A stretch of 64,000 nucleotides of DNA from Cornus controversa. Taxonomy: Eukaryota; Streptophyta; Magnoliopsida; Cornales; Cornaceae. The stretch spans positions 121,461,033 through 121,525,032 of the forward strand of contig CM048845.1 of assembly GCA_026545225.1 (NCBI GenBank), written 5' to 3'. This document shows positions 1 to 64,000 of the stretch, piece after piece. Below the pieces are notes generated by a model. That model did not search any database. It was not told where the DNA came from and saw nothing but the letters and a program-made list of their open reading frames with translations. Numbering within the stretch: the first letter of the stretch is position 1; the number at the start of each line of letters is the position of its first letter. Both the position numbers and the translations under genes were made by a program.

Positions 1-764
1 GTTAGATGCAGAGGCAAGGCTGTTTCTTTGTATTTTAATGCCTGAATCATTTAGAAGATTCATAGCTTCAACATCCTCACTGTATTTTTTGTTTTGTTAA
101 GAAAGTTAAGGTTGTATTAACCAAGGCTGTGCATGGTCTAGTAGTATTTTCTCTCTTTTTAAAGTGAATGGTTGAGCGTTCGAGTGTCTCCAAGAATATT
201 GTGGGAGTTATTTGCGTGGAGAAAAAAAAAAGTTTGGTATTATAAACAAGCCAAAGGCAGGGCCATTATTGGTTACAGGGGCATACCCCAGGCCTTTACA
301 AGTGACTGCTATCAGAAAAACAGTGAGCTAAAGCCCAAATCTATGCACATAGCATGTAAGAAACAGTAGCATCAGGTCCCAAATCACATAAATAAATTTG
401 CAAGCACTTGGTAAGGTATTGTTTAAGGTCTTGCCCTTTAACTTCTCACTTCCCCAATAGATGAAGTCAATGAAATTATTTGAAGGCCATCGGAAGCATG
501 GGTTGGAAGCCAAACAATTCCATGTTCTGTTAGTGATGATGCATTCAAAAAATAGCTACCTGCGGTCCTCCCTTTGAACTCTGTATAATCGACAGCTCAT
601 GGAATTGATTCCAAATTTCAAGAGCCTGAGCTTTGAGCTGGTCTAAACTATTCAGTGGATTATAAAAAATAATTAAGGGCCACTTAATATGAACCATGGC
701 CACAGGTACAGTTGCTTTTTGATTCCTTCAAGGTCTGGCTGATGGTGCAATGTTTTCGCTGCAG
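1..764 (+). other. Probable intron of the LRK10L gene; no recognisable gene
   Basis: No ectodomain coding sequence is visible here, although the next exon (765) needs an upstream phase-1 exon. The stretch is therefore most simply an intron whose 5' exon lies left of the window. About 330-680 has a weak, stop-broken reading on the minus strand that may be an old transposon relic; I cannot name its family. Confidence 0.5.
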
Positions 765-2290
765 GTTCTGTCTCTGGTTCTGGTTCTGGCTCGAGCACGT
801 CATTGCTGAAGTTGATAATAGGTACCATACTCTTCTTACTAGTTAATTAAATTAAAAAAAGAGTCCATTACTATAGTCAAGTTGATGTTAGAAAATGAAA
901 GGATTGATATTGCCGAATTGGGAGTGTCACTTGTTTTTTGTTTGGTTTCTTTATGTCATGATAAATTTTGGATTCTCAAACATGATTTCTTTGTCAATTT
1001 AGATTACAAATGAAAATGATGCTTATATAACTTTAACTGTTTAGTGAAGTATACCTTTACAAAAGTTGAATATAGAGTTGTTTACCTTGAGATAGTTGGA
1101 CTACTACTGCCATGCTTATGTTGCTAATTTTCAAAGGTGTAGTTTCTTTCACTAGCTTCACTACCTCCAACTCTCTGATTACAGGAATTGCTGGTGGTGG
1201 ATTTGGAATAATGTTAATGTGTCTCACTATCTGTTGCACTAGATTAAAGACCACATCATACAGATCAATCATATTCTGGAAAAAGAAAAATGATAATCGG
1301 ACTCTTGAGGCCTTTATTAGGAATAATGGATCATTGGCTCCAAAAAGATATAGCTATTCAGACCTCAAGAAAATGACAAGTTCTTTCAGATATAAACTTG
1401 GTCAAGGAGGTTATGGTTGTGTTTACAAAGGAAAGCTAGCTGATGACTGCCTTGTGGCAGTGAAGATCCTTGATGCATCCAAAGGAAATGGAGAAGAATT
1501 CATCAATGAGGTTGCAAGCATCAGTAGAACTTCACATGTTAACGTTGTCACACTTTTGGGGTTCTGTCTTGAAGGCCGCAAAAGAGCTCTCATTTATGAT
1601 TTCATGCCTAATGGATCTCTTGAAAAGTTTATATATGGTGAAGGTCTTTCGAAGACCAATGGGCATTTGGGTTGGGAAAAATTGTATCAAATTTCAATTG
1701 GGATAGCTCGGGGACTTGAGTACTTGCACCGCGGGTGCAGGCAGCGGATATTGCACTTTGACATAAAACCTCACAACATTCTTCTTGATGAGGATTTTTG
1801 TCCTAAGATCTCTGATTTTGGGCTTGCAAAACTATGTACCAATAAAGAGAGCTTCGTATCAATGTCGGAAGCCAGAGGGACGATAGGGTATATTGCTCCC
1901 GAAGTGTTCAGTAGAAACTTTGGAAAAGTATCACATAAGTCTGATGTCTATAGCTACGGAATGATGACACTAGAAATGGTTGGAGGAAGAAAGAACGCTG
2001 ATTTTGGGACAAGCAATACCAACAAGATATATTTTCCACATTGGGTTTATAAGCGCCTTGAGCTAAATGAAGAGCTAGGATTTCAGGGTGACATGACAAA
2101 GGAAGAAAATGAAATGGCAAGGAAGATGATATTAGTAGGGTTGTGGTGCATACAGACCTATCCTTCACAAAGGCCATCGATCACTAAAGTGGTGGAAATG
2201 TTGGAAGGAATCATAGAGGCCATAGAAATTCCACCCGAACCCTACTTATATTCTTCTTCAAGATCAGTAGCAGATTCTTCTACCACATGA
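765..2290 (+). CDS. LRK10L-type receptor-like kinase, juxtamembrane/TM and kinase exons (5' part outside window)
   Basis: Plasma-membrane receptor-like serine/threonine kinase of the LEAF RUST 10-like (LRK10L-2/PR5K-like) group. Two exons fit. Exon 765-821 (gcag before, gt after) encodes a Gly/Ser linker and the start of a membrane segment. Exon 1185-2290 (after acag) continues it in frame (IIG/IAGGGFG...), then a hydrophobic stretch to about 1245 and a full kinase domain. Visible motifs are P-loop LGQGGYGCVYKG, lysine in VAVKILD, catalytic loop HFDIKPHNILLD, DFGLAK, and GTIGYIAPE in the activation segment. The catalytic loop has HFD instead of HRD, so this is a non-RD kinase, as is usual in this subgroup. 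The ATG at 1112 lies in the intron and is not the start. The ectodomain exon must lie left of position 1. The kinase part is intact, with no frameshift seen. Confidence 0.9.
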
Positions 2291-2564
2291 CCAACATTTT
2301 AATTTATTGTTAAAAATTTTTAGGGTTAAGTTCAGAAAACACCCCTGTTATATAGATTTTGTGCATTTACCACCCTTCTAGTTTCAATTGTGCAGATAAC
2401 CCCCATAGGTTTGGAAAAAGTTTACGAGTTGATACCCTCTGTTAGCTAGCCATTTGGTTTTGCCCGTTAAGTTGCTCACGTGTTGGGCACGTGAGTCTCT
2501 TAAATTTGAAAAGTCAAACATACCCTTTTATTCTACCCAAAATGCCTCTGTGCCTTATTAATCC

Positions 2565-2831
2565 ACTTCGTGTATATATATATATATATATATACACACA
2601 CGCTCACACACCACTCTCTCTCTCATCCGTTCTCTCTCTGTAACTCCACTCTCTCTCTCATCCATTTTCTCTACAACTCCACTATTTCTCTCTCTAACCA
2701 CATCGTTCCCTCTGTCTCACTGCACTCTCTTTCTCACAGTTCTCTCTACAACTCCACTCTCTCTCTCTCTTTCTCAGCCCATCTCTTCAAAGTGGTCTTT
2801 TTTTCTCTCTCTTTCTCTCTTTCCTAATTGA
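2565..2831 (+). repeat. (TA)n plus long CT-rich low-complexity leader
   Basis: A (TA)n run at about 2573-2594 is followed by roughly 240 bases of imperfect CTCTCT/CACTCT repeats just upstream of the GRF zinc-finger reading frame. The position suits a promoter and pyrimidine-rich 5' leader of that transposon gene. The apparent reading frame through it is low complexity and is not treated as a protein. Confidence 0.6.
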
Positions 2832-3299
2832 GTGATCTCTTCCTCTTCAAGTTCAGTGCACTCTAGCTACAAAAATTATAATAGATGGCCAATTAAACAA
2901 GTGTATTGTTACTGTGGTGTCCTAACTCCTCTCAGAACTTCATACACACAGTTGAATCCCAGCATAAGATTTTTTGGTTGTGCAAATTACAAAACAATAG
3001 GTTGTGGTTTTCATGTGTGGGAAGATAATGCACTTTCAGATTATTACAAGAAGTTCATTTGGGATCTAATCACATAATTGAGAGCTTTGAGAAGATCCAA
3101 CATTACTACAATTGCTTCAAATGTAGATGATGGACCTCCTATTGAACTGGAAAATACGGTTTCAACACTGCAAAGGGAGGTGAACCACTTGAAAAATGGA
3201 GAAAATGTTGGAATGAAATTGAGTATCTCTAGCAGCTCTTTTTTTGTGTTTTTTTTTGGGTTTCCTAAGTTGTCTTGTGTTATTGAAAGTTGTATTTAA
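2832..3299 (+). pseudogene. GRF-type zinc-finger protein carried by the MULE (broken)
   Basis: The reading opens with a serine-rich N-terminus, then a GRF zinc finger: CYCG...PLRTS, RFFGCANYK, CGFHVWED, the C-x-C / G-C / C-x-F-x-W pattern of the family. A short linker leads to a coiled-coil-like stretch (ENTVSTLQREVNHLKN) and a hydrophobic C-terminus (FFVFFFGFPKL). This layout of GRF finger, coiled coil and C-terminal hydrophobic tail is that of small plant GRF proteins often found with MULEs. Two lesions are visible. No ATG heads the frame (GTG sits at the serine-rich start), and a TAA at about 3075-3077 interrupts it before the coiled coil. It faces the transposase gene tail to tail. Its function is unknown; nucleic-acid binding is an inference from the GRF finger. 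Confidence 0.7.
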
Positions 3300-3344
3300 A
3301 TGAACATTAATTTGTTAGTGACATGGCAGTTGTTTTGTATATTA

Positions 3345-3740
3345 CAGTGCAATAAAAGTTCTTGCATTTGTATGTGAAATTCAAACACCAATAGAATTGA
3401 ACATTCAACAACATAAATCTCATATTCATCCAATAGTGTTTCCCCTTGAAACTTACATGAACATCTAGCAATTTTAAGTTCTTGCATCTGTATGTGAAAT
3501 CCAAACACCAATACAATTGAAAATTCAACAACATAAATCTTATATTCATCCAATAGTGTCTTCCTTTGAAACCTACATGAACATCTAGCAAATTTGTCCA
3601 AAATACAAAGCTTACATTCATCCAATACTGCCGAAATATGAAACCTACATAAACATCTAGCAATTTTGTACAAAATACAAAGCTTACATTCATCCAATAC
3701 TACCAAAATATGAAACCTACATGAACATCTATCAACCATT
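3345..3740. repeat. Direct repeats between the two MULE genes
   Basis: Two about 120-bp copies (3357-3476 and 3477-3590) share 'agttcttgcat.tgtatgtgaaat' and 'attcatccaatagtgt'. Two shorter about 70-bp copies follow (about 3590-3660 and 3661-3735), sharing 'caaaatacaaagcttacatt'. They lie in the intergenic space between the convergent GRF and transposase genes. Minus-strand frames across them are only repeat translations. Confidence 0.75.
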
Positions 3741-4106
3741 ACATTATGTTCGAAAGGTTTCAACATAAAACAAGAAGCTTCTCCAACAAAAATATCTCCA
3801 AGACACTATCAAACTGTCCAACCAACACTGGTTGCATCTATCCTTGCTCCCCATATGACCTAAATTTTTTGCATTGACAACACATTAATATCATAATCTA
3901 AAAGTGAAAGTACATGCATATGAAATCAAACTAACATGATATACCTGTTAACTGAATTTTATGTTCCACCAAATTATGATCCAACCATTGCATTATGAGT
4001 ACTTATAACCTCACTGTTCTGACTGGAGCACTAAATGTTGCACCTAGTTGAGAAGTGATACCCTATAGTTGACCATTAACTCAAATCAGGATAATAAAGT
4101 AATACC

Positions 4107-6964
4107 CTATATTTTTAAATTATTTAAATTTACCACAATTTGTAAAATAACAAAGTATACCTGTCTGAATTGACTAGAGACTGTTGCACCTCTAGGATTT
4201 TCACCTCTACCCCTAGGAACATAACCATTCCTACCTCTTCCAAAAGAACCACTCAGACCTTTACCACGTCTAGCATGCCCACCTCTACCACTCATTGCAC
4301 CTCCTATTGTATCCAGTATTGCACTACCCCTAGGCCCAATTACTCGACCTTCACCTCTGTCACCATGACTACCTGCACCTCTACCACCTCTGCCACCATC
4401 ACTTCCTGCACATGTACCACCTCTGCCACCATCACTGCCTACACTTCTAGCACCTCTATCACCATCAGTGCCTGTACTTCTAGCACCTCTGCCACCATCA
4501 CTGCCTGTACTTCTAGCACCTCTGCCACCATCACAGTCTACACTGCATGCACTTTTAGCACCTCTTCCACCATCAACTCTTCCTCTACCAACAAATAAAA
4601 CAGGTTTTGGCATAGATGGCATTCCTCCCCTACTAACTGGTGGTGTAGAAACTACTGCATCAAATCTATAAGTCCTTGTATTGTGGCCTATTTGATTGCA
4701 TTTCCCACATCTGACAGTGCTTTTTTTTGGTCTGGCTTGTGTGGAGCCTTCATCAGGAGCCTTCCTCCTAGCTATCTTTGGTCTACCAACCCTATTCCTA
4801 AGAATGGGTGGTAGTATTGGTTTTATATAATTTTCCAACACCATTTTCCTCAATGACATTGGCTTAATGATATGTGCATATGCTCTAAGGTGGGTTTTCC
4901 TATAAAAATAAGGATCCACATACTCCTCAACTACCCCTCTCATATAGACTATACATGTATATAGGGTACACCACTGATCTCCCACTTTTTGCACGTATAT
5001 GTCTTCTTCCCCAAGTCCACTGCATCAGTTAGACCATGAGAATCAACCTCAAACAACCCTCCTCCTGCAGGTTCAACATGGCATTTCTTTGCTTGCCTTT
5101 TAAGTTAGTCAACTTCTTCCTAGATCTTTGGACATAAAAGTCCTGTCTTTCCTTGCATGTACTCTCTATTCCTATGAAATCTTTTCATAAGATATCATCG
5201 AATCATCTCAAACATGTAAATAATGGGTTTCTTCCTAACATTTACAATTTGACTGTTCCATGACTCACATATGTTATTACTATTTAAATCACATTTAGAC
5301 GTATGAGAAAAACCACATTTGGACCACAAGTAGTAAGGTATTTTATTCAACCATTCAAAGGCATCACTATTAAGTGCCTTAATCCTTTCCATGTGACACT
5401 CAAAATCCTCATATGTGAATGAGCTGGAAGCACTCCACAACTCATATTTTAACATCAAACATGACCATTTTTTTTTTTTGAAGTTTTCAAATAAATGTCT
5501 TGTGCAGAACCTGTGATCACTCACAGTTGATCTAATGTGTCAACTAAACGCTACAAGAAATTAATGTAATGCTCAGATGTATAAATGCATACATGACCAA
5601 TAAACTAAACTAAATGTATAAATGAAGTGCAAGTTATAAATGAAATAAGATTATTACATTCTGTCTATCAAAAATAAAAGTCATGCCATTTGGGGGGCCA
5701 ATCACTTCCATCAACTCTTCAACAAATCACATCCAACTGTCTTTTGTTTCAGATTCAACAACTACAAGTGCAATTGGAAAGAAGCTGTTATTTTCATCTT
5801 TCCCCACAGCACATAACAGTTGACCATTATAATGGTGTTTAAGAAAACACCCATCCAGCCCCACAAATGGTCTACACTCTTCCTTAAAACCTCTCCACAT
5901 TGCTGATAAACTTACAAACATCCTCTTGAACCTCATGTTCCCTTCATTGTCTGGTTCTGATTTGACTTTTACGATAGCATCAGGATCTATTCTCAATATT
6001 AATTCACCATACTCTCTAACTTTGCTAAACTGATCCTCATAACTACCTTCAATTAGCTTTAGTGCCTTCTTCTTTGCTCTAATGACTTGATATCTGAACA
6101 CTTTTAACTTAAAGTCATCCTTAATGCAACCTTGTACCCCAGCAAACTTTCATGTTGGGTCAACTCTAAACTTATTGATATATTTGTTAGAAATAACAGT
6201 AGAGGTTAACTGCCTACTTGAATCCACGGGGGGGACAATCATGGTGTGATTTAAACTTCCTTATCTCAAAGCTTTTGTCAATGGTATTAAGGGAAACATG
6301 GATCCTCCACCCACATCCTGCATTTACACAAACTGCAGTAACCCTAATCTTTTCATTTTTTTTGAACTTTAAACTGCACAGTTCATCACTAGGTGCATAG
6401 ACAGAATCATCATCCAACTCCTCCAACTGATCATCATTTGTATCTTCATCACTATGTGCATACACAGAATCATCATCCAACTCCTCCAACTGATGATCAT
6501 TTTCAAAAACTTCAATTGCAGGTTCAACTGCTTCATATTCATCACCATTCATTAGCACCTCAATTGTTTCATCCTCATCACCATTCATTACCCCCCTCTA
6601 CTGTTTCATCCTCATCACCATTCACTGGAGGTTCAACTGCTTCATTGTCATTAACATCAATTATAATTGCAGGTTCAACAACATAAATCTTAATAACTAA
6701 AAAACTTACATAAGCTTCAAACATATCCATCACATATCTATCAATTTTAAGTTGTATTGGTGTTCCTGCAATATCATTGGGATGTCTGTAAAAAATCTCA
6801 CTCCTCAAATCCAATGCGAACCTCTCCAACATGTTTTCAACCTCCAAGTAAGACATCTTATCGGGGTCTACATTGTCATAGAACATAGCTGTGCCTCTCA
6901 CATAATTGTATATATTATCAAAATATCCAGAGTGATGCACTTCCACTGTGTAATATTTGTCCAT
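4107..6964 (-). pseudogene. MuDR-type MULE transposase (degenerate, multi-fragment)
   Basis: Cut-and-paste transposase of the Mutator superfamily, read on the minus strand in pieces. 6964-6580 is an N-terminal plant domain with acidic repeats. 6588-6214 holds more acidic repeats, then the MuDR-type DNA-binding segment (CVNAGCGWRIHVSL, SHHDCPPRGF). 6101-5727 is the MULE domain with the first catalytic Asp in VGLDGCFLK. A stop follows KDSWM, and the second Asp is seen in the next bases (IFDRQ, near 5660). 5524-5195 carries the conserved NNICESWN block. 4994-4107 has the SWIM-adjacent tail (YVDPYF), a zinc knuckle CGKCNQIGHNTRTY whose last Cys is lost, and an RGG-rich repeat tail. Stops, missing joins and the lost knuckle Cys mark it as inactive. 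It is convergent with the GRF gene. Confidence 0.8.
4360..4570 (-). repeat. 33-bp tandem repeats coding RGG-like tail of the transposase
   Basis: At least five imperfect 33-bp units on the minus strand encode an 11-residue unit of the form SDGGRGARSTG. They form a Gly/Arg-rich tail downstream of the zinc knuckle. Gly/Arg-rich repeats commonly bind nucleic acid; that role here is inference. Confidence 0.75.
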
Positions 6965-7394
6965 CTTCTGTACAAATAAATTGTTTACACAAACATTATT
7001 TTATGACAGGGACCACTACCGACATAAAGTGAAATAAAAAGATAACACATGTTGGAAAAAAGTGAAAAAGTCCGAAAGTGAAAGAAGAAGACAACACATG
7101 TTGAAAAAAAAAACTCCTAATTTTATGACACTCCCAACACTGTAAAAACATGTAGATCTAATTTTAAAAGAAATCGACAAAAAATGAGTACAGATTTTAA
7201 CATGCATGTTAAAAGCCTTAATATTCTAGACAAAAATCATTTTCTGAAATGATTAATCGCACATGAATCCAACAAATCAACAATAAAAAATCTATAACTT
7301 TATGATAGGGACCACTATCGACATGAAGGGACCACAAATTTAAGATTAAAGTAATTCAAATAACCTTAACTTCAATAATCCATAATTGACAAAT

Positions 7395-7960
7395 AACTCT
7401 TGTGCTTCAAAATGCTATTCCCAATTTAGTTAATTTGTTGGTCCGAGGACTTCCTCTTCCAGCTATTTGTCAATGTTGCTATAGGGCCTTGGATTCAGTT
7501 GATCATGTTTTTGTTTCATGTCCATATGTTACTGCTATTTGGTTAATGCTGTCTGATACTCTTCAATTGAATATGCCTCAGTTTAAGAACATGTTTCAAC
7601 TTGTCCAATAGTTCACTTCCATTCCAGATCCACATCTTATAGAGCTAAATTCCTTAAATGTTTATTTCCAACTGTTACATGGTTAATTTGGAAGTAACGA
7701 AATAGTGTTTTGCATGAGGGTGTCAAGGCTTCTATCAAAGAGGTGGCACACTTGACTTTATGGGAGTGTTTATAGCTGTTGGGTCTTCAACCTCAAAATC
7801 CTCATCTTATTTTTTGATGTCTTTTGTTGTTCTTTCGTTTTATCAGTTCTTTCCTTTGTTGTATTTGGCAATCTTGTTTGCTTTGCCTTTGTACTGGATT
7901 TAGAGTAATGCTTAAAGTGTTCTTTATGTTGGATTTGTTAAATTGTAATGTATTATTTTT
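7395..7960 (+). mobile_element. LINE (non-LTR retrotransposon) 3' fragment with zf-RVT motif
   Basis: The plus-strand reading from 7402 gives the C-terminal zinc-binding region found after plant LINE reverse transcriptases: LPLPAICQCC, DHVFVSCPY, IWLML. After a stop the typical downstream motif continues as WLIWK.RNSVLHEG near 7676-7720 in the same general frame. No reverse transcriptase core is present, consistent with a 5'-truncated dead insertion. The 3' end is blurred; T-rich, A-poor sequence follows 7960 and no clear poly(A) tail was found. Confidence 0.7.
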
Positions 7961-8259
7961 TTTTCCAGATATATGGATTTAGTTATATTTATTGTATTCA
8001 AACAAAGTTGTTATTTTTCAAATTTGGTGAATTGTTGCTATTTGGAGCAAATTGTAATAATATATGTTGAAAATTTGTGTTTTTTTAGATTTAGACTTGT
8101 GCAGGGTTGATTTATGGGAATGCACAGATTTGAAATATGTCAATTTTTAAACAAGATTTTGTCAAATTTTTTAAAAATTATTTGCCATATTTTAGAATTT
8201 TTAGACAAGTGTTGTTAACCATGCACAAGTCTAAATATAATTGTGTCTAAATATTAGCA

Positions 8260-9035
8260 AATAATGGATTGGTTCGGATTGGTTTAACGGATTGAGCTTT
8301 TTTAAATAGCCCAATAATTTTGATAATTTAACCATAGCCCAATAGATGAATCAACCCAAATTAAACATGGAAAACCTAACCCAAACAATAAAAAAAAATT
8401 ACAATAAGTCATAACAAAATCACAGCACTAGAGCAACTAGCAGCAGGCCTTCCGGCCCCATTCCAAATTAACTTGATAGAACTTTTTGGCAAGCATGACA
8501 ACAGTTGAACAAAAAAATATAAAGTAGAAATGGAATTCACAATGACATTGTTTCACTATAATGAAATGGAATAGAAATGTATACTGAAAAGTAGCACTGA
8601 ACAATCTTAGGATGGTTTACAAAAAATAAAACTTCACAATAAAAATATTCAAAAATACCTATTTTAAATAAATCTGAGTTAAAGAGATCTTTACAATTAA
8701 ATCTAAGGAGTTTGGACCAAAGTGAGGAGTGAGGACTGAGGAAAGTTACGACTGAGAGTATTCAATGTTGTGCGTGAAGAAATGGAGAAAGTGGGTGGGC
8801 TAGGTTTATTATTGGGTTAGGGTTAATATATATATATATAGTTACGGTTTGTCACAGTTTAGTTAGGTTATTTTTGGACCAAATACATTAACCAAACCGT
8901 GGACTACGAATTTTTAATATTGGAATCCATAACCGAACTGTGGGAATAAAAAATCGAACCAAACCGTACAGTACGGATTGGATTAAATCGATTCGAATTG
9001 ATGGTTTGGCAGATAAAATGAACACCCCTAGTGTT
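8260..9035. mobile_element. hAT-like non-autonomous remnant
   Basis: The right side (about 8880-9033) ends in bases whose complement reads 'ctaggggtgttcattttatc', followed by stacked 'aaaccgtacggttcgg'-like motifs typical of plant hAT MITE ends. The left side (about 8265-8300) has related 'ggattggttcggattggttt' motifs in inverse orientation, but no clean matching terminus. No transposase is visible. Confidence 0.35.
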
Positions 9036-9594
9036 AAAGGAGTCATCTTTATCCTACATCGGATCCGAATGAGAAAGAGAATAGGTATAAATGGGCAGGT
9101 ATGCAACATTACCCAATAGCTTATACTTTTGGGTTGTTGGTAAGCGACTGACCCGTTACACCTAGTTTGTTGAAGTCATGAAATGAGGGAAGAAGAAGAT
9201 GGTCCCTTTTGATAATTTTAAAGGGTTAAATTGGTAATTTCAATATTCAAAAGGATCAATTCAAAAGTCAAATGACACTACGGTCATTTCACCATAAAGT
9301 ATACTGACACGATATATTTTTGGCATGAGGGGGTGTTAGTGAAATACTAAACAAATTTTATAGGACAATTGAACATCATGCATGACAAGTTCTATCTGGG
9401 TAAAATAAGGTCAAATATCAAAAAAATATCAGTAGTGAAGTTTATCCTTAAATCTATCTCGAAAAGTGTGAGATACGTGATTCAAATATCTAAAAAATGT
9501 CAAAAATGTGTTAAAAATAAAAATATATATATTATTATTTTCACGTTTGGATATCTGAGACTGTCAAACACGTATGCCTCCCTTTCAAAAATAT

Positions 9595-9945
9595 GGGTAA
9601 AATACACTGACCTCCCCTGAGATTTGACCTAATTATACCCGGCATCAAACTATTGAATTTTGTTACAATGACCTCCCCTGAGATTTGCTCCGTTAGACAA
9701 AAACTCCCCTCCGTCCAAAATTTTGTTAATGTTGTCAAAAAATTTAGGATAATTTACACTGACCTCCCCTGAGGTTTGGTGTAAATTACACTGATCTCCC
9801 GTGAAGTTTGGCCTAATTATTTAATATTTAATATAATATTTTAATTTTTATAATATAAATATTAAATATTTATTATATATAATATTATATATAATATTAA
9901 GATGTAATTATTAACATTATATAATATTATATAATGTTAATATAA
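9595..9945 (+). repeat. Left terminal inverted repeat of the 9595-11008 MULE
   Basis: Contains three direct copies of the 'acactgacctcccctgaggttt' theme in its outer 230 bases, then an AT-rich inner part matching the right arm in inverse orientation. Confidence 0.75.
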
Positions 9946-10223
9946 TATATATATATATATAATATTATATTAACATTATATAATGTTAATAATTACATCT
10001 TAATATTATATATATATAATATTATATAATTAAAATATTTATATGTATATATATAATTAAGATAGGCAAAAGTATATTTTAATTATATAATATTATATAT
10101 ATATATATATAAATATTTTAATTTTTATATCAATATAATATTAAGGGTAGAATAGGCATTTCACCCATCTTAGGTTTAAATAATATATGTTCACAAGGTT
10201 GGACTCTTTTTTTAAAAAAGAAT

Positions 10224-10255
<32 letters not shown>

Positions 10256-10649
10256 TTCTATTATTTTAATGATTTTTTTAAAAAACAAATCGTATAAAAT
10301 AGAAAGATCATTATGCCCTATCTTTTATTCCTTACTTTTTTTTTCATGCCAATCCCTCTCTAAAACTCTCTTCCCCTCTCTCTAACATTCTCTTACCAAC
10401 TCAAATCATCCATGATCGAAATCTGTAAAGGCCAACAAGATAAAGATGAAGAGAGAGACTTTTAAATTGTTAATGAGGGTATTTTTGCTTATTGCATTTT
10501 GTTAGAATTAGGGTATTTAGGTAATTTCAGAAGAATTTCGAAAAGGATAACAATGTCTTTACATATGCTTCAAGGACAAAATAGATATTTTGAAAATCTA
10601 AATTGTCAAGAAAAATCTGATTCAAAAATGCCTTTACCTCTATATTTTT

Positions 10650-11008
10650 TTATATTAACATTATATAATATTATATAATGTTAATAATTACATCTTAATA
10701 TTATATATAATATTATTAAAATATTATATATAATAAATATTTAATATTTATATTATAAAAATTAAAATATTATATTAAATATTAATTAGGCCAAACCTCA
10801 GGGGAGGTCAGTGTAATTTACACTAAACCTCAAAGGAGGTTAGTGTAAATTATCCTAAATTTTTTGACGAAACTAACAGAATTTTGGACAAATGGAGGTC
10901 TTTGTCTAACTGAGCAAACCTCAGGAGAGGTCATTGTAACAAAATTCAATAGTTTGATGTCGGGTATAATTAGCCCAAACCTCAGGAGAGGTTAGTGTAT
11001 TTTATCCC
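10650..11008 (-). repeat. Right terminal inverted repeat of the 9595-11008 MULE
   Basis: Inverse of the left arm. An additional inverted copy of the inner block (taatgttaataattacatct) occurs at about 9982-10003. Confidence 0.75.
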
Positions 11009-12480
11009 AAAAAAATATCCTTAACTTTTGTAACTTTCATAAACTAACAATATGAATTTGTAAGCTTTAAATAGAGAATTTTGAAATTTTAAAAGGACCA
11101 ATGAAGCATATGAATTTTGGAACTGAGGACTAGAATTTTAGGAGTTTTATCGCTATCAAGGATGGAGACGGGAACCCAAGCGGTCTGACTCTTGAATCTT
11201 GATGCACACAATTACATCCCATTTATGTTAAAAAATCTAAATACTTGTCAAGGGGCAGTTTAGTACTTACATGAAGTCCAATTCCATAAAAAATATCGTG
11301 TGAGAAAGGACATGAGGTTTTAAAAAAAAAAATTTACTCATGGCATGAGGTTTCCGTCGTTAAGTCCGAGAAAGATGAGATACATGTAGCGTTATTTTTA
11401 GTGATGGAAGAGGAGGCGCCATTGAAGAACAAAAAGAACGAAAAAAAATTAAGATAAAAATTTATTGAACAAAATAGTAAATTTATTGTTTTCAATGAAT
11501 TTTTATATTAAACAAGATTTTCATACAAAAGTAACACAATATTACAAATCAAAACAAATTTAAATGGTTTTTTGTATTATACTGTATCCCTATTTTTTTA
11601 CAGTGATTCAGTGAATTACTACTATTAATTTTTTTTTAATAAGTGATATTAATTAGGACTTAACAAACTTAGAAAGTCCATGCTTGCCATAATTGAAATT
11701 AACAAATAAAATTTGTTTTTGTATTAAGAACTTGAACTATTTTCAGTTAAGTTTTTCAAATAAAAAATTAATTGATAATTAGATTAAACCAAATAAATAA
11801 TAAAATTGGGCGTTTTACAATATGCATCTTCACATTTTACGGTAGGTGTATATTGATGATTGCCATGTCATATACGGATTGGAATATTTTATTTAGGTTT
11901 TTTTGATACTTTCTTAATAATTATAATTTTTCATTAAAGGAAAAATAGGAGATAGAGTCTGAAATATATGAAAATAGGATTGAAGGTGGAGATATAAAGT
12001 GTCCAATGATAAGAGAGATTAAATTAGAGGTTAAAAATTTTAAATCTGAGACAATTTTAAAATTTTAAATTTCTGTATATACAAATATCCAATGATCAGA
12101 GAGATTAAATTAGTGGCTAAAGTTTAGAAGTATGAGACAACTTTAAAATTTTAATTTTCTGTATATAAAAATTGAAAATATAAAAAAAATTGAGGGAACA
12201 ATCTTAAAAATTTTAAATTTTATATATAATAAAGACAAAGATAAAAAATTGGAGGGAAGTCACTTCCCTCCTCAACTCGAGGTAATTCTGCTTGCAGAGA
12301 GACGATTGATATATTAGAGATATATAATAAGATTTGATATCTTAGAAATATAATACAAGAGATAGATATTAAGATTTTATACTATTTAGTGTAGGGTGAG
12401 TTAGGACCTTAATATTGATTTATTTCTACCCCACCTAGTGGCTACTCTTCTTACGCGGAGTTATATCTATAGTATTATTC
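11009..12480. other. AT-rich non-coding sequence, no gene seen
   Basis: No open reading of note on either strand and no recognised domain. Two similar short blocks near 12000-12060 and 12088-12160 ('caatgatcagagagattaaatta') suggest decayed local duplication. Confidence 0.5.
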
Positions 12481-13500
12481 AAAGTACAAAAGAATTTTTT
12501 AGTTTCAGTACACTATTTTTCTATTTTTAAAATACAAAAATAAAATTATAATTTATACAAAACCTTTATTTATTTATTTTTAAATAATTAAAAGTAGAAA
12601 GAAATTTTTTAGTTTCACTACACTATTTTTTATTTTTAAATTAGAAAAATAGAGTTAAAAATTAAACAAAATCCTTTATTTATTTATTTTTAAATAAAAC
12701 ATAGAATTATAATATAAACAAAGCCCTAACACCCCTACAATCATAAACACAAAACACAGCTCTTATCAACAAACGATTCTTCCTATCGGTTCTCATCAAC
12801 CGGCATTCCAATTCCATTTATTCTCGACTCACATCAACTTTCATATGAGTTTCTTTTCTTTTGTCTTTTTTTTATATTATTTGTTTTCTTTATTTTTCCC
12901 ACAAGTATATTTTTTTATTGTATGTTTGTTCATGTGATTAGATGTTCTATACTATTTATTATCCATCGATTTCTGTATTAAAAGTACAAAGAGGTTTTTT
13001 AGTTTTAGTACACTATTTTTGATTTTTAAATTAGCAAAATAGAGTTATAACTTATACAAAATCCTTATTTATTTATTTATTTTTAAATAAAAAATAGAGT
13101 TATAATCTAAACAAAACCCTAAAACCCCTATAATCATAAACACAAACATGACTCTTATCAAAAGACAATTCTTCCTCTCGACTCTCGTCAACTCTCATCA
13201 ACAAGCACTTCAATTCAATTTTCCATCGACTCACATCAACTCTCATGTGAGTTTCTTTTCTTTTCTTTTTTTATTATTATTTGTTTTCTTTAATTTTTTC
13301 CACAAACAGGCTTTTTTATTATATGTTTGTTTATGTGATTAGATGCTATATGCTATTTATTATTCATCGATTTCTATCTTTTCTTGCTATTTAATTATTG
13401 CAAATCTTTTATTTCTCTTTTTTTTTTATTATTTGTTTTCTTTAAATTTTTTCAAGTAAACTTTTTATTATATGTTTGTTCATGTGATTAGATATATAAA
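12480..13500 (+). repeat. Local tandem duplication, unit about 388 bp
   Basis: A block from about 12590 to 12977 recurs at 12978 to about 13370. Shared landmarks are 'gttttttagtttcagtacac'-like starts, 'aatcataaacacaaa', 'ctcacatcaactYtcatRtg' and 'atgtgattagatg'. A further partial copy lies at about 13405-13495, and an extra start block at 12480. Divergence is visible, so the duplication is not recent. No gene is in the unit. Confidence 0.7.
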
Positions 13501-13685
13501 CAAGGAGAAAAAAGTAATTTGAAAGAAAAAAAATTAGAGAGATGCAATCCCAATAATTCTTTAGAGAAGGTCGATTACCTGATTCCACTTTGATAGATAT
13601 GCTAGATGAACTTGCATAAACCATGTAGGTAGAAAGCAACCAAAATTTAATATTTTAGTATTATTAAAATTATTACAAAACTAAA

Positions 13686-15367
13686 TGAAATACTCCCTAT
13701 AAATTTCACGCACGAGATGGCCAATCTCACACGTAAACATAAGGAATACTTACAACTGATAGCATACAAACATAAAATATAAGGATAAAAGAAAAGAATT
13801 TAAATGCTGAAAGAAAAGTCTAACTGAAATAATAAATAATGTTAAATAAATATAATACTAGTTTGAACGATACAACTTAGAAGTCCCATAACTCTAGGAA
13901 CTCCATGTTCTAACCTCGAAGTGAAAACTGTCTGGGACTTGAAATATCAACAAAGTGTGTTAAACCCACAAGCAAGTTCCCTTTACTACCACCCAATCAA
14001 ACTGGTAAACATACCTCCTATAGGAGGACAATAAAATACATAAATATACAGACATACCCTTTCTCATTTAATCTACGATTCCAAATTAGGACGATCATAT
14101 ACCCTGTACTAACCTATATGTTATCACGAAATATAGAACACGTTTTCCTAAGTATAATCCAAAGGCAATCCATACATGCCAATCACTTATTAAGTTCATA
14201 CCCTACTAGTATTTGGTAATCATGACATGCCTTCCTTATCTACATATTATATACTTTATTAGATAATTGGCAATCCTCACATGCCCCGCCCTTATATAAA
14301 TATATTAAATAGGGCAAAATACACTCACACCCCCTAAGGTTTACTCTAACTACACATATATTTATAATTTGACAAAATCTACACTCACCCCCTGAGGTTT
14401 GGCACATGATTATACTCAACTCCAACACTATATGTATTGTCTGTTTTACCTCTTCATTAACTCAAATGAAATTCTTGACTTCATTTTTCTTTTTCAATTA
14501 GACAAAACTACCTTTACTTTTCTTTTAACTTTAAGACACACACACATATATATATTGTTGCAGCACTAAAAATATATTGCAAATTTTATTAAATATATGT
14601 TATATTACATATTTTACTAATAAATAAATTTACCTGCCTATATACCCATATATACACGTATAAACATGTGAACATTTACACCATAGTTGTACCAACTCCA
14701 CAGATTACTATTGTTTAATCAAACAAAATCCCTTAACATGCATAATCATTCTATCACATAGATATATACTTATCACATAGTTATATATATGTATATACGT
14801 ATATTCAAGTAACACAAAAATTAATCAATGTTTACAAGTTGAAAGGGGAAATGAAGAGATTGAACTTGCCTTGTGATTTTGAGCAAAATCACCTTCTCTC
14901 CCTTTTTTCAGCGTCTACCGTTCTCTCCTTGTCTGCGCATAGAAACCCTTTGTGCGTAGAAACTACTGAACCCTAATTTTTTTTCTCTTATTTAATTTTC
15001 TTTTTAGAAAACTAAAAAAAAATAAAAATTTCTAAATAATTAAACTAATAAATATAAAATATTTAGCCCACCTATATATAAATATATATAGCCTAACCCA
15101 ACACTCTAGCCCAACCTGATAATAATTAAAAATGAAAGAACATGCAACCCAAAAACCCACATATCTTTTTAAAATAAAGAAAAATTACATTTAAAACAAA
15201 TATTTCACATACAATTAAAATCAATCAACACTTAGCAACAATTCAAACATCCACATTAAACAAATAAAAAAAAGCATTGAAAAAATTAACTAAAACATTT
15301 AAATAAATAAAACCCAATTAAACAATAAAATTCCAATTGAAATATCCTCAAATTATGGGGTATTACA
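13686..15367 (-). repeat. 3' LTR of the Tekay-like element, with a nested MULE-end fragment
   Basis: Runs from TGAAATACTCCC to GTATTACA on the plus strand. The first about 630 bases align by eye with 20029-20690 (for example 'atttcacgcaYgagRtgg', 'gtgtgttaaacccac'). From 14313 the two copies part company where a MULE-type end is inserted. Confidence 0.8.
14313..14470 (+). mobile_element. MULE terminal-repeat fragment inside the LTR
   Basis: Starts gggcaaaatacactcacacc and repeats 'actcaccccctgaggtttgg', the same style of end as the 9595 element but a different family member. No matching opposite end was found before 15367, so it is probably a truncated insertion. Confidence 0.5.
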
Positions 15368-15369
15368 TT

Positions 15370-18300
15370 CTTCCTCCCTAAAAAGAGGAGTTCCATCATC
15401 GGAATTCACCTCATACTTCTCTTTCCCAAGTGGACTCCGCTTCATTGTGGTGGCTCCATTGAACTCGAACTAAAGGAATAGTCTTGGAATGAAGGACCTG
15501 GTTCCTACGGTCAAGAATACGGTAAGGTTGTTCCACATATGTTGCATCAAGCTATAACTCAATCTCCCCAACCTCAATATGCTGATAAGTATCCTCATCC
15601 CTAAGGAATTTTCACAACATAGACACATGAAAAATATTATGCACCATGTGCATTGTGTCTGGTAACGCCAATCTATACAATACTACCCCAATCCTGTCAG
15701 TAATTATGGAAGGACCCACAAAACGAGGTGACAACTTTCTTTTTTTTCCAAACTGCATTACTCCCTTCATGGGAGAAACCTTGAGTAAAACTTGATCCCC
15801 CACCTTGAACTCTAATGCACGAGTTTTTCGGTCAGCATAACTCTTCTGTCTACTCTGAGTAGTCCTCATACAGTCTCTAATAAGAGTAACTTTCTCGGAT
15901 GTGTCCTTAATGAATTCAAAACCAAGAATCTATTCTCTCCAACCTCCAACCAACATACAGGCGACCTACATGGGCACCCATAGAGAGCTTCAAATGGTGC
16001 CATACCAATAGTCTTTTGATAACTATTGTTATAAGCAAACTCAACGAGCGACAAGTAACTCTCCCAATTACCTTTGAAGTCGAGTACACATTCTCGCAAC
16101 ATATCTTCTAAAATCTGATTAACCCTCTCAGTCTGACCATCGGTTTGAGGGTGCTAGGCTGTACTGAGATGCAGAGCTGTACCCATAACCTGCTGAAAAC
16201 TCTCCCAAAAGCTTGATACAAAATTTGGATCCCTATCCGATATAATGGACAAAGGCACGCCATGAATTTTCACTATCTTTGCAATGTATAGCTTCGTGTA
16301 TTGCTCTAAGGTGTAACTCAAACGAACTGGAAAGAAATGGGCTGATTTTTCAACCTGTCCACTATCACCCAAATAACATCATAATTTCACTATGAGGTGG
16401 GAAGTCCCATAATGAAATCCATAGAAATGCTCTCCCATTTCCACTCCAATATAGGTAGTGGTTGCAAAGATTCCAACAGTCTCTAGTGATCAATCTTGAT
16501 TATTTGACAAGTGTTACACTTAGAAATAAATATAGCAATGTCCCTCTTCATGCCTGCCCACCAAAATTAGCGCTTCATATCCTGGTACATTTTATCTCCA
16601 CTTAGGTGTACCAAGAACTGAGAACTATAGGCCTCACTCATCACTGTCCTTCTCAGATTATCCTTGGATGGAACCACTAACCGCCCCTTGTATCTTAATC
16701 CTCCATCTGTACCCACTATATAGAACGGTACTTCCCTGGATTTCAACTCAGCCATTTTCTCTACGTACTGCCGATCAATAAGCTGATTTGTAATTACTCT
16801 ACAAATGATAACAGGTGTAACCACTACACATGCTACAAAAGCATCAGCTAAGGCATCAATGTTGCTCAATTCATTCCACTTTGCTTCAAATAGAGTGGAA
16901 AGACTAGCATAGGGTCGGCGACTAAGTGCATCAGCTACTACATTCGCTTTCCCTGGGTGGTACTGGATGAAAAAGTGATAATCTTACACAAATTCCAACC
17001 ACCCACGCTGCCTCATATTCAGCTCCTTCTGTGAGAACGAGTATTGCAAACTCTTATGATCGCTGAACAATCTAAAGGTCTTACCCAAGAGGTAATGCCT
17101 CCAAATTCTCAAGGCAAAAACCACAATTGCCAACTCCAGATCGTAAGTCAGGTAATTAAGCTCGTGAGGCTTAAGCTTACGTGAAGCATAAGATATCGGC
17201 CTCTCCTCCTACATCAACACATAACCCAAACCCTGCAATGATGCATCAGTATATACCAAGTACTTAACTCCGCTCTGAGGAGTAGTTAGGATAGGTGTAG
17301 TTGTCAACCTGCTCTTCAACTCATCAAACGCCACCTGACAAGAATCATCCCAAACGAAAGGCACACCCTTTTTAGTTAAATGGGTGAGCGGACCAGCAAT
17401 TTTGAAGAAGCCCTGAATGAACCTACGATAATAACCAGCCAACTCCAGAAAATTATGAATCTCTGAGGGTGAGGTACGCTGCCCCCACTCCAAAACTACT
17501 GACACCTTACTTGGGTCAACTGCTATCCCTTTCTCTAATACTACGTGACCTAAAAACTTCACTTTCCTCTGCCAAAAATTATATTTCTCAAGTTTTGCAT
17601 ACAACTAGTGGTCTCTCTGAGATGTCTGGCGTGATCCTCCTCTGACCTAGAATAAACCAGAATGTTATCGATAAAAACAATAACAAACTGATCTAAGTAG
17701 GCTCTGAACACTCTATTCATCAGATTTATGAAGACAGTTGGGGCGTTTGTTAACCCGAAAGGCATAACCTGAAACTCATAAGACCCATATCTGGTAAGGA
17801 ATATTGTCTTCGATACATCCTGCTCCCTAACTCGAAGCTGATGATACACGGATCTCAAATCTATCTTCGAGAAGTAGGTGGCTCCCTTCAGCCGATCAAA
17901 CAGATCATCAATTCTAGGCAATGGGTACTTGTTGCGGATTGTGACCATATTCAATTCTCTATAGTCAATACAAAGGCGAAGAGACCCATCATTCTTTTTC
18001 ACAAATAACACCGGTGCTCCCCACGATGAAGTATTCCTACGAATGAATTTTTGACTGAAAAACTGCTGAATCTGATCTTTCAGCTCTCTCATTTCCATAG
18101 GCGCCATTCTGTATAGGGCCCTAGTAATAGGCCTGGTGCCTGGAGCTAAATCAATGACAAAGTCTATCTCACAACTCGGTAGTAACCTTGGAATTTTCTA
18201 AAACACATCCTGAAAGTCTCGCACCACTGGAATGGAATCTAGAGAGACTGTAGTTTCCTCCGAAGACTCTTTACTAATAAAGAACAAGTGAGTGCTAGAC

Positions 18301-19866
18301 CCTCCATTTGATTACGGCATAACAACCAAATACATCTCCTGACTCGGTATAGCAAAAATAATTGTCTTATCATGGAAATTAACTTGAGCATGATAATATG
18401 ATAACCAATCCATCCTAAGTATGACATCATAAGAATGCATTTCCAATGCCAATAGGTCTATCAAGAACCTAAGTCTGCTAATGTCTATAGGAACTTGACT
18501 ACAGCGTTCCCGTAGAACCGTACTAACCCCCAATGGTGTAGTTATAGTAAGTGAAAAACTACACGACTAAGTAAGCATACCAGATAGCCTAATAAATGAC
18601 TAGGACACAAAAGAGTGAGATGCCCTAGTATCAAATAAAACACGACTGAGTTTACCATTTCTCAGAAACATACCTTCAATCGCCTAAAGAGCCTACATAT
18701 CATATGGCATGATGTTATAGACCCTCCCATAGTGTGGTAAAGTTGGACGATACTGAGCCTAAATCCGTGGAACTTGTGGTACCGATAAGGGAGATTGTTG
18801 TCTGTGTCCCTACTGACCAAGCTGTCCCTAATTGGTGTTGGGGCATCTAGTTAAATGCCCAAGCTCACCACACCCGTAACAATGTCCTCTGAATACACAA
18901 GTGGGCCTTCTCAACTGACTTCCCTATGACTGAACCAAAATTGTTTGCGGTACTCCATTCTGTCTTCTATGAGTAGAGGTTTCCCCTCTCTGAGCATCAC
19001 CGTTAACTCTGTGTTTCTTCCACGGCTGCTGCCCTGGATAACTGCCCCTATCAGATTTCCTCCTCCAATTTCCATTTATATTCTCCATTGTCTGACTAGC
19101 GGTGTCCCTATCATTTTGTTTCTCTCCTTTTGCTTTCCTGTAGTCCCTCTTCAACTGACAGTGCTGCAATGTAGTATCAACCACCTTAGCATAAGTGGTA
19201 TAACCTGGACTACCCATAATGACCTGTCGAATAGGCCAAATCAAACCATTCACAAAGCAATTCATCTTCTTTTCTTTAGTGTTCACCTCCTCAGGTGCAA
19301 ACAACAATAAATTGGTGAACTTCTGCTCATACATTGCAACTGTCCGGTCCCCCTACTGTAAGTCCAGGAATTCCCTCTTTTTGGCCACCCTTACTGCATA
19401 CGGGAAGTACTTAGCATCAAAACAGACCTAAAACTCTGCATAAGTCAACGTAGTCTGCTCCTCCACTATAGTCATTGACTCCCACCACTATAATGCATCC
19501 CCCACTAGCTTAAAAGTAGCTAGCTAGCATCTATTTTTGCACTTATGTGCACACGATCATGCAAAGATGGCTTTCAATGTCTTTCCTCCACTGATACGCT
19601 TCATTCACCTCCGTAGTCCCTGAAAACTCTGGTGGATTTCCTTTTGTGAAGGAATTTCGTACCCTCTCCCAAGTGTTAGGTTGCTCTACTAGTAATGGAA
19701 TCTGTGCCAACTACGGTGGCTAATGATTCTGAAGAGCAGTTGCTACTCCTGTAGCTACAGCATGAGCAATAATGGCTGCCATATTGGGAGAAAGTTCAGC
19801 ATTTCCACCCTAAACATTATCCTAAGCTTAGGTTTGGTTCACACTCCTCCTCTTACGAGGTGACAT
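15370..19866 (-). pseudogene. Tekay-like gag-pol polyprotein, many stops and a mutated RT active site
   Basis: Read on the minus strand from an ATG at 19866 with an early stop. Gag region 19334-18924, then a CCHC knuckle (GHCYGCGELGHLTRCP) near 18890-18840. Protease remnant about 18533-18239. Reverse transcriptase 18107-17559 with [21 protein letters not shown] and [12 protein letters not shown]. RNase H 17604-17209 with YTDASLQGLG. Integrase fragments 16869-15866, including the EALYGCPCRSP block. Then 15869-15612 and, after stops, a chromodomain-like YVEQPYRILDRRNQV near 15540. The RT active-site box reads FIDN instead of FIDD, a GAC-to-AAC change at 17664-17666, which should abolish polymerase activity. 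Frame breaks between all domains make it inactive. Confidence 0.85.
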
Positions 19867-20014
19867 CTGAAGATGAAACAGAAAATACATCAATACCCTA
19901 AAAAGAGATTAGAGTACAATGAGTTATATACTTAAGTTCTACTTATCAGAATACACAACACGGAAGATACCATACGACAGACCCTAAGGACCCGAGAACA
20001 CTTGAACCTGGAAT

Positions 20015-20028
20015 GATCTGATACCAAC
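20015..20028 (-). promoter_or_regulatory. Primer binding site, initiator-Met tRNA type
   Basis: The complement of these bases reads gttggtatcagatc directly inside the 5' LTR. TGGTATCAGA is the usual start of plant tRNA-iMet primer sites (normally ...GAGC). Confidence 0.8.
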
Positions 20029-21115
20029 TGAAATACCCCTATAAATTTCACGCATGAGGTGGTCAGTCTCACACGTAAACATAAGGGATACTTACAACTG
20101 ATAGCATACAAGCGTAGAATACAAGGATAAAAGAAAAAGAATTTTAAATGCTGAAAGGAAAGTCTAACTAAAATAATAAATTCTGAACAATACAACTTGG
20201 AAGTCCCGTAACTTAAGGACCCCATAACCAAAAATCACAAAAGTAAATACTGTTGTAGAAAAGATCTAAGTCCCAACTCTGAAGTCTGGTAAGGAATAGA
20301 TGATTGTCACGCTCTAGAAATTTCACGTTCTAACCTTGAGGTGGAAATTGCCTGGGACCTGAAATATCAATAAAGTGTGTTAAACCCACGAGCAAGTTCC
20401 CACTACTACCACCCAATCTGAAAATTGGTAAACATACCCCCTATAAGAGGACAATAAAATACATAAATATACAGACATACCCTTTCTCATTCAACCTACG
20501 GTTCCAAATTAGAACGATCCTATACCCTGTACCAACCCATATGTTATCACAAAATTTAGAACACGCTTTCCTAAGTATAAGCCAAAGGCAATCCATACAT
20601 GCCTTCTTTATCTACATATTATATACCTTATTAGGTAATTGGCAATCCTCACATAGCCCGCCCTTATATAAATATATTAAATACCCTATTATGTAATTGA
20701 CAATCCTCACCTGCCTCATTTGTAAACCTATTAAATACCTTGTTAGTTATTGTTAATCCTCACATGCCTCCATTATAAACCTATCAAACACCTTATTAGA
20801 TATTGGCAATCCTCACATGCCTCCCATATTCCTTTAAATAAATAAAAAAACTCAACATACTTATAAGCACATTAATTAACCTAATGGAATTCCAATCACC
20901 AAAATAAATAATACATAAAACAATTAAACTAAATCCAACATACCATATAAGCAAAAGAAAATGTGATTCTATAAACTGATTTAAACATCAACATATAACC
21001 ATGAACAATTATAATTGCAACGAAAACAATTAAGGAAGAAAAATAAAAATTAAAAAAAAAAACAAAACAAACATAATCAAGTTTACAATGTAACTTAAAT
21101 ATCGAGGGTATCCTA
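20029..21115 (-). repeat. 5' LTR of the Tekay-like element, outer end uncertain
   Basis: Begins TGAAATACCCC at the primer site. It matches the left LTR well to about 20690 and contains short repeated blocks 'ggcaatcctcacatgcc' at intervals of about 60 bases (20640-20830). Beyond 20870 the match fades. A weak end-like block 'gagggtatcc' near 21106 could be the terminus. 21116-21350 is GC-richer and may be part of this or another LTR. Confidence 0.6.
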
Positions 21116-21457
21116 ACCTAGCTCTAAACTAGGTTTTCGTACATCGACCGTCCTAAAAAGACTTAATTCATATTTTGGGATTTTTCTGGAATTATTTGGT
21201 AATTCAAATATATTTTTCCTAATATATATTTTAATATTTCGGATTGGGCCAGTGGATGGGCTCGGCGAGTGAGACCGGATGTCACTTTTTCGGTCCCCGC
21301 AGGTGGCTGAAACAGGGCCCACGCGCCTGCAACGCGCGTGGTGCGCCCTGTTCATCGGGGAGGTGTGCTTGTGAATATTTAATCCTATTTGCCCATCCAC
21401 ATCATTTGCAGTTAATGGTTAGTCATATCTTGTTGGTATTGTATTATTTGCCCACAG

Positions 21458-24400
21458 GAGCTCCTTCCTCTGATAATGTGTGCAATCGAGCGTCATCCAG
21501 ACAGCAGCACACGAGATACCTTGACTCACACATTATTTAACCTAATTAAGCGTCCAGATGAACAACAAAGGCGAATTATAATGGATGTAAGTTTTTATAT
21601 TAATTATAACTACCGCATCTATATTGTATTATATCTTTGTTTTTTGAACATGATGCTCAATTTTTTCTGTTCAGGCCTGTGTTACGCTTGCCAAGAGTGT
21701 AGGAGAGATGAGAACAGAAACAGAATTGCTTCCCCAATGTTGGGAACAAGTGAGCTTAAAATCTTGATTTTGCAGGGGACTCAGTTCATCTATGTTTTTC
21801 ATTTTGTCTTGAATTGGATTTTGACATTTCTGGTCTCATGAATGTAGATTAATCACACGTACGAGGAACGTAGGCTGCTCGTTGCACAATCATGTGGAGA
21901 ACTTGCAGAATTTGTGCTGCCTGAGTTCCGTGATTCTCTCATCTTGTCTATTGTGCAACAACTGATGGAAGATTCAGCGATTGTTGTTCGTGAGGCTGCT
22001 GCTCATAATCTGGCTTTGCTGCTTCCACTCTTTCCAAATATGGACAAATATTTCAGGTGGAACAAGACCATTTATCTTGAGATAGTGTCATCATATATTT
22101 TGAAACTCTAGCCTCCATCGCTTTGCTTCTGAAAAATTTTGACGCCTTACCAGGGGGCGTGTGGAATGGCCTGCTTTTGAGTGGCTTCACTCTGACTGCT
22201 TTCCTGATTTGATTCACCTTGCCTCTTTATTACCTCAGAAGGAAGATAATTTAAGAAATCGAATCACAAAGGTAATATTGTCGAGTAGGAATTTACTAGT
22301 TGGGCGCTTTTAGGTACACTCTTTCTATGTTAATGGATGATATTAGTGCTGTTCCAGTAGTTCTCTAATCTAGATATTTGTTATGCAGTTCTTGTTGGCT
22401 GTATCTGAACGTTTTGGCGATTGTTATCTGAAGCATATTATGCTGCCTGTATTCTTGGTAGCAGTTGGTGATAATGCTGATTTGACATTTTTCCCATCAA
22501 CTATTCAGTCAAGAATCAAAGGTGATGAATTTTTAATTGTACAAAGAAATTATATTATTTTAATGAAGTTTTACTTCACAACATGGTTATTGACTCATTT
22601 TTCACCACAGGTTTGAGACCGAAATCTGCTATAGCTGAAAGACTCGCAACTATATGTATCCTACCCCTTCTCTTGGCAGGTGTGTTGGGATCTTCTAGCA
22701 AGCATGAACAATTGATAGAGTACCTGAGGAATATATTAGTTCAAAGCACAGTGCAAGAGGGTCAGCCTGCAAAGCGTAATTTTAACTCTGTCCGCTTTCT
22801 TTGGTTGGTATTTTTTGTAAAAGATTTCAGCATATTGAGGTTATGGTTTGTTGAAATTCATTATTCACTAAAACCATTTTTTTTTCTTTTAATGTAGCAC
22901 ATTTGAAGAACATCATAATATGATTTTTAATATCTTATGGGAAATGGTTGTAAGCTCCAACATAAATATGAAAATTGATGCTGCCAATCTGTTGAAAGCC
23001 ATTGTAAGCTCATCAATTCTCCTGGAATTCTCATTACATTTACTTTTAGCTTCGCATTTGTAAATCTGTATTCTTTTTCTTCTGATAGGTACCATATATT
23101 GATGCAAAAGTTGCTTCAACTCATGTTTTGCCTGCTCTTGTCACTCTTGGCTCTGATCAAAACTTGAGTGTAAAGTACGTGTGCATTGATTCGTTTGGAG
23201 CTGTAGCACAGCATTTTAAAAACGAAATGGTATATATATCTTTTGGTGTTGGTTTGACATTGACAATTTTTATGGAGAAACTTCAAATTCAATGCATTTT
23301 GGCTGACCAAAATTTGCACTTCTTAGATCATTGACAAAATACGTGTTCAAATGGATGCTTTTCTTGAAGATGGATCACATGAAGCTACCATTGCTGTTGT
23401 CCGTGCATTGGTGGTGGCAGTACCACATACAACAGATAGACTTAGAGATTATATCCTCAATCTCTTGCCTTGGAGAATTACTTTTGATGCTTGAAGAAAT
23501 TCAGTTTACCACTATGCTATATTATTTTAGTCATTTTGAATTTTTTTTTTGGCTACTAATGATGGTTGATAGGTTTCACTCTGTTTCTTTAACTTGATAT
23601 ACATCTATTGTCCAAGATTTTCCAACTTACAAGCACACCACTTCCTTCAACTGATGTGATGCGTCGCCGAGAGAGAGCCAATGCTTTCTGTGAAGCAATC
23701 CGTGCTCTGGATGCTACAGGTCGATTTTTTATGATTACAATCACTATTTTTTCTTTGTTTTTATCCTATATATATATATATTTGAAATCCCTCGTAAGTG
23801 CATTGCTAGTTATGGGCTAAATTCCAGGATTACTTCAGTATGCTCCCTCATAATAACAATAACACCAACATGCAAGGTCATGTCTTATACATGCGTGCCA
23901 GCTTTTGGTTAATGAAAGACATGTAATTAAGAATTCTTTTAGTCAATAAATTTTGTGGCTCCCTCAGTATGTATTGGCTGTGGAAGTGATGCTGAAGGAG
24001 GGAGACTTCCTGTACTTGTGACGGGGAAAGAGGGTAAAAACATTGAGGACTTTTTATTTTGTTATAGTGAAGGAGAATTTTGGGGCTCAGTTTCTGAACA
24101 ATTAATTAGTGAATGAATCACTTGTTATGTGAAGACATATCAGATATGATGGGAAGACATAAATAAGAAGATAATTGAACTTTTCTTCTTTTCCTCTTAT
24201 ATTTTGTTTCCCTGTAAGTTTAATTATTTTTCAAGGGAAAAGACTTGTTACTCCCATGAACTTGGAACTGACTGCAATCACAGTTCTAAAATATTGAAAA
24301 ATGACAAATATCAGGATCCTAGAGTTACAAGCCAAAGGCTGCCTGAAGGATGCATTTACATTTACATGAACTTGCCCCTCCTCTCAATGGCTAAACTTTA

Positions 24401-24914
24401 GTTTCCAATTAATGGCTGTTTTCAATCTCATAAAGCTTTATCTTCCGATTTGTGTGTCCGCATGCAATGGCTTGCATATGCGTTCCTCAAAAGTTCCATT
24501 TGGTGCTGAGTCTCATCTTTGCTTGCTGCAGATCTTTCTGCTATTAGTGTTAAGGATCTCCTCCTACCTGCCATACAGAATTTGTTAAAAGACGCTGATG
24601 CACTTGATCCAGCACACAAAGAGGCTCTTGAAATTATTTTGAAGGATAGGTCAGGTGGAACACTAGAGGCTATTAGTAAGGTGATGGGTGCTCATCTTGG
24701 GCTTGCATCATCTATGACCAGTTTCTTTGGCGAAGGTGGGCTTTTGGGGAAAAAGGAAAGTGCAGTCCTGGCACCAGAGCCTGTTGAGCCTGCAAAGCCT
24801 GATGTGCAATTCCCCGTCGAGGACACGAGATTGAGGCGAATCATGAGGGGAGGTTTCACAGACATGCTCAGAGGCAAAGCAAAGAGTAGTGAAGAAACTC
24901 CTCCTAGCCAATGA
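21458..24914 (+). CDS. RELCH: RELCH-like protein (LisH/HEAT repeat, KIAA1468 homologue), C-terminal exons only
   Basis: HEAT-repeat protein. The animal homologue links recycling endosomes to the trans-Golgi; the plant role is little known. Exons by eye: 21458-21586, 21675-21749, 21848-22056, 22154-22271, 22389-22521, 22611-22803, 22898-23003, 23089-23229, 23327-23450, 23603-23719, 24532-24914. They join in frame from ELLPLIMCAIERHPDSS to RIMRGGFTDMLRGKAK and the stop. All introns are GT-AG except 23451-23602, a U12 AT-AC intron. Family conservation holds throughout (for example RRRERANAFCEAIRALDAT, DPAHKEALEI). Two problems. The N-terminal half (LisH, coiled coil, early HEATs) is not in the window, and the Ty3 element sits just upstream. 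And the usual segment between KYF(R/K) and EWP, about 130-140 residues in homologues I recall, is absent although the frame is preserved. It may be an expressed variant or a decaying copy. Confidence 0.85.
23451..23602 (+). other. U12-type AT-AC intron in the RELCH-like gene
   Basis: The 5' end reads ATATCCTC (U12 consensus ATATCCTT) and the 3' end AC. The branch-site-like TTCTTTAAC at 23585-23593 matches 8 of 9 bases of TTCCTTAAC and puts the branch A 10 bases from the acceptor. Splicing here joins RDY to LLSKIF in frame, as in homologues; no GT-AG choice restores this reading. Confidence 0.88.
23720..24531 (+). other. Long intron of the RELCH-like gene
   Basis: Starts gtcgat, ends ttgctgcag. 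It holds a short TA run near 23768-23782 and no recognised element or gene. Confidence 0.7.
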
Positions 24915-26383
24915 AATCTGACCTGACATGTTTTGATGAGAATGTTTTTGTTTTCCGTATATAAAGCTGAGAATTTTGTGATTCATTGACGAAGGAATAA
25001 TAACTGCTTTCTCATTAATTTGTCCAGCTTTGTCATTAGGTTGGTTAATTTGATTGTTTCGTAAGGTTTGTTGTTGAATTGGAATTTGCAGGCATTATAG
25101 ATCATCATTCGTTGTATACGCTTTTATATGGACTCTGAAGTAGTAAATTTCTGCGTTTTTGTCAGATAATGAATTGCTTATAGCACAAACTGCAAATGGG
25201 CATGACTTACAGAAGTTCATCTCCCATCTGTGTGCAGGACTTTGTCGTGTGGGTTTTTAAATATCATTTTTGTCCTATTTCTGGCTATCATTTGTCGAAG
25301 AGGAATAGCATGCTTCGTGAGCCTAAAATGGTTTTTGATGAAGCCTGTTCAGACAAATAGGAAGAGCAGGAGTAGAAAGTTGTTGACACACTGTCCAACA
25401 AAACGATAGGATGTGGACTTTAGATGGGTTGAGGCATGTTCTTGCAAGATCTAGTAGTACTACATAGGCGTTGTTGACTGTTGAGAGCCCAGAAAGACAC
25501 CATCACATTGTTTTCTTCTTCTTCTTGTATGTGTGTGTGTGTTTTATATCTTGCAAGAAAAACATGGATAATATGGTTCAAGTTGGTATTATGTAGAAGA
25601 GTGATACAGAGATAAGAAACGAGAAGACTGATTTCGGAGGGCATTTTTTTTTGTTAGAAAACCGGTCTTGGAGGGCTTTAATTGTTGAGGGGGAAAAGAT
25701 GGTTCTTCTTAAGCCACGTTGATTAATAGTAGAAAAGCATAGTCTAATTTATTAAAAGGAGCCTTTCCAAGGTAATAATCAGTACAATTTTATTTTTTTA
25801 AATAATCTTCTAAATATCATTTCATTTACAAGCTGACAGAAATTTGCAAGGTCTATAAAATTGTGTCTATATATATATACAGGGAAATGATTTTTTTCCC
25901 CAAAGTCCAACGCAATACTTGGAATGTATTTTCTTTAAATTTCTTTCATCGAAATAGTATTTAGCAGATTATAAATTTTTTTAAAAATAAATTGGTTTGA
26001 TTATTACCTTAACGAGAATGAATTTTCTTTTTTTTTTTTAATTTCCATTTTCTATGATAATCAAATTAAATTTTTTGTTTCTCTGCATTGTATTTTCTTT
26101 ACCCTCGCTTGGTTTTGTGAACCAAAAGAAGTTCAAACTAGATTGAGATGGGATTTTCACTCTGTCCACGTTCATCCTTAATCTTAGCAATGATCCATAA
26201 GATACGAAGTCATGCTGATTGATTCAGATTAGAATTGTTTAACTAGGAGCTATATGCAACACTAGGCAACATTTTAAATTTGTGTGTCACCAAGTGTAGC
26301 ATAACTCATATCACAAACAGATAAAACATCAGTTAATGATGGATCTGTTTGACATGTCAAACTATGGGGCAAATGAAGCAGGC

Positions 26384-26416
<33 letters not shown>

Positions 26417-26495
26417 CACTCAGAAAGGAAAGATCTAACGGAGTTCTAATCACATGACACCTCAACCATGCAATGTTCGTTCGTTGCATGCCAGT
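24915..26495. other. 3' flank of RELCH-like gene and non-coding DNA
   Basis: 3' UTR-like sequence follows the stop; no sharp poly(A) signal was identified. The rest is AT-rich with TA microsatellites at about 25869-25880 and 26384-26415. No gene seen on either strand. Confidence 0.5.
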
Positions 26496-27141
26496 GACAC
26501 CACCATTGACAAGCAAAAGGTTTCAATAGAATTTAAAGTTTCAAAGGCTTGCCTTGAAAGGAACGTACCTGTTATTGGGAATATGTAGAGGGTCACAAGT
26601 CCTATATGTTGCATGTGGGGGTACACTTCATGAAGATATAGGGAAAGAATTAAGTCTCGAAAAAATGTCCACAAGACAAGGCCACACTGTGGCTGTGGTA
26701 CACATTAACTATCATAACTATGTATGAGATTTGGATGAGCCGAGTATGGAGATTTTGGTGAATAGTTATCACCACCAAGGAGTTAAGGAATTAGCTCAAT
26801 GCTTTGCTCCTATGGCTTTTGCATCTGATGGTTTGATTGAAGGGTTCTATGATCCAAACAATTACATCCCACCAGAGGGCAAATTTATAGTAGGATTCCA
26901 GTTTTATCCAGAGCGAATGAGGCAGCTAAATTCACAAGAATTCGATTATCCAGGGTGTTCATTTGTGTATCAGGTGATGTGTATATATATATATAGATCT
27001 CATGTCATTGAAGGTTGATTATATGAAAATTTTTAGAACTCTCAAATCCTTGATCAAATTGTGCAGAAATTTGTGAAGGCCGCGATAGCATACCAGAAGA
27101 AGTGCTCAGCATGTGTCATGAAACCTTTGAAACTCAATTAA
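26496..27141 (+). pseudogene. Class I glutamine amidotransferase (GAT1_2.1-like) fragment, broken
   Basis: Resembles the plant GAT1_2.1 / gamma-glutamyl hydrolase-like class I amidotransferases, nuclear-encoded enzymes that hydrolyse or transfer glutamine amide groups. Recognised parts: SIEFKVSKACLERNVPVIG; then GICRGSQVL around the nucleophile Cys, reached only after a +1 shift caused by an extra A near 26580; VACGGTLHEDIGKEL; the His block [13 protein letters not shown] with [24 protein letters not shown] in place of the usual FHPE; and [16 protein letters not shown] intron (26974-27066) then leads to KFVKAAIAYQKK and the stop at 27139-27141. Lesions: the frameshift at the nucleophile, an in-frame TGA near 26725 with apparent loss of the segment before [11 protein letters not shown], His-to-Tyr in the catalytic FHPE motif, and no 5' portion. 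Confidence 0.8.
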
Positions 27142-27188
27142 GAACTGGATATTACCACCAGCTGCATCCATCAAAAGAATATGAACTT

Positions 27189-27232
27189 GAAGCAGAAGCA
27201 GAAGCAGAAGCAGAAGCAGAAGCAGAAGCAGA
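27189..27232 (+). repeat. (GAAGCA)7 minisatellite
   Basis: Seven consecutive GAAGCA units about 48 bases after the amidotransferase stop. Confidence 0.95.
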
Positions 27233-28645
27233 TTTTTTGGTTATATCACATATATGAAATTGAATGTAAGAATAACATAAAAGTTTTGGGGATTTTGCTC
27301 AGACAATTGGAAATCAAGGTTTTCAAAAACTGTTTTTAGAGAACTAAACTAAATATACACTTTGCTCCCTAACAAGCAACAACCATGCTGTTCTGTTGTG
27401 ACTAGTCTTATTAAGCTGTGGAGGAGCTATGAAGACTACAAATAACATTAAATGTTAGAGATTTGAACTGATAGAGATAAGAGTACTCAAAATATACAAT
27501 CAAGGGACTAAAATTTCCAATCATTTGGAAGAAGAAAGGAAAAGGACTAAAAGTTTGCACTTGATGAGCTGCAAGGTTTGTTTTTTATTTGTTGAACTAT
27601 CCGAATGGATAGCAGAGCTTCTTAAATCAAAGGGACCTAATTGGGAATATCAAATTAAATCAGGCTAACAAGAAAATAATTCAAAAAAATGTTTGTTCAG
27701 TATGATATATCACAACAAAAGGTTTCAGAAACTTTTAGCAGCAATTCAACTCAATAGAACATTTTTTCAACTATACATTAATTTAGGATATACTTTCAAA
27801 CATAATATGGCGGTTTAATTTCTCAAGCAGTATGGATCCCGGATGGAACATAGTAGGAGGATTGTCTTTATCACTTGGCAGTTCAAACAAAGTTTTAGTG
27901 ATTTAAATTACTGATGTTAACATTTTCATTAACACTTGCAATGCAATTTTTCCTTCCAAAAACAAGTGTGTTTGAATATGGAACCACCTAAATGGACCAT
28001 TGACAAGAACTCTGCAGTTAATAATGAGAGCTCCATCTGGGCTAAAGTCTATTATTTCTTAGGCTAATGCCTCACCCAATCTGAATACCCCTCTTCACTC
28101 TAATCCTACTTTGAGAACCAAACCAGAACACATTTCAAGGAGTCTAGTGTTAATGGTCATATTCGACGTTGCCATAGTAGATGATATATGCTCATACAAT
28201 CTCATGCCTTACTGTCTAGTGTGTACATTATTTGAAGGATTAGAGACCTATCTATCTTTTAATTGTACTTCAAATGCATCTGATTCGAGAAATTTGCAAC
28301 TGATTAATAGAGAATAACTATAGTTGTTGGAACAATGCCGCGTCTAGTATATTAAAATAACATGGTCCACTGTTTCAAACTCAAATTTCTAAAGGAATTG
28401 AATGCTATCATCTTGGGATATCAGAAGTGTCATTTTTACATCAGTTGGTGTGGGTTTTGCATACAATTTGGTCCATATATGCAATATGTCCTTTATGGAA
28501 TACTTTCCATATGATAAGAAAATGTATCACAAAGTCAACTAATGTCCCAATCTAGTGCTTTCCAATCCTTGTCTTTGAATTATATATTGAGGGCATCTAT
28601 ATCTGATTCCTTCACTTTTTTCCTTGATTTTCCTCTTGGCCAAAC
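27233..28645 (+). promoter_or_regulatory. Intergenic region and promoter of the first ectodomain exon
   Basis: No gene seen. A TATA-like tatatatt at about 28581-28588 lies some 60 bases before the ATG at 28646, which would give a very short leader. No other element is recognised. Confidence 0.45.
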
Positions 28646-29453
28646 ATGAAGTCCCGTCTTTTCTCATTGCGACCACCTTCTCCATTTCTCTTCTACATAT
28701 TCTTGATTTTAATCAATATGAATCCTCTATCTTCAAATGATACTACTAATCAATGGTACACAAAGTGTGGTACTATGTTCAACTGTGGGAAGATCACTTC
28801 AGTGGATTACCCTTTTTGGGGAAGTAACCAGCCTGCAAATTGTGGCTATCCTGGACTACAGTTAGATTGTGATGATGGTATTCCTGATATACAGATTATG
28901 GATGTGGAATACAAAATTTTGGATATCAATCAAAATACCAAAGTTCTCAAAATCACAAGGAAGGACTTCATGGAGGATATTTGTCTAGAAAATTTTTTCA
29001 ATACAACCCTTGATTCCACACTCTTTGACTATGCTTCAGGGTATGAAAATGTTACATTTCTGTATGGTTGTCCCCCTTCTGATGTGCCTATCCGCGGACA
29101 GTTCACTTGTCCCATTGATGGGATTAGACCTCAGGGTGGTTATGTTAGGCTTGGAGCTCATGGCCCCGGGTCATGTCACGCTAGTGTTGTTGTGCCCATT
29201 GCTACCAGATTTACTAGGGAAGTTGGAAATTTGTCGCGTTTAAGTCGAGGCGTTAGAGATGGGTTTGAGGTGAGATGGAAGGTTGATGCTACAACATGCA
29301 GTGAATGCAGAAGCTCAAATGGACAATGCGGACATGACCTTGTTTTGAATCAGTTTTCTTGCTTTTGCCCAAATCAGTCCTCTGGTTCCAAGACCTGCAC
29401 TACTTCACTGGCTGATAGAGGTATCTCCCCCCAAGCTTCTCCAACTACACCAG
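28646..29453 (+). CDS. LRK10L ectodomain exon A (GUB_WAK_bind + WAK_assoc), no kinase attached
   Basis: Extracellular cysteine-rich module of the LRK10L/WAK-like receptors. The family is thought to sit at the cell wall; the ligand here is unknown. ATG 28646, hydrophobic signal peptide (FLFYIFLILINMNPLSS), GUB_WAK_bind domain with CGTMFNCG, DYPFWG and NCGYPGL, several N-glycosylation sites (NTT, NVT, NLS), then the WAK_assoc C-terminus GFEVRWKVD...CSEC...GQCGHD...CFCPN. The exon ends CCA-G before gtatgt at 29454, a good phase-1 donor. If unspliced, the frame stops at 29479. No membrane or kinase exon occurs before the next ectodomain exon at 32328. It is intact with no frameshift. It could splice to a shared downstream kinase (44945 onward), encode a secreted protein, or be a relic. 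Confidence 0.85.
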
Positions 29454-31426
29454 GTATGTATGTACCTCTTTTCATTTGAAGAAAATATGAAATTTCATTA
29501 AACTTAGTTCGAGTGTGACACATTGAACACAGGATACTATTATTGAGTCTCCAGAAAGGAAATGTTTTGTATTGTCAACTCGCTTGTTACATTACGCTAC
29601 TATCATTCTTTTAGATGTCGTATCAACACTTTAGATATGGATCCGCCTCTTCTCCTCCCATACTTCCATCTTTGTTGGGAGAGAGGAGACTGGTAGGGTT
29701 GGATTGTCCAACAAATTTGATTGATCCAGTGTGTGTGAACTGAAGCCATTTGATGTTTGGTCATGCTCCATATTGGGCTGGGCTAACTTACTGCATTGGA
29801 CCAAGGCTTGTTGTATGTGTCCAGAGATCCGAGTGTGCTGAACCAGTCCCATACTGGGCGGGGCTAAGTTTCAGTTTTGACTCCAGCCCATATTTGAACC
29901 ACACACGTGGGCTTATAAATGGGCCTAAATCATACTAATATTTAGTAGGTATAGTTGTTATTAGGCTGTTAGCCCAGGGTATGAGAGGTGGCCTAGTTTT
30001 ACAAATGGAGACTGTTGTCTGATTACGTTTACAATCCATTTAGTGTAAATGCACGGTAAGACTCATTCTACTTAAACTTTATTCGTGTATTTATATCGGA
30101 TTGTAGATCATGATCTTTTTATACGGGTGTATTTATTACGTACTGCGAAGGACGTCAAGGTCACGTGAAGGTTTGTTTTGATTCACACTGATCTTCTTTG
30201 CATTGGAAGAAGTCAAGAATGTGACTTGGATTACAACCGTCCGATTATGTAACGTGATGGATATCTTCTCCTCATAAATTTCCAACCAATATGGTAACAT
30301 TATTTAATAATATGGTTGTTGAGAGATCACAGTTGGGGTTGTACAGAATTAGGTGGGTAGGATGCTAATTAATTAATTAATAATTATACTATGAAAGTAA
30401 ATTTGTAAATTAGTTTATTTTAGATATAAAACTGTTAAATTAAAACCTGAAGAAAATTTTAAATTTAATAACCTTAGCTTAAATCTATTACTAAAATAGT
30501 TTTTTTTTTTTAAAAAAAGAGAAACCATAAGAGGGTATTGTTGTAAGGTTCAATTAAAAAACCTTAGCTTAAATCTATCAATCAATGTCCATTCCAACCA
30601 GACATTTAAAGAAAGAAAAAAAAAAACAATTGATCTCCTCTTAGTCTCGAGTTGAATTATATATTTTAAGGCTTGAATTTTAAACAGTTATAAATAATTA
30701 CTTAAGAAATAAATTCTCTAAAGAATAGATATAAAATATGTAAAGTTATAAATGTATTAGAAGAAAATAAATAAATAAAAGTAATGTTAGAATTGAATCT
30801 GGTTAGGTTCAAAATGTCAACACATTTGTGTTCAATTCAATTAAGTTCGGACTAAAATTTTAATCTCAAGTTCAACTTTAATTACAAAAATAATTGACTA
30901 TGTCACTGAATAATTGAGTTGGGTTACCAAATTGCACTCCTGTATTTTGCAGACTTAATTTGTATTCATATTTTTTATTCCTCTTAAAAAATTGTGTTAT
31001 TTAAATAATTTTATCTAGTGTTTCACGCATGACAATTACATATTTTAATCATGCTATCACATCATGTGCGTGTGAAATTGTTATTTAGTGGGCATAACAC
31101 CAATTAATTGATGTGATTTATTCCAGATTTTCAACTTTGATTGTTCACAATTTGTCCAATTAAGAACTCAACAAATTTTTAACACTAAATGTCACGAAAT
31201 ATAACATCGTGTGACCAACATCAAGGAGTGATAATCACAATCGTGATACAGTGCCTTATTATTTATTTGGGGAGAGAGAAGGGGTTTTTTTTGGCAGACC
31301 TAAACCTAAATTATAGGCTTATAGCTATTATACAGTGAGATGCCAATTTATTTGATATTTTGACCCTACAAGCTTGTGATGGCTTGTTCAGCTGTCATTG
31401 GTTTGGTTTGAAATCATGTGTTACCT
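29454..31426. other. Non-coding sequence between ectodomain exons A and B
   Basis: No kinase or membrane exon was found on reading this stretch. 29640-30170 is less AT-rich, with repeated 'tactgggctgggc'-like phrases, and may be a fragment of an LTR or MITE that I cannot name. The rest is AT-rich. Confidence 0.5.
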
Positions 31427-32105
31427 ACAAGTTACAAATACTATATAAATAGTAAATACATATGACAATATATATATATATATATATATAGAAGCTTAAT
31501 ATAATTAGGATAAAAAGTTCAATCTAACAGTAAAAAGTGATTAAAAAACTAATCATGTGGTCCAAAATATCTTTTGCTATCTAGAGTCTAAAATCACTCT
31601 ACTTAAGGATCACAATTACAAGTGCGTAATAGTGTCATAGACGCGGGCACACACTAGTGTATGTGTATACAAGTTACAAATACTATATAAATAGTAAATA
31701 CAAATGACCATATATATATATATATATATATATAGAAGCTTAGTATAATTAGGACAAAAAATCTAATTTAATAGTCAAAAGTGGTTAAAAAATCAATCAT
31801 ATAGTTCAAAATGTCTTTTGGTTTCTACAGTCTAAAATCACTCTATCTAACGGTCACGGTTACAAGTGTATAATAGTATCGTAAGCACGGGCATATACTA
31901 GTGTGTATATATAAGTTACAAATACTATATAAATAGTAAATATATATATATAAAAGCTTAGTATAATTAGGACAACAAGTTTAATCTAACTATCAAAAGT
32001 GGTTAAAAATTTAATAATATGGTTGAAAATATCTTTTGTTTTCTATGATATAAAATTATTCTTTCTAACCGTCACAATTGCAAATGTACGCTAGTGATTA
32101 GGTAT
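31427..32105 (+). repeat. Three tandem copies of a 242-bp unit upstream of exon B
   Basis: 'aagttacaaatactatataa' recurs at about 31429, 31671 and 31913, a period of 242. Each copy also carries a TA microsatellite, 'agaagcttaRtataattagg' and a 'gcacactagtgt'-like end. The third copy is shorter and its TA run contracted. The array ends about 220 bases before the exon B ATG. Confidence 0.85.
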
Positions 32106-32327
32106 ACAAAATATATATATATATATACATACATACACACACACGCACACAAGTCTCTACGAGTCAATAAAATACTCAAGTCTTTCTCACTATCTTTGAA
32201 TGATCTTGCCATCAAGTGAAGTGATGTCTCTTTCCATATTCCTCTGTACTCTCTCAACCACCTGACTATTTCCATTACTCATCAATATCGTCTCCCAAAC
32301 ACTCTCTCTTCACTGCAGTTTCTTCAA

Positions 32328-33168
32328 ATGAATTCCCAAATCCTCTCAAGCTCTAATTCCCTCTTCCTTCTTTTCCTCCTAGAAATCTTGCTTTTGGTTC
32401 AAGTTCCACCATCTTTGAGTCGCCCATATGAATTTTACTACAAAGCCTGTGGTAGACAGTTCAGTTGTGGCACCATCACCGGAATAGGCTATCCTTTCCG
32501 CGGACAGGAAGAACCTGAAAATTGTGGCTATCCGGGATTAGTCCTCAATTGCAAGGACAGCAAGATCACCACTATTAACATCATGAATTTGACATACAGA
32601 GTATTGGATTTGAATCAGATTACACAAGTTATGAAGATTGCTAGAGAAGATGTTATGGAGTCTACTTGTCCAAAGGATTTCGTTAACACCACACTTGATT
32701 ATGGTATCTTCGATTACGCCTCTCAATATACTACTAACTTTACGTTTCTTTATGGCTGCCCGGATTCATTTACATTTCCGGTTACCCTGCCGGGTTTTAA
32801 CCCAATTAACCTGCCTGGTTTAAACAACCCAATTACTACTTGTGGGTATAATGGTGTTTATGTCGTGCCTGGAGGTCTAGGCCCGGGGGTTTGTAATGCC
32901 AGTGTTATCGTTCCGGTTCTTAGAGATCTGGGTTTGGGAGGATCCACAAAGTTTACGGGTTTGGATGAATTCTTCCGAGAGGGGTTCGAGGTTAGATGGA
33001 AGGTGGATAATAAAGTGTGCAGCGCCTGCACCGGGTCAAATGGACATTGTGGATATGACATTCCTTCAAAACAATCCATTTGCTATTGCTCCGATCCACC
33101 TTACCTGTCGGGTAATTGCTCAATGGCTACCAGAACCAGTAGTACACTGGAATCTACACAAACGCCGG
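32328..33168 (+). CDS. LRK10L ectodomain exon B (GUB_WAK_bind + WAK_assoc), no kinase attached
   Basis: Same architecture as exon A. ATG 32328, signal peptide (SLFLLFLLEILLLVQVPPSLS), CGRQFSCGTITGIGYPFRG and NCGYPGL, N-glycosylation sites (NLT, NTT, NFT, NAS), then GFEVRWKVDNKVCSAC and CGYD...CYCSD. It is closest to exon A of the five (shared GFEVRWKVD, NTTLD..IFDYAS). The exon ends CCG-G before gtaagt at 33169, a consensus donor in phase 1. Unspliced translation would stop at 33233. No membrane or kinase exon follows before 36429. The CT-rich leader before the ATG suits a real transcription start. It is intact; its fate is undecided between splicing to the distant kinase exons, a secreted product, or a relic. 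Confidence 0.85.
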
Positions 33169-34990
33169 GTAAGTCCTCCATATTTACAAAGAAATTTTTT
33201 TCTTCACAACAGCCTATTAAATGCTGCCTTTGACACATTACTATAGTCCAATAGTGCAAAACCTTATATATATATATATAACTGAGTAATATATAAGTTC
33301 CGCTATTTTTTTGACTCAGTTATATGCCGACAAGAGATTGTGAGTCCACTAAATACCGTGGGACTCACAAAGTCTTTGTCCGTTGTTGACACAGTCGAAT
33401 AGGCAGAAATAGAAATATATATATATATAAATATTTAGATCATAAGATTTAGTTGAATCGAGTATAAATGGATGTGGGCTGGGCTGGGTTAGGACTTAGG
33501 GAGATGAGAATTGTATAATTTCTTAAGAGGCCGAAACTAGAAGGAACCCGTGGGCCTCTAAAAGCCTGCTCACAGATTACAGTATTTTACCACCATTGGT
33601 CCTCCTTAGTCCCTCTAACATTATGGTAATTGGCAAAGTGGTGCGTCTAATTTCAATTCTACTTTGTTTTGACGAATATTGCTCCTACTGGTGTATTTTG
33701 ATGGTAATTTCCACATCACATCAGTGATGCATTCACGATCCACATGAATCTTACAAGTTACTATATTAAGTAATACCATGGTATTTTTCTAAGTGCAATA
33801 AAAAGTAATTTTTTTAACAAGGCATTCATAACTTAAGGTCACATAATTCTTCTAAATTTTTGCGTTATGTGTGCGCTCTTGACCAGCTACTCTCTCTACA
33901 AAACATAGAATTTGCTCCTCTGCTCTGTGTGACTGGGTGCATAACTCAACTTGTAAATCACGTGACATAACGTTGGTTTTTCAATCTTTTATTTATACAT
34001 ACTCATATATATAGGTCTAATGGTTGATGGTGAGTGGAACTAAACACCCCGAAAGGACTTCTACATATGGATGTTTTTTGTTTTTTTTGCTTACTCTTAT
34101 TTTGGGATGCTATGAAAAGTATAGTTGAGTTGTTGGTAGGTCACTTTGAAGGAAATGCTGATTTTTTTTTTCTTTATTCTTTTTTGGGTAGATTTTGATT
34201 CCTTACTTCCTTCGAAGATGTTTAACTCTTTTTGGTAGAGATCAAAATAAATCATATATATATATATATTTCACAAGGATATAATGCAAAGTACAAAAAT
34301 TGATTTGTTCTTTCCAATTTTCCAAGTGACAATATAGAAGAAAGTGGTTCCTCAATTAATTCTCTCTCTTTCTCTGCATAACCAAACAGAGGATGACGAC
34401 TCTTTCTCGTCTCATATTCTTTTCCTCTCTGTCCTCCATGACTTAATTTTCTGCTTTTTGACACCTAACCTGAACATATCTCTTAACTAGTCTCTATAAT
34501 AGATACATCTTTTTCATCATAGGCAGGTGAAAATGTTCCCACAGATTATTTAAAAAAACAATGAGGACAACTTTTTCAAAACAAGGACATTTTCTTTAGT
34601 TTTTTTTTTTTTTTTAACACCATTTTCTTTAGTTCTAAACTTGTAGTTTTACCAAGTGTTATGATGTGTTTAATAATCTTTTGGAGGCCAAACTTTTCAC
34701 CAAAAATCTGAGGATGGCCGTTATTTACCGTAAGTTCATGAAGTTCTAGTGTCTGTGTTGACCATATCTCTATCAACATATCTCTTACCAAGTGTTATAG
34801 TTTATGTTTGCATGTACCATAATTGAGTAGTGAATATACAACACGCGAAAAACATACCTATCACACTCTATTTATAATCTTCAAACTCAATTCCTTCTTA
34901 AACATCTCTTTTGGTAATCAGATATTGGAAATAGCCAATAGACCAACTAGCAGGTCCTAAGAAAACAAAAGTCTGAGGCCCTTGCTGAAG
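33169..34990. other. Non-coding sequence between ectodomain exon B and the C/D duplication
   Basis: No kinase, membrane exon or transposon domain seen. Short TA runs lie near 33268-33280, 33417-33428 and 34254-34269. Confidence 0.5.
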
Positions 34991-36428
34991 CTGCTAGAAC
35001 TAGAAGGGGGCTCAAGTATTAACCTGCTGCAAGAGGCTAGCCTTATTTACCCTTTAATCTGAGAGGGTGGTCACCACCGGACCAATGGGCGAATTTTGGT
35101 AGCTAACATGATATATCTCTGGGAAATCTTGCTCATATTTTCCTTATCATCAATACCTGGGTTTCAATTCTCTTCTTGTGTCCTTGGGCTAATTAAGAAA
35201 GGAGTATTTGCAAATGCCTGTTTAGAAGATTAATATTCCGATATATGGAAACTGTGCCACTAGATACCCTGCAATCAACACAATCAAACACATCTGAAGC
35301 TTAATTTAATTGTGATTAAGCTGCGTTGCACTGTACTCCAGCTCTAATTGATCATCATACTGTAAGTACATGGACAGTGCTTTACATCAATTTATGCAAG
35401 CTTCTTGTGTGCCGTGAATCAATGGAAGCTTAGATCAATTAATTACTAAGTAAGCACTAATATATATGTAGGTGTATATATGTATTTGAGGTTGACTGGA
35501 GGACTTATATTAGATATAATGGGTGTGCTATCAATCCACCGAAAGGAATTTTACATGCCATATTGGACCTATTGGTAGTTTGGCAACATTAAGAGCACAA
35601 TTGGTGGACTTTTGCATAATAAGAGAAAAGGGTTGGTAATTGCTTGGAAGAGAACATACCCACCAACTCATTTCTGCAAGTTGGATTCTCATGCAGCCCT
35701 TACTGGCCGGCATCAAATTAAGTTGCCATAGTTCACCAAACTTGTTAGTTTCTGCCAAAATCATCCATTTCAATCCTTCCATCTTCTGTAGTTGGACAGA
35801 AAATCTGATTCTATCTGCCCACATATATATTGAATCTCCAAGCAACAATTATATATGTTATATTAATTTCTTAGTATAACCTTAGAAATTATATATTAAT
35901 GTGAATCCGGATATTCTGTATTGAGTATTTGACTTTGATCTTTCTACATGTTTGCACTACTCAATATAGTTGTGATAATATTAAAATTGAAAGATGGATC
36001 GATCAGTTGCTTAATTTCTTTGGAGGTTGATATATATTCTTACCCCACCTAGAATTCCAATTTTTATTGGTACCCTTTCAGTTTCAAGATGTAAATGCAT
36101 GGCTATAAATTTATAATGTGTATATAGGTTAGGTATATAGATTCCGTGCAGAAAATGCCGTTCACTAATGTAGATTTGTATTTATTTGGACTATGTATGT
36201 ATGTCAACTTTTTCCATTCCAACAGAAGCTTCTCTTTGAAAATTCCTACCAAGTTGCTCTACTTTGTCAAAAGTCATTTAGTTATGATAGGTGATGAGAA
36301 ACCAAATTTTCAAATAATGTCCACATCCTGCTGGCTTTGAATATGAGTATGAGGATGAGGCCAACTCCATCCCCTCCATGGATTTGGGTAGCTTCAAAAT
36401 TTTCATATCTCATATCTCTCTAACAAAA

Positions 36429-37185
36429 ATGCATCCCCAACTCCACCCAACCTCTTTTCTCATATTGATGTTGTTGATCTTCATCTTAATCCTCGACACC
36501 CCCCTGAGATGTGTATGTGCGGATGATGAGAAATTCACGACCTGCGGTGATCAGTTGTTTCAGTGTGGACGCCTTGCGAAAATTAGCTATCCTTTCTGGG
36601 GAGGGAGCCGACCTGCTTACTGTGGTCACCCGGGTTTTGAGCTAAGCTGCCAACAAAATGTCCCACGGCTCACAATTCTGTCAACAACTTACCGAGTGCT
36701 AGGAATCGACAACCCAGCAGTGACTCTCACAGTTGTTAGAGATGATTTCTGGGATAATATTTGTCCAACATATCTCCGTAATTCTACCTTGGATTCCAAT
36801 CTCTTCAGCTATACTTCCAATACTGGGAACTTGACTTTGTTCTATGGTTGCCCCTTGATTCCTGGCCAAACGCAGCCACTGCCTAATCAGTTTAGTTGCA
36901 CAGTGAACCGTACCGAGAGCAACAGCTATTATTTGACCAGTCTTGAAACATGCAACAACACAATCATAGTTCAAGTTTTAGCTAAGGATTTAACAAGCAC
37001 TACAGCTTCAGTGAATATTTCAGCAGCTATTAACGGTGGTTTTGGGTTACAGTGGCAAGCAAATGATGCATCTTGCAGCCAATGTCTCCAATCGGGTGGG
37101 CAATGTGGGTATAATGATTCATTTACTTGCTACTGCGCGGATCAATCTTATCCATTGGATTGTAACGGCAATCAAACCGGAACTG
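36429..37185 (+). CDS. LRK10L ectodomain exon C (GUB_WAK_bind + WAK_assoc), no kinase attached
   Basis: I chose the ATG at 36429 because it gives a clean signal peptide (hydrophobic core FLILMLLIFILIL) and is shared with exon D; an in-frame ATG at 36378 would add 17 residues without hydrophobic character. The domain shows CGDQLFQCGRLAKISYPFWG, YCGHPGFELSC, YRVLGID, DDFWDNICP and LTLFYGCPL, then GFGLQW...CSQC...GGQCGYN...CYCAD. There are many N-glycosylation sites. The exon ends ACT-G before gtatgt at 37186 (phase 1); unspliced, it stops at 37283. No kinase exon lies before exon D at 39456. Exon and flanks are a recent duplicate of D. Confidence 0.87.
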
Positions 37186-37598
37186 GTATGTGCCCCGCCC
37201 CTAATCTCTTGTTGCGCCTTGTACGTTTAGCTATATATATAAGTCCTCCATCATATAAGGATCGGACTAAGGTAAATAATTAAGGTCCATCAATATCACT
37301 GTATAATATTATTGGCTGCTCGGTCTTTGCTTTTGTCCTTGTTTTTTGCCTCTTCGTACTCACTCCAGATCAAGCTTCCTCATGCTCTAATATGGTTTAC
37401 CAAAGTTTTTTCAATTTTATACTGAGTCCTCGAGCTTACAAAGTGACTTATTATAGTTTTGAGGATTTCTTGCACCTTCATTCTGGACATATGATAATAC
37501 TATTTTCTAAGTGTCCTTGAATTAGGTATTACTATCCATCAATTGCTTATTCAATTCAACAAATAATTATTTGTATGAATGACTCAAAGCCACCTCAA

Positions 37599-37602
<4 letters not shown>

Positions 37603-37652
<50 letters not shown>
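37603..37652 (+). repeat. (AT)25 microsatellite
   Basis: Uninterrupted AT repeat downstream of exon C; absent at the corresponding place in the duplicate copy. Confidence 0.95.
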
Positions 37653-37655
<3 letters not shown>

Positions 37656-38059
37656 AATAAGCCTCCACTCTCAATCCTCCATTGAAAATTTTGTGGAAGC
37701 CTCTAAGCAGTAGTACGTCAGTGTTGATATCTCGGGAAGCGTGGTTCATTTCTAAGCCCTAAACTAAGTGTCACACACCCAACCCATCATTATCATTGTC
37801 CTTGATCCTGATCCTGATCCTGATCCTGTCCAAATACATCAAAACCCTTCAAAATATGGTACTCCATTAGTACTACCATGGAAAAAGCGCCCGCTTGAAT
37901 TGACTTCTGTACCATTTTTTTTTTCTTACTTTATTACCAATACCGACTCCTGCAAGTTTGAATTTAAAACTAAACAAACTTAGCTTAAATCTATTAACCT
38001 TAGCTTCATATGACCAGAACCCACTATGAATAACACATCAGAATATACTTGAGCCCCTT

Positions 38060-40510
38060 CTGCTAGAACTAGAAGGGGCTCAAGTATCAGCCTGAACTGA
38101 GAGGGTGGTCACCACCGGACCAATGGGCGAATTTTGATAGCAAACCTGATATATCTCTAGGAAATCTTGCTCATATTTCCCTTGTCATCAAGGCATTGGT
38201 TTCAATTCTCTTTCTTTTGTGTCCTTGGGCTAGTTAAGAAAGGAGAATTTGCAAATGACTGTTTAGTATTCAGATATATGGAAACCATAGCACTAGATAA
38301 TCTGTAATTAACTAAATCAAACACATTTGAAGCTCAATTTACAGCTCTGATTGATCATCAGACTGTAAGTACATGGACAGTGTTTTACATGCCTTCCTCT
38401 GCACATCAATTTATGAAAGCTTCTAATTGTGTGCCATGGATCAATGGAAGCTTATACCAATTAATTACAAGCAAACACACACACACACACACATATATAT
38501 ATATGTGGGTGTATATGTATTTGAGATTGAGTGGAGAACTTATCTTAGATATAATGGGTGTGCTAAGGAATTTTACATGCCATATTGGTAGTTTGGCAAC
38601 ATTAAGAGCACAATTGGTGGACTTTTGCAGAATAAGAGAAAAAAGGGTTGGTAATTGCTTGGAAGAGAACATACCCACCAACTCATGTCTGCAAGTTGGA
38701 TTCTCAAGCAGCCATTACTGGGAGGCATCAAATTAAGTTGCCATAGTTCACCAAACTTGTTAGTTTCTACCAAAGTCATCCATTTCAATCCTTCCATCTT
38801 CTGTAGTTGGACAGATAATCAGATTCTATCCGCCCACATATATATTGAATCTCCAAGCAACAATTATATTAATTTCTTAGTATAATTAACCTTAGAAATT
38901 ATAGGAGGTGGGCACCTAATTAAATATTAATGTGAATCCGGATATTCTGCATGTATTGCGTGTTTGACTTTGATCTTTCTACATGTTTGCACTGCTGATA
39001 GTTGTGATTGATAATATTAAAATTGAAAGATGGATCAGTTGCTTAATTTTTTCAGAGGTTGATATATATGGTTACCCCACCTAGAATTCCAATTGTTATT
39101 GGTAGCCTTTCAATTTCAAGTTGTAAATGCATGGTTATAAAATTATAATGTATCTAGGTTAGGTAGATTCCGTGCAGAAAACGCGGTTCACTAATGTAAA
39201 TTAATTTGTATTTATTAAGACTATGTATGTATGTCAACTTTTTCCATTCCAACAGAAGCTTCTCTTTGAAAACTCCCACCAAATTGCTCTACTTTGTCAA
39301 AGGTCATTTAGTTATGATAGGTGATGAGAAATAAAATTTTCAAATAATGTCCACATCCTGCTGGCTTTGAATATGTGTATGAGGACTGTATGAGTTTAGT
39401 GGGTAACTTAAAAATTTTCATATTTCATATCTCTCTCTCTCTCTCTCTCAAAAAAATGCATCCCCACCTCCACCCAACCTCCTTTCTCATATTTAGGTTC
39501 TTGATCTTCATCTTAATCCTCCACGCCCAGAGATGTGTATGTGCCGATGATGAGAAATTCACCACCTGTCGTGATCAGTTATTCGAGTGTGGAGACCTTA
39601 CGAACATTAGCTATCCATTCTGGGGAGTGAACCGACCTGCGTACTGTGGTTACCCAGGTTTCAATCTAAGCTGTCAAGAAAGTGTCCCACGACTCACAAT
39701 TCAGTCAACAACATACCGAGTGCTAGGAATCGACAACACAGCACAGACTCTCACAGTTGCTAGAGATGATTTCTGGAATAATATTTGTCCAACATATCTC
39801 CATAATGCTACCTTGGATTCCAATTCCAATCTCTTTAGCTATACTTCCAATACAGCGAACTTGACTGTGTCCTATGGTTGCCCCTTGATTCCTGGCCAAA
39901 CGCAGTCACTGGCGCCTAATCAGTTTATTTGCACAGTGAACGGTACCGAGAGCAACAGCTATTATTGGATCACCAGTAACTTTGAAGTGTCAACATGCAC
40001 CCACACAATCATAGTTCAAGTTTTAGCTGAGGCTTTAAAAAACACTTCACTGAATATTTCAGCAGCTCTTAACGATGGTTTTGGGTTACGGTGGGAAGCA
40101 TATGATACATCCTGCAACCAATGTGTCCAATCTGGTGGGCGATGTGGGTATAATAATGATTCGAATTCGTTTACTTGCTACTGCGCGGATCAACCTTATA
40201 CATTAGAGTGTGGCGGGACTCCAAGCGGAACTGGTATGTGCCCCCCTAATCTTAGCTTGTTGCTCTCGTTTACCCTAGTCAAGTGTTGATATCTAAGGCC
40301 TAAACTATTACATATGGATTAGGAATATGTGTAGTAATCCAACCTGTTTTTTACATATCTCTTGTTCTTCGGCATTCTATTTACCCTCTTTGGACTTCTG
40401 TTGAATTTTTAAAAAAAAGGTGTCATAGGATCCAAATAGGTCTTGTTGTGTCACACACCCAACCCATCCTTGTCCTTGATCCTGTCCAAGTACATCAAAA
40501 AAAACCCTTC
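38060..40510 (+). repeat. Segmental duplication, copy 2 (contains ectodomain exon D)
   Basis: Partner of 34991-37850. Small indels separate the copies: a (CA)n(TA)n at about 38475-38504 and a CT run before the ATG at about 39432-39449 are specific to this copy. Confidence 0.85.
39456..40233 (+). CDS. LRK10L ectodomain exon D (GUB_WAK_bind + WAK_assoc), no kinase attached
   Basis: Near-twin of exon C. The start at 39456 is chosen on the shared MHP.LHPTSFLI signal peptide; the in-frame ATG at 39375 lies upstream of a CT-run leader. Domain landmarks: CRDQLFECGDLTNISYPFWG (the first domain Cys pair starts TTCRD, so the usual CG is CR), YCGYPGFNLSC, DDFWNNICP and YGCPL, then GFGLRWEAYDTSCNQC, GGRCGYN and CYCAD. 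It differs from C by small in-frame insertions (SNSN, WITSNFEVS) and many substitutions. The donor at 40234 (ACT-G/gtatgt) is phase 1. Unspliced translation ends at 40289. No kinase exon lies before exon E. Confidence 0.87.
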
Positions 40511-40614
40511 ATAATATGGTACATATCTTCTTTCCTACACTAGCTCTTACCTTTACTGGTTAGGGAATTACATAAGTTTCAAATCCTTGTTGAACAACGG
40601 ATATGCAGTATCTC

Positions 40615-40952
40615 CCAAAATAATAAAATAGTAGTAATTAATCTCATACAAATCGGTTAAGATTTTGTTTTGCAGAACTTTTGTTTCGACTTTTATGCAG
40701 AAGAAAAAGAGAAGCAGAAATTAAATTAAAAAGTTAGTATTCACCAGTTTTCTTTGAACGCTTTTTTTGAACTTTGAAGAGTACCAAAATAATAAAATAG
40801 TAGTAATTAATCTCATACAAATCGGTTAAGATTTTGTTTTGCAGAACTTTTGTTTTGACTTTTATGCAGAAGAAAAAGAGAAGTAGAAATTAAATTAAAA
40901 AGTTAGTATTCACCAGTTTTCTTTGAACGCTTTTTTTGAACTTTGAAACTCT
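40615..40952 (+). repeat. 169-bp tandem duplication
   Basis: The block beginning ccaaaataataaaatagtag at 40615 is repeated at 40784 almost base for base, including 'aaatcggttaagattttgtt' and 'tcaccagttttctttgaacg'. Only a few substitutions are visible, so the duplication is recent. Confidence 0.92.
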
Positions 40953-42333
40953 TCGATCCTACCAATTCAAACACTCTCTAAAACGACATTTTAACTTCAA
41001 AAAATCAAAAACCTCTTCTTAAAAGCCATCCAAACATAGCTAAATAGGGTTGATACCACTGCCATGGAAAAACGCCAACTTTGACTTCTGTTTTCAGTGC
41101 TTTCCTACCATATTTTTTTTTCCTACTTTATTGCCAATACCGACTCCTGCAAGTTTGAATTTTGACTGGTAGGTTTTATATTCTGTAAAGTACTACTAAT
41201 AATATTTATCGTGTATATATATATATATGAAGCTGGCTTTATTTTTTATTTTTTTATTTTTCATAGAAGCTGGCTTTATTGACTTAGTGTTTGCTCTTCT
41301 GATACTCGATATATTATTATAAGCAGTACAATATACGTTTGGTTCCCGGTACTTTCGTCGATGGTTTTAAATGGGAAAATTATAGAATACCCAAACAGAT
41401 CGTTCATGTATAAGAAAGAGTAGAGTTGGTAAACAATTCACAGATTGGTGTGAGTAGCCTATTAACTACTCCAACTGTACGTAATTAATTCTTTCTATAT
41501 ATTACTAAATTAAATTGACTAAGGTTTCTTCGTTGAATAAAAAGTAGGGCTTTCTATTTAATAATCTTATTATTTAAGAAAGGATAAGATTATTAATTAT
41601 TTTATAGGTTTTTTTATTGTTAATTTTTTAATGCCTACCAAATTTTTCCATAACAATAATAATGCAGCATTATTTTATTATATATTTTTGATTAGTTAAA
41701 TACTCTCGTGCATATCTGTGGTTTTTTTTTTCTTTCAATTTAAAAGATAGAGACAACAACAAAAAAATTTTAATAACTCACACACTCGATTACAGAGACT
41801 CAATCTTTATTTTATTCAAGATATATATATATATATAGTTTTTTTCCCCGGGTATGTGACAATAGAATATTGTGGTCTTTGCGATGACAGGCTAAATGGG
41901 ATAAGATTAAACAAAGTTTCGATTGAACAATTCATTTGTTTTGTGTGGTTGGTAATGACAAAAACAGTATAATGACAGGCTATATAATATGCACTAAATT
42001 TAAAATATTGAATACACTTGAAAGAAACATGTGAAATTTATATTGATCATACCGATATTTAAATTTTATGAAAAATAGGGCTCTAATATTAGGTCAAAAT
42101 GGACTGCAATACTCCTCTAATAAGTAATACCATACCATACAATGCAATATTGCAATGGCATTAAACATGAAAAGTTTCAATACAGGACAACCCCACAAGA
42201 ATCTCAGAGTCAACTAAAGCCAGCCAGCCTCCATGCTGAGATCATTCAACGTTCAAAATTCCAACCACCCGAGACTCACTTCAAAACCCTTCTCTCTCTA
42301 TCTTACTCATGACTCTCTCACTCCTCCATCCAA
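40953..42333 (+). promoter_or_regulatory. Non-coding region and leader upstream of exon E
   Basis: AT-rich with small TA runs and no gene. The last about 100 bases before the ATG at 42334 are CT-rich, as in plant TATA-less leaders. Confidence 0.45.
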
Positions 42334-45300
42334 ATGCCTCTCTCTCACTCAACTTCTCTTTTCTCCTTCTCTCCGATCATCGCCGCCGTCCTCACCGTCT
42401 TCTCCGGCTACCTCACGGTGTCGTTTTCTGAAGGTATCACCTACTCCGATTGTGACCGTACCTTCACCTGTGGTTCCATCAACGACATCACCTATCCGTT
42501 CACCGGCGGCGACCGACCAAATTTTTGCGGCCCATCCGGGTTCCGACTCACATGCCGGGACAACCACACCGAGTTCACTACTAACTCAGTGACTTACCGA
42601 GTTCTTCAGATAAACCAAAGTGGAAAAACCCTAACCCTTGCCAGGTTAGACCTATGGAACAACACTTGTCCCCAAACGTTTGTCAATTCCACTCCTAATT
42701 CTACTCTTTTCAACACCAGTGTGGGAAATGTGGATCTTACGCTGTTCTATGGTTGTTCTTCTCCGCCTATACCCTACGAACGTCACAATCTGTTTAATTG
42801 CAATGTGAGTGGATTCAATTCTAGTGATGCCTATTCCTTGATTGGTCCGGTTCCAAGTGATCCGATTGCCGGAATCATTAGGTGCGACGTTAGTATCACG
42901 GTTCCAGTATTCTGGGACGCCGGTCAGAGGCTCGCCGGCAATCGGTCCACTCTGGGGGAGGTTTTGATGGGAGGTTTTAGTGTGAATTATATTGACCCTT
43001 ATGATAATCAGTGTTCGGAATGTACTGGGTATGGTGGGCGATGTACATTTGATTCAAATTCGGAAGAATCTGTTTGTATGTGCGATAACAGACCGTGCCC
43101 TGTAAATGCAGCTCCTCCTGCTCCTCCTACTCCTAGAGCAGGTACTTCACCTTTCCTGCCATGGAAGTGATAGTTGTTAAGGATTTATTTATAATTTATT
43201 GTCATTATTAGAAGCGTTTGAGTAGAATTGAAGGGGATGAAAGAGTACTCTTCCCCCCACAGTCCAGGTAAAGAGGTTAGCATAATTTCATTTTGTTGGT
43301 TTTCTACATAGAAGGGCTTTGCTTATGAGTTATTACTAGGATTCAATAGTGTTTCATGGGAGTAGTATTATCATTGAATAATGTTTGACAAGGCACTTAT
43401 ATACAGTGGATATGGTATAGTTCAAAGAGTATAGTGTGGAGTATATCTAGTCACCTTCATCAATTGTGGCCTCATATCTGGGAATTTTAGGCAAACGTTC
43501 TGACTTCTGATTCTGTGTCTATAAATGTGTCTAGCCCTATGGTTATTTGGGGGGCCCTCAGTGAATGTTTAGTTCTCTCCTTACAGACAATCTTAGCCTT
43601 TTAGGCTCTTAAGAGTACCAAAAATGGAAAATTTAGTTCACCTTCTGGCATGTTATCCTCTATCAGCTTAATTCCGTCAGTCTTCTCTCCTCTTTATTAA
43701 ACATACATTGTACTTCACACGTCACAATCCCTATGATATCCCACATTTATGGTTCTCTAATTTCATAATACAATAACGCGGAACTTCAAATTTGCTGTAC
43801 TGCTCTTTGTCGATAATATGTTCATTTGTTAGAAACGTGGGTATACAATTTATGAAACATAAAGGATTAGAGAAGTCAATTTGCTGAAGCCAAACCTTCC
43901 CATGGTGCCTAGGTCCTGAACTAGTTTAGTTGTTACCATAACTAGACTTAAATTCACCCCTCAACATGCCCACAAAGTCTGATTTTGATGGAAGAAAGGT
44001 TGTTAGAGAAACAACACAACCTGCAATTGAGTCTGGAATTCTTTATTCTTTTATTGAGTGCTAATTGTAATCATCATTCATCATGATTGGTTACAGAGAA
44101 GAAACTAAAAATGATTGGTTGTTGAAGTTTCAGTGGTTTCATTTATCATATCTGGTCATTTACAAAAGAAAGGAAGTTACAGAGAAGAAACCAAAAACAA
44201 AATGATTGGTTGCTGAAGTTTCAGTGGTTTTATTTCGTGTCTGTATTAGTTTTATGCGAGATGAGTTGTGCCCCTTTTGCATCTATTGCTTATCAATATT
44301 AATATCTGGTTTTAAGGTCCATTGTTTTGCTCTTTACTTCTTGATCTCTGACACCACAAGCAATTGTGGACAAGGTTAAATTTTTTCTTTCCCTAGTTGG
44401 TACACACCCACCCCCAAAGAATTGTTTGCACCCAAGAGGACTTGATCCTTAGACCTAATGCTTGCTAGGCACAAGGGTCAAGTTCTTTATCCACTTGAAC
44501 CAACCCCTTGGGATTCTGGACAAGGTTAAATTCATTCACAAAAGTGCTCGAGATGATCAATATAACGAGTTACGAGCTCATCTATTTTATTGAAAGTTTA
44601 TGTAGCAAAACTTTAATTTGCCTTTCTATTACCTGCATTTTTGTTTCTTGGGCATTCTAGAGAAGAAGTATTTTAGTAGATCCTTTTTCTTTTCCAATTG
44701 TTTTTTGAAATTGTCACTTTCTTCCTACTTGGTGGTCGTACTCAGCGACAGGATGTTTGCATCTATACAGACTGCTAGCTAACAATCTTAGTGGATTAGT
44801 TTATTGGAAAGGTTGCATGGAGAAGAACAGTTACCAACAAACTAATTGGAAGAATATAATTCAACTATGGATCACCATTTTAATCTAATTTGATTTAGTC
44901 ATTCCTGTTTCAACTAACGTTTCTGGATCTCATGATTGTTGCAGGGAGCAGTAGTCAACCTCCATCTGGTAAAAAAGAAAATGTGACACTTCCAATAGGT
45001 ATTATGTCATCCTGTTAGAAACAGACCTTGATATTTTCAAGTTCCAACATGGTTAGTGGCTTGGTAAAGAAATTTAATTCCTTATCTTTTATTTCCAGGC
45101 CTCGCCATAGGAGGTACACTCTTTCTTTGCGTTGGCCTAGCATGGTTTTTCTTATCCTGGAGACAAAAGAAAAAACGGCTCGCTGCAGAATCTGTGCAAA
45201 CTAAAAGCAAAGACATTGAGGCTCCTCCTTCAAGCAAAGGCCTTTCTATCACTCCTTCAACTAATTTCTCCCAAAGCATTCCTTCTTATCCCTCCTTGTC

Positions 45301-46477
45301 CTCAAAGTCTGACCTCGAAAAGGCGAGCACCTACTTTGGAGTTCAGGTCTTCAGCTATGCTGAACTCGAAGAAGCCACTGAAAACTTTGACCCTTCTAAA
45401 GAACTTGGAGATGGTGGCTTTGGCACTGTGTACTATGGTACGAGGATAAACCCTTGTATATCTAATCAGTGGCAATATAACCACGCATTTAATAATTGAT
45501 TTGTCTTTTCTGAACTGGTTCTTTCAATTCTATCAGGCAAGCTCCATGATGGTCGCATAGTTGCAGTTAAGCGCCTATACGAGAACAATTTCAAGCGTGT
45601 GGAGCAATTTGTGAATGAAGTTCAGATCCTGACTACTTTACGGCACGAAAACCTAGTGACACTGTATGGATGCACGTCGAGACGAAGTCGAGAACTCCTC
45701 CTTGTTTATGAATATATCTCTAACGGAACGGTGGCCGATCATCTACATGGCAAACGAGCAAATTCTGGTTTGCTTTCTTGGCCTGTCCGATTGAGCATTG
45801 CCATAGAAACAGCTGATGCTCTGGCTTACCTTCATGCATCAGATGTCATTCATCGCGATGTCAAAACCAACAACATTCTCCTAGACAATAACTTCCGTGT
45901 AAAAGTGGCTGATTTTGGGCTTTCTCGATTGTTTCCCAATGATGTAACCCATGTGTCGACTGCTCCACAAGGGACGCCTGGCTACGTTGATCCTGAGTAC
46001 TACCAATGCTACCAACTAACAGAGAAGAGTGATGTTTATAGCTTTGGGGTTGTTTTGGTTGAGCTTATCTCAGCAAAACAAGCTGTGGACACCAATAGGC
46101 ATCGGCATGATATTAATTTGGCAAATATGGCCGTCAACAAAATCCAAAATCAGACATTGCATGAGTTGGTGGATCCAACGCTTGGGTTTGAAACAGATAG
46201 TTCCGTGAGGAAGATGATTACATTGGTGGCGCAGTTGGCTTTCCGATGCCTGCAACAGGAGAAGGACATGAGGCCTTCAATGCAAGAAGTGCTGGAGGCT
46301 TTGAAAGGAATCAAGAATGAAAAGTTCAATGTAGAAAAAGCAGAGATAATGGACATTGTGGACATTGTGGATATTACGGAGGATGATGTTGGGCTCCTGA
46401 AGGCTAACCCTCCCCCAATATCGCCAGATTCACAGAAATGGGTTAGCAGCTCGACTACACCTAATTCTAGTGGTTAA
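42334..46477 (+). CDS. LRK10L-1-type receptor-like kinase (complete, four exons)
   Basis: The only complete receptor in the window. Exon 1, 42334-43141: signal peptide, GUB_WAK_bind (CDRTFTCGSINDITYPFTG, FCGPSGFRLTC) and WAK_assoc (CSECTGYGGRCTF, CMCDN), ending GCA-G before gtactt. Exon 2, 44945-44998: short linker. Exon 3, 45099-45437: membrane segment (GLAIGGTLFLCVGLAWFFLSW) with basic stop-transfer RQKKKR, juxtamembrane region and P-loop LGDGGFGTVYYG. Exon 4, 45537-46477: the rest of the kinase with VAVKRLYEN, HRDVKTNNILLD (RD type), DFGLSR, GTPGYVDPEY and a short C-tail. All junctions are GT-AG, phase 1, and frame-consistent. It is an active-looking plasma-membrane Ser/Thr kinase. Intron 1 (1.8 kb) holds a SINE. 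Its entry phase also fits the orphan ectodomain exons A-D. Confidence 0.93.
44367..44532 (-). mobile_element. Au-type SINE with 16-bp target duplication
   Basis: The tRNA-derived element occupies 44383-44516, read on the minus strand. It has an A-box-like ggttcaagtgg and a B-box-like ggatcaagtcc, and the block 'cctcttgggtgcaaacaat' typical of plant Au SINEs. Both sides carry tggacaaggttaaatt (44367-44382 and 44517-44532), a perfect target duplication. It lies in intron 1 of the receptor kinase, antisense to it. Confidence 0.85.
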
Positions 46478-48492
46478 TATATCCCTGTCATTTTGCTTAA
46501 ATATATATCCCTGTCATTTTGCTTAAATATTAAAAGTAGGTGATAATAGTATTGTTAACACTCATGAGCACAGATGTTACTCTGTGGGTTAGAATTTCAC
46601 TTTCTTTGATGTACCTTGCTTTGTTTTGTTGTTCATAGAAGATAAACATGAGACATCGTCTATAGAAGTGAGTTTAAGGAGAATGTAAATAGTAAGTATA
46701 GTCAAAAACCTAAATAATGTTTATATTTTGGGTGTAATGTAATATACATACACATTGTCATTTTGTATGGTTGAGTCATGTTTTAGCCATTTGGATTTGA
46801 ATGCATGGTCTTCTCTCGAAATTCATCTATTCCTCTGTGTTTTACATTACATTTAAGTCACCTTCTACATAAATACATTATATTTAAGTCCTGAAAATCC
46901 TTTCTTAATAATAATGTATATCATGAGGGTACTTTCACTCCCAGTGTCATATATATGTTTGCATTTAGAGTAGTTTCTCAATTTAGTGCTTAGCTTTGCT
47001 ATAAAAAAAAATAGTGCCAAGCGGGCACTCTTAATGATAGGTCTCCTAGGATAGCTCCTTTCTTGTCTTTTCCAAATAAAGAAATCACCTCACCTCACCT
47101 CACCTCACCTCAGCATGGAAAAAGATAAAGATTTCACAATAAGAATCAATTTTCTTTACAATTTAGATAGCCTTATTATCATGAAAGAATCAATATCTCT
47201 TCGTTTTCTCTTTTCCTTTTGTATTTCATTTTTACTAGGTGGAAGGTAAAATACAAGAAATTTTGTTTTGTCACTTCAGACGGAAAATTGTTTTGCGATA
47301 ATTATAAAAGACAATTCTATGAAAATATGATTTTTTTTATCTGAATTTAAAAAATGAGTTTTAAAAACTGCCAACCAATTAAATTTTTATATAATTTTTT
47401 AATTCAGTTCTCGTAAAACTGTTTTGAAAAAACTAAACCAGCCATACTTTCATTCTTCTTCTTCTTCTCCTCCTCCAAGAGATCTCTTTTAATTACTTGA
47501 TTAAGAAAGATTTGAAAATTTAGGAATGCTTCTTCTTCTTTAAATTAATTGATTTTTTATCCTCTTTTAATTACTTGAGAAAGTCTAGAAAATTTAGGAA
47601 TGCAGAGACAATATGAGATGGATCCTGAAAAAGAGATTTCTAGTTATAATCAAGAAATGATTTGTGTATATTCTTATGACATATTTGCGGGATTTGGAAC
47701 AGCCATAGGAATATATGCTAGAAGCCTATAAGGCTAGAACAAACGATTTCAATTACAACAATCCTCTAATAAATGCCTTGCAACTTTTACAACAATAAAT
47801 ATAATATATAGAATAATAATCAATCAAATTTGGCAAAGCTTCAACTAAGAAAAGAATAAAATTAAAAAATATGGCAAAGAATAAAATAGAATATTTTTTT
47901 ACTACTGGTTAGAATGTAAAAAAATAAAATAAAAAATCTCCTCTCAAACCTTCAACTAAGAAAATACTTCATGACTGATGGAAATTACTCTTTTCCATCA
48001 AACAGTTTTTTTATCTTAGATATTACAAATTTGTTTAATTACCTAAAAACAATTTCAAATTTTAAATTTCAATTGGTGTCTAATCTTCCAAGTTGGTGCC
48101 ACGTGTAAGCACCATGCTTTCAATGGATGATGATGTGAAAAAGACCAAACTAGACAGATCGATATTCTCGTAAACAAGCCGTCCTGCATTCCTCCGTATA
48201 GTATATCTTTTTAAAATAAATAAATAAATAAATAAGCACCACTCTCATTTGCCCTTTCCTTTGTCCAAATGCAACTCAGCTTTCTCTCTCTATCTCTCCC
48301 TCTCTCACTTGAAAGTGTAAAGACGAATCAAAGAATCTATGGCCAACACACAAACCCATACACCAGAAGCTAAGATCTCACTTTCTCTCACTAGGAATAA
48401 ATCATTTATGATATCGATTGGTTCAAAGATTTGGTGAGAGAAAGAGACTGCAGATCGATCGACAGAGAGAATTCTTTCAAATTCTATCCAAA
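46478..48492. other. Non-coding region between the receptor kinase and the small unknown gene
   Basis: 3' flank of the kinase, where 'atatccctgtcattttgctt' is duplicated at 46479-46525. A (CACCT)5 run lies at about 47087-47112. AT-rich sequence follows. Near 48190-48235 'gtatatctttttaaaataaa' precedes a CT-rich leader (48243-48307), the likely promoter of the 48493 gene. No other gene seen. Confidence 0.5.
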
Positions 48493-48954
48493 ATGGCTAC
48501 TCTTCAGAAATTCAAGCTTTTAGCCACTCAGTGCGCTGTCGCCGGAAGCCCAACACGGAGTCCAACAACAAGCCCCGTAATTCACCTCCGACGCCGCAGA
48601 ACCCTACGGATGTTCCTCAGCCGCAACGCCAGCGGTGGCCACCGCCTTCCCCGCCGCGAGGACTCGCCCGATCGACAGGGAACCGTCGGCGATTCACCGG
48701 AGAAGAGCAAGGAATTAGTCGTCAGCCACAAGCTGAAGGATTTGTTCGTCTCTTCGCCGCCGTTCGAAGATAGAGGTTCAGAGAAGGTCGGGAATGAAAG
48801 GGAAGTGTTTTTACCAGCAACCGGTGGTGCCGGTGCCGACGATACTGGGCGGCGCGTCGGCGGACATCGCTCGCTAAGGCCGTTATCGGCGACGTTACGG
48901 CAGCGATTACTGAGAAGAGCTTGGCGTCCTGTACTCGTCACCATAGATGAGTAG
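48493..48954 (+). CDS. Small conserved plant protein of unknown function, single exon
   Basis: A 153-residue basic protein. I chose the ATG at 48493 (context aaaATGG) over the upstream in-frame ATG at 48418, because the conserved plant N-terminus begins MATLQKFKLLATQ and the upstream codons look like leader. The N-terminal block includes CAVAGSPTRSPTTSPVIHL and an Arg-rich RRRRTLRMFL; the middle has SHKLKDLFVSSPPFED; the C-terminus is WRPVLVTIDE. I recall similar uncharacterised plant proteins sharing these three blocks, but no function. It has no membrane segment or known catalytic domain. The region is clearly more GC-rich than its surroundings, as expected for a real coding exon, and the frame is open to a TAG. 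The antisense frame at 48944-48582 is its shadow. Confidence 0.8.
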   Translation: MATLQKFKLLATQCAVAGSPTRSPTTSPVIHLRRRRTLRMFLSRNASGGHRLPRREDSPDRQGTVGDSPEKSKELVVSHKLKDLFVSSPPFEDRGSEKVGNEREVFLPATGGAGADDTGRRVGGHRSLRPLSATLRQRLLRRAWRPVLVTIDE

Positions 48955-49491
48955 TCTTGGGATTGTACGGATATTTCAAATAATTTAATTTTGATTTTAA
49001 TATATTTTTTATATAAAAAAAAAAAACAAATTAAGGTCTGTAAAGGCGTGCGTTGGTACTTGGTAACCGCAACCGCAAGATATGGCTGTGTTGGCGCAGG
49101 ATAGCAGGGGAAACTGTCTTAATAACAAGTAAACTGCGCTTGGGGCGGCGTATTTTATCTACCGAACAATGATGGTTTTCTAACCAAGAAGGCAAGTGAT
49201 AAGCTTTTTGTTATTATTATTTATTAAAAATTTGTTGAATTGAATATTTGCTTTATTAAGGGAAAGGGTGTGTGGGGTAGGGGCCATTGAAGGTGCCATA
49301 GATCATGACGACAATCTTATGGAAAGACATAAAAAGTCGATCAATAATTTAATTGGAAGTTCTGTCTCATTGCAGCTTCACTTATGTTTCTTCTTTGATA
49401 TGTTTCATCCAAAATGTGTGGGGTACACCCATATGTACTTTTGCATCCCTACTCTTAATTTTTTTGGTCCTACTGATCATTTTAGACCACG

Positions 49492-49522
<31 letters not shown>

Positions 49523-50187
49523 ACATATATCTGTCCTCATGAGATGTTCTTGTACTGCAGAACAAACTTGCTGGCAAGTTATGTTTAATTTTATACCTTC
49601 CTTGTAATAGTACAATGAATTTGGCTTGGGTTCAGCCGTGACACGGCACAAGAGCAGAAAGTATAGAATAGAGAAGGCTAGCATACATCTTCACACATTC
49701 AATCATCAATTTTTTTTAATAATAAAAAATATTAATTAACCAATAGTTGGGTGTGTGTTAAGAAAATATATCTCGAAATTATTCTATATTTTCTCTCACA
49801 GGGGATAAACAAGTCAAAGTCGTTTCCGCATCTATGTCACTAGTGTAATCCAAGGTCATTTTTGGGATAAACTTGAATTTGGTGGGGTTGATAGGGTTAG
49901 GTTCAAATTTGTTCAGTTAACCTCAAATTTGACTTGATTTATTGGGTTACTAATATAAAAAATAAAAAATAAAAAAATTGAGTTTGGTTTCAAGTTGGGA
50001 CGATTTTCAACCAAATACCAAGTCAAGCGACTAGTTGTTGTAAGTCCATTCAAAGACTAGGTTGGACGCAAGATGAATTAAAGTTGACACAGTAAAAGTT
50101 GCACCTCTAAGCTATGTAATTAACGGAATGCAATGATTGATAGTACTGCACAACGCTTGGATGATTGTTGCTAGAATTCCTTCAAAT
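48955..50187. other. Non-coding, no gene seen
   Basis: TA/CATA microsatellite at about 49491-49531. No recognised domain or transposon end. Open frames here are short and unconvincing. Confidence 0.5.
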
Positions 50188-50377
50188 TTCAAATAAGAGT
50201 AAAATGTGAACCAAAAAAAACTTTATACTTTACCCATTTTGTGAAAAAAAAATAAAAAGACCTCGAAGTTCAAAAATCTCAATAAACTTTATAAAATGGG
50301 CAATAAATGTAATTAAAATAAAAAATTACAAAACTACCTATTGATAAAAATGGTCAATTTTTTTTTCTTTTTACATA

Positions 50378-50873
50378 TGTGGATCATATAAATAGCACAA
50401 ATAAACGGCCCAAAAGAAATAAAAGAAGGAGCCAGGCCCAAATCAGATCCAACCGTACCAAGGATGGGTTGGGCCAGAATCCACAAGATTGATCAGGCCC
50501 AAATCAGAGACAACCCTACCCATGATGGGCTGACCCAGAATAAAAAGGGGCATACCCCACTTAGGCGTAACAGATGGACCAGTAAAACTCCGGCACAACA
50601 CCCGAACACCCACCTCCTGCTCCAGAAGATTGGAACGATCTACTCATCAAGGATCAAGATAAATACGATTGAAGATAAGACTGAAGTCATCGTTACCCTA
50701 CCACCTCATGCTTCAAGAAGTAGTATAAAAGGAAAGAGACCCCATTGTAGAGAGGGAGAGTTTTTTCCGGAGAGAATAAAATAACAGTAAAAAGTTATCC
50801 TGTTTATTACATTTTTATCTTTGTTTATCTCAATATATCAGTTATCTGAGCGTTATATTTCCTGACACTTACA
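50378..50873 (+). repeat. 5' LTR of the Tat element
   Basis: TGTGGATCAT...ACACTTACA. TATA box tataaaa at 50724-50730. The aataaa at about 50776 suits the poly(A) signal of the same unit in the 3' copy. Transcription probably starts about 30 bases after the TATA box. Confidence 0.93.
50724..50730 (+). promoter_or_regulatory. TATA box of the 5' LTR
   Basis: tataaaa within agtataaaaggaaagag; repeated in the 3' LTR. Confidence 0.75.
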
Positions 50874-50876
50874 CTT

Positions 50877-50895
50877 TGGCGCCTTCTGTGGGAAC
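50877..50895 (+). promoter_or_regulatory. Primer binding site of the Tat element
   Basis: tggcgccttctgtgggaac begins three bases after the LTR. It resembles the TGGCGCC-type primer sites of Tat/Athila elements; the exact tRNA is not assigned. Confidence 0.8.
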
Positions 50896-50946
50896 AGTAA
50901 CGAAAAGCTCCCTGGAATCACCGAAGCATACCATTCAGAGAGAGTA

Positions 50947-52989
50947 ATGGTTGGGTCCACTCGAGCGGCCATTTACACTGATGACTCCCCCCCAATGAGG
51001 GAGGACGAAGACCGTGATGCCAACAATGTGTTAAGACGACAAATGGAGATACTGCAGCAAGAAAATGCGCGACTACGTGAGGAAATACGAGAAGACAGAC
51101 GTGTACCGACAGAACCATTTAATCATGCCAGTCAACAGCCTGAAGACGCGGAGCACCAAGCAAGGCCATATCAACGCTTTGAGAGGAGTATGGTAAATGA
51201 AGAGCCCGCGAGGTTTACTGAACGTACTAAGCCGAATGAAGGGCTCGATCCGATGCGGACAGAGGAGCAGAAGACAATGCATGAACAAATCCGAAGAGAA
51301 GTGGATACGATCAGACGTGATTTCCAAACCGAATCTCCCTCAGATCTGGCTGCACAAGCAGTGCGAGATGTTTTGCAGTCACCTTTTGCAGATCATATAT
51401 TGCAATCAAATATTCCTACAAAGTTCAAGATACCTTCGTTCACCAGTTTCGATGGCCGAACTGATCCCGTTGAACATATATACCATGTTCAACAACGAAT
51501 GGCTTTAAATAACGATGATGATAGTTTAATGTGTCGAATGTTTTCAACTACCCTTTGCGGATCAGCATTGATATGGTTCAAGCAGCGACCTTCAAGAACC
51601 ATTAATAACTTCCAATCCCTTTGTGAGCAATTTATCACTCAATATGTGGGTAATAGGCGACCTAAAAAGACCATGTCCTCTTTGTTCTCCCTTAAACAAC
51701 TTAATGGGGAGCCATTAAAAGCTTTCCTTGCTCGGTTTAATCTCGAAATATCTTTGATCGACGGATGTGATCAATCTACAGAGGTAGAAGCTTTCCGGGT
51801 AACCATGAACAGTGGCACTGAGTTTTATCGAGCATTGTTAAAAAAACCCCCGAAGAACATGGGCATGTTGAACAACAAGGCTCAGGGATATATTGCCATT
51901 GAAGAGGACGATTCTCGCCTGAGTCAACCCTCATCTCTCATTACTGTTGCCCTCCCAAGAAGCAGGCAATTAGGGAACTCATCGAACGAAAATCGAACGA
52001 CCCCCATAAATTTTTCCCCCGGCAAAAGACCCAGGGTCGACCGAAAGGAAACCCCTCTCAAAGTTACGTTGAGTCGTTTGTTCCAAGAAACAGTCAGTCG
52101 GGGCATTTTCAGGAATCCTCCTCCTTTGACAGCTCCAATTGAAATGAGAGACAGGACTAAACACTGCTCTTTCCACAAAGATGTGGGGCACACTACAGAT
52201 GATTGCCGGAACTTACGTAATCAGGTAGAACTCCTCATATCCAGAGGAGAACTGGCCGATTATGTGTTATCTGCTACTGCTTCTCGAAACATTGCACCTC
52301 ATTCCACACGGAAAGTAAATGAAGGGCCACCAGCAAAGATCATTGATACTATTCATGGGCACGCCCAACAATGGAAATCCGATGTCCACATCGTTAAAGG
52401 AAGGAAAAGTCCAAAGGGCAGAAGGGCCATGACGATACGCGATTTTCCGAACGAGCGTGTATCTACCGATATCACTTTCCATCGATGGGACATGTTAAAG
52501 GTGCAGACACCCCATGAAGACCCATTGGTTCTGACTTTGACAATATCAGGATGCCTCGTTCGACGCATTCTTGTGGACACAGGGTCAAGTGCCAATGTGA
52601 TGACCCTGTCAACCTTTGAGCAATTGGGCTTCGCAGCATCTCAAGCAAGTCGAACCCACAATCCCCTTGTAGGGTTTGACGGGACTCGAGTAACTCCTTT
52701 CGGAACTACCCTCCTCCCGATAGAGGCAGCGCACAGAATTCTCAATGAGGTTTTTGTAATCGTTGAGACCAATTCCCCCTATAATGTTATCCTAGGCAGA
52801 GGATGGATCCATAGAATGAGAGGAGTTCCGTCGACACTCCACCAAGTGATGAAATGCTTATCCATCAATGGACAAAGCATTGACAATATATGGGGTGATC
52901 AGGAGGCGGCACGAATGTGTTACGCTGTTGCGTTAAAAGGCATTGAACCTATTGAAGCAATTCCCAACATCCAGGGTCCTTCTCAATAG
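50947..52989 (+). CDS. Gag-protease of the Tat retrotransposon
   Basis: 680 residues from ATG 50947. It has a charged coiled-coil-like N-terminus (about residues 20-60), then the retrotransposon Gag domain (FKIPSFTSFDGRTDP, LIWFKQRPSRTI, SLFSLKQLNGEPLKAFLARF), a Tat-type metal-binding motif CSFHKDVGHTTDDC, and an aspartic protease with DTGSSANV (about residue 545) and a C-terminal ILGRGW motif. It makes the virus-like particle shell and the processing enzyme. The frame ends at TAG (52987-52989), in the same frame as pol and in a readthrough-type context. No frameshift or internal stop is seen. Confidence 0.93.
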   Translation: MVGSTRAAIYTDDSPPMREDEDRDANNVLRRQMEILQQENARLREEIREDRRVPTEPFNHASQQPEDAEHQARPYQRFERSMVNEEPARFTERTKPNEGLDPMRTEEQKTMHEQIRREVDTIRRDFQTESPSDLAAQAVRDVLQSPFADHILQSNIPTKFKIPSFTSFDGRTDPVEHIYHVQQRMALNNDDDSLMCRMFSTTLCGSALIWFKQRPSRTINNFQSLCEQFITQYVGNRRPKKTMSSLFSLKQLNGEPLKAFLARFNLEISLIDGCDQSTEVEAFRVTMNSGTEFYRALLKKPPKNMGMLNNKAQGYIAIEEDDSRLSQPSSLITVALPRSRQLGNSSNENRTTPINFSPGKRPRVDRKETPLKVTLSRLFQETVSRGIFRNPPPLTAPIEMRDRTKHCSFHKDVGHTTDDCRNLRNQVELLISRGELADYVLSATASRNIAPHSTRKVNEGPPAKIIDTIHGHAQQWKSDVHIVKGRKSPKGRRAMTIRDFPNERVSTDITFHRWDMLKVQTPHEDPLVLTLTISGCLVRRILVDTGSSANVMTLSTFEQLGFAASQASRTHNPLVGFDGTRVTPFGTTLLPIEAAHRILNEVFVIVETNSPYNVILGRGWIHRMRGVPSTLHQVMKCLSINGQSIDNIWGDQEAARMCYAVALKGIEPIEAIPNIQGPSQ

Positions 52990-52995
52990 CAGTCA
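52987..52995 (+). promoter_or_regulatory. Amber stop in tobamovirus-type readthrough context
   Basis: The sequence is CAA TAG CAG TCA with TAG at 52987-52989. It fits UAG-CAR-YYA, the established leaky-stop signal of tobamovirus type, with CAA before it as in that signal. Gag-pro and pol lie in the same frame on its two sides. Confidence 0.75.
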
Positions 52996-55900
52996 ACATC
53001 AGTATACGAGAAGGAGAATGACCACGAAAAGGAGTGCCAGGATCATACTCCAGAAGACCTGTTATTTGTGCAGATAGATCCCGCTGACTTGACCCGAACG
53101 AGCCGGATAGGGATTCATGCTACTCGGACAGAGCAAGAAGAACTTACACAATTGCTCCAGCGCAATTTAGATGTTTTTGCGTGGGATCATACAGGAATGA
53201 TAGGAATTCATCCCCACACCGCATGTCACAGTCTGAATGTCAATCCAAAAGTAACACCTGTTAAACAACGCCAACGACGCTTTGCACCTGAACGCAATCG
53301 TATCATTGATGAAGAGGTGCAGAAATTGCTTAACGCTGGGCTAATTCGGGAAGTCTATTATCCTGAATGGATTTCTAATGTGGTGGTCGTTCAGAAGAAA
53401 AATGGAAAGTGGAGGGTATGCATTGATTTTACTAACGTGAACAAAGCTTGTCCGAAGGATAGTTATCCACTACCAAAGATCGATCAAATGATAGATGCTA
53501 CAACCGGTTATGAGAAGTTAAGTTTCTTGGACGCTTATTCCGGTTATAACCAAATCCCGATAAATCCCGGTGATGAAGAGCGGACGTCGTTTATAACCGA
53601 ACGAGGCACTTACTGTTACAAGGTAATGCCCTTTGGGTTAAAAAACGCAGGGGCGACATTCCAACGCATGGTTAATAAAGTGTTTTCTAAACAACTGGGG
53701 CACACCATTGAAGCGTATATAGACGATATTGTCGTCAAAAGTCGAAAGAAAGAGAATCATAACAGAGACTTACAAGAAGTCTTTGATGTGCTCAGAAGAC
53801 ATCGCATCAAATTGAATCCCACCAAGTGTACATTCGGGGTAACCGAAGGCAGGTTTTTGGGTCATATCGTCAGTCATTCCGGAATATCTGTCAGTCCAGA
53901 GCAAGCCAAGGCAATTTTGGAGCATCCTGAACCCAAAACCTTCAGAGATTTACAGGTACTAACAGGCCGAGTCGCCGCGTTAAGCCGGTTTATTTCCAAG
54001 TTATCGGACAAGTGTAAACCCTTCTTTGAAGCAATCCGATCCAAGGGAAGGACTGTTTGGCAAGAGGAACAACGAATCGCTTTGTCCAATCTCAAAAAGT
54101 ATATGGCTCATCCCCCTATTCTCGCAGTGGCATCCGAAGGGGAACGCTTATATCTTTATCTGGCAGTGTCCTCCACATCTACCAGCGCGGTACTCCTAAG
54201 GGAAGAAGATCACAAGCAATACCCAGTTTATTATTCCAGTCGGTCAATGAATGATCCTAAGCAGAGATACAATCCAACCGAGAAGGTTATCTTAGCACTC
54301 GTTCAGGCAAAAAAGAAATTACGGCATTATTTCGAATCACATCCCATCACCGTAGTAACTAACTGTCCCATCCGAAACATATTGAGCAAACCGGATATGT
54401 CCGGCCGCTTGTCTAGGTGGGCTATAGAGCTTAGCTCCTTTGACATCACGTATGTTCCTCGGACATCCATCAAAGGACAAGCTGTGGCTGATTTTCTCCT
54501 TGAGTATGATGATGAAAAGCTTATCGAAAAAACAAAAGAGCCCGAGTGGAAAATGCACATTGATGGGTCTACCAACCAAAATGGGGTAGGCATTGGAATT
54601 GAAATACAAGCTCCCGAAGGATCTATATTGCAACAATCACTTAGATTAAATTTCCTTGCATCAAATAATGAAGCTGAATATGAGGCCCTTCTCCACGGTT
54701 TGGAACTCGCCCGAGAATTACAAATACGCAACCTCCAGGTTAGTTGCGATTCTCAGTTGGTAGTTAAGCAACTAACAGAAGAATATGCTGTAAGAGATGA
54801 ACGAATGCGTGCTTATCAGCATAGGGCTCGATCGATCATAGCCCATATACCTACATTCACCATATGTCATATCCCTCGGTCAGACAACTTCCATGCTGAC
54901 AGCTTAGCATATGCCGCCTCCCATGATCTGGTTCGATCAATTCCTTCGGAGGTTGTTCTTGAACCTAGCATCTCATCTCCAATACAAGTTCTATGCATCC
55001 CTACAGAGCCAAGTTGGATAGATCCTTTGCGACTATATCTTGAAGAGGGCTTGTTACCCCCATCTAAAGAAGAGGCTAAAAGGATACGTCTCACTGCTCC
55101 AAAATATGCTTTAATTCACGGCCGATTGTATAGGCGTTCGCATTCCGGGCCCTACTTACGGTGCATAACCCCTCAGGAAGCCCAACGAGTCCTTAATGAA
55201 ATTCATAATGGGGAGTGTGGAAATCATTCAGGTTCTAGGTCCCTTGCTCACAAAATTCTTCTTCAAGGGTATTTTTGGCCATACCTTGCTAAAGATGCAC
55301 AAAGCCATGTTCTGAAGTGTGACAAATGTCAAAGATACGCTCCTACTCCACATCAGCCACCCGAAGAGCTTAGTTTAATGACCAGCCCGTGGCCTTTCGC
55401 GAGGTGGGCTATGGATATAGTGGGTCCTTTGCCACGAGCCCCAGGAAATAAAAGATATGTACTCTTGGCCACCGATTATTTCACCAAATGGGTGGAAGGG
55501 AAAGCTTATGTTACCATTTCACAAATGGAAGTACAGAATTTTGTATGGTCTCATATTATTTGCAGATTTGGACTTCCTGACTCGATTACAACGGACAATG
55601 GTACCAATCTTGCTGGGGCAGACATACAAGCATTTCTCCAGAAGTATGGCATCAATCAAAAGAAATCTTCTCGGTCATACCCTCAGGGTAACGGACAAGC
55701 AGAAATAACCAATCGTACTATCTTCCAGTGCCTAAAGAAAAAATTGACAGATCGCAAAGGAAAATGGCTTGAGGAACTTCCCAAGGTTCTGTGGGCATAT
55801 CGAACAACCCCAAGAAGACCCACAGGGGCAACCCCGTTCAGTCTTACTTATGGTACTGAAGCTGTCGTACCGATCGAAATTAATCTGCCAACACTTCGGT

Positions 55901-56253
55901 TGGACAATTATCAAGAAGAGTACAATGATGGAGCATTAGAACAGAATCTGGATTTATTGGATGAACGAAGGGAAACCGCCTTGATCAGACTGGCCTCCTA
56001 TCATCAGATGGTTACCAACAGTTACAACAAAAGAGTCAAACCCCGATCCTTTGTAGAAGGAGACTTGGTGCTGAGGAAAACAGAAATAGATACTAAAGAG
56101 CCAAAGGCGGGGAAATTAGCATCCAATTGGGAGGGACCGTATGAAGTCACAGAAGCAATTGGTAAAGGAGCATATCGTCTGCGACGGATCGAGGACGGAG
56201 CAAATGTTAAACTCCCCTGGAATGCGTCTAAATTAAGACGATATTATATGTAA
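52990..56253 (+). CDS. Pol of the Tat retrotransposon: RT, dual RNase H, integrase
   Basis: The frame is open from directly after the amber stop to 56253 and has no in-frame ATG before about 53195, so it is probably made as a readthrough fusion with gag-pro. Reverse transcriptase: WRVCIDFTNVN, LSFLDAYSGYNQI, MPFGLKNAGATFQRM and catalytic YIDD. First RNase H (degenerate; LYLYLAVS replaces the usual Asp motif). Additional RNase H with Asp in HIDGST, Glu in NNEAEYEAL, Asp in SCDSQLV and HADSLAYA. Integrase: H-H-C-C zinc finger (ending CDKC), catalytic Asp in AMDIVGPLP, Asp in TTDNGTN and Glu in PQGNGQAEITNR, and a C-terminal GPYEV domain. All catalytic residues of RT, the second RNase H and integrase are present. 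Confidence 0.93.
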   Translation, partial: QSTSVYEKENDHEKECQDHTPEDLLFVQIDPADLTRTSRIGIHATRTEQEELTQLLQRNLDVFAWDHTGMIGIHPHTACHSLNVNPKVTPVKQRQRRFAPERNRIIDEEVQKLLNAGLIREVYYPEWISNVVVVQKKNGKWRVCIDFTNVNKACPKDSYPLPKIDQMIDATTGYEKLSFLDAYSGYNQIPINPGDEERTSFITERGTYCYKVMPFGLKNAGATFQRMVNKVFSKQLGHTIEAYIDDIVVKSRKKENHNRDLQEVFDVLRRHRIKLNPTKCTFGVTEGRFLGHIVSHSGISVSPEQAKAILEHPEPKTFRDLQVLTGRVAALSRFISKLSDKCKPFFEAIRSKGRTVWQEEQRIALSNLKKYMAHPPILAVASEGERLYLYLAVSSTSTSAVLLREEDHKQYPVYYSSRSMNDPKQRYNPTEKVILALVQAKKKLRHYFESHPITVVTNCPIRNILSKPDMSGRLSRWAIELSSFDITYVPRTSIKGQAVADFLLEYDDEKLIEKTKEPEWKMHIDGSTNQNGVGIGIEIQAPEGSILQQSLRLNFLASNNEAEYEALLHGLELARELQIRNLQVSCDSQLVVKQLTEEYAVRDERMRAYQHRARSIIAHIPTFTICHIPRSDNFHADSLAYAASHDLVRSIPSEVVLEPSISSPIQVLCIPTEPSWIDPLRLYLEEGLLPPSKEEAKRIRLTAPKYALIHGRLYRRSHSGPYLRCITPQEAQRVLNEIHNGECGNHSGSRSLAHKILLQGYFWPYLAKDAQSHVLKCDKCQRYAPTPHQPPEELSLMTSPWPFARWAMDIVGPLPRAPGNKRYVLLATDYFTKWVEGKAYVTISQMEVQNFVWSHIICRFGLPDSITTDNGTNLAGADIQAFLQKYGINQKKSSRSYPQGNGQAEITNRTIFQCLKKKLTDRKGKWLEELPKVLWAYRTTPRRPTGATPFSLTYGTEAVVPIEINLPTLRLDNYQEEYNDGALEQNLDLLDERRETALIRLASYHQMVTNSYNKRVKPRSFVEGDLVLRKTEIDTKEPKAGKLASNWEGPYEVTEAIGKGAYRLRRIEDGANVKLPWNASKLRRYYM

Positions 56254-56616
56254 ATTATGAACATGAACATAACTATGGTAGTTGTACATATGTTGATAGC
56301 TTGCCATACATATTGCACATCCATGTTGAACATCGAAGAGCAAAATTTCCCGAAGGAATGATGCACCAACGGGATAACCGATCAAAAAGGAAAGGTTGAA
56401 CATATTGCTCTTAGAACAAACTAATATTGAACCAAGAACAGTATCGAACAAAGGGTAGTATTGAACATAAACACAAAGCAAAAAATTATGAGAGCAATAA
56501 GTTCTTAACATTTCATTTATAAACAAAGACAAAAAGAGTTTTTACATTCGAGAAATATCCCCCAAACATTCAAAATTTCTTGGTTAATACATTAAGCACA
56601 TGATCTTTCAGATCTT

Positions 56617-58761
56617 TCAGGCTGGCGGTTGCACCGTCTCTTGAACTTCCGCCAATGCTGGGGCGTCAGGAGCTGGGGGATCGGTAGTAGTCCCTTCGGT
56701 ACCCTCGATCGGTGCTACAACTTCCGTACCCTCATTCAACACCTCCTGGGCGGCTTCAGCTGATAAATCCGCTAATATGGGCTTCAGTAAATCACCAATA
56801 ACCCCTTCCTCAGCGGTTATCTCCGGATCGTCATAATGACCACCCACCACCCCCGATTCCTGATCACATTCTGTAGGATCACCTTTGTAAACAGGACTGT
56901 CAGACACACGGTCTTCATAACCGGTCCTGTAAGCCATAGCATTCCTTACTTGACAAACCCGAAACATCCTTCGGAAAAGAGATTGAACGGCCACTTCCAA
57001 TTTTTGATTCGCCTCAACAAGAGATTGGTTCATTGCCGTAAGTTCAGTTACCCGAGCTTCAGCCACCTCTCTTTCCTTTTTCGCTTTACCATAAGCATTA
57101 GAATATCTTCTCAATTTTTCATCTGACTCTTTGAGCTTGGCTTGCTCGGTCGTGATTACTCCCATTGCGGTTCCCAACCTGTCAGTTAATTTTGTGTTTT
57201 CTTCCGTTATCTTCTTCTTCTCTTCTTTAACATTTTCCAATTGAGTAGATGTAATCTCCAGTCTGCGGCACAACGTCATCGTAGCAAAATGACTCTGCAG
57301 AAATGTAAAATACCAACAATAACGCAAGTGGTCAATGAACGAACGATGATAATAAAAGGCACGCACAAGTGAAAATTCAATGGTTAGACCTTTAGTGAAC
57401 GAAGAGGTGCCATGTCCAAAAGCTCGGTCAGGCTAATATCATCCATAGCCTTTAAATCCAGAGGAGGCCACATTCCATGAGCAAGCGAACGGCAGGTATG
57501 GATGTCCCGGAAACTGGAATCATTCACTGTTAATGCAGCTCCATTGGGTTTAGTCAAGTGGGGCACCCAAGGGTCTGATGCATGAGTCCTACCCGAACCT
57601 GCAGAGGAAATTACTGGGGCCCGCAGTAAGCTGCCAGATCCTTGAGTGATCGACCGAGCAGTAACACCGGTAATCACTTCGCTTACTTTGGTACGTTTTT
57701 GACCCTGCCCATCAGATTGTTCACCTATCTGCGACGCCTCACTTAATACCCCCTTTCGCTTACCGACCAAATCCGTTCGATCGGTACCAGCCGGAACAAA
57801 AGTACTACAGTCCTGTTCTGCAACCTTTTTGTTCTTAGAGGATCTCACCGTAAGTGGGATACTCATATCTCCAGCCTCCCTTGCTTGCTGAGAGATTAAC
57901 TGTAAAATGCTAGGAACTATGAGATCTTTAGCGCTCGGCCGATCAGACCAAACCTTGAACTCTAAAGTCTTCGCTCGGCTACTTTCCTCTGCCGCAGGTA
58001 TAGCAAAGTCGTAATCTGCATAAACCCATCACATGATTAATATTACACATATATTACTGGGTAAAAACACATAGCTCATAAGCAGAGATTGTACCTAAAT
58101 GACCAAACTTCTTCGGAATAGGGAATTTTTCTGAGCTGGGCACACTCCAATCCCCTCCTACTACTACTAATTTCCCTTTCCACCCCTTATCCGAAGAAGG
58201 TTTGTCAGTACATATTGACCTACGGGACTTAGGAAATAAATGATATCTGTTCCGTTCATCCTTTATTCTCACCACCCGATAACACATCATCAAGTCATCA
58301 AAATCTAAATTTAAAGACCGAGTACAATTTAACGCTAACAAACAGGACACTACCCTAAAGAAGTTTGGGTTGACTTGCAAAGGTGCAAGACCAAGGGTAT
58401 TCAAAACCAAGTGATAAAAGGGATGAAGAGGAAAATGCAGTGCAGGCAAATGACCTACAGACAGAAGAATTTCTCCCTCGTTCACACCTTCACCCGAACG
58501 AAAGTTATACGTATTCGGGTAATGACGTAACGACACCTTATCGGAAATTTCCCTATCTCTCCTAAGTTTCGCTAAACTAAACCGATTGTTCCTACCTTCT
58601 AAGTCAGAGGGTACCAGATCCTCAACTCTTACATTCCCAATCTGTTCCACAGATTTAGAAGTAGCACCTGCTTCACCTCCATCCCCCGAAACTGACCTAG
58701 ACTCACTGTTACTACCACTGGTAGATTCACTACCACTCTGAGAACTATCATCCGTACCCAT
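56617..58761 (-). CDS. Antisense three-exon gene inside the Tat element (gypsy-type 'putative transposon' domain)
   Basis: Minus-strand gene between pol and the 3' LTR. Exons by eye: 58761-58095, 58015-57390, 57294-56617. Both introns are GT-AG, the frames join exactly (phase 1, then phase 0), and the product is about 656 residues. Exon 1 has a Ser/Asp-rich N-terminus, then a domain like the plant 'putative gypsy type transposon' family (ILLSVGHLPALHFPLHPFY, NPNFFRVVSCLLALN). Exon 2 is Ser/Gly-rich and basic with a nuclear-signal-like KRKG. Exon 3 is a long coiled coil (about 57260-56970), then an acidic Pro/Thr tail. Extra antisense reading frames are known in Tat elements; their role is not established. 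The frame is open throughout, so it is probably expressed from its own promoter (TATA at 58909-58916). Confidence 0.85.
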
Positions 58762-58908
58762 CTCTTATGATGTCAACACTATCTGATTTTGAACGATTAA
58801 TAAACAAACCAATCAAAACAAACACTGACCTCCGCGGATATTGTCGAGAGATGTTTCTGAATTACAGAGCGTTCGGGCTAAAAAGTAAAGGGGTAAAACC
58901 TTCCTTCC

Positions 58909-58916
58909 TTTATATA
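58909..58916 (-). promoter_or_regulatory. TATA box of the antisense gene
   Basis: The complement reads tatataaa within gcactatataaaggaag, about 150 bases upstream of the antisense ATG (58761). Confidence 0.65.
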
Positions 58917-59108
58917 GTGCCACCCCGCAGCAATCCCAATGCTTCCTCGACAACTCAACCGTCCAGACTATTTCGGCGTATCACGCCACCTTGCATAATA
59001 TCCGCGATCTCCTCGAAAACCCCAAACCCACACATTGTACCAACTTGGTAGGCGGCTCATTAAATGTAAATTGTCCTTTCATTTTTACCTTCCAAAATGC
59101 AAGGTAAA

Positions 59109-59120
59109 TTTAGGGGCAAG
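59109..59120 (+). promoter_or_regulatory. Polypurine tract of the Tat element
   Basis: tttaggggcaag abuts the 3' LTR, in the position expected for plus-strand priming. It is short for a polypurine tract, with a T-rich start and one C. Confidence 0.6.
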
Positions 59121-59616
59121 TGTGGATCATATAAATAGCACAAATAAACGGCCCAAAAGAAATAAAAGAAGGAGCCAGGCCCAAATCAGATCCAACCGTA
59201 CCAAGGATGGGTTGGGCCAGAATCCACAAGATTGATCAGGCCCAAATCAGAGACAACCCTACCCATGATGGGCTGACCCAGAATAAAAAGGGGCATACCC
59301 CACTTAGGCGTAACAGATGGACCAGTAAAACTCCGGCACAACACCCGAACACCCACCTCCTGCTCTAGAAGATTGGAACGATCTACTCATCAAGGATCAA
59401 GATAAATACGATTGAAGATAAGACTGAAGTCATCGTTACCCTACCACCTCATGCTTCAAGAAGTAGTATAAAAGGAAAGAGACCCCATTGTAGAGAGGGA
59501 GAGTTTTTTCCGGAGAGAATAAAATAACAGTAAAAAGTTATCCTGTTTATTACATTTTTATCTTTGTTTATCTCAATATATCAGTTATCTGAGCGTTATA
59601 TTTCCTGACACTGACA
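59121..59616 (+). repeat. 3' LTR of the Tat element
   Basis: Matches 50378-50873 with two differences seen by eye (C/T near 59366; T/G near 59613). Followed by the acata duplication. Confidence 0.93.
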
Positions 59617-60294
59617 ACATATTACTCTAATAATTTTATAGACAATGAATTTTAATGCACCAACAAAAAACATACAAACAACATAACTTTTGGAATTAAG
59701 TGTAATTTTTAAAACTTCACTAAACATATTTTAGATGTGATTTTTGCTGAATTGTTTGATATATTTAATTTATAATTAAATTAAGATTTTACAAAAAAAA
59801 AATGTATATAAAAAGAATAAAAATGCTATAAGTTCAAGAATTAGATGTAATAGTTTAGTATTATAATATATATAGTATAGATTTATTTATTTGTATTTAA
59901 AAATAAAAAGCATGTAATTTTCTGTTAATGTTAACCGTTAATTTATTATGAAGTAGAAGAGAAATTTGGTAGAAGACGTGTTTGAATATAAATGTAATTC
60001 TTTGTCAATTTAGTTTAGAAAATATTAGTAATTTATTTTTTAATTTATAAAGGTGTTAAAATATTTATAAAATATAAAATTTGTATACAATTGTACTCAA
60101 ATCTTAGGGGCAAAGGGTATTTTTAGAATTTTTATTTTTTAATTGATAGAGAGGGGGTCTTTTGCACAAAATGTGATAGTTAAATAATTATTTGCATAAA
60201 ATAAAAAATAAATAAATAAAAGTTTAGAAGGGATTTTTTGCAAACATACTAAAGTATAGAGTTTTATTTTATTTGCATTTTACCCTTCAAATAA

Positions 60295-62079
60295 TAATGG
60301 TTTGAATGAGACAATGGTATAATTTGGCTCTATTTGACTGCTCACTAACCGGAAAAAGGCTCTATCTACTGCTCTTTTGTCGAGAATGATGTTAGGTTTA
60401 AGTTTTAATAAACCAACACGGCTTTTGAAAGGGGAATTCAGATCCTCTCCAGTGATGTACTGCTACAATTTTTTGACATGTTGCATAACCAGTAATAGTT
60501 ACGAACGTGACCTTTCAATCTCGTCATCTAACAGAAGTCGATTTAAGAGTGCTTTCATGATAAATTGTCCAAAAAATTTTAATAAATTTTGGTTGGAAAT
60601 TTTAGATGAATAGTGTAATGTAAACCTGTAATGGAGGCTAGATTCTAATCTCACCTTTAATATGTTAAAAAGTAGTCCTGCATATATATTGCATGTGCGA
60701 TTGGTGCATGCATGTCCCTTTCTTTTGTCCTCCAAAGATCCAAACAATATGAAGAAGAATAAAATCAAGTGTAGCTATAAATTATAATATGGTAAATGAG
60801 AGAATATAGGGATGCCAAACCCTCCCATACAATACAAGCAGTGGAATCTATATTTTCCTTTTCTTCCATTCCCATGGGGGACCACAGCACAATGGAAATG
60901 TGGATGTTGATGTTAGCTTTATAAAGTGTAAAGCTGTGCAATAATTTAACCTACCTACTTCACATGACTCACACCCTCCCTCAATTTTCAGTTCATTGCA
61001 TAAAAAACAACAAAATATAAAATTTATATTCAAATTGTTTAACTACAGATACATTTGAACCACCAGTATCTAGGGTTGCATACTGAATCGGTGGAACTAA
61101 AAAGTCGAACTGAATCGATGGTTCGATTCAATTTGGTTCCAAAATTATGAAATCGTTAAATAACACTTCGGTTATGATTTGGAGTTCTGCGGAACCAAAC
61201 CAAAACGTTTACTGTATATATATATATATAATATATTTCTATTCTATTTTTCAAGGCTAGAATCGGAGAATCAAACCAAATCGTTTTTTCACAATTCGAT
61301 TTGGTTCCAGTTTCTGTAAAACAAATCAAACCGAACCCAACTAAAATGTGTGCACTCTTCTTTCCAAGTGAAAGATATTTTTCTTTTTTTTTTTATAGGT
61401 AAATAACAAAAGCACCCCCTTTCGTAATTTTATAGTGTTTCTTCTCCCTCTTGGCCAATTTTTTTCCTCTCTTGGTTGAGGGTTTTTGGGCCCCTCTATA
61501 ATATAAGTAGTGGAATTATAGAATTAGATTCTAGACCTAGACATGGTAAGAGCAATTAGAGTGACTTTTAGTTTCAATGGCTAAGCTACATAAGGGTATA
61601 GTACTTCACTACCCATAAACCCTCTTTTTTTCTGCTGCAGGCGGGATTCAAGCCCAACTCCTACCTATATATGAATTTAGCATTTCTGATAGTGCACCAA
61701 ATGATAATGTTCTTCCATTTAGACTTGTCCTACTTCTCAAATCTGGGACCTTTTAACAAAATTAGTTCATAACATATGATATGACCCAAAAAAAATGATT
61801 TCGACAAATTGGAGGTTTATTTCAAGTACCAGGAGCCTCGTCCGAAGAAGAAAATATTAGATACCTCGGGGGTACAGTACCTCAAGCCAATGATGAATTG
61901 TTATTTTGTGTCATAAGAGTTTTCATAAGCTAAAGTACGGTACCCGGGATATTGAATATATTTCCCATACAAAGAGATGTTTAGCCTTGCTCATTTATGC
62001 AATCCAAACACATCAAAGGAAGGAACAGAAAATGGTAATTTGGAAACTACAAACCATTTCTCTCTTGCCACAACAATTT
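60295..62079. other. Non-coding sequence 3' of the MsrA-like gene
   Basis: No gene seen on either strand. Contains a hAT-like inverted-repeat remnant at about 61065-61345 and a TA run near 61217-61231. Confidence 0.5.
61065..61345. mobile_element. hAT-like MITE remnant
   Basis: The left part has 'aatcgatggttcgattcaat' and 'ggttccaaaat'; the right part has the inverse theme 'tcaaaccaaatcg', 'attcgatttggttccag'. A TA microsatellite lies between. No clear terminal repeat or target duplication could be fixed. Confidence 0.4.
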
Positions 62080-62757
62080 CTAAGACTCTGTCTTCAGAGA
62101 TTGATTATTTTCTTCTTCTTTTCCTCTTAAATCATCAATTATTTCTTTGCAGGCTGACTCTATCTGCTTCGACAACTGGTGCGCTTTCACAAATGTTTCC
62201 AGTTTATCGCTAATTTCTTTCAAATCCATAGCTAAAATCCTGCAAATATATTATAAGATAACAATGAATGAGTTGTTGCTACTGATGTTGTTTTTATTGT
62301 ATTGTATATAACAGAGGCCACAAGAGTGGCCAGCCCAATCACATAGGCCTTGTAGGTTTGCCCAATTTTGACCACAGTAACACCAACTGGGCTAGATGAG
62401 TTCATTTGGGTTTTGAATCTCTATTAATGTACAAAATTGGGTAATGACCCAAAAATGGTAGGCCCAATAATGGCCTTTTCCCTTATGAATTGGATCCATT
62501 GGGACGTTTAGTGTTTTCTAAATGTAAGAGCAATTCCTAGGGCCTAGGCACATTGGGCTGCTAGATGTGATGAGAGGACAAGACTAGTTGAGAAATGCTA
62601 CATTCTGAAATGATTTGGTACCCAATAGTAATAACCCCTCTTGCCCTTGTAGTGTTTTGCAATAAACCCCCAGCCAACTAAGTGGAGGGGGGTAGAGAAG
62701 ACAAAGAAAATGACTAAAATATCCATAATTTTTGTTTGGATATGTGTTTTATGCAAT

Positions 62758-62816
<59 letters not shown>

Positions 62817-63847
62817 ATACTCTGAAATTAATGTGAATCTAAATTTCGTTGCTACAATTAATACAAGGAGCATGCTACTTAAAGGACTTGGGTACTAGTG
62901 TTCCCGGGCACCTAGCTGGGCTCACTTCATATTAGCTTTAGATCCACAAAAATGGTGTATATCAGTACATATCATTTTCCAAACTAAACCATGGGCTGAT
63001 TCAGTTTCAAATGACGGACAGTGATGACCAGATTAAGCAGTGACCCATGCCGTAGTGGGTCCCGCTCAAGAAAATGAATGAGGTCCCAAAGTGGCATTTG
63101 ACCTTTTTGCAAAAAGAAAAAGAAAAAGAAAAAGAAAAATAAAAAATGTGTTACATGCAATGTTTACTTACCCATTGAGTTTGCAAGCAATATTTGACTC
63201 CACAAATTGGTGGGTGCTTCTAAGACTCAAACTTCCACAAAGCCCATAATGCTTCTGCAGATAATACTTCTGATGATGGTTCTCTGCAACGAAGAAATCA
63301 CCATCAAATGGGATCATCTTCGTTACAATCCTCCTGTTCAGCTTCATCTGCCGTCTGATCTTTGACTCTTGTGCTACCTTCCTCTGCTCCTCTGTTGAAT
63401 GAAATATCACTGACCTATGATGTGTGCTTATCCCAAAATTCTGCCACACACACATCACATCATCACATCTAAATATAACAAACAAACAAATAATTAAATA
63501 AAAGACAAGAGACTGTTTTCGTAATTCGAATTTATCACAACGCCAAGTCCACTTTCATAAAAAAAATAAAACAAATTAATAATAATCCCAAATTAATATA
63601 AGTTAAGGCTAACAAGAAAATGAAAGTATACGTACAAGAAAATCCCTGTTGGTAGGATCATGGGTTTCCCAGAATGCATCACATAGACATCTGTATGAGA
63701 TTTTTCTCTTATCATATGTGATTTTTACAGCTTCAGTATGGCCTGTTCTTCCTTCACACACCTGTAATAATTAAAAAAATTTGTTTTGGTTTACAAATTT
63801 AATTCATCGAGCTCTGTATAGAAATATATGTATTTGTGTGTATGTGT

Positions 63848-63884
<37 letters not shown>

Positions 63885-64000
63885 TGTGTATATTCTCACC
63901 TCTCTGTATGTTGGTTTTCTGAGAGTTCCTCCGCAATAGCCTGTGACTGTTTTGACAACACCATCCACACGCCCATATGCAGCTTCAAGACTCCAGAAAC
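62080..64000 (-). CDS. Peptide methionine sulfoxide reductase A (MsrA)-like, C-terminal four exons (gene continues past the edge)
   Basis: Enzyme family reducing methionine-S-sulfoxide in proteins. Minus-strand exons: 64000-63900 (partial), 63761-63636, 63440-63172, 62239-62080; all introns GT-AG and frame-consistent. Landmarks: FWSLEAAYGRVDGVVKT, TGYCGGT and PTYREV, then GHTEAVKITYD and FWETHDPTN, then THHRSVIF and ENHHQKYYLQKH. The residue before FW is normally the catalytic Cys; only the last two bases (GT) of its codon are in the window, so it cannot be confirmed. The canonical G(T/N)QYRS block is replaced by NFGISTHHRS, as I recall in a divergent plant MsrA group. The last exon encodes a Lys/Glu-rich helical tail ending NQSLKTES that bacterial MsrA lacks. 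Its promoter is outside the window. Confidence 0.88.
62761..62812 (+). repeat. (AT)26 microsatellite in an MsrA-like intron
   Basis: Uninterrupted AT repeat within the 62240-63171 intron. A second simple run (GAAAAA)n lies at about 63114-63139 in the same intron. Confidence 0.95.
63851..63881 (+). repeat. (TA)15 microsatellite in an MsrA-like intron
   Basis: TA run immediately inside the intron after the 64000-63900 exon. Confidence 0.9.

Follow-up and report, generated by a model that had tools for sequence, protein, structure and literature searches.

A putative array of five alternative first exons ahead of a single LRK10L-type receptor kinase

Five intact ectodomain exons (A to E) stand in a tandem run upstream of a single set of membrane/kinase exons (44945-46477) in the window, i.e. 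the whole stretch of 64,000 nucleotides analysed here, and with high confidence we regard an array of alternative first exons feeding one kinase as the best explanation for this arrangement. The locus would be one LRK10L-type receptor kinase gene in which, we infer, each transcript starts from the promoter of a single ectodomain exon and, since first exons need no acceptor, the donor nearest the cap is joined to the acceptor at 44945, the ectodomain exons further 3' being skipped as intron. The outcome would be up to five receptors with a common inside and different outsides, which may also differ in their ligands. It is very likely that more than one of the exons A to E is joined to the kinase, and the use of all five here would follow from the same reading.

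Results

All five ectodomain exons lie on the plus strand, at 28646..29453 (A), 32328..33168 (B), 36429..37185 (C), 39456..40233 (D) and 42334..43141 (E, the closest to the kinase), and a scan for open reading frames and donors found in each of them an ATG of its own as well as a phase-1 donor, located at 29453, 33168, 37185, 40233 and 43141, respectively. The sequence-only reading, which had described five plus-strand exons with ATG, cysteine pattern and phase-1 donors, is borne out, all five being open, and with several such exons sharing one donor phase the layout agrees with an LRK10L3-like gene with alternative first exons. Each exon matches the Pfam domains GUB_WAK_bind and WAK_assoc (E-values of 1.4e-14 to 3.8e-19), the ectodomain of an LRK10L-1 receptor kinase, and 12 cysteines are invariant across the five. 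Pairwise identity between the ectodomains of the window is 31-45% (BLAST), the exception being C and D with 72%; A, B, C and E represent the classes of the same names, while D is a class C exon and apparently a recent tandem copy of C. The best counterparts of B, C and E are the Cornus isoforms X1 (71%), X3 (59%) and X2 (75%), respectively. An N-terminal hydrophobic stretch is present in each of the five, as judged by eye from the translations only. Outside the locus, the window also holds a piece of a Peptidase C26 gene (26728-27015), a retrotransposon reverse transcriptase on the minus strand (17562-18197) and, on the plus strand, retrotransposon genes for gag, protease, reverse transcriptase, RNase H and integrase (50866-56250).

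Compared with the consensus MAG/GTRAGT, the donors of A to E agree at 8, 8, 7, 7 and 7 of 9 positions, respectively, and all are in phase 1. Exons A, D and E have no phase-1 site scoring at least 7 in the open reading frame other than the named donor, and B and C contain one further such site apiece; a higher-scoring GT (8/9), in phase 0, is present in C and in E, which counts against the proposal. Read-through of the translated junctions confirmed that all five joins to 44945 stay in frame, so that the five phase-1 donors place every ectodomain in frame with one common membrane segment and kinase. An intron leading from A to the kinase would measure 15.5 kb, again a point against the proposal. 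Acceptor-like sites occur close to the ATG of B and of D, and consequently an occasional internal inclusion of these two exons is possible. Beyond its donor every ectodomain frame continues for 8-33 codons before a stop, which would also suit an alternative in which A to D mainly yield secreted, kinase-less proteins through polyadenylation in the first intron. We consider this improbable, as donors and phase are retained in all five exons and the identity between C and D drops across the donor, from 50/60 before it to 16/24 after it.

The shared part of the predicted gene, also on the plus strand, starts with a 54-base mini-exon common to all forms (44945..44998, acceptor TTGCAG, in frame with all five ectodomains), followed by an exon for the membrane segment, the juxtamembrane region and the start of the kinase (45099..45437), which aligns unbroken to relatives, and by the main kinase exon with the stop (45537..46477; Pfam Pkinase, 5e-46). 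A hydrophobic stretch is read as the membrane segment, by eye in the translations only. The kinase is of the LRK10L-1 type, being 90% identical to Cornus LRK10L 1.4, the nearest among the proteins retrieved, and on the kinase tree it groups with proteins named LRK10L 1.2-1.4, Davidia and Nyssa coming next after Cornus. A tblastn search of the whole window with the kinase, at E-values up to 1, returned, apart from its own exons, nothing but a distant kinase located at about 1175-2287; in agreement with the earlier claim of one downstream kinase set, no kinase remnant was detected between the ectodomain exons, and a hidden kinase exon set, named earlier among the findings that would overturn the proposal, is absent from this search. 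This result bears on a second alternative, namely that A to D are decaying leftovers of tandem receptor genes that have lost their kinases. The presence of a tandem duplication at the locus is in its favor; nevertheless, five open frames that share their invariant cysteines, the missing remnants and the recurrence of the same class order in distant species make it very improbable.

The duplication in question (35059..40263, plus strand) gave rise to C and D and consists of the units 35059-37215 and 38097-40263, with a period of about 3.0 kb. The units align at 82% identity, with 240 gap positions in 2282 columns, which indicates that a promoter-plus-exon unit was copied without the kinase, and D would accordingly be a recent local copy of C within an old array. 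Within the exon, all of the C/D indels are divisible by three (6/6, versus 10/20 upstream), a further point against decay; all 16 cysteine columns are common to both copies, and only 0.038 (3.8%) of simulated neutral copies were free of stops. The ratio dN/dS between C and D is 0.82 (NG86) or 0.98 (YN00), with a bootstrap range of 0.49-1.49; these values near 1 would be compatible with decay, and, as neutrality is not rejected, dN/dS alone is no proof of constraint. A Ka/Ks comparison across the five exons had been proposed as a check, and it was informative for C/D alone, synonymous sites being saturated in the other pairs. Constraint on C and D is thus suggested by the frame and not by the rate. 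Upstream of the two exons, the block 35509-35958 and its copy near 38,530-38,980 differ at about 2-6% of positions, against ~11% in the exon, and this low divergence possibly reflects a regulatory stretch or gene conversion. The intron after D contains a 164-base tandem repeat, 99% identical (40615-40947).

In the annotation of relatives, different ectodomains are modeled on one and the same kinase. The Cornus isoforms X1, X2 and X3 (P0020, P0031 and P0030) are, like other "isoform X" entries, models from annotation; their ectodomains, of type B, E and C, respectively, are 37-39% alike pairwise, and their kinase parts of 434 residues are 100% identical; the three sequences turn identical exactly at the residue predicted from the junction in the window. 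Neither an A-type isoform in Cornus nor a separate counterpart of D was found among the proteins retrieved, and A-type ectodomains on the kinase type of the array occur in Cinchona, Paulownia, Erythranthe and Nicotiana. Among the 168 proteins retrieved, one source of which was the best 120 of 2289 matches, 125 carry the kinase type of the array. A kinase identity of at least 99% was seen in 45 pairs of proteins with ectodomains, and in 39 of these pairs the ectodomains are less than 50% identical. Likewise, in 19 of the 21 groups sharing a kinase at this level, at least two ectodomains are less than 50% alike. Malus and Pyrus proteins occur together in one group, and with the set drawn from the best matches these figures are not counts for all plants. 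The proposal of the sequence-only reading that several ectodomains are spliced to one kinase gains support from the Cornus isoforms and from these groups.

Some annotations of relatives model the ectodomains as separate or merged genes. The array of Nyssa sinensis is apparently split into gene models that have nearly consecutive numbers and come from contigs of one length, P0146 containing two C-type ectodomains, P0035 the E type with the kinase and P0153 a C type with an LRK10L-2 kinase. Several relatives are annotated as ectodomain-only (e.g. P0001, P0005 and P0146), as secretion would predict; against this, annotation places these classes on a kinase in Cornus as well as in many others, and many ectodomain-only models comprise 2-3 ectodomains in a row and therefore look like products of annotation merging. 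Conversely, the shared-kinase isoforms themselves might be artefacts and the kinase belong to E alone, since most entries are predicted models and some plainly merge or split ectodomains. This is the least probable of the alternatives and, in our view, highly improbable, given that many independent annotations agree and that, in the part of the source available to us, peptides back both isoforms arising from two first exons of Arabidopsis LRK10L3 (PMC13136898). In addition, three "lgn" contigs of 2484, 2807 and 2368 bases contain complete open reading frames of 730, 721 and 701 amino acids, respectively, in which an A/B- or C-class ectodomain is joined to a kinase; these contigs are too short for the introns and are, in our reading, probably cDNA.

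The ectodomain tree (94 rows) resolves the groups A/B (support 98), E (100) and C (89; 99/92 in a second tree), each with both asterids and rosids, and within asterids A (95, 8 rows) stands apart from B (99, 11 rows). In contrast to this grouping by class, the kinase tree (74 rows) is ordered largely by species, and 28 changes of ectodomain class were counted along it, with 72 of the 74 rows included; the 2 changes on the ectodomain tree are so by construction, because the classes were read off that same tree. A single clade of the window ectodomains was rejected by the AU test (p 5e-71), as expected given their divergence. All merged gene models with different classes (17/17, 13 from one set and 4 from another), Tetracentron included, follow the order A/B, C, E, kinase, either completely or over a portion of it, and the order in the window is identical to theirs. 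This count leaves out models of a single class (P0146, P0149, P0154 and P0162), one with both ectodomains of A/B type (P0003), P0006, in which a distant kinase precedes three A/B pieces and the order is not the shared one, and P0152, made of two C-plus-LRK10L-2 units. Judging from these trees and models, the array is old, since asterids and rosids have in common both the three classes (A/B, C and E) and the order in which these precede the kinase, and the portion C-E-kinase is also found in Tetracentron.

A second gene of the window bears on the history of class C. At 765-2287, on the plus strand, lies an LRK10L-2-type kinase gene consisting of a 57-base mini-exon (765-821) and a kinase exon, its kinase being 81% identical to Cornus P0151 and about one third identical to that of the array. 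No ectodomain exon for this gene was found within the window; its mini-exon is phase-1-compatible, so that ectodomain exons would fit both genes. C-class ectodomains (36429-40233 and relatives) occur on both LRK10L-1 and LRK10L-2 kinases, as noted for P0151, P0153, P0159, P0160 and P0163, and the LRK10L-2 kinases of the relatives share 56-81% identity with that at 1175-2287. For the 53 rows of the C-class tree that have a known kinase, 7 rows without one being left out, 11 changes of kinase type are counted. With the kinase-less rows labelled L1 (12 changes), the label is not clustered on the tree, 365 of 500 shuffles being as low. Some neighbors of the same genus carry different kinases, as do Sarracenia P0067/P0159 (87% alike), Diospyros P0049/P0160 and Populus P0161/P0163. 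Wrong gene models could lie behind some of these changes.

Discussion

The evidence for joining to the kinase, taken from annotated relatives, is strongest in the case of B, C and E and weaker for A, for which it comes from other asterids only; for D, a copy of C, it is the least direct. Beyond the array itself, we tentatively propose, with slightly less than even confidence, that an ordered array older than the separation of the main eudicot groups serves as a built-in receptor repertoire and that its phase-1 exons act as cassettes which moved repeatedly between LRK10L-1 and LRK10L-2 kinases. Provided that all five exons are in use, a single kinase would read several extracellular cues, providing a small repertoire from a single locus, and new heads could be gained by duplication of an exon rather than of a gene, as in the case of C and D. 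The conserved classes make the ligand of each head and the timing of each promoter directly testable. Surveys restricted to one isoform per gene would miss most of these ectodomains; an inventory of receptor-like kinases, in the part available to us, retains only the longest isoform of each gene (PMC12382012).

The principle is not new. According to the accessible part of the publication, Arabidopsis LRK10L3 has two alternative first exons, yielding proteins whose extracellular parts differ and whose membrane and kinase parts are the same (PMC13136898), and the suggestion of the sequence-only reading that a small Arabidopsis version may be known was right. Two isoforms are reported for LRK10L3, whereas the window contains five candidate first exons that belong to at least three old classes and include the recent C/D duplication. 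The isoforms X1-X3 of Cornus LRK10L 1.4 and similar sets in eudicots, known as annotation only, display the same architecture; in Cornus LRK10L 1.4 no A type and no copy corresponding to D were seen, and the window has both. The Arabidopsis LRK10 genes of Shin et al. 2015 (Plant Cell Rep), reportedly with mini-exon splicing and alternative transcripts, belong to the same family and have a mini-exon near the membrane segment, the counterpart of which in the window is 44945-44998. In the openly accessible literature searched, we found no description of a conserved, ordered, multi-class ectodomain array, nor of C-class ectodomains that, as appears to be the case here, moved more than once from one kinase type to another. 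In clustered protocadherins, variable first exons that each encode an ectodomain are placed ahead of common 3' exons, and the comparison with them drawn at the outset holds for the layout. The proteins are unrelated and the variable exons of the window far fewer, and, unlike in clustered protocadherins, the membrane segment of the locus described here is encoded in the shared part.
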